This document shows, in pieces, positions 1-33,216 of a stretch of 33,216 bases of DNA. Made by a program: the position numbers and the translations under genes. Positions within the stretch are counted from its first letter, which is position 1. Every line of letters starts with the position of its first letter. Under the pieces are notes generated by a model that had not been told where the DNA came from, did not search any database, and worked only from the letters and a program-made list of their open reading frames with translations. Source of the stretch: Flammeovirgaceae bacterium (lineage in GTDB: Bacteria; Bacteroidota; Bacteroidia; Cytophagales; Cyclobacteriaceae); contig JAHEZH010000056.1 of the NCBI GenBank assembly GCA_023251155.1, positions 1 to 33,216 of the forward strand, read 5' to 3'.

Positions 1-608
1 GACACCTGCCCTCCTAGTATTAGATCAGTCAGGGTATTTGAACGCAGTACTTGTTTTTCAGCAGTGAAGCTGACATTGGCAATAAGTTGACCAGGCAACT
101 GGTTACTCCATCCCCTTGGAAGTTCATCCCCAATCAAACGATGAATGAATATCTGTGTTTGTGCCGTATAGGAACGGGGACCTCGCACTCCAAGCGACAC
201 ATCGGTCAGGAAAGCATATCTCTTCTTGGCGTTATACGAGTAGAGCGAATGCATACCGACCAAGGCACCAGCATAAGAGTAGTCGTAGGGCTGGTAGTCT
301 GTTCGTTGCAGATCTCTAGGGGTCATCATCATCTGGCCCATCCCCCACCCACGTATGTTGATACTGCTATCACCTGCTAAAGGAAGTACACGACCAATGA
401 ATGTACGTGGTGACTTGCGTTGCAGGTAAAACAAATCGAAACGAAATCCATTCGTGTATGCTTCATCCGTACCTTTGCCTCGCACATTAAAGAGGTCATT
501 ATCCCAATAAGCACGCATCAGGTAAGAAGGCTTTTCCTGTGCCGCCAACGGCTGAAACTTCACAGCCGTCAGAAGAAAAGTCGTGACCAATAAGATAGGC
601 GTTTTCAT
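1..608 (-). CDS. LpxR-like (DUF2219) outer-membrane lipid A deacylase family, 3' part missing
   Basis: The reading frame is open from the ATG at 608 to the left edge (202 complete codons), so the C-terminus lies outside the window. A signal peptide ends near residue 24 (LAAQ). Then come family-like segments: W-D-N37-D38-LF, DEAYTNG at 48-54, MTPRD at 95-99, SYAG at 111-114, GPRS at 143-146, and H156 with E162 six residues later in the IHRLIGDELPRGW stretch. In LpxR, which removes the 3' acyloxyacyl chain of lipid A in the outer membrane, Asn9/Asp10, His122 and Glu128 are active-site residues, and the spacing here agrees. An in-frame ATG also occurs at 641, but the 608 start gives the cleaner signal peptide. 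The substrate is inferred from family only. Confidence 0.8.
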   Translation of the reverse strand, partial: MKTPILLVTTFLLTAVKFQPLAAQEKPSYLMRAYWDNDLFNVRGKGTDEAYTNGFRFDLFYLQRKSPRTFIGRVLPLAGDSSINIRGWGMGQMMMTPRDLQRTDYQPYDYSYAGALVGMHSLYSYNAKKRYAFLTDVSLGVRGPRSYTAQTQIFIHRLIGDELPRGWSNQLPGQLIANVSFTAEKQVLRSNTLTDLILGGQV

Positions 609-690
609 TCGGTCGGATTCGACAAAAAAATACTTTCTCATGGTAGAAGCGTTTCCAATCCTTCATTTTTACAAACAGACAAATTAGTCA

Positions 691-823
691 ACGCACCGCG
701 GCCTTACGGCCACAGCACGCGACTACCTCCCCATCTAAAATCAACCCCCGAGGGAGGCAATGCTTTACTACCTGTTGTATGAGGGAGTAACACGTTTCGA
801 CCAATTTTGGTTTTCGGTCGAAA
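691..823 (-). promoter_or_regulatory. Three-hairpin region in the 5' leader of the LpxR-like gene
   Basis: The 259-base gap between the DUF2279 gene and the LpxR-like gene holds three inverted repeats. Read as minus-strand RNA: arms at 795-802/816-823 (TTTCGACC with GGTCGAAA); arms at 722-731/752-761 (10 pairs around CCTCCC/GGGAGG); and arms at 691-703/708-720 (13 pairs closed by a GUAA tetraloop). The last two are separated by a single base. Five pairs of the third stem are G-U on the minus strand and would be A-C mismatches on the plus strand, which favours an RNA transcribed toward the LpxR-like gene. No T-run follows, so these are not simple terminators. I do not recognise a known riboswitch. 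Confidence 0.5.
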
Positions 824-867
824 AAATATTTTAATAAAATCTATTTTCATATCGTCTATTATTCAAT

Positions 868-1881
868 TCAGAAGGACAACGCATTTATTTTAAAATGCCT
901 TCCATCATACTCCAATGCAGGCGCAGGTAACTTAAATGCATTCAGCGCAAAAAAAACTTTCTTTAACCATTTCCTGTCAGTAGGTATCCGCGTAAAGTCA
1001 ATATCCGGAGAAAGATAAAATTGACGTACACGGGCAATATCACTTCGATCAACAACAACGGAAGTGATGGCATCTACCCATTTATTTTCCCTGGCACCCC
1101 ACATGCCATCCGCTCCATATCCTATAGCCACATTCAACCACACCGGGATACGCGATTCTTTCATGAATGACCTCATGTTCAAACTCAACCAATAGGTTTG
1201 CCCATTGTAATCTTTCAACAGTCTTTCAGCAAGCGTACTTCCATACAATTCAGTATACCGCTGACGAAGAATCATATCTTCAGGCCGCTGACTATAAAAT
1301 CCCCACTTGATTCCAATACGCTGTTCATTCCATAATAACTGCTGACTTACAAATAACCCACTACCTAGTACATTCGCACTGAAATCTCCCCAGCTCCATC
1401 CCCACTGACTGCTAAATCCATCCAACGTCTCAATCACGCCCTGGAAAACAACCCCACTCATTCCTCCCAGTAAGAGTTGCTTTCGTCTGCTTACACCTGC
1501 CCATTGCCAGGTAGCAAAACTCAAACGGCTCTGGTGATACGCACTCCATACATGACCTACCTTATCCATCTGAAGCCATTCACTGTTATCATTAAAAAAA
1601 TGAAAGGAACTTCGTGGATATCCTGCATACCAAGCCTGGTTGAGAACCACCAGGGTACCTCCTGCCAAAAGGCCGTGCCCCCAGCCTACCAGGTTAACGC
1701 GTTCCCTCTGGTTAAGAGAACTCGTTTCAATAGTATCATGCAGATTTATGCGTTGATCTTCATCCATCACATCACGCAGCGGTGGTAATTGTGCCGTCAT
1801 CTGTTGTGCATGAAGCGCAAAACAGATTAAACAACTCAACATACACAGAGCCATCGTGAGATCAGGTTTCCATTCTTTCAT
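868..1881 (-). CDS. DUF2279 family exported protein
   Basis: 337 residues with an N-terminal hydrophobic segment (about residues 9-30; a start at 1854, MALCML, would also work). The central segment with WYAGYPRSSFHFFND, then EWLQMDKVGH and SAYHQSR, is typical of the Bacteroidota family DUF2279, predicted periplasmic or membrane-associated proteins of unknown function. Several further hydrophobic, Gly-rich stretches follow (LLLGGMSGVVFQGVIE; FSANVLGSGLF). It lies downstream of and co-oriented with the PAP2 gene, with a 131-base gap, so co-transcription is possible but not shown. Family assignment is by recall of the motif; no biochemical role is proposed. Confidence 0.75.
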   Translation of the reverse strand: MKEWKPDLTMALCMLSCLICFALHAQQMTAQLPPLRDVMDEDQRINLHDTIETSSLNQRERVNLVGWGHGLLAGGTLVVLNQAWYAGYPRSSFHFFNDNSEWLQMDKVGHVWSAYHQSRLSFATWQWAGVSRRKQLLLGGMSGVVFQGVIETLDGFSSQWGWSWGDFSANVLGSGLFVSQQLLWNEQRIGIKWGFYSQRPEDMILRQRYTELYGSTLAERLLKDYNGQTYWLSLNMRSFMKESRIPVWLNVAIGYGADGMWGARENKWVDAITSVVVDRSDIARVRQFYLSPDIDFTRIPTDRKWLKKVFFALNAFKLPAPALEYDGRHFKINALSF

Positions 1882-2012
1882 AACATCTAATCCATATCGT
1901 ACCTGATAAAACTACTTAGTACATGTTCAGGGTAATTTCCTCCTTCTTGAAGTGAAACAGAAAATGATTTTAATTAAAGAACCGTAACCATCATGAACGG
2001 CATTGATTACGC

Positions 2013-2813
2013 CTATTTAATAACAGCGACAATACTCACCATCGCATTTTTTCCATCATACGAGGGCGCAATCATCGTCTGCTCTATCATCTTATTTTTC
2101 TTCTTTCCCCATTTATAGCGATGCGTCATGTAAGCAATGTTAGTAGACAAAATTCCTATCGCAGCTCCCGCCAATACATCACTCGACCAGTGGCGATTGT
2201 TGAGAACACGCAATACAGCAACACTGGTAGCCGTAGAGTAAGCACCAACACTATACCATACACTTCGATGTCCATACTCTTTTGCAACAACAGTAGCGAC
2301 AGCAAAGGCCTGCGCGGCATGACCCGAAGGAAAAGAAGTAGGTGCTCCCGTATCCGGACGCGGATAACCAACAATACGCTTTAAAGGATAAGTGATCGCC
2401 AACACAAGCAACTCGGATTTGACCAGCAGTACTGTTCGGTCAACAAGATTGTGTTTCGCTTTTACTCCAAGTAAGTCCAACCCATACACAGCTCCAATAG
2501 GTGCATACTGAATGTAGTCATCCACACGTGTACGAAAAGAACTTAAATGCTCATTGCGTTCCTCCCTAATTTCAAATTTATTCAATCGCTCATAATGCGT
2601 TTTCGCGGAATAATAACTGGCACCGCCAAGAACAATAGGTGCAACAATGTTTTTAGTTATATTCATTCCTGAAAACCGGCCCGCAGGTGCAGACTGTATA
2701 TACAAATTTTTATCAAAGATCATTAAAGTAGAATCGGTCTTTTCCGGTAAAGCCGTCTGTGCATGAGTTATCGCAAGACGGAATAGTATCACAACAAAAA
2801 AAATATTTTTCAT
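2013..2813 (-). CDS. PAP2-family phosphatase
   Basis: 266 residues with a signal peptide (MKNIFFVVILFRLAITHAQ). All three parts of the PAP2 phosphatase signature are present: K145-x6-R152-P153, P162-SGH165, and R202-x5-H208-x3-D212 (RVLNNRHWSSD). This predicts a vanadium-haloperoxidase-type active site with a phospho-His intermediate (His208 nucleophile), acting on lipid phosphates or pyrophosphates at the envelope. Hydrophobic stretches lie around 55-70, 125-143, 165-177 and 212-228. The precise substrate (phosphatidate, undecaprenyl-PP, lipid A phosphate) cannot be told. The nearby LpxR-like gene makes an envelope-lipid role plausible by context only. Confidence 0.87.
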   Translation of the reverse strand: MKNIFFVVILFRLAITHAQTALPEKTDSTLMIFDKNLYIQSAPAGRFSGMNITKNIVAPIVLGGASYYSAKTHYERLNKFEIREERNEHLSSFRTRVDDYIQYAPIGAVYGLDLLGVKAKHNLVDRTVLLVKSELLVLAITYPLKRIVGYPRPDTGAPTSFPSGHAAQAFAVATVVAKEYGHRSVWYSVGAYSTATSVAVLRVLNNRHWSSDVLAGAAIGILSTNIAYMTHRYKWGKKKNKMIEQTMIAPSYDGKNAMVSIVAVIK

Positions 2814-3006
2814 AATTAAAATTTAATTTAGGAAGACAACATGCGGAGACTTCCTGTAAAGAATCGTTGAGTAATTAATAATGAACATTCAGCCGTTTTT
2901 TATCGCTACTTCCAATCAGCACAATAGTGAATACATCTCGTCATGTTTCTTCTTCCCTGATCAACGAAGCTGGTGATAGACGGATGTTTTAGTTGTAATG
3001 CTTATT

Positions 3007-3411
3007 TTATTTGGAGCGGCCGGATTCATCAAACTTAAAACCTCCTACCACCGGTTTTCCATCGATGACAAAGGAAACAATAACATGGTCCACCGCTCCC
3101 GCCTTTGGTAAGGTGACCGTATAGCGGTTCAAATCTCTTTTGTCTTTAGTAAGTGTTGCGTTGGTATTTTGTTTATCCGTAAACACAAACTCCACTGCGG
3201 GTGCGGTAATCGTTCCCATCACTTTTCCTTGAGGCACAGTTAAATAAAAATTCAACGAGTCAATGGACTTCACCATTTCGATCTGATATCCGCCTGTGGT
3301 CCGAAGTTGACCTCCATGATAAGAATGGGTGGAATGCTTCTGCCCATAGGAACTGAGCGACAAGACACACATCATGACCAGGACACAGAAGACAAGAATT
3401 ATTTTTTTCAT
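3007..3411 (-). CDS. Small exported HGG-motif protein, possibly metal-associated
   Basis: 134 residues with a clear signal peptide (MKKIILVFCVLVMMCVLSLSSYGQ). The mature part begins with a His-rich patch (KHSTHSYHGGQLRTTGGYQIEMV) and continues as a beta-rich domain of about 90 residues. The HGG...TGGYxIEMV pattern resembles small domains I recall next to or within Bacteroidota CusB/CzcB adaptors and copper-tolerance proteins, but I cannot name a family. The His cluster and the metal-efflux genes a few kb away suggest periplasmic metal binding; this is inference. It is separated by 78 bases from the ATPase gene upstream in the same direction. Confidence 0.65.
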   Translation of the reverse strand: MKKIILVFCVLVMMCVLSLSSYGQKHSTHSYHGGQLRTTGGYQIEMVKSIDSLNFYLTVPQGKVMGTITAPAVEFVFTDKQNTNATLTKDKRDLNRYTVTLPKAGAVDHVIVSFVIDGKPVVGGFKFDESGRSK

Positions 3412-3489
3412 ATTTTATGCTTTAATAAATGTTTTATAAATGAGTGGCTAGTCGGGCAACCGAAAGCCATATCCTACTACCACCGTAAA

Positions 3490-4056
3490 TCAGCGCTTTG
3501 AAATCCCATGCTGTTGATCGATGCTGTTTAACACAAAGTCTGCACGTTGGAAAACCGGAAGGCAGGGAACTTCCACTATTTTATAACTTAAACGTGTATA
3601 GGTAGCCCTTAAAATAAGGTACGTCTCCACTGCAATCTTAAAGTCCTGCTTACGCTCCTGATCATTGACATAGATATCCGCCCAGGGAGTGAGTATAAAC
3701 ACGGTTCGGTTATACCGATAATTATTAACAGAGCGCAACAGCATTTCTTCCTGATCAACATTCATCAGCTGTGCATAACCATACGCATCCGGAATGCCCC
3801 GATCGAAGAAATGCAATTCCTCCGTGTTCATCAAACTTATAAAGTCCCGAACCGAATGTTGTAACATAACCATGGAATAGGCTTTAGCATCTTTCCACGG
3901 TACCACATTCGAACCTTTAAATACCTGTTCTCTTATGATTTCCCGCGCAACTTCCGGCACACAACGAACTCCACGAAATTGCAATTCCTGTAAAAGAGAA
4001 GTCTTACCACTACCCGGCCCTCCCGTGATTACATAAAAGTTATTCTTAATGATCAT
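3490..4056 (-). CDS. AAA_28-like P-loop ATPase/kinase
   Basis: 188 residues, cytosolic. The Walker A loop GGPGSGKTS is at residues 12-20 (K18). A conserved E-x-AREII segment is near 35-41, and FFDRG at 83-87 (D85, R86) fits the Walker B/DRG position of the AAA_28 group, which resembles NadR ribosylnicotinamide kinase domains. Length agrees with stand-alone AAA_28 proteins. The substrate is unknown; phosphorylation of a small molecule is possible. The gene starts three bases after the stop of the methyltransferase-like gene, so the two are almost certainly co-translated, downstream of the DUF6660 gene and its spacer. Confidence 0.75.
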   Translation of the reverse strand: MIIKNNFYVITGGPGSGKTSLLQELQFRGVRCVPEVAREIIREQVFKGSNVVPWKDAKAYSMVMLQHSVRDFISLMNTEELHFFDRGIPDAYGYAQLMNVDQEEMLLRSVNNYRYNRTVFILTPWADIYVNDQERKQDFKIAVETYLILRATYTRLSYKIVEVPCLPVFQRADFVLNSIDQQHGISKR

Positions 4057-4059
4057 AAT

Positions 4060-4788
4060 TCAATCTGCTTTCAATTTTCCATTTCTCTTTAACACCTTAA
4101 CAAAACCATACAGCACGGCCAGCAACAACCATATCGCCAGTAATATTTTATAACCTATAAGTGGGACATCAACTAAATTCGGATGATCGAAAATATTCTT
4201 GGCTATCAGCAGCAAACAAAGTGTGGCGGTCGTGAAAGTGGAATTGCATTCATTAACGAGGACACGCTTGATAGACCAACGGTGTTCCCTGAGCGTTTCA
4301 CCAATACCAAACAAAGAAGGTACCCAACGGTTGACCCTTCTCATGTAATAGCGATATTGATCTCTGTATTTATTTTCCAGAAATACTTCTTCCGCAGCGA
4401 CAATAGTTCCGTAGATAGAAGCAAAAGCAACCGTAACGAACAGGAAGAAGACAAAATTATTAGACATCATCCCCATTCCCACCACAACAAGAATACTTCC
4501 CAGGTAGTAAGGATTTCTACAATGAGAAAAAAAACCACTCACAATTAAATCATCCGCATTGACTCGTCCATATTTAAACCCGCGGTCTCTTCGCACTAGG
4601 CCAACAGTTAACAGCCGGAAAGCGTGACCAACAAAGACAACGGATAGCCCGATGACCATCGCCAGCACAGGATGTTGAAAAAGGTCCGGTGATGGAATGA
4701 ATACCCACAGAAACAGTAATGGAAAAATTCCATTTCGATACCTGTAAAAAAAATTACCGATCCGCACCATCAACATATTTACTTTCAT
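4060..4788 (-). CDS. Isoprenylcysteine carboxyl methyltransferase-like (ICMT/PEMT) membrane protein
   Basis: 242 residues with hydrophobic helices near 19-31, 41-62, 96-128 and 190-230. The methyltransferase signature is at residues 91-97 (RNPYYLG) with an upstream His45, followed by E133/E134 and the Y-rich segment ending in RVNRW at 151-155. These match the SAM-binding C-terminal half of ICMT/phospholipid methyltransferase-fold proteins. A hydrophobic tail of about 60 residues after position 180 is extra relative to the shortest members. The substrate (a lipid, prenyl-Cys or other) cannot be predicted. It follows a DUF6660 gene after a 259-base spacer and precedes the P-loop ATPase by three bases. 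Confidence 0.75.
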   Translation of the reverse strand: MKVNMLMVRIGNFFYRYRNGIFPLLFLWVFIPSPDLFQHPVLAMVIGLSVVFVGHAFRLLTVGLVRRDRGFKYGRVNADDLIVSGFFSHCRNPYYLGSILVVVGMGMMSNNFVFFLFVTVAFASIYGTIVAAEEVFLENKYRDQYRYYMRRVNRWVPSLFGIGETLREHRWSIKRVLVNECNSTFTTATLCLLLIAKNIFDHPNLVDVPLIGYKILLAIWLLLAVLYGFVKVLKRNGKLKAD

Positions 4789-4810
4789 GCTATCGAAAAA
4801 TTATACAGTT

Positions 4811-4925
4811 AAAAAACTCCTCATTACATCAGCACTAACATTTACATGGAGCACAATCAGGTAGCAATCACCTAAGACCGGTCAGAATCAATCATTATAA
4901 TGACCATCAGCAGATCATTGACCGG
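4811..4925 (-). promoter_or_regulatory. Structured spacer between DUF6660 copy 1 and the methyltransferase gene
   Basis: Part of a 259-base gap. On the minus strand, a stem of 7 Watson-Crick pairs pairs 4919-4925 with 4878-4884 (CCGGTCA/TGACCGG), with a G-U extension and a 12-base palindrome TCATTATAATGA in its loop (4892-4903). Nearer the gene, CTCCAT pairs with ATGAGGAG around a bulge (4846-4851 with 4817-4824) and is followed directly by six T (4816-4811), which looks like a weak terminator or attenuator 22 bases before the ATG. The GAGGAG is too far (28 bases) to act as a normal ribosome site. A TAnnTTTT box closer to the gene could be a separate promoter. Confidence 0.4.
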
Positions 4926-5047
4926 CATGCGCAACAAGAAAGGATATGTAAATGAATGCGGAAGACAGACACACAAACGCCTCTACTCCATTCAAGCAGC
5001 GCTTAAATGAGAGCAGAAATTAGCTGCGTGTTAATACCTGGAAAGGA

Positions 5048-5362
5048 TTATAGCTTGGGAGGCTGCCAGACTGAATAAACAATAGAAGGCAGCGAAGAGT
5101 GTAAAAGAATAGGTTCCTCAATACGAACCACATTATCAATGGACGTGAACGTGTAAAACGTGGCTTCATTGACTTCGGTATGACAACAACTGCATTGACA
5201 GAACGGAGTACATACATCCTTTTCTGTCGAAGTATGTTCATGGTCTGCGGTGCTAACGGCAATACCTTTATTCTTTTCATCTATGCATGTCAGCCCATCC
5301 GAACATGGATAGAACACCATGAAGCAGATGAGAATAAAAAAAACATGACAGACAATTTTCAT
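5048..5362 (-). CDS. DUF6660 family exported Cys-rich protein, copy 1
   Basis: 104 residues from the second of two adjacent ATGs (5362 or 5365); this choice aligns best with the two paralogs downstream. A hydrophobic export signal (residues 3-19) ends in YPC20. Then come H41-x-H43, the cluster C51-TPF-C55-Q-C57-S-C59-C60, and the C-terminal VWQPPKL. The His pair plus five closely spaced Cys looks like an extracytoplasmic metal site; no enzyme motif is present. DUF6660 proteins occur next to metal-efflux genes in Bacteroidota. A TACCTTTG box lies only a few bases upstream. It is followed by a 259-base spacer and the methyltransferase gene in the same direction. Confidence 0.85.
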   Translation of the reverse strand: MKIVCHVFFILICFMVFYPCSDGLTCIDEKNKGIAVSTADHEHTSTEKDVCTPFCQCSCCHTEVNEATFYTFTSIDNVVRIEEPILLHSSLPSIVYSVWQPPKL

Positions 5363-5368
5363 CATGCG

Positions 5369-5376
5369 CAAAGGTA
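5369..5376 (-). promoter_or_regulatory. Bacteroidota -7 box (TACCTTTG) of DUF6660 copy 1
   Basis: The minus strand reads TACCTTTG, a perfect match to the TAnnTTTG element used by the primary sigma factor of Bacteroidota. It ends 3 bases before the first ATG, so the transcript would have almost no leader. No convincing -33 TTG at the usual distance was seen. Confidence 0.55.
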
Positions 5377-5480
5377 AAATCAAATCAAGTGCAACTGAGT
5401 ATCAACAAAGAAATTTATTTCTTCACCTCTAATCGGTTTTTAATACAGACAGTGCGATGATAACAATATGTTAATACGAA

Positions 5481-6374
5481 TTAAAGAATATAATACTTAT
5501 CTGGCGCTGGCTTCTGCGGTATTTCCTTGTCACCAATCATCTGCCGGATATTAATTTCAATGGTCTGCGCCAAATCCGTAACCGGTGTATCCATCGGCTT
5601 GTTTTCAAATGGATCTTGCATCAGAATAGAAGTTTTTTCGATAGCAATAAAGACCACTGGTATAACGATCGTCAGAACAATTTCAACAACCGGAAAATCA
5701 TCGGGCAATCCAAAAGGCAGCATCGTAGCAAACACATAAATAATAGTATGAATCAACATACTGTGCGCTTTCGGAAATACCGTATTCTTTATCCGTTCAC
5801 ACTTGCCCATCGAATCACACAACTTAACCAATGTTGTATCCAGCTGCACCTGCTGAAACTCATTGATCATTTTCGTATCGAATGCTGTTCGCAAATCATT
5901 GGCGTGTTCTACCAACAATGCGTTCGGAAGGTTTTTAGCTTCACTAAGTCCATGCACATCCACATACGATTTAACCCGCTCACTTAACGGTAGCTTTCTC
6001 AGCGATTCGCCCAGCGCATAGCACCATACAATTTGCCGCACAGCCATCCGTTCGATGAGGTGTTGGTGATCTACATGATGCTTTTTGAAAAACAATAGCG
6101 ATTGCCGCACCAGCGAACGGGAATCATTGACAATAGCACCCCACACCGTACGCGCTTCCCACCAGCGGTCATACGATTGATTGGTTCGGAATCCAAGTAA
6201 CAACGCTACTGCCGTCCCAAATACGGAGGTTACTCCTACGGGTATAACAATGGAATTAAATACACCATACCCATCAAAATACCCAATCACCGTAGCGTAA
6301 ATGGTAATCAGCAGAATGTCATATTTAATGAGTGAAAAAAAATCAGCGATGGAGATTCGTTTATTTAAAAGCAT
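5481..6374 (-). CDS. Bestrophin-family (UPF0187) anion channel
   Basis: 297 residues. Start and topology fit bacterial bestrophins: an N-terminal amphipathic segment (KRISIADFFSLIKYD), TM1 at about 18-40, then a conserved loop with LLGFRTNQSYDRWWEAR and WGAIVNDSR (about 58-90), a cytosolic helical middle, and TM helices around 212-245 ending before KTSILMQDPFENKP, the family's C-terminal landmark. Bacterial homologs form pentameric channels in the inner membrane, some conducting cations. It is a single gene divergent from DUF6660 copy 2 and upstream of, but separated by 118 bases from, DUF6660 copy 1. Confidence 0.88.
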   Translation of the reverse strand: MLLNKRISIADFFSLIKYDILLITIYATVIGYFDGYGVFNSIVIPVGVTSVFGTAVALLLGFRTNQSYDRWWEARTVWGAIVNDSRSLVRQSLLFFKKHHVDHQHLIERMAVRQIVWCYALGESLRKLPLSERVKSYVDVHGLSEAKNLPNALLVEHANDLRTAFDTKMINEFQQVQLDTTLVKLCDSMGKCERIKNTVFPKAHSMLIHTIIYVFATMLPFGLPDDFPVVEIVLTIVIPVVFIAIEKTSILMQDPFENKPMDTPVTDLAQTIEINIRQMIGDKEIPQKPAPDKYYIL

Positions 6375-6452
6375 AATGAGTTATTAAAGGAGTTAAACTT
6401 CAGCGATAGTCAGATATAAAAGATAACATAACACGCTGGATTATTTTAGATT

Positions 6453-6484
6453 TTGTACGGCTTTGTTTTTTTCTCTTACTTCGC
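6453..6484 (+). promoter_or_regulatory. Predicted promoter of DUF6660 copy 2
   Basis: TTG at 6453-6455, a 21-base spacer, then TACTTCGC at 6477-6484, followed by three bases and the GTG start. Spacing matches the Bacteroidota TTG-N19-21-TAnnTTTG pattern, though the -7 box is imperfect. The same arrangement, with the same distances, precedes DUF6660 copy 3. Confidence 0.5.
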
Positions 6485-6487
6485 AAC

Positions 6488-6805
6488 GTGAAAGTGCACT
6501 ACCATTTACTGGCATTCTATCTCACCACACTGGTCTTCTTTCCGTGTAGTGATACAAACTCCTGGACAACGTCCGGTGATGTGTCATTTGCCGTAAGTAC
6601 ACAGACGCATTCACATGACGAAGGTAAAGATGTATGTAGCCCACTCTGTCGTTGTACTTGCTGTGCAGCATCGATTCAATTACCAACATCTCTGGACAAC
6701 ACTACTGAAATGGATTCGCACAATACAAAATGCAGTACCCCCTACTCCATTTCTTATATCGTCAGCAGTGCGTGGACAATCTGGCAACCGCCCAAAATTG
6801 CTTAG
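6488..6805 (+). CDS. DUF6660 family exported Cys-rich protein, copy 2
   Basis: 105 residues starting at GTG; no in-frame ATG is available near the hydrophobic signal (residues 6-19, ending FFPC20). It shares with copies 1 and 3 the HSH pair (41-43), the cluster C50-SPL-C54-R-C56-T-C58-C59, and the C-terminal TIWQPPKIA. It is thus a second version of the same small exported, probably metal-binding protein. The start codon is three bases after the predicted -7 box. A stem-loop begins exactly 10 bases after its TAG stop, and a 257-base spacer leads to the DUF1345 gene. Role unproven; a regulatory leader polypeptide is one possibility. Confidence 0.82.
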   Translation: MKVHYHLLAFYLTTLVFFPCSDTNSWTTSGDVSFAVSTQTHSHDEGKDVCSPLCRCTCCAASIQLPTSLDNTTEMDSHNTKCSTPYSISYIVSSAWTIWQPPKIA

Positions 6806-6815
6806 TTGATTTTCC

Positions 6816-7008
6816 TGATTCAGTTTCCTCTGAATCAAATTACAATGATCGTAACAAATTTAGTACAGTATTTCACTGCGCAATAAGGTAGCGCATAAAA
6901 AATACAATTCAGATTTAACATTTCGCATCTTATAAAAAGGAGGTGATAAAAATCTGAATTGCGAATCACTGTGTTCATTAACGTCAGCGAACAACTGACT
7001 TCGTTCGC
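6816..7008 (+). promoter_or_regulatory. Structured RNA candidate between DUF6660 copy 2 and the DUF1345 gene
   Basis: Hairpin 1: TGATTCAG 6816-6823 with CTGAATCA 6830-6837. Hairpin 2: TGCGC 6877-6881 with GCGCA 6891-6895. Hairpin 3: 12 perfect pairs, 6905-6916 with 6950-6961 (CAATTCAGATTT/AAATCTGAATTG). The loop of hairpin 3 carries AAGGAGGTGAT (6937-6947), an 11-base match to the extended Shine-Dalgarno sequence, but no start codon follows at normal distance. Two competing stems, GTCAG/CTGAC (6983-6999) and GCGAAC/GTTCGC (6987-7008), follow. Hairpins 1-3 recur after DUF6660 copy 3 with changed but still paired bases. No T-run makes any of them an ordinary terminator. Confidence 0.6.
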
Positions 7009-7062
7009 ATCAATTTCAATGCTACTTACTTTTAAAAAGCAAATCATTTATCCTTCACATGT

Positions 7063-7740
7063 ATGACCAAAAAGAAAACACCCTTTCTTAAAAAGTTTCG
7101 TGCAGTACACCGGCTCCTGCTCTCTATCGGATTAGCACTTATCGTATTTGCTATTTTAGTAGTAGCTAAACTTGAATTCGTATTAGCAGTGATTCTTGCG
7201 TGGAACAGCTTTACCCTGTTTATGGTCATCATCAGCTGGATCACCTTTTTTTCTACTTCCTCCCGCCAGCTCGCCATTAGCGCCAATGTACAGGATGAAA
7301 GCCGATATGTCATATTTATCATCGTCATCATCTCAGTAGCAATTATGCTCTTTGGAACTTTTGCACTTATCCAAAACACCGAAGACGGTTTAATGGGAAG
7401 AGGCCTGCACATCGCCACCACATTAACAAGTGTGTTTCTTTCCTGGTGCTTACTCCATACGATGTACACATTACGATATGCACACTTATACTATTCGGAA
7501 AGCATGGACAATCCAACTTCCCATCCATGTGGCCTCGCGTTCCCAAAAAATACAAACCCCGATTATCTTGATTTTGCCTACTTCGCTTTTGTCATTGGAA
7601 TGACGTTCCAGGTATCCGATGTTCAAATCACTTCTTCCGAAATTCGAAGGTTTGCATTACTTCATGGACTAATCTCATTTGTATTCAATACTATCATCGT
7701 TGCACTCACCATTAATATCATTGCTGGAATAATTAAATAA
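7063..7740 (+). CDS. DUF1345 family membrane protein
   Basis: 225 residues, with about six hydrophobic helices (roughly 18-35, 37-60, 82-105, 115-135, 165-183, 200-222). The second half, with HIATTLTSVFLSWCLLHTMY, the Tyr/His-rich RYAHLYYSE, PDYLDFAYFAFVIGMTFQVSD and the final IIVALTINIIAG, is typical of DUF1345. This is an uncharacterised inner-membrane family. It begins 257 bases after DUF6660 copy 2, behind a structured spacer, which suggests shared control with that gene. No function can be given. Confidence 0.83.
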   Translation: MTKKKTPFLKKFRAVHRLLLSIGLALIVFAILVVAKLEFVLAVILAWNSFTLFMVIISWITFFSTSSRQLAISANVQDESRYVIFIIVIISVAIMLFGTFALIQNTEDGLMGRGLHIATTLTSVFLSWCLLHTMYTLRYAHLYYSESMDNPTSHPCGLAFPKNTNPDYLDFAYFAFVIGMTFQVSDVQITSSEIRRFALLHGLISFVFNTIIVALTINIIAGIIK

Positions 7741-7914
7741 TCAATAGACCTTATAGGAATAGTAATGCGATCATTTGATTTACATAAGTTAAGCGCCTTT
7801 CATTCCAATGAGGCAACTTGTTACAGCTTTGTTGCAACTATACTTTTTATTGTTCTAAATCATAAAAAAACTTACCTTCAAATAACCGGGACAAGGAGTA
7901 TTTCGTTGAACACA

Positions 7915-7946
7915 TTGTTTACCTATTTGTTTTTACCGTATTTCGC
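7915..7946 (+). promoter_or_regulatory. Predicted promoter of DUF6660 copy 3
   Basis: TTG at 7915-7917, 21 bases, then TATTTCGC at 7939-7946, three bases, then GTG. This repeats the layout upstream of DUF6660 copy 2 base for base in spacing. The 209 bases between the DUF1345 gene and this start otherwise show no convincing gene. Confidence 0.5.
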
Positions 7947-7949
7947 ATT

Positions 7950-8267
7950 GTGAAAGTCAAACATCTCTTTTTAGCATTCTATTTAATCGCAGTGGTATTC
8001 TACCCGTGCGATGATGTAAGTGCTTGCGCGAAAGTAGATGTCAATACCAACATTGTGAGTGCCGATGCACATCAACATCCGGAAAGCAAAGACTTATGCA
8101 GCCCGCTCTGCATCTGTAGCTGCTGTGCAGCTTCCATTCAGCTGACCACCGTTTTTGTGAACATCCCTGAAATCGCCTCACACAACACACGGTTCCTCAC
8201 TCCTTACTCCATTATTCGCGTTGTGAGCAACGCACAATCCATCTGGCAACCGCCAAAGATTGCCTAA
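7950..8267 (+). CDS. DUF6660 family exported Cys-rich protein, copy 3
   Basis: 105 residues from a GTG start. The layout is identical to copy 2: hydrophobic signal to FYPC20, HQH at 41-43, C50-SPL-C54-I-C56-S-C58-C59, and the C-terminus SIWQPPKIA. Conservation between copies is highest at the Cys cluster and in the last ten residues; the middle (60-90) varies more. The stop is followed after 10 bases by the same TGATTCAG stem-loop seen after copy 2, and a 247-base spacer leads to the small membrane peptide and the CzcA-type efflux operon. This is the copy whose context ties the family to metal export. Confidence 0.84.
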   Translation: MKVKHLFLAFYLIAVVFYPCDDVSACAKVDVNTNIVSADAHQHPESKDLCSPLCICSCCAASIQLTTVFVNIPEIASHNTRFLTPYSIIRVVSNAQSIWQPPKIA

Positions 8268-8277
8268 TTCTTTTCTT

Positions 8278-8503
8278 TGATTCAGTCATCACTGAATCCA
8301 TTTCATTGTTCTGTAAAAAAATTAGTGACGTATTGTTCTGCACAAAACGATGTGCAAAATAATTACAGCTCCAAACTCCATTCAGTTTAACATTCGGTTG
8401 CTGTAAAAGGAGTCGGACTGAATTCATTCATAGCAATACGTTGAACTTAATAAGGCACACAGGTATGGCCCTTGATGATAGTTATTCATCGCCTATCCGT
8501 GCC
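8278..8503 (+). promoter_or_regulatory. Structured RNA candidate upstream of the metal-efflux operon
   Basis: Hairpin 1: TGATTCAG 8278-8285 with CTGAATC 8292-8298. Hairpin 2: TGCACA 8339-8344 with TGTGCA 8351-8356. Hairpin 3: ATTCAGT 8380-8386 with ACTGAAT 8417-8423, enclosing TTTAACATT on the left and TAAAAGGAG (8404-8412) on the right. A fourth, longer imperfect hairpin spans 8454-8503 (GGCAC/GTGCC outside; GG/CC, GGC/GCC and GATG/CATC inside, with a symmetric TAT/TAT internal loop). Compared with the spacer after copy 2, one pair in hairpin 2 and one in hairpin 3 differ on both sides yet stay paired. No intrinsic terminator is evident. Confidence 0.6.
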
Positions 8504-8514
8504 AGTTCAGCAGT

Positions 8515-8688
8515 ATGAAAAATATTAGAACTCGAAATATACATCCGAAGTCAAAACTAAAATTAAAAGGAAAAGATCAAGGCAAATCAGGACACAAAGC
8601 AAACATCATCTTCTTAATGGTGATCATCCTTGTCATCCTGGTGGCGATCATTTCCAATGTATTGTCTAAAATGAACATCAACCATTAA
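8515..8688 (+). CDS. 57-residue single-pass membrane peptide
   Basis: The ORF from the ATG at 8515 to the TAA at 8686-8688 encodes a Lys/Arg-rich N-terminus (about 30 residues, starting MKNIRTRN), one strong transmembrane helix (about 31-49, IIFLMVIILVILVAIIS) and a short polar tail. It ends two bases before the ATG of the CzcA-type pump, so translation is probably coupled. Topology by the positive-inside rule would be N-in. I do not recognise a family; a small accessory subunit of the RND pump (as AcrZ is for AcrB) is a guess from position and shape. Confidence 0.65.
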   Translation: MKNIRTRNIHPKSKLKLKGKDQGKSGHKANIIFLMVIILVILVAIISNVLSKMNINH

Positions 8689-8690
8689 TC

Positions 8691-11600
8691 ATGCTCGATA
8701 AAATAATTCATTTCTCTATCCACAATAAGTTAATAATCGGACTCTTCACAGTAGGTCTTATTATTTGGGGTGGATACTCCGTGATGGAACTGCCGGTAGA
8801 TGCGGTACCGGACATTACCAACAATCAGGTTCAGGTAATCACACAAAGCCCTTCACTTGCCGGACAGGAAGTAGAACGGCTCATTACTTTTCCGGTAGAA
8901 CAAACCATGGCCACCATCCCGGAGCTATTGGAAATCCGCTCCATGTCACGGTTCGGTCTTTCTGTAGTTACGATCGTCTTCCATGATGACACCGATATTT
9001 ACTGGGCACGCCAGCAGGTGAATGAAAAACTCAGTGAAGCAAAAAATAACATTCCTCCAGGAATTGGAACTCCCGAAATTTCACCCATCTCAACAGGACT
9101 CGGTGAAATTTATCAATATGTAGTAGCAGCCAAACCCGGCTTTGAAAAAAAATACGGTCCTACCGAACTGCGTACCGTTCAGGACTGGATCGTACGCAGA
9201 CAACTGCTCGGCACTCCAGGCATAGCAGAAGTAAACAGCTTTGGTGGTCTGTTAAAGCAATATGAAATAGCGCTCGATCCGGACAAACTGCGCAGCTACA
9301 ACTTAAGTATCAGCGATGTATTCACCGCACTTGAAAAAAATAATCAGAACACCGGTGGCGCCTACATCGATAAAAAACCGAATGCCTACTTCATCCGAAG
9401 TGAAGGGTTAATATCCAACGTAGAGGATATAGGTAAGATTGTCGTGAAACGTACTCCGCAGGGCATCCCTGTTTTAATTAAGAATATCGCTACCGTACAA
9501 ATAGGAAACTCCATACGATACGGTGCATTGACACGTACTACTAAACAATCATCAGGTGAAGCAGTAGGTGGAATTGTATTGATGCTCAAAGGAGAAAATT
9601 CCAATAACGTAGTCACCAGCGTAAAAGCAAAAATGGATCAGATCCGCAAAACACTTCCTGAAGGAGTGATGGTCGAATCCTTTTTAGACCGAAGTGCCTT
9701 CGTAGGTCGTGCTATTCATACGGTAGAGAAAAACCTCATCGAAGGAGCACTCATTGTCATCTTCGTGCTGGTCCTCTTCCTCGGCAATTTCCGTGCAGGA
9801 CTCATCGTAGCTTCGGTAATACCATTAGCCATGCTCTTCGCCATCTCACTAATGAATTTGTTTGGCGTCAGCGGAAACCTGATGAGCCTCGGGGCTATCG
9901 ACTTTGGTCTCATCGTAGATGGTGCCGTAATCATTGTCGAAGCCACACTCCATCATCTGGGCATGCGTAACATCACACAACGCTTAACACAATCTGAGAT
10001 GGATGCAGAGGTATATGAGTCGGCTTCTAAAATTCGTACCTCAGCAGCATTCGGTGAAATCATCATCCTGATCGTGTATCTCCCTCTACTTGCACTGTCA
10101 GGTATTGAAGGAAAAATGTTCAAGCCCATGGCGCAGACCGTCTCCTTTGCCATACTCGGTGCTTTCATCTTATCACTAACCTATGTTCCCATGATCTCCG
10201 CTTTATTCCTCAGCAAGAATGTCATTCACAAGAAAACATTCGCTGACAAAATGATGGACTTCTTCCAGCGCATGTACACGCCACTCATCGAAGGTGCCTT
10301 ACGCAGAAGATGGCTGGTGTTGATTTCAGCGATAAGCATGCTCGTCATCAGCATCTTTATTTTCTCCCGTCTCGGTGGTGAATTTATCCCTACACTCGAA
10401 GAAGGTGACTTTGCCGTAGAGACTCGTTTGCTCACCGGTAGTTCATTATCGCAAACCATTGACAAAGTAGATCAGGCATCGAAAATCCTAATCAACCGCT
10501 ATCCGGAAGTCAAAGAAGTAGTAGGAAAAATCGGTGCAGCAGAAATTCCAACTGACCCAATGCCGATGGAATCCTGTGACCTGACCATTATTCTCAAAGA
10601 CAAAGAAGAATGGCCAACACCCTATTCAAGAGAAGAATTACAGAATAGCATGGCCGAAACACTCGAAGCAATACCGGGTGTCACCTTCGGCTTCTCTCAA
10701 CCAATACAACTTCGTTTCAATGAACTGATTTCCGGAGTACGACAGGATGTAGGTATAAAAATATTCGGAGACAATCTGGATGAGCTGACCGTCCTCTCAG
10801 AGAAGATTGGAAAAATTGTTTCCAAAGTGGAAGGTGCCAAAGACCTCTACCTGGAGAAAGTTACAGGACTTCCACAGATCGTCATCTCCATTGACCGTGA
10901 TCAGGTTGCTAAATATGGACTAGACATCAACGCAGTGAACGAAGCCATCAACGCAGGCTTCGCTGGACAATCTGCAGGCTTAGTATATGAAGGAGAAAAA
11001 AGATTTGACCTGGTCGTACGCCTGTCCAAAGAAAACAGACAGGGTATCGATAATGTAAAAACGTTATACGTCACTTCGGTCGATGGAAATCAGATACCAC
11101 TACAGAACCTGGCTAAGATCGAATTCAGACAAGGCCCTAACCAGATTCAACGTGAAGATGCCAAACGCAGAATCATCGTTGGCTTTAACGTCAGAGGAAG
11201 AGACATCGCCAGTGTCGTAACAGAAATTGAAGACAGAATCAACAAAGAGATAAAACTACCTACCGGGTACTTCATCACCTATGGCGGCCAGTTTGAAAAT
11301 CTGAAAGAAGCACAGAAAAGATTATCCGTAGCAGTGCCCATCGCACTTGCACTCATACTCGTATTGCTCTACTTCTCCTTTGGATCTATGCGTCAGTCCT
11401 TCCTGATCTTTACTGCCATACCAATGGCAGCCATCGGTGGTGTGTTTGCATTATTGTTCCGGGGAATGCCTTTCAGTATTTCCGCAGGCGTAGGTTTCAT
11501 CGCACTCTTCGGTGTAGCCGTACTTAACGGAATCGTATTGATTGCTGAATTCAACCGCCTGAAAAAAGATGGACTCACCGACCTGAGAGAAATTATACTA

Positions 11601-13055
11601 CAAGGAACGGCCATCCGCTTACGTCCGGTACTAATGACCGCCTCCGTGGCATCAATGGGATTTCTTCCTATGGCCATCTCCTCTTCAGCCGGAGCAGAAG
11701 TACAAAAGCCATTGGCAACAGTAGTAATCGGTGGACTCATAACTTCAACCGTGTTGACACTACTCGTGCTTCCCGTACTCTATACCTTCTTTGAAAAAAT
11801 GAAAGTGAAGACCGGAGCCACCGTAGCAACTCCGCTTCTCATTGGTGCAATGTTGTTAGCAGGTATAAACAACACACAGGCTCAGACTACTCCGTTAACA
11901 TTGGAGAAAGCAACCGAGATGGCACTTCAGAATAACTATGCCATCAAATCAGCGGGCCTGGAAATTCAGTATAATCAAAAGATTAAACGAACCTCTACTG
12001 AAATACCCAAAACAAATATTGTATACATGGGTGGGCAGTACAACAGTTATTACAATGACAACAATATCACTGTCTCGCAGAACATCCCCTTTCCTACCTT
12101 GTTTACTGCGCAAAGTGCGCTGGGAAAATCAATGGTACGCGGCAGTGAACTCAAGAAGGCTGCCAACGAGAATGAACTGGTGTATCAGGTACGACAAGTG
12201 TACTACCAGTTGACCTACCAGTATGCCTGGAGAGAATTGCTTCTTCAGCAAGACAGCATCTATGAAGGGTTCTTTCGTTCAGCTTCCATTCGCTATAAAA
12301 CAGGTGAAAGCAATCTGCTCGAAAAAGCAACCGTAGAAACGCAACGCAATGAAGTGAAGAACCAACTTCAATTGAATCAGGCCGATATTCAGATCTATCT
12401 CAACCAGCTACGAACACTGGTAAATAGCCCTGAACAAATTGACGTAGATCAGCATCAGATTTCCAAACGTGACTTTACTGTGCTCAGTGATGATCCATTA
12501 ATAGCGGAAAATCCAATGCTCCAATATCTGCAACAACAAAGTCAGACTGCTGCATTAGAAAAGAAAGTGGCCGTAGCACGGGTATTACCCGATTTGCTGG
12601 TGGGATATTTTAATCAGTCGCTCATCGGTATTCCCCTGCGAAATAACGAGCTGGCCACAACCAGCAACCGCTTCACCGGCTTTCAGGCAGGCATAAGTAT
12701 TCCACTATGGCTGGGGCCACACAATGCACGCATTCAGGCAGCTAAAATCAACACCGAAATCTCGAAGAGCAATTACTCACTCTACGAGATGAACCTCAAA
12801 GGACAATATGTACAAGCCGCTCAGGAATACCTTAAAAATAAAAGCAGCCTGAACTACTACGAGACTTCGGCACTTCCCAACGCAGACCTGATACTCAAAC
12901 AGGTGCAAACCGGATTTAGCAAAGGTGAGATCAACTACACCGAGTACCTCATCGGATTGCAACGAGCATTGAGTATCAAAGAAAGCTATCTGCGTTCACT
13001 CAACCAGTACAACCAAAGTATATTAACTATTGAATTCCTTATCGGTAAAAAATAA
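8691..13055 (+). CDS. czcA: CzcA-type heavy-metal RND efflux pump fused to a TolC-family domain
   Basis: 1454 residues. Residues 1-1035 form a complete HME-RND pump: two halves, each with a periplasmic loop between TM helices, and the relay motif D404-FGLIV-D410-GAVIIV-E417 in TM4, as in CzcA/CusA. From memory of the alignment, positions of the CusA Cu(I)-binding Met triad hold other residues (MESCDLT, RFNELISG), which favours divalent cations such as Zn, Co, Cd or Ni. Residues 1038-1065 are a basic stretch, a hydrophobic core and NNTQAQ, like an internal signal peptide. Residues 1066-1454 are a TolC/OEP domain. Such fusions are known in Bacteroidota. The operon continues with the CzcB adaptor. 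Confidence 0.93.
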   Translation: MLDKIIHFSIHNKLIIGLFTVGLIIWGGYSVMELPVDAVPDITNNQVQVITQSPSLAGQEVERLITFPVEQTMATIPELLEIRSMSRFGLSVVTIVFHDDTDIYWARQQVNEKLSEAKNNIPPGIGTPEISPISTGLGEIYQYVVAAKPGFEKKYGPTELRTVQDWIVRRQLLGTPGIAEVNSFGGLLKQYEIALDPDKLRSYNLSISDVFTALEKNNQNTGGAYIDKKPNAYFIRSEGLISNVEDIGKIVVKRTPQGIPVLIKNIATVQIGNSIRYGALTRTTKQSSGEAVGGIVLMLKGENSNNVVTSVKAKMDQIRKTLPEGVMVESFLDRSAFVGRAIHTVEKNLIEGALIVIFVLVLFLGNFRAGLIVASVIPLAMLFAISLMNLFGVSGNLMSLGAIDFGLIVDGAVIIVEATLHHLGMRNITQRLTQSEMDAEVYESASKIRTSAAFGEIIILIVYLPLLALSGIEGKMFKPMAQTVSFAILGAFILSLTYVPMISALFLSKNVIHKKTFADKMMDFFQRMYTPLIEGALRRRWLVLISAISMLVISIFIFSRLGGEFIPTLEEGDFAVETRLLTGSSLSQTIDKVDQASKILINRYPEVKEVVGKIGAAEIPTDPMPMESCDLTIILKDKEEWPTPYSREELQNSMAETLEAIPGVTFGFSQPIQLRFNELISGVRQDVGIKIFGDNLDELTVLSEKIGKIVSKVEGAKDLYLEKVTGLPQIVISIDRDQVAKYGLDINAVNEAINAGFAGQSAGLVYEGEKRFDLVVRLSKENRQGIDNVKTLYVTSVDGNQIPLQNLAKIEFRQGPNQIQREDAKRRIIVGFNVRGRDIASVVTEIEDRINKEIKLPTGYFITYGGQFENLKEAQKRLSVAVPIALALILVLLYFSFGSMRQSFLIFTAIPMAAIGGVFALLFRGMPFSISAGVGFIALFGVAVLNGIVLIAEFNRLKKDGLTDLREIILQGTAIRLRPVLMTASVASMGFLPMAISSSAGAEVQKPLATVVIGGLITSTVLTLLVLPVLYTFFEKMKVKTGATVATPLLIGAMLLAGINNTQAQTTPLTLEKATEMALQNNYAIKSAGLEIQYNQKIKRTSTEIPKTNIVYMGGQYNSYYNDNNITVSQNIPFPTLFTAQSALGKSMVRGSELKKAANENELVYQVRQVYYQLTYQYAWRELLLQQDSIYEGFFRSASIRYKTGESNLLEKATVETQRNEVKNQLQLNQADIQIYLNQLRTLVNSPEQIDVDQHQISKRDFTVLSDDPLIAENPMLQYLQQQSQTAALEKKVAVARVLPDLLVGYFNQSLIGIPLRNNELATTSNRFTGFQAGISIPLWLGPHNARIQAAKINTEISKSNYSLYEMNLKGQYVQAAQEYLKNKSSLNYYETSALPNADLILKQVQTGFSKGEINYTEYLIGLQRALSIKESYLRSLNQYNQSILTIEFLIGKK

Positions 13056-13077
13056 AAGCGCATTAACACAGAGCATC

Positions 13078-14268
13078 ATGAAAATTTCATATAAACTATT
13101 CGCTATCCTGTTTTCAACTACCCTCATTATATCCTCATGTGGTAATAAGAAAACTGCGGACGAGAAAGAACCTGAAGGCGGAACAGCAAATGCCGATAGC
13201 ACAAACACAACGGTAAATGAAGTGGTCTTCACAAAGGTGCAATACCAGACAGCAGCCATCAAAATGGAAAAAGTCCAACGTGCTCCTATCAGTGGCATGA
13301 TCAAAGTAAATGGAGTACTGGACGTGCCACCAGAAAGTATGGCACTGGTATCAGCACCCATGGGCGGATTTCTCAAATCAACAAACCTGCTTCAGGGTAG
13401 CTTTGTAAAGAAAGGACAAGTCGTTGCCGAGATGCAGGATCAAAGCTACATCCAGCTGCAACAGGATTACCTGGACAGCAAAAGTCAAATGGAGTTCCTG
13501 CAAACGGAATATGAACGCCAGCAGGAACTGGCCAGGGAAAATGTGAACGCTCAAAAAACATTGCAGCAATCCAAATCTGATTTTCAAAGCATCTCTGCAA
13601 AAGTAAATGGACTGAAAAAGAAACTGGAGCTGATCAATATCCCATTCGCTTCCCTGGATAAAGGAGACATACAAGGTACTATCAAACTCTACGCTCCCAT
13701 CAGCGGCTATGTAACCAAAATCATGGTCAGCATCGGAGCATTCGTTAACCCAAGCGATAAAATGTTTGAGATCGTAGATACCAAGCACCTTCATGCCGAA
13801 CTATCCGTCTTCGAACAAGATGTTCCCAAGTTGAAAGTAGGTCAGAAAATACGCGTCACCTTAGGTAATGAATCCACTGAACGTATCGGGATCATTCACC
13901 TGATCGGAAGAGAAATCAGTGCCGACCGTACCGTACGCGTACACGGGCACTTTGAAAAAGAAGACAGCGACCTGCTGCCAGGTACATTTTTAAAAGCAAC
14001 TATCGAGACAGGTACATCAGAAACACCTGCCTTACCCGATCAGGCCATCGTCAGCTATGAAGGAAAAAAATACATCATGGTCGCCACTTCACCTGTAACG
14101 AATGTTAATGAATACACTTTCAAAATGGTGGAAGTGGAAACAGGAGAAAGTGAAGGCGGATATACCGCAGTCATACTTCCCAAAGAGTTCGATGAGGCAA
14201 GCAACATCGTCTATCAGGGAGCCTATGATATCCTTTCCAAGATGAAGAACAGTGAAGAGGAAGAATAA
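13078..14268 (+). CDS. czcB: CzcB-type RND periplasmic adaptor lipoprotein
   Basis: 396 residues from the ATG at 13078. An upstream in-frame start at 13030 would overlap the pump gene and spoil the signal. The lipobox IISSC21 predicts a lipoprotein with the acylated Cys followed by a polar linker. Then come half of a barrel-sandwich domain (VSAPMGGFL...GSFVKKGQVVAEM), a coiled-coil hairpin (about 120-190, QQDYLDSKSQMEFLQTEYE onward), the second half (LYAPISGYVTKI) and a beta-barrel/membrane-proximal end. It links the inner-membrane pump to the TolC channel. The start lies 22 bases after the pump stop, clearly one operon. The N-terminus has no obvious Met/His metal site. Confidence 0.9.
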   Translation: MKISYKLFAILFSTTLIISSCGNKKTADEKEPEGGTANADSTNTTVNEVVFTKVQYQTAAIKMEKVQRAPISGMIKVNGVLDVPPESMALVSAPMGGFLKSTNLLQGSFVKKGQVVAEMQDQSYIQLQQDYLDSKSQMEFLQTEYERQQELARENVNAQKTLQQSKSDFQSISAKVNGLKKKLELINIPFASLDKGDIQGTIKLYAPISGYVTKIMVSIGAFVNPSDKMFEIVDTKHLHAELSVFEQDVPKLKVGQKIRVTLGNESTERIGIIHLIGREISADRTVRVHGHFEKEDSDLLPGTFLKATIETGTSETPALPDQAIVSYEGKKYIMVATSPVTNVNEYTFKMVEVETGESEGGYTAVILPKEFDEASNIVYQGAYDILSKMKNSEEEE

Positions 14269-14287
14269 AACCATTGAATAGCAAACC

Positions 14288-14581
14288 ATGGTCGAACTGG
14301 AAAAAAGCAAAAGACATGACTTTGAAGAAAAATTCAATTTCATTCTATACAAGCAATTTGGGGTAGATAAAAATTTCATCTTCCCGATGACACGTTTCAA
14401 AGAAGATCTTGGTGCGGACTCACTGGATATGGCAGAACTGACCATCGAATTTGAAAAAGAATTTGAAGTAGTCATTACCGATTATCAGGCGGACCAGATC
14501 GCAACCGTGGAAGATGCTATGCAATGCCTGAAGAACGTACTGAAGAAAAAACCCAATTCATCGTACGGCTCAGTCATCTAA
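14288..14581 (+). CDS. Acyl carrier protein-like protein in the metal-efflux operon
   Basis: 97 residues, acidic. LGADS45LDMAEL contains the DSL motif whose Ser carries 4'-phosphopantetheine, followed by the helix-2 segment TIEFEKEF and VITDYQADQIATVEDAM, as in AcpP. It is slightly longer at both ends than AcpP (about 78 residues). It starts 19 bases after the adaptor gene and is followed, after a 149-base spacer with a long hairpin, by mgtC. No fatty-acid or polyketide genes are nearby, so this is probably not the housekeeping AcpP; its partner enzyme is unknown. Family call is firm; role is open. Confidence 0.9.
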   Translation: MVELEKSKRHDFEEKFNFILYKQFGVDKNFIFPMTRFKEDLGADSLDMAELTIEFEKEFEVVITDYQADQIATVEDAMQCLKNVLKKKPNSSYGSVI

Positions 14582-14631
14582 GTGTAGCAACATGAATATA
14601 GTAGTAAAAACGCAAAGAGGTTAAAAAGAAA

Positions 14632-14707
14632 ATGGGTGCAGCTCTGTGGCGTCACAGGTTTAGTAGGAAAAAAAAAGTGACGAGGGGAGCACAGAGCGCG
14701 CACCCAT
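14632..14707 (+). promoter_or_regulatory. Long imperfect hairpin upstream of mgtC
   Basis: Three consecutive paired blocks: ATGGGTGC 14632-14639 with GCACCCAT 14700-14707; CTCTGTG 14642-14648 with CACAGAG 14690-14696; CGTCAC 14650-14655 with GTGACG 14677-14682. Together these give 21 pairs, with internal loops of 2/3 and 1/7 bases and a 21-base A-rich loop. It ends 23 bases before the mgtC start. It is clearly more GC-rich than its flanks and has no T-run. Candidates are a cis-acting RNA (a Mg or metal sensor) or a palindromic repeat; no known riboswitch core is recognised. Confidence 0.6.
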
Positions 14708-14730
14708 ACTTTAAAATTAAGTGAGGAAAA

Positions 14731-15204
14731 ATGAACATACAAAACATACAAAATGAGTTGTGGATCGTAGTAAAAATCGCACTGGCTTTTTTAGCCGGAG
14801 GGTTCATTGGCTTTGACCGCGAACGACACGGCCTGGACGCAGGCATGCGTACCTATGCCGCAGTATGTCTTGGAGCAACGCTCTTCACTACGTTAGGCGA
14901 ACACCTCACCGATACCACATCGATCTCCAGGGTCATTTCAAACATCATTGTCGGCATCGGATTCCTGGGTGCTGGCATCATCTATAAAGATCATGAAGCC
15001 ACGTCCTCAAAAGGACTTACCAGCGCTGCAACCGTCTGGTGTACCGCTGCCGTAGGCGTGGCCATAGGACTCGATAAATTTATCATCGCGACAGCTTCTG
15101 CATTGGCACTGTACTTCCTGCTCTCCCTGCATCATCAAAAGTGGTACACGCGATGGAAAGCGAAAATGAAAATCAAAAATCAAATTCAGATAAATGAGAA
15201 ATAG
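14731..15204 (+). CDS. mgtC: MgtC/SapB family membrane protein
   Basis: 157 residues corresponding to the conserved N-terminal membrane domain: helices near 10-25, 40-58, 67-85, 92-130. Diagnostic segments are GGFIGFDRERHG (residues 22-33), AGMRTYAAVCLGA, VGIGFLGAGIIYK and GLTSAATVWCTAAVGVA. The C-terminal ACT-like cytosolic domain of longer MgtC proteins is absent. The family acts in Mg2+ homeostasis or in control of F-ATPase in enteric bacteria; here the position between an RND pump and a P1B ATPase suggests a metal-linked role, by context only. It follows the 76-base hairpin. Confidence 0.88.
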   Translation: MNIQNIQNELWIVVKIALAFLAGGFIGFDRERHGLDAGMRTYAAVCLGATLFTTLGEHLTDTTSISRVISNIIVGIGFLGAGIIYKDHEATSSKGLTSAATVWCTAAVGVAIGLDKFIIATASALALYFLLSLHHQKWYTRWKAKMKIKNQIQINEK

Positions 15205-15254
15205 ACCATGAGCAGCCCCGGATACCTTTTATCTACATTCAACTAACTCAACGG

Positions 15255-15866
15255 ATGGACAGCTATATCACAGCTACCATTCTGCTTGCCATCGTGCATG
15301 CACTGATTCCCAACCACTGGTTGCCATTGGTAGCGATTGCCAAAACCGAAAAGTGGTCGAGAAAAGAACTGCTCATCGTTACCTTCATCGCCTCCCTGGC
15401 ACACGTGACAGGAACCGTCTTGCTTGGACTCATCTTAGGATGGATCGGTACAACACTCGCACAGACCTATACCGATTACCTGCCCATCATCGCACCCATC
15501 TTACTGATCGTGTTTGGATTGATTTACTTCTCTGTTAATTTCAGACATCAGCATACATCTGCCTCTGCGGAAAAGCCAGTTAAATCCAAAGGACGATGGA
15601 TCATATTCTTCGTATTGATCATGTTTATCTCTCCGTGCCTGGAAGTGGAATCACTTTTTCTGGCAGCAGGTGCGCGCGGACTCGATAACATCTTGAGGCT
15701 GGGTGCCATCTACGCACAGGTGAGCATCACCGGAATAGTTACACTCGTACTACTCGCCTTTGCAGGCGTACGAATGATCCACACTGAATTCATCGAACAC
15801 TATGAAAAACGAATTACAGGTATCGTACTCATCGCAGTAGGTATCATCACTTTTTTCTTTCACTAA
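15255..15866 (+). CDS. Polytopic membrane protein with HALIPNHW motif, possible metal permease
   Basis: 203 residues with about six hydrophobic helices (3-18, 36-65, 72-92, 113-130, 150-172, 185-202). Near the N-terminus is H15-ALIPN-H21-W, and a second His lies in SLAHVTG. The motif recalls the H-x4-D-H or HALEPGH signatures of NicO/RcnA-type nickel-cobalt transporters, but the match is partial and I cannot assign the family firmly. A His patch (RHQHTSAS) sits in the loop between helices 3 and 4, and ISPCLEVES follows in helix 4. It is located between mgtC and the P1B ATPase, 20 bases ahead of the latter, so it most likely takes part in metal transport. Confidence 0.65.
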   Translation: MDSYITATILLAIVHALIPNHWLPLVAIAKTEKWSRKELLIVTFIASLAHVTGTVLLGLILGWIGTTLAQTYTDYLPIIAPILLIVFGLIYFSVNFRHQHTSASAEKPVKSKGRWIIFFVLIMFISPCLEVESLFLAAGARGLDNILRLGAIYAQVSITGIVTLVLLAFAGVRMIHTEFIEHYEKRITGIVLIAVGIITFFFH

Positions 15867-15885
15867 TAAATAAAACACCAGCAAT

Positions 15886-17925
15886 ATGAATACCAATGAC
15901 CAGCAAAAGAAAAACGATAAGAGCCAGCCTCAGACTGGAAAAGAAATGGAACAGGTAAAAAAACCAGCCCACCAACATAAAGAAGGTGAAAAGCATGACC
16001 ACAGCGATGAGGAAGAAGACGGCCACGATCATGATGGAAATGCAGACGCTACAGACTCCAAACCTCAGTGGAGACAACATCTGGATCTAATCGGAGCACT
16101 GGCAATACTTACTGTATTACTCACCTTGGAATTCGGATTTAAATATACATTCCCTAATCTCATCGCGCTTGCCATCAATGCCGTTGCTTACCTGCTCGCA
16201 GGGCGGACTGTATTGTATATGGCCTTCCGGAAAATAAAGCGGGCCGACATCTTCAATGAGTTTGTGTTAATGAGCGTAGCCACGCTGGGCGCATTCTATA
16301 TCGGAGAATATACCGAAGGCGTTGCCGTCATGGTATTCTATGCGGTAGGCGAATGGTTTCAGGACTCCGCCATCCAACGCGCCAAACAAAGTATCAAGGC
16401 ACTACTGGATATCCGCCCCGATCAGGTATCAGTCGTCCGTGATGGAAAAGTTCAGGTCATCAAACCTTCCGAAATACAATTAGGTGAAACCATCCAGATC
16501 AAGCCCGGAGAAAAAGTAGCACTGGATGGCGAACTGCTTTCAGAAAATTCTTCCTTCAATACCGCAGCACTCACCGGGGAAAGCAGACCCGATACCAAGT
16601 ACAAAGGTGAACCCGTCCTTGCCGGGATGATCAACCTGAACACCGTATCCGAAGTGAAGGTCACCGCACTGTTCAAAGACAGCAAGCTCAGCAAGATTCT
16701 TGAAATGGTGCAGGACGCCACCTCGCGTAAATCACAGACACAACTGTTTATCTCCCGCTTTGCAAAAGTCTATACACCGATCGTATTCTTCCTCGCATTG
16801 GCACTCGTAGTAGGCCCGTACTTCTTTGTTGACAAATATGTATTCAATGAATGGCTCTATCGTGGATTAGTCTTCCTGGTGATTAGTTGTCCTTGCGCAT
16901 TGGTGGTTTCCATTCCGTTGGGATACTTCGGAGGTATTGGCCTGGCATCACGTAATGGCATTCTGTTCAAAGGTGGAAACTTCCTGGACGTCATGACCAA
17001 GATCAACGCCATCGTCATGGACAAGACAGGTACACTCACCAAGGGTGTATTTAAAGTTCAGCAGGTAGTCACCTCGGATTTCGATGAAAAAGAATTAGTG
17101 CGAATCACAGCAGCACTTGAAAAAAATTCCACCCACCCCATCGGCAAAGCCGTAGTGGACCATGCCGGTGAAGCACTCGGAAATACCACAGCAACCAACG
17201 TAGAAGAAGTACCGGGCCACGGATTGAAAGGTACCGTGGAAGGAAAAGAAGTACTCGCTGGAAATCTCAAATTGCTCAAACGATTCGCTATCTCCTTCCC
17301 TGCCGAAATAGAGAAAGTAGTGGACACCATCGTCACCGTAGCCGTCTCCGGAAAATACGCAGGATATATCACCATCGCGGACGAAATCAAAGAAGACTCC
17401 GTGCAGGCCATCAAAGACATGCATGCACTGAAAATAAAAACCGTCATGCTATCCGGTGACAAGCAGGCAGTAGTCGACCAGGTAGCCAAACAGATCAACA
17501 TAGACCAGGCCTTCGGTGACCTTCTCCCGGAAGGAAAAGTAGAAAAGGTACAGGCCTTGAAAAAGGAAGGACTACACATTGCCTTCGTGGGTGACGGTGT
17601 CAACGATGCTCCCGTAGTAGCATTGGCAGATGCGGGTATCGCCATGGGTGGACTCGGTAGCGATGCCACCATCGAGACAGCAGACGTAGTCATCCAGAAT
17701 GACCAGCCTTCTAAAATTGTCGCAGCCATCCGCATCGGAAAAATAACTCGCAACATCGTATGGCAGAACATCATCCTGGCCATGGCAGTAAAGGCGGTTG
17801 TACTGGTGCTGGGTGCCGGTGGAGTAGCCAACTTATGGGAAGCCGTTATTGCCGATGTAGGCGTAGCATTGCTCGCCATCGTCAACGCTGTACGCATACA
17901 AAAAATGAACGTAGATAAAGATTAA
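15886..17925 (+). CDS. P1B-2 type Zn/Cd/Pb-translocating ATPase
   Basis: 679 residues. Motifs in order: TGE in the actuator domain (AALTGESRPD), C335-P-C337 in the metal-binding TM helix followed by SIPLG, phosphorylated D379 in DKTGTLT, H417-P in STHPIGK, G569-DGVNDAP, and D657-V-G in the last TM helix. CPC plus the late Asp is the pattern of ZntA/CadA pumps for Zn, Cd and Pb. There is no N-terminal CxxC HMA domain; instead residues 29-49 are a His/Asp/Glu-rich tail (HQH, HDH, HDHD). It is the last gene of the metal operon and gives an inner-membrane route alongside the RND pump. Confidence 0.93.
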   Translation: MNTNDQQKKNDKSQPQTGKEMEQVKKPAHQHKEGEKHDHSDEEEDGHDHDGNADATDSKPQWRQHLDLIGALAILTVLLTLEFGFKYTFPNLIALAINAVAYLLAGRTVLYMAFRKIKRADIFNEFVLMSVATLGAFYIGEYTEGVAVMVFYAVGEWFQDSAIQRAKQSIKALLDIRPDQVSVVRDGKVQVIKPSEIQLGETIQIKPGEKVALDGELLSENSSFNTAALTGESRPDTKYKGEPVLAGMINLNTVSEVKVTALFKDSKLSKILEMVQDATSRKSQTQLFISRFAKVYTPIVFFLALALVVGPYFFVDKYVFNEWLYRGLVFLVISCPCALVVSIPLGYFGGIGLASRNGILFKGGNFLDVMTKINAIVMDKTGTLTKGVFKVQQVVTSDFDEKELVRITAALEKNSTHPIGKAVVDHAGEALGNTTATNVEEVPGHGLKGTVEGKEVLAGNLKLLKRFAISFPAEIEKVVDTIVTVAVSGKYAGYITIADEIKEDSVQAIKDMHALKIKTVMLSGDKQAVVDQVAKQINIDQAFGDLLPEGKVEKVQALKKEGLHIAFVGDGVNDAPVVALADAGIAMGGLGSDATIETADVVIQNDQPSKIVAAIRIGKITRNIVWQNIILAMAVKAVVLVLGAGGVANLWEAVIADVGVALLAIVNAVRIQKMNVDKD

Positions 17926-17964
17926 AGTAATAGTGGAAGATGAGCTTATGAGCGAGAGGATAAG

Positions 17965-20175
17965 ATGTTGAAAACGAATAAACTAAGATTCGACACCTAT
18001 AAAATCGGATTACTTATTGTCGTCATAGTATTAGCTGTCGTCAGTGACGGTTTTTCGCAACTCACTTACGTGTACGACAACAGTATTCCGGTCAACGAAA
18101 ACAATACTCTTCTGTCCATGCCCTGGACGGGCGGCATCAACGGTGCGCAGTTCAACACCATCGACCTCAACAACGATGGACAGGATGACCTCGTACTCTT
18201 TGACCGCATGGCCAACCAGGTGCTTACTTTCTTGAGCAAAGAAAAACAATACGTGTATGCGCCCGAATACGAAGCCTACTTTCCTCCCACCATCTCCAAC
18301 TGGATATTACTTAACGACTACAACAACGATGGAAAGAAAGACATCTTCACGGGTGACCCATCGGGAATGAAAGTCTTTCAGAACGTATCGACTGCCGGAC
18401 AACCTTTCCAATGGAGACGATACCTCTTCACGAATCGTATCGATATCGCATTGACGATGGGATTCACACAGAAGGTCAATATTCAGATGCAGTACGATGA
18501 CCTTCCCCACTTGCTCGACTTTGATAAAGATGGTGACCTGGACATCTTCAAAATTGCCTTCACCGGTAATGGCACTGTAGAGTACCACAAAAATTTCAGC
18601 ATGGAACGCTACGGCACAGCTGACTCACTTGACTTTGTACGTCAGACACAAACATGGGGAAAGGTGATGCAATGCCTCTGTGATGACTTTGCTTTCAACG
18701 GAAAGGAATGTTTTACCAACGCAGGACGCACCGAACATACTGGAGGCAAAGCACTACTCGTTATCGATCTGGACAACGACAACGATCATGACCTGCTACT
18801 ATCTGAATCCAGCTGTAACAACATCTACCGCCTCACCAACGAAGGTACCGACAGCAACCCGGTCATCAACACCATGTCACTCTATCCGGAATCACCGACA
18901 GACATGAACGTCTTCCCGGCAGCCTTCTTCGAAGACGTAGACTTCGATGGCACAAAGGACCTCATCGTCACTCCAAACGTCTACCGCAAAGACCTGCTTG
19001 ATATGGATCTCAAGGCATCAACGTGGCTGTATAAGAATACGGGCTCCAACGCGCTGCCACAGTTCAACTTTATCAAAAAAGACTTCCTCCAGGAACAGAT
19101 GCTGGACGTAGGCGACAATGCGGTACCCTCGTTTGCCGATGAAGACAACGATGGCGACCTGGATTTGTTCATCGGTTATAATTCGGATGCATCCACCTAT
19201 GGATCAATTGCCTTGTATCGCAATCAAGGGACGCCCACCGACCCGCAATTTGAATTCATCACCAGCGATTACATGGCTATCAAGAGCCTTCAGCTTCACA
19301 ACGTCAAGCCACAGCTGGTAGACCTCAACTCCGATGGCAAGCCAGACCTCGCACTCACCGCCACCGATCGTACGGAGAAGACCCAGCTTTTCTATTTTCA
19401 CAACACAGGCACATCGTCAATGCAATTCGACCTGTCTGATCTGCGCATCATTCCTATTACCATAGGCGACCGCGAAAACTACCACTTCACCGACATCAAC
19501 AATGATGGCAAACCCGATCTGCTCATTGGACGATTTTTTGGTACGCTGGAATACTGGCGCAACTATGGAACACCGACATCGCCCTTTTACACATTGGAAA
19601 ATCCTGCTTACCTCAACATCAGCAACAGCCCTGAAAGGCTCGGCATGACCTGCTTTGCTGGAGACCTCGATGGTGACTACAAACCCGACCTCATCATCGC
19701 AGATGCCTTTGGAAAAATAAGTGTCATCAACAACTTCCGCGAAGTCACTGACTACACACAGGAAAACACCAACATCGTATTTAATCCGCTCACCGAAGAC
19801 TACCATCCCATCGCGCTGGGGAAAGCATGGCCTACTGCTGCAAACCTTTTTGACACCAAACGTTCTGCTATTTTCATCGGCACCATCCGTGGTGGAATTG
19901 AAATACTACGCAACGAAGAAAAAGCACCGCAGTTCGATGAGCTTTCCCTCTCCCTCTATCCCAACCCGGTCAGAAGTGAATCCATCGTGTACGTAGAAAC
20001 CAACATGCCCTTGTCACTTCAGGTATATACACTATTGGGGCAACCGATCACCGCCAAACAAATTATCGCCAATGAATTGAATACCCTGCACTTCGAACAT
20101 CTTGCCTCCGGGCTTTACATCTTCAAATTTTCAAGTGGCAACAAGGCCATATACCGCAGAGTAATCTTTGAATAA
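17965..20175 (+). CDS. Secreted FG-GAP/VCBS-repeat protein with T9SS sorting domain
   Basis: 736 residues. A signal peptide runs to about residue 32 (VVSDGFSQ). At least nine Ca-binding-like repeats of the form D-x-N/D-x-D-G-x-x-D follow (for example DLNNDGQDD, DYNNDGKKD, DFDKDGDLD, DEDNDGDLD, DINNDGKPD), spaced as in beta-propeller VCBS/FG-GAP proteins. The last 75 residues, with LYPNPV, LQVYTLLGQ, LASGLYIFKF and a basic end, form a type A C-terminal domain for type IX secretion and surface attachment. It follows the metal ATPase by 39 bases; it may be a separate unit. Ligand unknown. Confidence 0.9.
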   Translation: MLKTNKLRFDTYKIGLLIVVIVLAVVSDGFSQLTYVYDNSIPVNENNTLLSMPWTGGINGAQFNTIDLNNDGQDDLVLFDRMANQVLTFLSKEKQYVYAPEYEAYFPPTISNWILLNDYNNDGKKDIFTGDPSGMKVFQNVSTAGQPFQWRRYLFTNRIDIALTMGFTQKVNIQMQYDDLPHLLDFDKDGDLDIFKIAFTGNGTVEYHKNFSMERYGTADSLDFVRQTQTWGKVMQCLCDDFAFNGKECFTNAGRTEHTGGKALLVIDLDNDNDHDLLLSESSCNNIYRLTNEGTDSNPVINTMSLYPESPTDMNVFPAAFFEDVDFDGTKDLIVTPNVYRKDLLDMDLKASTWLYKNTGSNALPQFNFIKKDFLQEQMLDVGDNAVPSFADEDNDGDLDLFIGYNSDASTYGSIALYRNQGTPTDPQFEFITSDYMAIKSLQLHNVKPQLVDLNSDGKPDLALTATDRTEKTQLFYFHNTGTSSMQFDLSDLRIIPITIGDRENYHFTDINNDGKPDLLIGRFFGTLEYWRNYGTPTSPFYTLENPAYLNISNSPERLGMTCFAGDLDGDYKPDLIIADAFGKISVINNFREVTDYTQENTNIVFNPLTEDYHPIALGKAWPTAANLFDTKRSAIFIGTIRGGIEILRNEEKAPQFDELSLSLYPNPVRSESIVYVETNMPLSLQVYTLLGQPITAKQIIANELNTLHFEHLASGLYIFKFSSGNKAIYRRVIFE

Positions 20176-20194
20176 GTGTAAACAACAATAAGAC

Positions 20195-20632
20195 ATGAGC
20201 GTGAATAAAAACCAATCGTTGGTGTTAACAGCTCTTTTGTTTTTAGCTCATATAACAAAGAGTTCAGCACAAATTGCCGCAGGATTTTATGCGGGTAGTG
20301 GTGATACTAAAGCGGCTATAGGGTATGACTTTTCTCCTAAAGTGTGGGCCGATATTCGCATGTATGGCGGAGTATCCTTAAAGAAATTCACTCCCGAACT
20401 CACTATCAATTATAATTTTGTCAGAAGGGAAACCCATGACATCTACCTGGGAGCTAGCCTGTCGGTCAACGGCAAAAACAATCTTACCATCCCCATTGGA
20501 TTCCGTGTTAAGCCACTTGAAAAAATGAGAGAGTTTCAACTTATCGTTGAAGCCGAACCCTTATATAACTTCCATGCCGAAGATATACAGTTCGTGAGTT
20601 TCATCGGAATCCGTTACCTCTTCTCGAAATGA
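20195..20632 (+). CDS. Small outer-membrane beta-barrel-like protein
   Basis: 145 residues. The signal peptide (about 1-25, ending SSAQ) is followed by alternating polar/hydrophobic strands (FYAGSGDTKAAIGYDF, PELTINYNFV, IYLGASLSV, FVSFIGIRYLFSK) and a C-terminal aromatic-rich strand. This suggests an 8-strand outer-membrane barrel or a fragment of one. I do not recognise a family. It starts 19 bases after the T9SS protein, so the two may be co-transcribed. The following 164 bases before the next gene hold no convincing gene. Confidence 0.65.
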   Translation: MSVNKNQSLVLTALLFLAHITKSSAQIAAGFYAGSGDTKAAIGYDFSPKVWADIRMYGGVSLKKFTPELTINYNFVRRETHDIYLGASLSVNGKNNLTIPIGFRVKPLEKMREFQLIVEAEPLYNFHAEDIQFVSFIGIRYLFSK

Positions 20633-20796
20633 AAAAAGTAGTGGAAGTACTTTCTCTTTTAAATGCAGAAGACCTATCTTAAAGTGATAAGGGTCATGTC
20701 TGAGATTACAACAGTAGATAAATTCAGGAGAGAAGCCAGGAGAAATACCATAAGACACCACGTACCAGCAGTCAATAAACACTCACTGCAACAGCA

Positions 20797-21336
20797 ATGA
20801 AAAAAACAGTCCTCTTTATCCTTGCTTTCTTTTGTATCACATTCAGCTTTGCACAAACACGGTTAGAAGGAATCGTAACCGATGCATCTAATCAATCGCC
20901 TATACCTTACGTGAGTATAAGTACAGCCGATGGCAAAGCAGGGTCCGTGTCCAACAGTGATGGTCACTTCCTGATTGCTGTTAATACCTTTCCGGTAACA
21001 CTGGTATTCAGTCATGTCAACTTTGGAAAAACAGAAGTCACATTTTCCAATGCTAGTCAGGGCAATGTCACCCTGAAACCATTGAGCATTGAACTGCCTG
21101 AAGTAAATATCAATGCATCCGATCCTGTGCTGATCGTTAGCAAAGTATATGATAAGTTGACGAAGTCAAACTCCAAAGTCATAGCCAATGGGTTTTATCG
21201 TCAATGGACAAGAAACGATGATATCTATTCCGAATTCATCGAGTCCTTCTACACCACACGAATCGGTGCAACGGGAGTAGAACAAGCAATGATCACTCAG
21301 GGTCGCTACGCAAGGAAATTAAAGGGAGAAGGATGA
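20797..21336 (+). CDS. Carboxypeptidase-regulatory-like domain protein, N-terminal part (frameshifted)
   Basis: 179 residues. The signal peptide (to about residue 19, FSFAQ) is followed by a CarboxypepD_reg-like beta-sandwich at about 21-105 (RLEGIVTDASNQSPIPYVSIS... NSDGHFLI... LVFSHVNFGK), then the start of a second domain (VSKVYDKL, FYRQWTRNDDIYSEFIESFY). It stops at the TGA 21334-21336. The next frame continues the second domain without a break in sense, so the two ORFs look like one gene of about 395 codons interrupted by a 1-base change. In other Bacteroidota such proteins are single chains. Whether this is decay, sequencing error or recoding is open. Confidence 0.75.
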   Translation: MKKTVLFILAFFCITFSFAQTRLEGIVTDASNQSPIPYVSISTADGKAGSVSNSDGHFLIAVNTFPVTLVFSHVNFGKTEVTFSNASQGNVTLKPLSIELPEVNINASDPVLIVSKVYDKLTKSNSKVIANGFYRQWTRNDDIYSEFIESFYTTRIGATGVEQAMITQGRYARKLKGEG

Positions 21337-21986
21337 TAACGAATAACAATTTTTCCGCATTCACCAATACATTTCCTCTGGCAATGACAGCGCAGCGTTC
21401 CTTCCTTTCTCCGATATGTGCAGACGCAAAGAACTATTTTACCTTAACACTAAGTGAACGAATAAAGGACACTAGCGGAAAAGTTATTTATGTGATCACG
21501 TTTTCACCATTAGCTACCAATACACTGCCGGGATTCAGCGGAAAATTATTTATCAATGAAGACGATGACTTGATCCGTTTCAAAGGAACCATCAGCGATG
21601 CACGATTCAATCCAATCGAAACCATCACCGATAAAGTAACGAATGTCAAATTGGAAATAGATGCCTTCTGTGACAATGAAGTAGCTAACGTCCTTCTGCT
21701 GGAGAATTTAAAAGCAGACTTAACTTATACGTACAAGTATGATGGTAAAAACACCCGACAAGTACATAGCAGCTCCTTCTACTTCGTCTATGATTACGAC
21801 ACCTCCAAAATCAATCGCGAATTGCCAGTTGATAAAAATGCCAACGACTACCAGGCCATTCACAACGGTCAGTACGATGAAAGCTTCTGGGAGAAGAAAC
21901 AGGTACTCTCACAAACCCCGGTGGAAAAAGAAATCATCAAACAGTTTCGCAAGTCCAATGAATTCAAAAAGGTGTTTTTAAAATAA
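21333..21986 (+). CDS. C-terminal part of the frameshifted carboxypeptidase-regulatory-like gene
   Basis: 217 residues in the -1 frame relative to the preceding ORF, overlapping it by ATGA. It has no signal peptide of its own and begins in mid-domain (NNFSAFTNTFPLAM). It continues with strands such as KVIYVITFSP and GFSGKLFINEDDDLIRFKG, ending in a charged tail. This frame is open upstream through the overlap, consistent with one ancestral gene. Independent translation by ATGA coupling is formally possible but would yield a cytosolic half-domain, which seems unlikely. Confidence 0.65.
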   Translation: MITNNNFSAFTNTFPLAMTAQRSFLSPICADAKNYFTLTLSERIKDTSGKVIYVITFSPLATNTLPGFSGKLFINEDDDLIRFKGTISDARFNPIETITDKVTNVKLEIDAFCDNEVANVLLLENLKADLTYTYKYDGKNTRQVHSSSFYFVYDYDTSKINRELPVDKNANDYQAIHNGQYDESFWEKKQVLSQTPVEKEIIKQFRKSNEFKKVFLK

Positions 21987-21988
21987 CA

Positions 21989-23218
21989 CTAAAAGTAACT
22001 GGAGATACCTAACTGAATGATGGCCGTTCGGGAAGATGGATTGTTAATGATGTCACGACTCCACTCCCTGCGGTAGTTGACACGAATCACAGTCTGTGGT
22101 GTAGGCCGGAAACTGACAGCCGGAACAACAGCATAAAAACAATCACCAATCGTAGTACCCGTCTCTTCGAACTTCCCCACGTTCCAGTCTCCGTATTCAA
22201 TTCGACATGCCGCATTCAACACCGACCGGCTGAATCCAAAGATCGTCCCACTCTTCACAGGCTGCACCACATCAATGAAGCCTCCATACTGACGATGACC
22301 ATATTGAGGTCCATACGACAGCGGAACATTCACATGCACCCACGCCCACTCTCCGATGATGCGCGTCTTCCATACGGGAATAGTCGTATTAAAGTCAACC
22401 GCCACCACATCCACTCTACGCTTTTCATCCAGCACCAATCCATCGTCCTGGAATTTGTTATACACTCCTCCCATATACGATATACCCACTTCCCCAATTG
22501 ACTTCTTTTGCAATGCCACTTTCCCGGTCACCAGCGGCTGGCCATTGCTGCTCTCCATAAAGCGCTCCGGTGAATTCTTGGCCGCAGGAAGATACGTTCG
22601 GTTGCGTGTATTGGTAATGATGCTTTCATCAAAGCCATTCGTCAGATACAACTCATAACCAAATGCCCAGCTGCTCGAATACTTCTTTCCAAACAAACCA
22701 AAGCCTACATTACTCCACGTAGCTGGCAACATCTGAGTCATCGCCACCGGGCGCTCCACGAACTCCCACTTGGGACCATCATGGTTCTGATTGAAAGCAC
22801 CAATGGGATTCATCACAATACCACCACGAAAATTAACGAGTGGATGAAACATAAAGTCCAGTGAAGCAAATTCAATACTCACCTCCTTGCCCCCATCTTC
22901 AAACTCTACCTCCGTAAGAAACTTGATCTTGCGATGAAGGGAAGAAGCAATGAACAACGTCAGCCGTGGGATGCGAAACGTATGCCCTTCCGAAATACCA
23001 TCCATAGTGGAATACGTATAGTCGGATTCCACATAGCCACCCGTTGCCACAGGCACCTTTCCTACCGACAAGAACGGCCGGTTATACACCGCATCCATGT
23101 TCATCGACTTACCGAACGAAGTGTCACGGGGAATACGCCTGAACAAAGACGAATCGACCTGCGCAATACTCACGTGCATCAACCCAAGACAGCAACAGGC
23201 AACAAGGATATATTTCAT
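21989..23218 (-). CDS. Outer-membrane porin-like protein
   Basis: 409 residues with a signal peptide (about 1-19, LMHVSIAQ). The remainder is rich in amphipathic strands with aromatic ends (FLTEVEFEDGG, WAFGYELYLTNGF, VGISYMGGVYNKF, VNYRREWSRD) and ends in SSYF, as expected for a large outer-membrane barrel related to phosphate-selective porin O/P or alginate/OprP-type porins. GGIVMNPIGAFNQNHDGPKWEFV resembles these. The start overlaps the Rieske stop by ATGA (23215-23218), so translation is coupled. The substrate is unknown; the operon suggests passage of a compound handled by the redox proteins. Confidence 0.72.
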   Translation of the reverse strand: MKYILVACCCLGLMHVSIAQVDSSLFRRIPRDTSFGKSMNMDAVYNRPFLSVGKVPVATGGYVESDYTYSTMDGISEGHTFRIPRLTLFIASSLHRKIKFLTEVEFEDGGKEVSIEFASLDFMFHPLVNFRGGIVMNPIGAFNQNHDGPKWEFVERPVAMTQMLPATWSNVGFGLFGKKYSSSWAFGYELYLTNGFDESIITNTRNRTYLPAAKNSPERFMESSNGQPLVTGKVALQKKSIGEVGISYMGGVYNKFQDDGLVLDEKRRVDVVAVDFNTTIPVWKTRIIGEWAWVHVNVPLSYGPQYGHRQYGGFIDVVQPVKSGTIFGFSRSVLNAACRIEYGDWNVGKFEETGTTIGDCFYAVVPAVSFRPTPQTVIRVNYRREWSRDIINNPSSRTAIIQLGISSYF

Positions 23219-23655
23219 CGCAGTGTGATTTTCAGATTTCCTTCTTCTACAACAGTAGCAAATGAACGAAGTGAAACAGACGCAGGCCCATTGGCTACTT
23301 CACCATCACTACCAAACTCACTTCCATGAGCCGGACATTGCAACACCTCTCCATACGGATGAAGCTCAGCACCCTGGTGTGTACACTGCATCCACATAGC
23401 ACGATAAGCCGTTTCGTCTTCCCTGCTCACATAAATGGGAAATTGCAGCAACTCGTTTTCAACGACCAGGTACTTGCGAAAATGAACAGTTCCCTCCTTC
23501 TTGATTTCAAAAGAAGAGATAGGGACAACCAGTTCACTACCTTCGATCGGTGCACTCACGTACTTGGTTCCCGCACAACGCAGCAACAGTGCCGGAGTGA
23601 CAAACGCACCCACACAACTCCATCCACACTTCGTGATAAAGTCTTTTCTATTCAT
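23215..23655 (-). CDS. Rieske [2Fe-2S] protein, exported
   Basis: 146 residues. Cluster ligands are C91-T-H93 and C107-P-A-H110, separated as in Rieske domains. The disulfide Cys pair of cytochrome bc-type Rieske proteins is missing (CTHQGA and CPAHGS), pointing to a low-potential, ferredoxin/oxygenase-like cluster. The N-terminus MNRKDFITK followed by a hydrophobic stretch to about residue 26 resembles a twin-arginine signal with an RK pair, fitting export of a folded cofactor protein. It starts one base after the diheme protein stop and overlaps the porin start. Likely an electron-transfer partner of the diheme protein; this is inference. Confidence 0.87.
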   Translation of the reverse strand: MNRKDFITKCGWSCVGAFVTPALLLRCAGTKYVSAPIEGSELVVPISSFEIKKEGTVHFRKYLVVENELLQFPIYVSREDETAYRAMWMQCTHQGAELHPYGEVLQCPAHGSEFGSDGEVANGPASVSLRSFATVVEEGNLKITLR

Positions 23656-23656
23656 G

Positions 23657-24853
23657 TTAAAGTGATTTCAAAAAGGTAATGAGCAACTCCTTGTCCGCAT
23701 CACTCAACTGCTCATACGACTGACGACTGGACGCAGCCTCTCCACCATGCCATAAGATCGCCTCTTCAATACTGTGCGCACGTCCATCATGTAATAGGTA
23801 ATAGCTACCACCTTGCGAATTCGGTGACAAGCCCAAGCCCCATAAAGGTGCCGTTCTCCATTCATATGTTTTTGCAGTGCCTTCCGTATAGCCATCGTCC
23901 AGCTGTGATCCCATATCATGAAGCAACAAATCACTGTAAGGATGAAACTCTTTATTGGCAAGTGCCGCTATATGGGAATTGCCTGTTCGCAAGGTTTGCT
24001 TGTGACACTTTTCACAACTAATGCCAACAAAGAGATCTTTGCCTTTAATTACTTCCTCCCGTTCAGTTGATCTTTGTATCGGTGCCTTGAGCGTCTGCAA
24101 ATAGAACACTACATTATTAATCGTCTGCGTAGAAATTTCAGGATCGACTTCGAGATGTGAGTACACATCAACAGGCTCAAAGGAAGAAGTGATACCAATG
24201 TCCTGATTGTAAGCATTCGCTGTTTGCTGCAACAGGTTATACACGCTGGCCTTCTTGCCAAACCGGGTGATGTATTTGCCTTCATGACTAACTGCTCCAT
24301 CAGCAACCTTCACATAAGATGGAATCGTATTCCAATTAACTATTCCCGATATACCATCACCATCAATGTCTTCGGGGTCAGCCATAGCTAGTAGATCCAC
24401 ATCAGATACCAGCTCCATAAATCCCAGTCCTGTATTAATCGGAGCAACAAAGCGTGATGAACTCGCACCGTCAGGTAAGCGCTCACCAGAATATCCCGGC
24501 AAGGCACGATGTTGCAATTGTGGACCACCTTGGGCTAGAAATTTGTTTCCACTAGCATCGCTTTGACCAAATCGGGTAAGTGTCGTGAACGGATGCCCCT
24601 TACCATCACCTGCATGACAACTGCCACAACTGGTCGCCACGAACACCGGCCCCAACCCCGATTGGCCAGTGAAAATTTCAGTGTTGAAAGCCGCATCACC
24701 CAGCAGAAACTGCCGGTGCTCCGCACCCGTAAGCCCACTCACCGGACCGTCCAGCAACTGATCTTCCTCCAGTGAAGCAGGCATCACTGAATCACAGGAA
24801 ACAATGAAAATGATCGAAAATAAGACGCAAACGCCTATTATTAGCCCTCTCAT
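23657..24853 (-). CDS. Diheme c-type oxidoreductase lipoprotein (DUF1111/DHOR family)
   Basis: 398 residues. The lipobox IIFIVSC20 marks a lipoprotein. Two heme c sites are C76-GSC-H80 and C280-EKC-H284, and the C-terminal half has the DUF1111 segments LLHDMG, EWRTAPLWGLG and LLHDGRAHSIEEAILWHGGE. DUF1111 proteins are related to bacterial diheme peroxidases and in Bacteroidota often sit near iron-uptake (imelysin) genes. The gene starts the compact three-gene operon with the Rieske and porin genes. Its promoter is flanked by a 24-bp palindrome. Substrate unknown; periplasmic electron transfer or peroxide/thiosulfate-type chemistry is possible. Confidence 0.9.
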   Translation of the reverse strand: MRGLIIGVCVLFSIIFIVSCDSVMPASLEEDQLLDGPVSGLTGAEHRQFLLGDAAFNTEIFTGQSGLGPVFVATSCGSCHAGDGKGHPFTTLTRFGQSDASGNKFLAQGGPQLQHRALPGYSGERLPDGASSSRFVAPINTGLGFMELVSDVDLLAMADPEDIDGDGISGIVNWNTIPSYVKVADGAVSHEGKYITRFGKKASVYNLLQQTANAYNQDIGITSSFEPVDVYSHLEVDPEISTQTINNVVFYLQTLKAPIQRSTEREEVIKGKDLFVGISCEKCHKQTLRTGNSHIAALANKEFHPYSDLLLHDMGSQLDDGYTEGTAKTYEWRTAPLWGLGLSPNSQGGSYYLLHDGRAHSIEEAILWHGGEAASSRQSYEQLSDADKELLITFLKSL

Positions 24854-24857
24854 GAGA

Positions 24858-24915
24858 CAAAGCTAATTTATTTTTTCGATGTTTTGAATTATTATTTTAG
24901 ACTTGTCTAAAATAA
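24858..24915 (-). promoter_or_regulatory. Promoter and palindromic operator of the diheme-Rieske-porin operon
   Basis: The minus strand has TAGCTTTG at 24858-24865, a perfect TAnnTTTG box, four bases before the ATG, with TTC 20 bases further up as a weak -33 element. Just upstream, 24892-24915 is a perfect inverted repeat with 11-base arms (TTATTTTAGAC and GTCTAAAATAA around TT). The TTTAG...CTAAA half-sites and length recall operators of DtxR/MntR- or Fur-type metal regulators. The two-base centre makes a DNA operator likelier than an RNA hairpin. The regulator is not in this window. Confidence 0.6.
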
Positions 24916-24973
24916 AGGGTTTACGAAAAAAATTAAAACCAAGACGGAAGGAGGAGTATGTTACATAACCATT

Positions 24974-25369
24974 CTATTTTTTTCGTTGATAGATGTACCA
25001 ATTGACTAAAGCGGGATATTGAAAATCCATTCTTAGCTTATCCGGTGAAAGAAATTTAAAGGTGTAAGGCTCTTTAATAACGATCGTATCATTATAAGAA
25101 TCCACAAACACTCCTCCCTTGTATAACATAGAATCAGAAAACCAATATTTGTAGTGGACTAATTCTCCACCTGCATACCGATAAATATCTAACGCACTAT
25201 CGGCTTTATATTCTTCATATTGAGAAGCTGTTGCCACAGGACCCAGACTATTTTCAATCACCTCCCACTTTCCCAAGATGGCAACCTCCGGATCAGTAAC
25301 AACAGGGTCTTCCTTATCTCCACAACCGCTGATAATTGTTAAACAAAATAGAATAATAAATATTTTCAT
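24974..25369 (-). CDS. Small lipoprotein, lipocalin-like
   Basis: 131 residues. Lipobox IISGC16 after a short hydrophobic signal. The mature part begins with GDKEDPVVTDPEVAILGKWEVIEN; the GKWEVI start followed by about seven short strands and a closing WYIYQRK strand is common in small Bacteroidota lipocalin-like lipoproteins. No ligand residues are evident. It is a lone gene, 120 bases ahead of the diheme operon in the same direction; a 9-5-9 inverted repeat lies 25 bases upstream of its start. Confidence 0.72.
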   Translation of the reverse strand: MKIFIILFCLTIISGCGDKEDPVVTDPEVAILGKWEVIENSLGPVATASQYEEYKADSALDIYRYAGGELVHYKYWFSDSMLYKGGVFVDSYNDTIVIKEPYTFKFLSPDKLRMDFQYPALVNWYIYQRKK

Positions 25370-25393
25370 ACGGCTTGATTGACTTAATACATG

Positions 25394-25416
25394 ATTTTAA
25401 ACAGCTCGTTTAAAAT
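25394..25416. repeat. Inverted repeat upstream of the lipoprotein gene
   Basis: Perfect 9-base arms ATTTTAAAC and GTTTAAAAT separated by AGCTC. Could be an operator or a 5'-UTR hairpin for the lipoprotein gene on the minus strand; no T-run follows. The rest of the 240-base gap (25370-25609) shows nothing I can interpret. Confidence 0.4.
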
Positions 25417-25609
25417 GTATTTGAACATAGTCAAAATCAATCGCATTCTTTAATCTTACATGACGATTTTGAATATTATACTATCATCTTTACTCCTTAG
25501 ATATTTACGAGTTTGATAAATAATACTTATATCATCCACAACTCTTCCATCTTCTTCAGTAGGCTAATCTCCGATGCAGGTCTCAGGGTGCTGAAGCAAC
25601 TACGAAACA

Positions 25610-25867
25610 TTAATTCCATTCATCTTCACCAGTAAATACCATGCGTACATTGGAAATATACTTATCCAACTCTTTGCCTTTTACCAGTTGAATCAACTCA
25701 ACTTCCGCATTCACTTTCTTTATGGTTACTTCAATGAAGTGAATACTTAATGAGTAAAGTATGATGCGCCTCTCGTCATTTGATATAGAGTTAACAGGTA
25801 TTGCTTTATCAATGATCAATCGTTCTTTTTCATTGCGTGTGAGTTGATCAAAATTCTTTATCGACAT
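25610..25867 (-). CDS. Hypothetical small cytosolic protein
   Basis: 85 residues, no signal or TM helix. Charged and mostly helical by composition (LTRNEKERLIIDKAIPV, ERRIILYSLSIHFIEVTIKKV), ending in an acidic GEDEWN. I do not recognise a family. It lies 30 bases downstream of an HTH protein gene in the same direction, the last of a run of small minus-strand genes. Length, start context and lack of a better frame on either strand support a real gene, but only moderately. Confidence 0.55.
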   Translation of the reverse strand: MSIKNFDQLTRNEKERLIIDKAIPVNSISNDERRIILYSLSIHFIEVTIKKVNAEVELIQLVKGKELDKYISNVRMVFTGEDEWN

Positions 25868-25897
25868 TATGGCTTGTTTACAATCAAAAAAATAAAT

Positions 25898-26245
25898 TTA
25901 AACGATCTCCTCTCCGGGATAGTGCGTTAAAAAATAATGCTGCATCACACGGAAGAAGAATAACTGATCCTTGTAGTTCATCTTATTCAGGTAGCGTCCA
26001 ATCTCCTTAGGAAGAACAGTCTGGTTGGCAATAGTATCATTGTCGAAATCAACAGTGAGTAGATAGTATGTTACCTTATCATAGGTACGTTTTGAAACAT
26101 CCTTGTCCTTCTGGTTGATGTGTGCGATCGTTCCATACGATAAGTTCGTCTTTTCCGCGATGTCCTTCAGTGACTTTCCACAATGAGCTACGCGCTCACT
26201 AAGCTGATCTTGTAATTTCTTCGATATGGATGTTCGTAATCCCAT
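25898..26245 (-). CDS. HTH protein (lambda-repressor-like)
   Basis: 115 residues. Residues 25-45 (LKDIAEKTNLSYGTIAHINQ) form a clear helix-turn-helix, with flanking helices completing a Cro/C1-like fold to about residue 67. The C-terminal part (DFDNDTIANQTVLPKEIGRYL, LFFFRVMQHYFLTHYP) has no known sensor or peptidase motif. Probably a DNA-binding regulator of the small-gene block; target unknown. Confidence 0.7.
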   Translation of the reverse strand: MGLRTSISKKLQDQLSERVAHCGKSLKDIAEKTNLSYGTIAHINQKDKDVSKRTYDKVTYYLLTVDFDNDTIANQTVLPKEIGRYLNKMNYKDQLFFFRVMQHYFLTHYPGEEIV

Positions 26246-26283
26246 CTATAAAGTCATGTATTGGCGACTGCGCGATTAAAGTT

Positions 26284-26541
26284 TTAAGAAACCGCAGCGG
26301 CATCAAACAAATTTTCATCCACAAAAAAGTCAAAATTGATTACATCCACTCCGCTGGCCATCTCTTCAATTTCTCGTTCGTTGATGGCTACCTGCCATCC
26401 TCCTATGGACTGAAGAAATTCATCAGCCACGGGTTCTCTTAATGGCTTCAATAATCCATAGTTGCCTTTACCCACATACGCCATGTAGTGATATCCCTGG
26501 GTAATCAGGTCAGCCAACACGTTATAGTTAAACTTGATCAT
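26284..26541 (-). CDS. Hypothetical protein
   Basis: 85 residues from the ATG at 26541; an upstream in-frame start would add 14 residues but gives a poorer N-terminus. It has an aromatic-rich first half (YNVLADLITQGYHYMAYVGKG) and an acidic second half ending FDFFVDENLFDAAAVS. No signal peptide, TM helix or recognised domain. It sits between the HTH gene and another unknown gene, same strand, with short gaps (38 and 64 bases), so probably in one transcript. Confidence 0.55.
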   Translation of the reverse strand: MIKFNYNVLADLITQGYHYMAYVGKGNYGLLKPLREPVADEFLQSIGGWQVAINEREIEEMASGVDVINFDFFVDENLFDAAAVS

Positions 26542-26605
26542 GACTAAAATGAATTTAATGCCGAAGTAACTTCTACGTTCCAATTTTCATTTTTCATAAC
26601 GAGTG

Positions 26606-27109
26606 CTATTTAACGTTCGATGTTAACCAGGATTGACTTGACACTGACTGTTGCGGAGTAAATTTTTCAACGATCGTTTTGTAGCGCGTGCGAAGCTGAG
26701 GGTCCGGATACAATTCGTCTTTAATACGGTTGCCTATATCTTCCAGCTGATTCAATAGTGTTCCCAAAAATTTCTCGTCCCGTTCTTCGACAAAAAAGCG
26801 TATTGACCAGATATCCATTTCTGCGTGGGGTTCAAAAAGCAGCATCTCATCTTGTTCCTTGATTTTTTTTTCTTCCCCATCACTCATTCCATTAATTACT
26901 TCTTTAAAGAGTTGCGCTTCTTCCTTATCGCGTCTATGTGATGCTGCAATTTCTTCCTGCGTGAAGCAATCAGGATAGAACTGATAGTGCTGAGGAATTG
27001 TATTATTTTCAATACGGTGCTTATAGGACGCATCTTCCAGGATCATCTGCACGAGTGCAGCGTCATGAGTACTTGTGGCTTCGATGTAGTCCTTATTAAT
27101 GTCGATCAT
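26606..27109 (-). CDS. Hypothetical acidic, helical protein
   Basis: 167 residues, cytosolic, strongly charged (DKEEAQLFKEVINGMSDGEE, KKIKEQDEMLL) and probably largely alpha-helical; IRFFVEERDEKFLGTLLNQLEDIGNRIKDEL suggests an amphipathic helix. No recognised domain. It starts 10 bases after the XRE regulator stop, so is very likely co-transcribed with it. Low similarity to any family I can recall; may belong to a mobile or defence-type cargo, but nothing in it proves this. Confidence 0.6.
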   Translation of the reverse strand: MIDINKDYIEATSTHDAALVQMILEDASYKHRIENNTIPQHYQFYPDCFTQEEIAASHRRDKEEAQLFKEVINGMSDGEEKKIKEQDEMLLFEPHAEMDIWSIRFFVEERDEKFLGTLLNQLEDIGNRIKDELYPDPQLRTRYKTIVEKFTPQQSVSSQSWLTSNVK

Positions 27110-27119
27110 AACAATGCAT

Positions 27120-27368
27120 TTAAATTTTTACGAATGAAGTGGAATTATGTATTCGGTTTTCAATTTCAAGATCAATGTGGATGAAGCGCTCAAAGTCAAT
27201 TTCGAAAGTGGCTGCCAGCTTTTTCAGTTTTGCTAAAGGAGGTGTCGCCCTGTATTCCTCATAAGCCGCCACCGTAGACCTGGTAATGCCCAGCTTGTCC
27301 GCCAGTTGTTTTTGCGTCCACCCCCTGCTCCTGCGCAGGTAGCCGATGTTCTTATTAATTATCTCCAT
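27120..27368 (-). CDS. XRE-family transcriptional regulator
   Basis: 82 residues. The HTH is at about 8-60: IGYLRRSRGWTQKQLADKLG, ITRSTVAAYEEYRATPPLAKL, KKLAATFEIDFERFI. It is a compact DNA-binding domain with a 20-residue tail and no S24 protease domain, so not a LexA itself. Divergent from the dinB-dnaE pair with a 77-base shared promoter region that holds an ACTAAA-TAT-TTTAGT inverted repeat, a reasonable binding site. First gene of the small minus-strand block. Confidence 0.85.
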   Translation of the reverse strand: MEIINKNIGYLRRSRGWTQKQLADKLGITRSTVAAYEEYRATPPLAKLKKLAATFEIDFERFIHIDLEIENRIHNSTSFVKI

Positions 27369-27416
27369 AAAATCAACGGCAAAATGATAATACGATTAGC
27401 ATTACGCAAGACAAAT

Positions 27417-27431
27417 ACTAAATATTTTAGT
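27417..27431. promoter_or_regulatory. Inverted repeat in the XRE/dinB divergent promoter
   Basis: ACTAAA-TAT-TTTAGT, 15 bases, 14 bases before the dinB ATG and 48 bases from the XRE start. Placement suits repression of the polymerase genes and possibly autoregulation. Binding protein (the XRE regulator or a LexA-like factor) is inferred. Confidence 0.4.
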
Positions 27432-27445
27432 TTTTCTTTGTTTTT

Positions 27446-28633
27446 ATGGAAAACAGGAGCATCGTGCACATGGATCTGGACACCTTTTTCGTGTCCGTGG
27501 AGAGGAAACTGCATCCCGAACTCAGAAAAGTACCCCTCATCGTAGGAGGTCAGGGCGGCCGAGGAGTAGTCGCTGCCTGTAGTTATGAAACTCGTCTTTT
27601 CGGAGTCCATTCGGCCATGCCCATGCGAATGGCACTCCAACTTTGCCCCGATGCGAAGGTGATCTCCGGAGACATGGAAGCCTATAGCAAGCATTCACAT
27701 TTAGTAACAGATGTGATCAAAGATGCGGCACCTGCATTTGAGAAAGCATCCATCGATGAATTTTATATTGATGCCAGCGGACTCGATAAATTCTTCGGTG
27801 CCTTCAAGTGGGCAGGCGAACTTCAACAACGAATTGTCAAAGAGACAGGACTACCCATCTCGATGGGAATGTCGGTGAACAAGACCGTATCAAAAATTAC
27901 TACCGGTGAGTTCAAACCCAGAGCATCGAAGAACATCCCTCCCGGAACCGAACGTGATTTCCTCGCGCCATTAAAAATAGAGAAGATGCCAGGCATCGGT
28001 CAGCAGACTGCGGTGATGTTGCATGACATGGGCGTACGCGATATTAAAACATTACGTGACATGCCGAGAAAATTTCTAACCAGCGCCTTCGGCAAACATG
28101 GCATCACCATGTGGAACAAAGCCAATGGAATTGACCACACACCTGTCGTACAATACAGCGAACAAAAATCCATCTCCACAGAAAGTACGTTTCAGGAAGA
28201 CACCATAGACACAAAAAAATTAAAGTCACTGTTGATCGCCATGGTGGAGAAAGTGGCCTTTCAGTTACGCGAAGAAAAGAAACTCACTTCCTGTGTCACC
28301 GTGAAGATTCGTTATTCCAACTTCGATACGGAAACCAAACAAGTTGCCATCCCCTACTCTTCCAGCGATCACATCCTGCTTAAAGTTGTGACCGAGTTGT
28401 TCGACAAATTATATTCAAGGCGCATGCTCTTGCGATTAGTGGGAGTACGCTTGAGCAACCTGGTACATGGCACGCATCAGATCAGCCTGTTCGATGATAC
28501 CGAAGAAGACATCAATCTCTACGAACGTATCGACCACATTAAGCACCGCTTTGGCTCCGATAAAATCATGCGCGCAGTCACGCTCGATGTTTCAAGGCGC
28601 GTGAAGATGAATTCCAATCTGTTCAAAGGATAA
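27446..28633 (+). CDS. dinB: Y-family DNA polymerase (DinB/Pol IV type)
   Basis: 395 residues. D10 in VHMDLDTFF (steric-gate Phe next to it), the YETR loop (48-50) and S102-I-D104-E105 provide the metal-binding carboxylates of the Y-family palm. The HhH region MPGIGQQTAVML (181-192) and little-finger domain follow. Q345-ISLF349 is a canonical beta-clamp-binding motif near the C-terminus. It is a translesion polymerase acting at stalled forks. It ends 13 bases before the DnaE-type polymerase, and the pair looks like an error-prone repair cassette, divergent from an XRE regulator. Confidence 0.92.
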   Translation: MENRSIVHMDLDTFFVSVERKLHPELRKVPLIVGGQGGRGVVAACSYETRLFGVHSAMPMRMALQLCPDAKVISGDMEAYSKHSHLVTDVIKDAAPAFEKASIDEFYIDASGLDKFFGAFKWAGELQQRIVKETGLPISMGMSVNKTVSKITTGEFKPRASKNIPPGTERDFLAPLKIEKMPGIGQQTAVMLHDMGVRDIKTLRDMPRKFLTSAFGKHGITMWNKANGIDHTPVVQYSEQKSISTESTFQEDTIDTKKLKSLLIAMVEKVAFQLREEKKLTSCVTVKIRYSNFDTETKQVAIPYSSSDHILLKVVTELFDKLYSRRMLLRLVGVRLSNLVHGTHQISLFDDTEEDINLYERIDHIKHRFGSDKIMRAVTLDVSRRVKMNSNLFKG

Positions 28634-28646
28634 TCATTCATTGAGT

Positions 28647-31600
28647 ATGTTTCTCAACTGTCATACGTGGTTCAGTTTCAAGTACGGCACCATGCCGATT
28701 GATCGCCTGTTTGATGAAGCCAAACGATTAGGTATTCACAAGCTCATGATCACTGAAATCAACAACACCGCCTCGTACATTGATTTCCTTCGCATCATCG
28801 AAGAAAGGAAAAGTGAATTCGATCTGACCATTGCCTTAGGAATGGAATTCCGGCAAGGAAGTGAATTCCGTTTTATTGCCCTCGCACAAAGCAACGCAGG
28901 CTTCGAAAACATCAACCGCTATCGCTCCTACCTCAACAATGAAGGACTACTCATTCCTGAACGAGCACCTGCATTGGAAGAAACGTATATCATTTACGCA
29001 TGGGATAAACTTCATCCGCAAGAATTAGCAGAGAATGAATTCATCGGCATACGTGCTTCACAGCTGACTAAGTTCATGCTACGAAGAGAACTGCATGAAT
29101 TCAAAGACAAGCTGGTAGCCTTACACCCGGTCACCTTCGCAGATAAACATGGCTTCAATGTTCATCGCCTGTCACGTGCAATTGATCTGAACGTGTTGCT
29201 TAGCAAACTACCTCCTACTGAACAAGCACAGGAAGAGGAAGTATTGATATCCGAACAGGCCCTGCGTGAGAAGTTCAGGAACTTCCCCTACCTGGTGGAG
29301 AATGCCAAAACAATTCTCGACAACTGTCACATTCAATTCGACATTGGTGTGGATAAGAATAAAAAAAGCATTTCAGGCAACGAAGAAGAAGATTGGGACT
29401 ACCTCATCACCAAAGCATGGGAAGGATTTCAGCGCATGTATGATTCTTCCGATCCCGTCATGCGTGAACGCTTTGAGCGGGAGTTGAACATCATCAAGCA
29501 GAAAGAATTCTGTACCTATTACCTCATTGCCTACGATCTTATTCAATTCACCACACGAAATGGATATGATCATGTAGGACGCGGTAGTGGTGCCAACAGC
29601 ATGGTAGCGTACTGCTTAGGTATCACCAATGTCGATCCCATCGAACTGGATCTGTACTTCGAACGCTTCCTCAATGCCGAGCTTACTACTCCTCCCGACT
29701 TTGACATTGACTTCTCCTGGGAAGATCGTGATCGCATCTATGATTACCTCTTTCATAAATATGGAAGAGATCATGTATGCTTACTAGCTACCCACACTAC
29801 CTATCAGCGCAGGAACATCATTCGTGAATTGGGAAAAGTATTTGGTCTGCCCAAGTCAGAGATCGATGAGATTGTCACCTACCCGGAGATGAACAAAGAC
29901 CGTGATCACATTACACGATTAATCTTTCGCTACTCCGAATACATGCACGGCATGCCCGTCAACTTATCGGTTCACGCTGCGGGTGTGCTCATCACGGATC
30001 GACCTATGTACGCATATACCGCTACCGACCTTCCACCGAAAGGATATCCCATCACCCACTTCGAAATGCACGCGGCTGAAGACTTTGGTATATATAAGTT
30101 CGACATCTTAAGTCAGCGTGGCCTTGGACACATTAAGTCCACTGCACAGTTAGTGAAGAAGAATAAAGGGATCGATGTCGATGTGCACGACTTCAAGGCG
30201 TTCAAAAAAGATGAGAAGATCAGATCACTCATCAAGAATAGCCAGTGCATGGGATGCTTCTATGTGGAGTCTCCGGCAATGCGAACATTACTCGCCAAGC
30301 TACAATGCGAAGACTACTTAACCCTAGTTGCAGCAAGTTCCATTATCCGTCCGGGTGTATCGAGCTCCGGAATGATGCGCTCCTACATCGAACGCTTTCA
30401 CATCACACGCAACGGTGGTACCTACGAATCCATTCATCCCAAGATGGACGAACTCATGCACGAAACCTATGGCGTCATGGTGTACCAAGAAGATGTCATC
30501 AAAGTAGCACATCACTTTGCAGGACTGACGCTGACAGAAGCGGATGTCTTACGCAGGGCAATGTCAGGTAAGTACCGCTCGCGCAAAGCATTCGATATGA
30601 TCCAGCAGAAGTTCTTCAGCAACTGCGCTTCCTTCGGCTATCCCAAAGCAGTAGCCGAACGTGTATGGTTTGAGATACAAAGCTTCGGTGGCTACTCATT
30701 TGCCAAAGGACACTCGGCCAGTTTTGCGGTGGAAAGTTACCAGAGTCTTTATCTGAAAGCCCATTACCCTTTGGAGTTCATGGTGGGTGTCATCAATAAC
30801 TTCGGTGGCTTCTATTCCACCGAGTTTTACTTTCATGAAGCCCGCATGAACGGTGCGCACATAGAAGCATGCTGTCTTAACCACAGTGAATACCTGACCA
30901 ACATCGAAGGCATTACTATATACATTGGTTTCATTCACCTGCGGAGTCTGGAGAGCAAGATTGCTCAACGTATTGCCATGGAAAGAAAGAAGAATGGCGC
31001 CTACACGGGCCTTACCAATTTTCTAAGGCGCATTGAGATTGGCCTCGAACATACACGTGTACTCATACGAATCGGTGCATTTCGTTTTACAGGCAAGAGC
31101 AAGCAGCGGCTCCTATGGGAAGCCATGCTTTATTTCGGAGAAGTGAAGACAAAGAACAACCACAGCGGTATCCTGTTCAACGAAGAACCCGATGAACAAC
31201 CGTTCCCCGATTTAAAACGACATCCAATCGAAGATGCCTTCGATGAAATTGAAATCATCGGATTTCCGTTGTGTGATCCATTCAATCTATTAGCCACAAC
31301 CGAACGTGGTGATACGTTGACGCATGAACTGATGTCGAAATTAAAAAAGCAAGTAGCAATGGTCGGCTACCTGATCACCACCAAAGACACCGGCACCAAG
31401 AATAAAGAACTCATGCACTTCGGCACCTTTTATGACTATAAAGGAATCCCCTTCGACACCGTTCACTTTCCTCAGATAGCAAAGAAACATCCCTTTCGGG
31501 GAAGAGGATTTTATCTGGTAAAAGGAAAAGTAGTCGAAGACTTTGGCGTGCCCTGCATCGAAGTGAATTACATGGAGAAGTTACCGTTGGTAAACAAACG

Positions 31601-31682
31601 TAATCTTCCCAATGATCCATCACTTAATCAGGTCAATGAAACTACACTGGCTCAAAAGCTATTACCAGCAGATGTTCAATGA
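28647..31682 (+). CDS. DnaE-type DNA polymerase III alpha, error-prone class
   Basis: 1011 residues from the ATG at 28647 (a TTG at 28641 is also in frame). Start NCHTWFSFKYG is the PHP domain, but it lacks the first His of HxHS and has ITEIN where active PHP domains have TDH, so PHP metal binding is probably lost. The C-family catalytic region is intact: GRGSGANS with YCLGITNVDP, P-D351-F-D353-I-D355-F, VYQEDV, AMSGKYRS and SFAKGHSASFA. Shorter than the replicative DnaE (about 1160) and paired with DinB, as in DnaE2-like mutagenesis cassettes. No ImuA-like gene is present. Confidence 0.9.
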   Translation: MFLNCHTWFSFKYGTMPIDRLFDEAKRLGIHKLMITEINNTASYIDFLRIIEERKSEFDLTIALGMEFRQGSEFRFIALAQSNAGFENINRYRSYLNNEGLLIPERAPALEETYIIYAWDKLHPQELAENEFIGIRASQLTKFMLRRELHEFKDKLVALHPVTFADKHGFNVHRLSRAIDLNVLLSKLPPTEQAQEEEVLISEQALREKFRNFPYLVENAKTILDNCHIQFDIGVDKNKKSISGNEEEDWDYLITKAWEGFQRMYDSSDPVMRERFERELNIIKQKEFCTYYLIAYDLIQFTTRNGYDHVGRGSGANSMVAYCLGITNVDPIELDLYFERFLNAELTTPPDFDIDFSWEDRDRIYDYLFHKYGRDHVCLLATHTTYQRRNIIRELGKVFGLPKSEIDEIVTYPEMNKDRDHITRLIFRYSEYMHGMPVNLSVHAAGVLITDRPMYAYTATDLPPKGYPITHFEMHAAEDFGIYKFDILSQRGLGHIKSTAQLVKKNKGIDVDVHDFKAFKKDEKIRSLIKNSQCMGCFYVESPAMRTLLAKLQCEDYLTLVAASSIIRPGVSSSGMMRSYIERFHITRNGGTYESIHPKMDELMHETYGVMVYQEDVIKVAHHFAGLTLTEADVLRRAMSGKYRSRKAFDMIQQKFFSNCASFGYPKAVAERVWFEIQSFGGYSFAKGHSASFAVESYQSLYLKAHYPLEFMVGVINNFGGFYSTEFYFHEARMNGAHIEACCLNHSEYLTNIEGITIYIGFIHLRSLESKIAQRIAMERKKNGAYTGLTNFLRRIEIGLEHTRVLIRIGAFRFTGKSKQRLLWEAMLYFGEVKTKNNHSGILFNEEPDEQPFPDLKRHPIEDAFDEIEIIGFPLCDPFNLLATTERGDTLTHELMSKLKKQVAMVGYLITTKDTGTKNKELMHFGTFYDYKGIPFDTVHFPQIAKKHPFRGRGFYLVKGKVVEDFGVPCIEVNYMEKLPLVNKRNLPNDPSLNQVNETTLAQKLLPADVQ

Positions 31683-31765
31683 AATCCAATGACAATATAC
31701 TTTTCCTCCATTCAGAGGTATTTAAAAAATAAGCTCACCAATATTTTTACCAAAAATAATTTACA

Positions 31766-31960
31766 ATGGGAATGACGATAGAAACTGTAGCAACACCAAA
31801 AGGATATAGCGATGACTTTCAATATTTCAGTATTATTAGTGACACCTCCATTCACACAGAGGAACAGCTTCTTTCTGATCTCTGCGACTTTCCTCACCTG
31901 AACAAGATCATCACCATCCGGGAACGCTTTGATGACTGGCTGATCACAGCCCACAAATAA
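31766..31960 (+). CDS. Hypothetical 64-residue protein
   Basis: Starts at ATG 31766 (or 31772). Acidic, no signal or TM helix; SDDFQYFSIISD, EEQLLSDLCDF and IRERFDDWLITAHK look like a small alpha/beta fold. Codon choice resembles neighbouring plus-strand genes, and the minus-strand alternative over the same bases reads as low-complexity and hydrophobic. No family recognised. About 80 bases after the polymerase gene; possibly independent. Confidence 0.5.
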   Translation: MGMTIETVATPKGYSDDFQYFSIISDTSIHTEEQLLSDLCDFPHLNKIITIRERFDDWLITAHK

Positions 31961-32152
31961 TCGAAAGGATAAAATGATTCTTATCACTTCTAATCTACCC
32001 CTATCATAATTGATGATTAATATCCCCATAATGGATTGATACAACTCCGAAAAGATTTAGGGAACAAAAACAAGTCAAAAGATTGTTTAACGATTATCTT
32101 TACATGAGTCTGTTTTAAGATAGTTGGCTTAAACAAATCTTAAATCAAAGAC

Positions 32153-32599
32153 ATGACAAAACCTGTTAATATCTTACTGGCCGATGACGATGTGGATGAC
32201 CGTATCGTCTTTGCCGAAGCGATTGAACTCGAAAGATGCAATGCAACCGTACAGGAAGCTGCCGATGGACAAATGGCTATTGACCTTCTAAGGCGAGGGC
32301 ACACCATTCCTGACGTTGTTGTCTTGGATGTGAACATGCCATCGATGAATGGGATTGAAACCCTTAAATGGATACGTTCCGATGAGCGACTAAAATCACT
32401 CCGCGTGGTGATGCTCAGTACTTCCGCTTCAAAAGAAAATGTGATTGCAAGTTAAGAAGCTGGCGCGGATATCTATCTGGAAAAACCAACCCAATTTAAA
32501 GATCTTCGAATGCTGGTGCGCGACCTTGCACAGCAAAACTGGGATGCACTCTCCACATCCCCTCCTAATTTTTTCTCTAAAATGCAATTAGCAAATTGA
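32153..32599 (+). pseudogene. Response regulator receiver gene with in-frame stop
   Basis: CheY-like receiver domain: acidic pocket D11-D12-D13 (ADDDVDD), phospho-acceptor D59 in VVLDVNMPSMNG, and S89/T90 in VVMLSTSAS. After VIAS a TAA (32453-32455) interrupts the frame, but the same frame goes on with EAGADIYLEK111-P112 and a normal C-terminus to the TGA at 32597-32599. The conserved Lys-Pro lies after the stop. The expected Tyr codon (TAT/TAC) would become TAA by one substitution. The truncated 100-residue product lacks the last helix and the essential Lys, so is probably inactive. A sequencing error is possible. Confidence 0.78.
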
Positions 32600-32675
32600 T
32601 TAATGTGACCATCGTCTACACCAACCGTGCTGGTATGATGTTTTTATAACCATCAGCGGTTAGGTTAATAATTAG

Positions 32676-32706
32676 AAAAGGCCCGGTCTCATGTCCGGGC
32701 TTTTTA
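32676..32706 (+). terminator. Rho-independent terminator
   Basis: GCCCGG (32681-32686), loop TCTCATGT, CCGGGC (32695-32700), followed by a T-run and preceded by AAAAG, so the stem can extend and might act in both directions. It lies 77 bases after the response regulator stop. Confidence 0.85.
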
Positions 32707-32805
32707 TTTTCCATTCAGTCCTGCTTAATAGGCGTACGATAACGATTGAGTTACCTCTCATTTGAATTCTTCAGCGAGGGACACAGTTCTTCCTCCTATC
32801 CTTCG

Positions 32806-32813
32806 TAAATTTG
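32806..32813 (+). promoter_or_regulatory. -7 box (TAAATTTG) of the WG-repeat gene
   Basis: A perfect TAnnTTTG match 18 bases before the ATG. No clear -33 TTG was found at 19-21 bases upstream, so the promoter call rests mainly on this box and its location after a terminator. Confidence 0.5.
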
Positions 32814-32831
32814 CGCATATCGAAAACCCCA

Positions 32832-33216
32832 ATGAAAACCTTACTCCTTCCCGTCTTTCTTCTTCTCACTTGTTTTGCATTTTGCCAGGAATATAAATCT
32901 TCGTTATTCATCCCTTATCGCGTAGAGAATAAATGGGGCTATTCCGATACGCTTGGAAATATAATTACCCCACCTAAATATGACAGTGTTGGCTTTTATG
33001 ATGAAAAGACATCAATAGCCATCGCTTACAGTGGTGGACGTGCAGGACTAATCAATGCGAAACAGGAAGCGGCACTCCCGTTTGAATACGATAAAATAAC
33101 ACAGTACTATCACCCTTCACACTATTTTGTCTTATGGAAGAAAGATAAAATAGGTTGGTACGATGCCAATGCAAAGAAAGTAATCATACCACCACTCTAT
33201 TCGGAAGTATATTATG
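32832..33216 (+). CDS. WG-repeat protein, 5' part only
   Basis: Open from ATG 32832 to the right edge (128 codons). A signal peptide (MKTLLLPVFLLLTCFAFCQ) is followed by repeats of the WG type: VENKWGYSDTLGNIITPPKYDSV, GGRAGLINAKQEAALPFEYDKI, KKDKIGWYDANAKKVIIPPLYSEV. These about 35-residue units form a beta-rich repeat seen in many Bacteroidota exported proteins of unknown function. The rest is outside the window. Confidence 0.82.
   Translation, partial: MKTLLLPVFLLLTCFAFCQEYKSSLFIPYRVENKWGYSDTLGNIITPPKYDSVGFYDEKTSIAIAYSGGRAGLINAKQEAALPFEYDKITQYYHPSHYFVLWKKDKIGWYDANAKKVIIPPLYSEVYY

Follow-up and report, generated by a model that had tools for sequence, protein, structure and literature searches.

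We consider it probable, by comparison with characterized systems, that DUF6660 genes of Bacteroidota are cis-acting metal-sensing leaders with a mode of action resembling that of Rhodobacter CutF and Bordetella CruR. A CutF/CruR-like role is the most likely one because these genes are linked to pump and receptor genes, end in a C-terminal Pro-Pro, have a characteristic promoter placement, and show pairing between their own stop region and the start region of the next gene. An earlier note on this DNA had suggested an exported Cys/His peptide that, together with RNA, acts on the next gene, with CruR as a parallel. Family-wide, the Pro-Pro, the Cys-to-Pro-Pro spacing, the promoter, the linkage and the pairing all favor that suggestion, but the equal spacers on which it was also built do not.

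The window, meaning the whole stretch of DNA analyzed, comprises 33,216 nt of contig JAHEZH010000056.1 from a Flammeovirgaceae bacterium. It carries three DUF6660 copies, named c1, c2 and c3, all of which score above the Pfam gathering score of 27 bits for PF20365 (DUF6660). The PF20365 scores and ORF positions confirmed the three genes, with their coordinates and strands, and also the spacer lengths of 259, 257 and 247 bases that had been noted before. The features are as follows, with fold z-scores given relative to dinucleotide shuffles.

4060..4788, minus strand: PEMT/ICMT-type membrane methyltransferase, putative target of c1 (PF04191, 39.9 bits)
4789..5047, minus strand: c1 spacer, 259 bases, structured (fold z -3.10), up to the methyltransferase
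5048..5362, minus strand: c1, DUF6660 candidate leader gene (PF20365, 36.7 bits; alignment)
5369..5376, minus strand: putative -7 promoter box TACCTTTG of c1 (sequence; promoter score 21.2)
6488..6805, plus strand: c2, DUF6660 candidate leader gene, GTG start (PF20365, 34.5 bits)
6806..7062, plus strand: c2 spacer, 257 bases, structured (fold z -3.35), related to the c3 spacer
7063..7740, plus strand: DUF1345 membrane protein, putative target of c2 (PF07077, 185.8 bits)
7950..8267, plus strand: c3, DUF6660 candidate leader gene, GTG start (PF20365, 34.9 bits)
8268..8514, plus strand: c3 spacer, 247 bases, structured (fold z -4.53)
8515..8688, plus strand: 57-codon small ORF, first gene past c3 (sequence)
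8691..13055, plus strand: fusion of a CzcA/CusA RND pump with an OEP outer-membrane efflux domain (TIGR00914, 1208 bits; PF00873, PF02321)
13078..14268, plus strand: CzcB-type periplasmic adaptor (TIGR01730, 137 bits)

The three proteins are 104-105 aa long. c1 has a hydrophobic helix at its N-terminus, a Cys/His motif and the C-terminal residues VWQPPKL before a TAA stop, and a second in-frame ATG lies one codon upstream of its annotated start; c2 and c3 each end in IWQPPKIA. Two further DUF6660 genes reside elsewhere in the same genome, one 83 bases from a small ORF that precedes CzcA and the other 69 bases from a TonB-dependent receptor gene.

We found DUF6660 in 74 of 392 sampled Bacteroidota genomes, about a fifth. 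The next long gene in 130 non-redundant loci was a CzcA/CusA RND pump in 109, a TonB-dependent receptor in 17, CzcC in one and another gene in three, so the methyltransferase and DUF1345 genes beside c1 and c2 are exceptions for the family. The earlier note had taken equal spacers of about 250 bases as the mark of a reusable cassette and had proposed tabulating the distance to the next gene. This tabulation showed that the gap varies widely: the 5th and 95th percentiles of 86 loci lie at 49 and 255 bases. The median is 94 bases, and only 6 of the 130 non-redundant loci have a gap of 235-270 bases, c1-c3 being three of them. A spacer of about 250 bases was thus rejected as a family-defining trait.

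Locus sets were defined as follows. The alignment set of 105 loci was reduced to 100 by removing five repeat loci of the bacterium's own genome, and then to 86 by removing two loci without a long downstream ORF in the sequence analyzed, ten that were redundant at 85% identity and two with a gap below 25 bases. Loci with a gap below 55 bases were removed for the clamp tests described below, leaving 77, and 12 weak matches from the phylum search were left out of the locus sets. The second set came from 80 of 234 relatives; after 33 had been set aside as redundant, either with the first set or among themselves, 47 remained, three of them with no downstream gene. Starts of next genes were guessed as the first ATG, and some of the small ORFs picked automatically as next genes (L008, L060, L079 and L181) are spurious frames.

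Pro-Pro was present in all 100 aligned homologs, with W in 90% and Q in 95%, and it lay among the last 15 residues in 47/47 members of the second set. Two to five residues separate it from the stop in 86/86 loci. It stands about 51 residues past the first Cys of CxPFCxCxCC. Of the 83 loci (out of 86) that bear CxPFC, 79 place the Pro-Pro 49-54 residues from its first Cys. The alignment also shows a hydrophobic N-terminus and a conserved Cys/His site, and AlphaFold is confident only for the N-terminal helix (residues 3-17; mean pLDDT 59).

The promoters of these genes are placed unusually close to the start codon. A -7 box ending 2-9 bases 5' of the DUF6660 start was found in 70 of 86 loci, in 14 of 16 plasmid loci and in 33 of 47 loci of the second set; the comparison values were 1/86 for next genes and 17/334 for control genes. 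Because the box ends so near the start codon, DUF6660 mRNAs are probably leaderless. Bacteroidota mRNAs lack Shine-Dalgarno sequences. In c1 the box ends 6 bases 5' of the ATG at 5362 and 3 bases 5' of the in-frame ATG at 5365.

We then compared the pairing of each DUF6660 stop region with its own next start region and with swapped arms. The native duplex averaged -8.72 kcal/mol against -4.96 for swapped arms (n=77, p=1.6e-10), an effect absent from 95 control gene pairs (-4.60 vs -4.81). The plasmid set gave -12.5 vs -5.4 (n=15), with little or no such clamp at L137 and L152, which have identical values, and at L147; the second set gave -8.48 vs -5.40 (n=41, p=3e-6). Pairing was maximal between the stop codon and a position 12 bases 5' of the next start. 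The clamp is an effect seen across the population of loci: at 42 of 77 the native partner ranked within the best 10% of swapped partners, and within-locus dinucleotide shuffles of short-gap loci gave p<=0.05 in 38/57 and 13/29. At gaps above 130 bases it was not significant (n=20, p=0.29; n=12, p=0.62). RNAalifold gave 13 pairs, six of them altered on both sides, in a subgroup of 15 sequences, and 21 pairs, four altered on both sides, in a subgroup of six; two other groups yielded no useful structure because their arms diverge and are misaligned. When a ribosome was modeled on the Pro-Pro, the unpaired fraction of the next start rose from 0.41 to 0.51 (n=57) and from 0.41 to 0.53 (n=29), and that of control pairs went from 0.549 to 0.541 (n=53). 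These models support the view that in canonical loci, with a gap of about 55-130 bases, RNA structure masks the next start region.

In the same accessibility model a ribosome on the stop codon opened the start region as well as one on the Pro-Pro. Plain translational coupling would therefore give the same prediction. This equivalence suits a different explanation, in which DUF6660 itself serves the pump or receptor as a stable, exported accessory protein that binds metal, such as a periplasmic metallochaperone or buffer, and the stop-start pairing merely couples translation. The hydrophobic N-terminus, the Cys/His site and the co-occurrence with pump or receptor genes would fit such a protein. 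However, a Pro-Pro held 2-5 residues from the stop and at a near-fixed distance from the Cys has no obvious role in a chaperone, and no confident fold is predicted past the N-terminal helix. In addition, CutF and CruR share this anatomy; CutF was shown to function in cis alone (PMC9973294), and CruR has been presented as a regulatory upstream ORF (PMC9426467). We therefore regard an accessory protein as unlikely and prefer the leader interpretation.

Published accounts of CutF and CruR allow a closer comparison with the leader interpretation. CutF of Rhodobacter capsulatus and CutF-like proteins share with DUF6660 a small protein (exported in CutF, putatively exported in DUF6660), a co-oriented metal-related next gene, a metal motif (CxxxC in CutF, CxPFC in DUF6660), Pro-Pro within 15 residues of the C-terminus, and RNA structure over the next start, which is computed for canonical DUF6660 loci (PMC9973294). 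c1-c3 pass three of the published filters for CutF-like proteins (PMC9973294), having fewer than 150 residues, Pro-Pro in the last 15 residues (WQPPKL or WQPPKIA) and a co-oriented next gene within 1,000 bases (259, 257 and 247); their hydrophobic N-terminus may be the signal peptide that a further filter asks for. In that source 19% of the entries in CutF-like list D, or 40% after normalization, are from Bacteroidota, with ACR_tran, OEP and TonB neighbors, and DUF6660 is not named in the portion of its account available to us (PMC9973294). Unlike CutF, as described there, DUF6660 ends in W-Q-P-P, is probably read from a leaderless mRNA in a phylum without Shine-Dalgarno sequences, and uses its own stop region as the arm opposing the next start region.

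CruR of Bordetella pertussis, a DUF2946 protein, carries a CXXC motif and, 45 residues further on, a C-terminal RAPP three residues short of the end; it heads operons, often with TonB-dependent receptors, leaves a spacer of 162 bases, and acts through Rho-dependent termination with copper repressing (PMC9426467). Its arrest was shown in vitro (PMC12992588). In these published excerpts it resembles DUF6660 in the order of Cys motif and C-terminal Pro-Pro, the operon-heading position, the TonB-dependent receptors and the long spacer (PMC9426467), and differs in having RAPP instead of (W)QPP and in showing no detected homology to DUF6660 among the DUF2946-like proteins compared. Homology to DUF2946 was not detected by either method: the PF11162 profile had no match at E<=10 among 10 DUF6660 members with HMMER filters applied, and hhalign against seven Bacteroidota DUF2946-like leaders returned a probability of 0.4 from thin profiles. 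No C-terminal RAPP occurs in the DUF6660 alignment, where (W)QPP is found instead, and DUF2946 was absent from the four Proteobacterial plasmids searched. The RAPP/RGPP class of arrest peptides likewise consists of small upstream ORFs that have Pro-Pro close to the C-terminus, and it includes copper-related and TonB-related classes (PMC12992588). Copper-related RAPP/RGPP ORFs are reported, in the part of that source available, as absent from Bacteroidota, a gap that DUF6660 would fill with a different motif (PMC12992588). SecM, VemP and MifM are exported leaders whose C-terminal stall opens RNA masking the next start, as we propose for DUF6660, but they are described as sensing export, not metal (PMC9973294).

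In the mechanism that we propose, transcription would begin on the DUF6660 start codon or a few bases from it, as judged from the promoter box, and the nascent chain would bear a putative export signal and the CxPFCxCxCC/His metal site. The ribosome would reach W-Q-P-P about 51 residues past the first Cys and may pause there, before the stop, in a metal-dependent manner. In the common form, with a gap of about 55-130 bases, the surroundings of the stop codon would pair with the 30 bases 5' of the next start, and by pausing on Pro-Pro a ribosome would occupy one arm of this clamp, so that the region around the pump or receptor start becomes accessible. The metal involved, the occurrence of pausing and the direction of the response are all matters that we infer. 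The weakest step concerns c1-c3, which would most likely act on their putative targets by way of a different fold of the RNA or, as in CruR, by termination of transcription before the target is reached.

More tentatively, DUF6660 may be a Bacteroidota route to ribosome-read metal sensing: a leaderless leader with a W-Q-P-P arrest motif (not RAPP) and stop-start pairing, in which one Pro-Pro footprint both reads the metal and unlocks the next gene without a Shine-Dalgarno sequence, the module having been recruited in the window to the methyltransferase and DUF1345 genes with longer RNA parts. If true, a family of unknown function would become a set of metal sensors based on the ribosome, whose RNA mechanism is specific and testable, possible induction of CzcA/CusA operons without a dedicated regulator alongside would be explained, WQPP would be a candidate arrest motif, and the family would be a natural setting in which to test the control that stalled ribosomes exert on initiation where Shine-Dalgarno sequences are lacking.

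The window copies depart from the canonical form. All three gaps belong to the class above 130 bases, and no stop-start clamp was found in c1, c2 or c3 (energies -6.1, -5.4 and -5.9; shuffle p 0.46, 0.41 and 0.24). A wider scan for any partner of their stop arms gave nothing convincing: the best c3 site lies within the small ORF and is equaled by 6% of random arms, and for c1 and c2 most random arms do better. Promoter scores were 21.2 for c1, which was in the training set, 5.2 for c2 and 6.6 for c3; the latter two boxes are degenerate, were misses in the 2-9-base count of 86 loci and score just above random windows (95th percentile 5.0). The best scores within 70 bases of the downstream starts were 3.9 (PEMT), 4.2 (DUF1345), 3.1 (small ORF) and 5.1 (CzcA), and a promoter-like site scoring 6.1 lies 143 bases 5' of the PEMT start, so that the promoter evidence for or against independent transcription of these genes is weak either way.

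These observations bear on the possibility that the downstream genes are transcribed from promoters of their own or are chance neighbors, c1 and c2 being rearrangement relics parted from pump genes and their spacers leftover DNA. The lack of a clamp, the duplicate nature of c2 and c3, the 6.1 site, a c2 score hardly above that of CzcA and the absence of a family-wide spacer length all point this way. The linkages themselves are not conserved, as PEMT or DUF1345 was the next gene in none of the other loci among the 130, and among 245 genomes of the family searched DUF1345 was seen in no other. Against it, the reading frames and Pro-Pro of c1-c3 are all intact, the spacers fold better than shuffles, and there is no clear promoter directly 5' of PEMT, DUF1345 or the small ORF. 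Moreover, PEMT/ICMT-kind methyltransferases occur in czc clusters (CzcN), and the c1 neighbor may therefore be metal-related; it also matched the NCBIfam isoprenylcysteine methyltransferase model, under its cut-off. We consider relics or independent promoters somewhat improbable. This explanation concerns the window copies only and is compatible with a leader function for the family.

The near-equal lengths of the c2 and c3 spacers result from duplication, since the DNA of the two copies is 68% identical from within the gene to about 100 bases beyond the stop. The c1 spacer had no detectable similarity to the other two and no second copy in its own genome, which led us to drop the idea of a repeated element; for both reasons its matching length is probably a coincidence. 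Hairpins are predicted in the c2 spacer at about 6816-6837, 6877-6895 and 6906-6960, and in c3 the last predicted hairpin, a local one, adjoins the target start, stopping a few bases 5' of the ATG at 8515. Could the spacers be metal- or ligand-binding RNA, a riboswitch, with DUF6660 incidental? Their fold z-scores (-3.1 to -4.5) and the hairpins common to c2 and c3, in which one stem pair is altered on both sides (TGCGC/GCGCA to TGCAC/GTGCA), would agree with this, but two sequences have almost no power for covariation and the c1 spacer is unrelated. Rfam 15 gave no covariance-model match in the spacers, the one sub-threshold match being within a gene, and a search with the c3 promoter, gene and spacer found zero spacer matches in the other 61 genomes of the genus, its sole hit outside its own genome being 34 bases within the gene. 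A riboswitch is thus very improbable, and we retain the leader interpretation. As a separate observation, two hairpins in c2 and c3 both employ ATTCAG/CTGAAT arms, a switch-like alternative pairing seen in these two sequences only.

The metal-efflux operon was correctly placed downstream of c3 by the earlier note, but its first gene is the small membrane ORF, not CzcA. This ORF has a basic N-terminus, a single hydrophobic stretch and a C-terminal NINH, and similar small ORFs stand before CzcA in some relatives. It is separated from CzcA, which starts at 8691, by 2 bases; with the adaptor start taken as 13078, the operon gaps are 2, 22, 19, 149, 50, 19 and 39 bases, so they are mostly under 55 as had been observed, with the single exception of 149. 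The reported lack of a metal regulator also held, as no ArsR-, MerR- or kinase-type protein was present among the 30 Pfam-scanned ORFs, a subset of those in the window. The only regulator domain among them was a lone response-regulator receiver at 32153-32455.

The three DUF6660 genes that the earlier note had placed in the window are real, as each matches the PF20365 profile, and the spacers of 259, 257 and 247 bases that it gave after them (c1, c2 and c3, respectively) agree with the sequence. The genes concerned are as follows.

5048-5362, minus strand: DUF6660 gene c1
6488-6805, plus strand: DUF6660 gene c2
7950-8267, plus strand: DUF6660 gene c3
8515-8688: small ORF of 57 codons, first gene after c3
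8691-13055: CzcA-OEP fusion, one protein of 1,454 residues

c1 points the opposite way, with a PEMT/ICMT-type methyltransferase (PEMT) as its next gene, and c2 leads into DUF1345. The CzcA/CusA pump, which is fused to an outer-membrane efflux domain, starts 2 bases past the small ORF and is followed by an adaptor, an acyl-carrier-like protein, MgtC, a 203-residue membrane-type protein and a Cd/Zn-type P-type ATPase, in that order. No metal regulator was found among the 30 window ORFs (a subset) put through Pfam, as the note had held. The same genome carries two more DUF6660 genes on other contigs. Elsewhere in the window (27446-31682), a Y-family polymerase-like protein precedes a DnaE-type polymerase III alpha subunit, a pair that we take to resemble imuB-dnaE2.

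We collected DUF6660 loci from the genus (22 of 62 genomes with matches), the phylum (74 of 392), 16 plasmid records and named genomes (80 loci). After removal of redundancy, 130 loci had a next gene (genus and phylum sets 86, named genomes 44); their median gap was 94 bases and only 6 gaps measured 235-270 bases, three of them the window's own. Thus, the equal spacer of about 250 bases was not borne out as a meaningful trait. Because the spacers of c2 and c3 are related to each other and that of c1 is unrelated to both, the equal length reflects duplication for c2/c3 and probably coincidence for c1. The reading of DUF6660 genes as a regulatory cassette was right in kind, but equal spacers are not what supports it. 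All three spacers fold better than their shuffles (z = -3.10, -3.35 and -4.53 for c1, c2 and c3). Tandem DUF6660 genes occur at L007 and L010 (= L163 and L164; L numbers label collected loci), the second about 300 bases after the first and CzcC 388 bases further.

The next long gene (at least 150 codons, classed by BLAST) was CzcA/CusA in 109 of the 130 loci and a TonB-dependent receptor in 17, one of which showed Plug and CarbopepD_reg domains in Pfam; CzcC, PEMT, DUF1345 and another gene accounted for one each. Since the PEMT and DUF1345 cases are the window's, its first two neighbours are exceptional. An annotated CusA/CzcA or receptor gene lay downstream in 15 of 16 plasmid loci, the sixteenth (Mucilaginibacter) stopping at the record edge. 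DUF1345 had no match in any other of the family's 245 genomes searched, and the genus has the methyltransferase in 3 of 62 genomes, counting this one. A relative of the methyltransferase (window 4060-4788) lies in L100, downstream of a DUF6660-receptor pair; CzcN of Cupriavidus is also a PEMT/ICMT-type methyltransferase. In the plasmid gene tables, incomplete by design, DUF6660 is absent or differently called in L139, L142, L144, L145, L146 and L147: four loci have no CDS for it, L144 has a CDS on the opposite strand and L145 a later start. In 17 of 133 non-redundant loci, by our reading and with four spurious frames excluded, DUF6660 is separated from CzcA by a basic ORF of about 40-60 residues that seems to span the membrane once (window 8515-8688, L006, L011, L013, L014, L019, L076, L086, L088, L179 and others). 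Most stop 1-8 bases short of CzcA, and 8 end in N-(I/F/L)-N. These are candidate small RND partners; the window's had no above-cut-off match in Pfam or NCBIfam.

In 70 of 86 loci, a -7 box of the Bacteroidota type (TAnnTTTG or close to it) ends 2-9 bases, mostly 4-7, ahead of the DUF6660 start codon. A box so placed precedes 1 of the 86 next genes and 17 of 334 control genes, which were drawn from 20 of these genomes. The plasmid loci (14 of 16) and a further set (33 of 47) gave the same picture, and the placement suggests leaderless mRNAs. In F. johnsoniae, a box 4-5 bases away from the start site has been taken as a probable promoter (PMC6847099), and leaderless mRNAs make up 5.5% in F. psychrophilum (PMC9723704), close to our control-gene rate of 5.1%. 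The box of c1 is perfect, and those of c2 (TACTTCG) and c3 (TATTTCG) are degenerate and were scored as misses. Promoter scoring in the window was not decisive: against a 95th percentile of 5.0 for random windows, c1, c2 and c3 scored 21.2, 5.2 and 6.6, and PEMT, DUF1345, the small ORF and CzcA scored 3.9, 4.2, 3.1 and 5.1, with a site scoring 6.1 located 143 bases upstream of PEMT. A TTGCA-n6-TTGCA (or TGCAA-n6-TTGCA) dyad, possibly an operator for some repressor, lies within 70 bases upstream of DUF6660 in 24 of 133 loci (L006, L013, L015, L036, L039, L054 and L076 among them) and in none of 133 control stretches within the downstream region.

Reading the spacers gave us the idea of a clamp, in which the sequence around the DUF6660 stop codon would pair with the bases preceding the next start. 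With wide arms, the predicted duplex energy was -10.92 kcal/mol for native and -7.84 for swapped partners (86 loci, p=1e-9); with narrow arms (stop arm 24 bases, start arm 33) it was -8.72 versus -4.96 (n=77, p=1.6e-10). In 42 of 77 loci the native partner ranked within the best 10%. Ordinary co-oriented gene pairs (95) gave -4.60 and -4.81. When the arms were slid, one peaked sharply at the stop codon and the other 12 bases upstream of the next start. Two sets independent of the forming of the idea agreed: plasmids (-12.5 versus -5.4, n=15, p=8e-4; -13.3 versus -5.7, p=0.001, for 12 non-redundant loci, L147 lacking a clamp) and named genomes (-8.48 versus -5.40, n=41, p=3e-6). When each locus was set against dinucleotide shuffles of its own start arm, p was ≤0.05 for 38 of the 57 short-gap loci in one set and for 13 of the 29 in the other; beyond 130 bases no significant effect was seen (n=20, p=0.29; n=12, p=0.62). 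We then modelled the RNA with the bases beneath a ribosome blocked, the first Pro of Pro-Pro occupying its P site as mapped for CruR (PMC12992588). The next start region was predicted to become more open, its unpaired fraction going from 0.41 to 0.51 (n=57) and from 0.41 to 0.53 (n=29); 53 control pairs showed no increase. Placing the ribosome on the stop codon opened the region equally; the model therefore cannot separate arrest from plain coupling.

c1, c2 and c3 all belong to the long-gap class, and none shows a clamp (-6.1, -5.4 and -5.9 kcal/mol; shuffle p 0.46, 0.41 and 0.24). The two remaining copies in this genome, both with short gaps, have energies of -13.1 and -7.1 and swapped-arm ranks of 2 and 7 of 77, but p of only 0.18 and 0.06 against their own shuffles. 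The spacers of c2 and c3 share hairpins, with one stem pair changed on both sides, and a strong local hairpin adjoins the start of the c3 target. We infer that each of the window's leaders still acts on the gene after it, through a different RNA fold or through termination.

An alignment of 100 homologs shows Pro-Pro in every one, with Gln (95%) and Trp (90%) before it, and a conservation of 91-100% for the Cys residues of CxPFCxCxCC. In all of 86 loci, Pro-Pro has 2-5 residues after it, and it lies 49-54 residues from the first Cys in 79 of the 83 having the motif; about 44 residues separate the second Cys of CxPFC from WQPP. AlphaFold (52 sequences, mean pLDDT 59) was confident only in an N-terminal helix. 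CutF is a leader protein that is exported and carries CxxxC and a Pro-rich C-terminus; a stem-loop masks the gene after it (PMC9973294). The general leader class, probably with DUF6660 in it, is already known, because the 5,334 CutF-like proteins catalogued there include a Bacteroidota share of 19% (40% after normalisation) and neighbours such as OEP, ACR_tran and TonB genes. A survey of RAPP/RGPP leaders reports its copper-related class as not in Bacteroidota (PMC12992588). Since DUF6660 did not match the DUF2946 profile and hhalign did not link it to DUF2946-like Bacteroidota proteins, we suggest that it works like CutF/CruR-type leaders and do not claim membership. Our literature searches found no mention of the name DUF6660, no paper on upstream ORFs of CusA/CzcA in Flavobacteria and, for CutF-like proteins of Bacteroidota in connection with copper and translation, only PMC9973294. 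Within these limited searches, the predicted leaderless placement and stop-start pairing had no prior description. The DUF6660 class is a variant of a known leader type with new testable features.

Bacteroidota also have DUF2946-like, His-rich small proteins ending in RAPP/RGPP (L233, L234, L235, L236, L237, L239 and L241), two of the seven passing the DUF2946 family cut-off. As read from translations, a probable TonB-dependent receptor, a CobW-like GTPase or other proteins lie downstream; these small proteins are possibly metal-responsive leaders.
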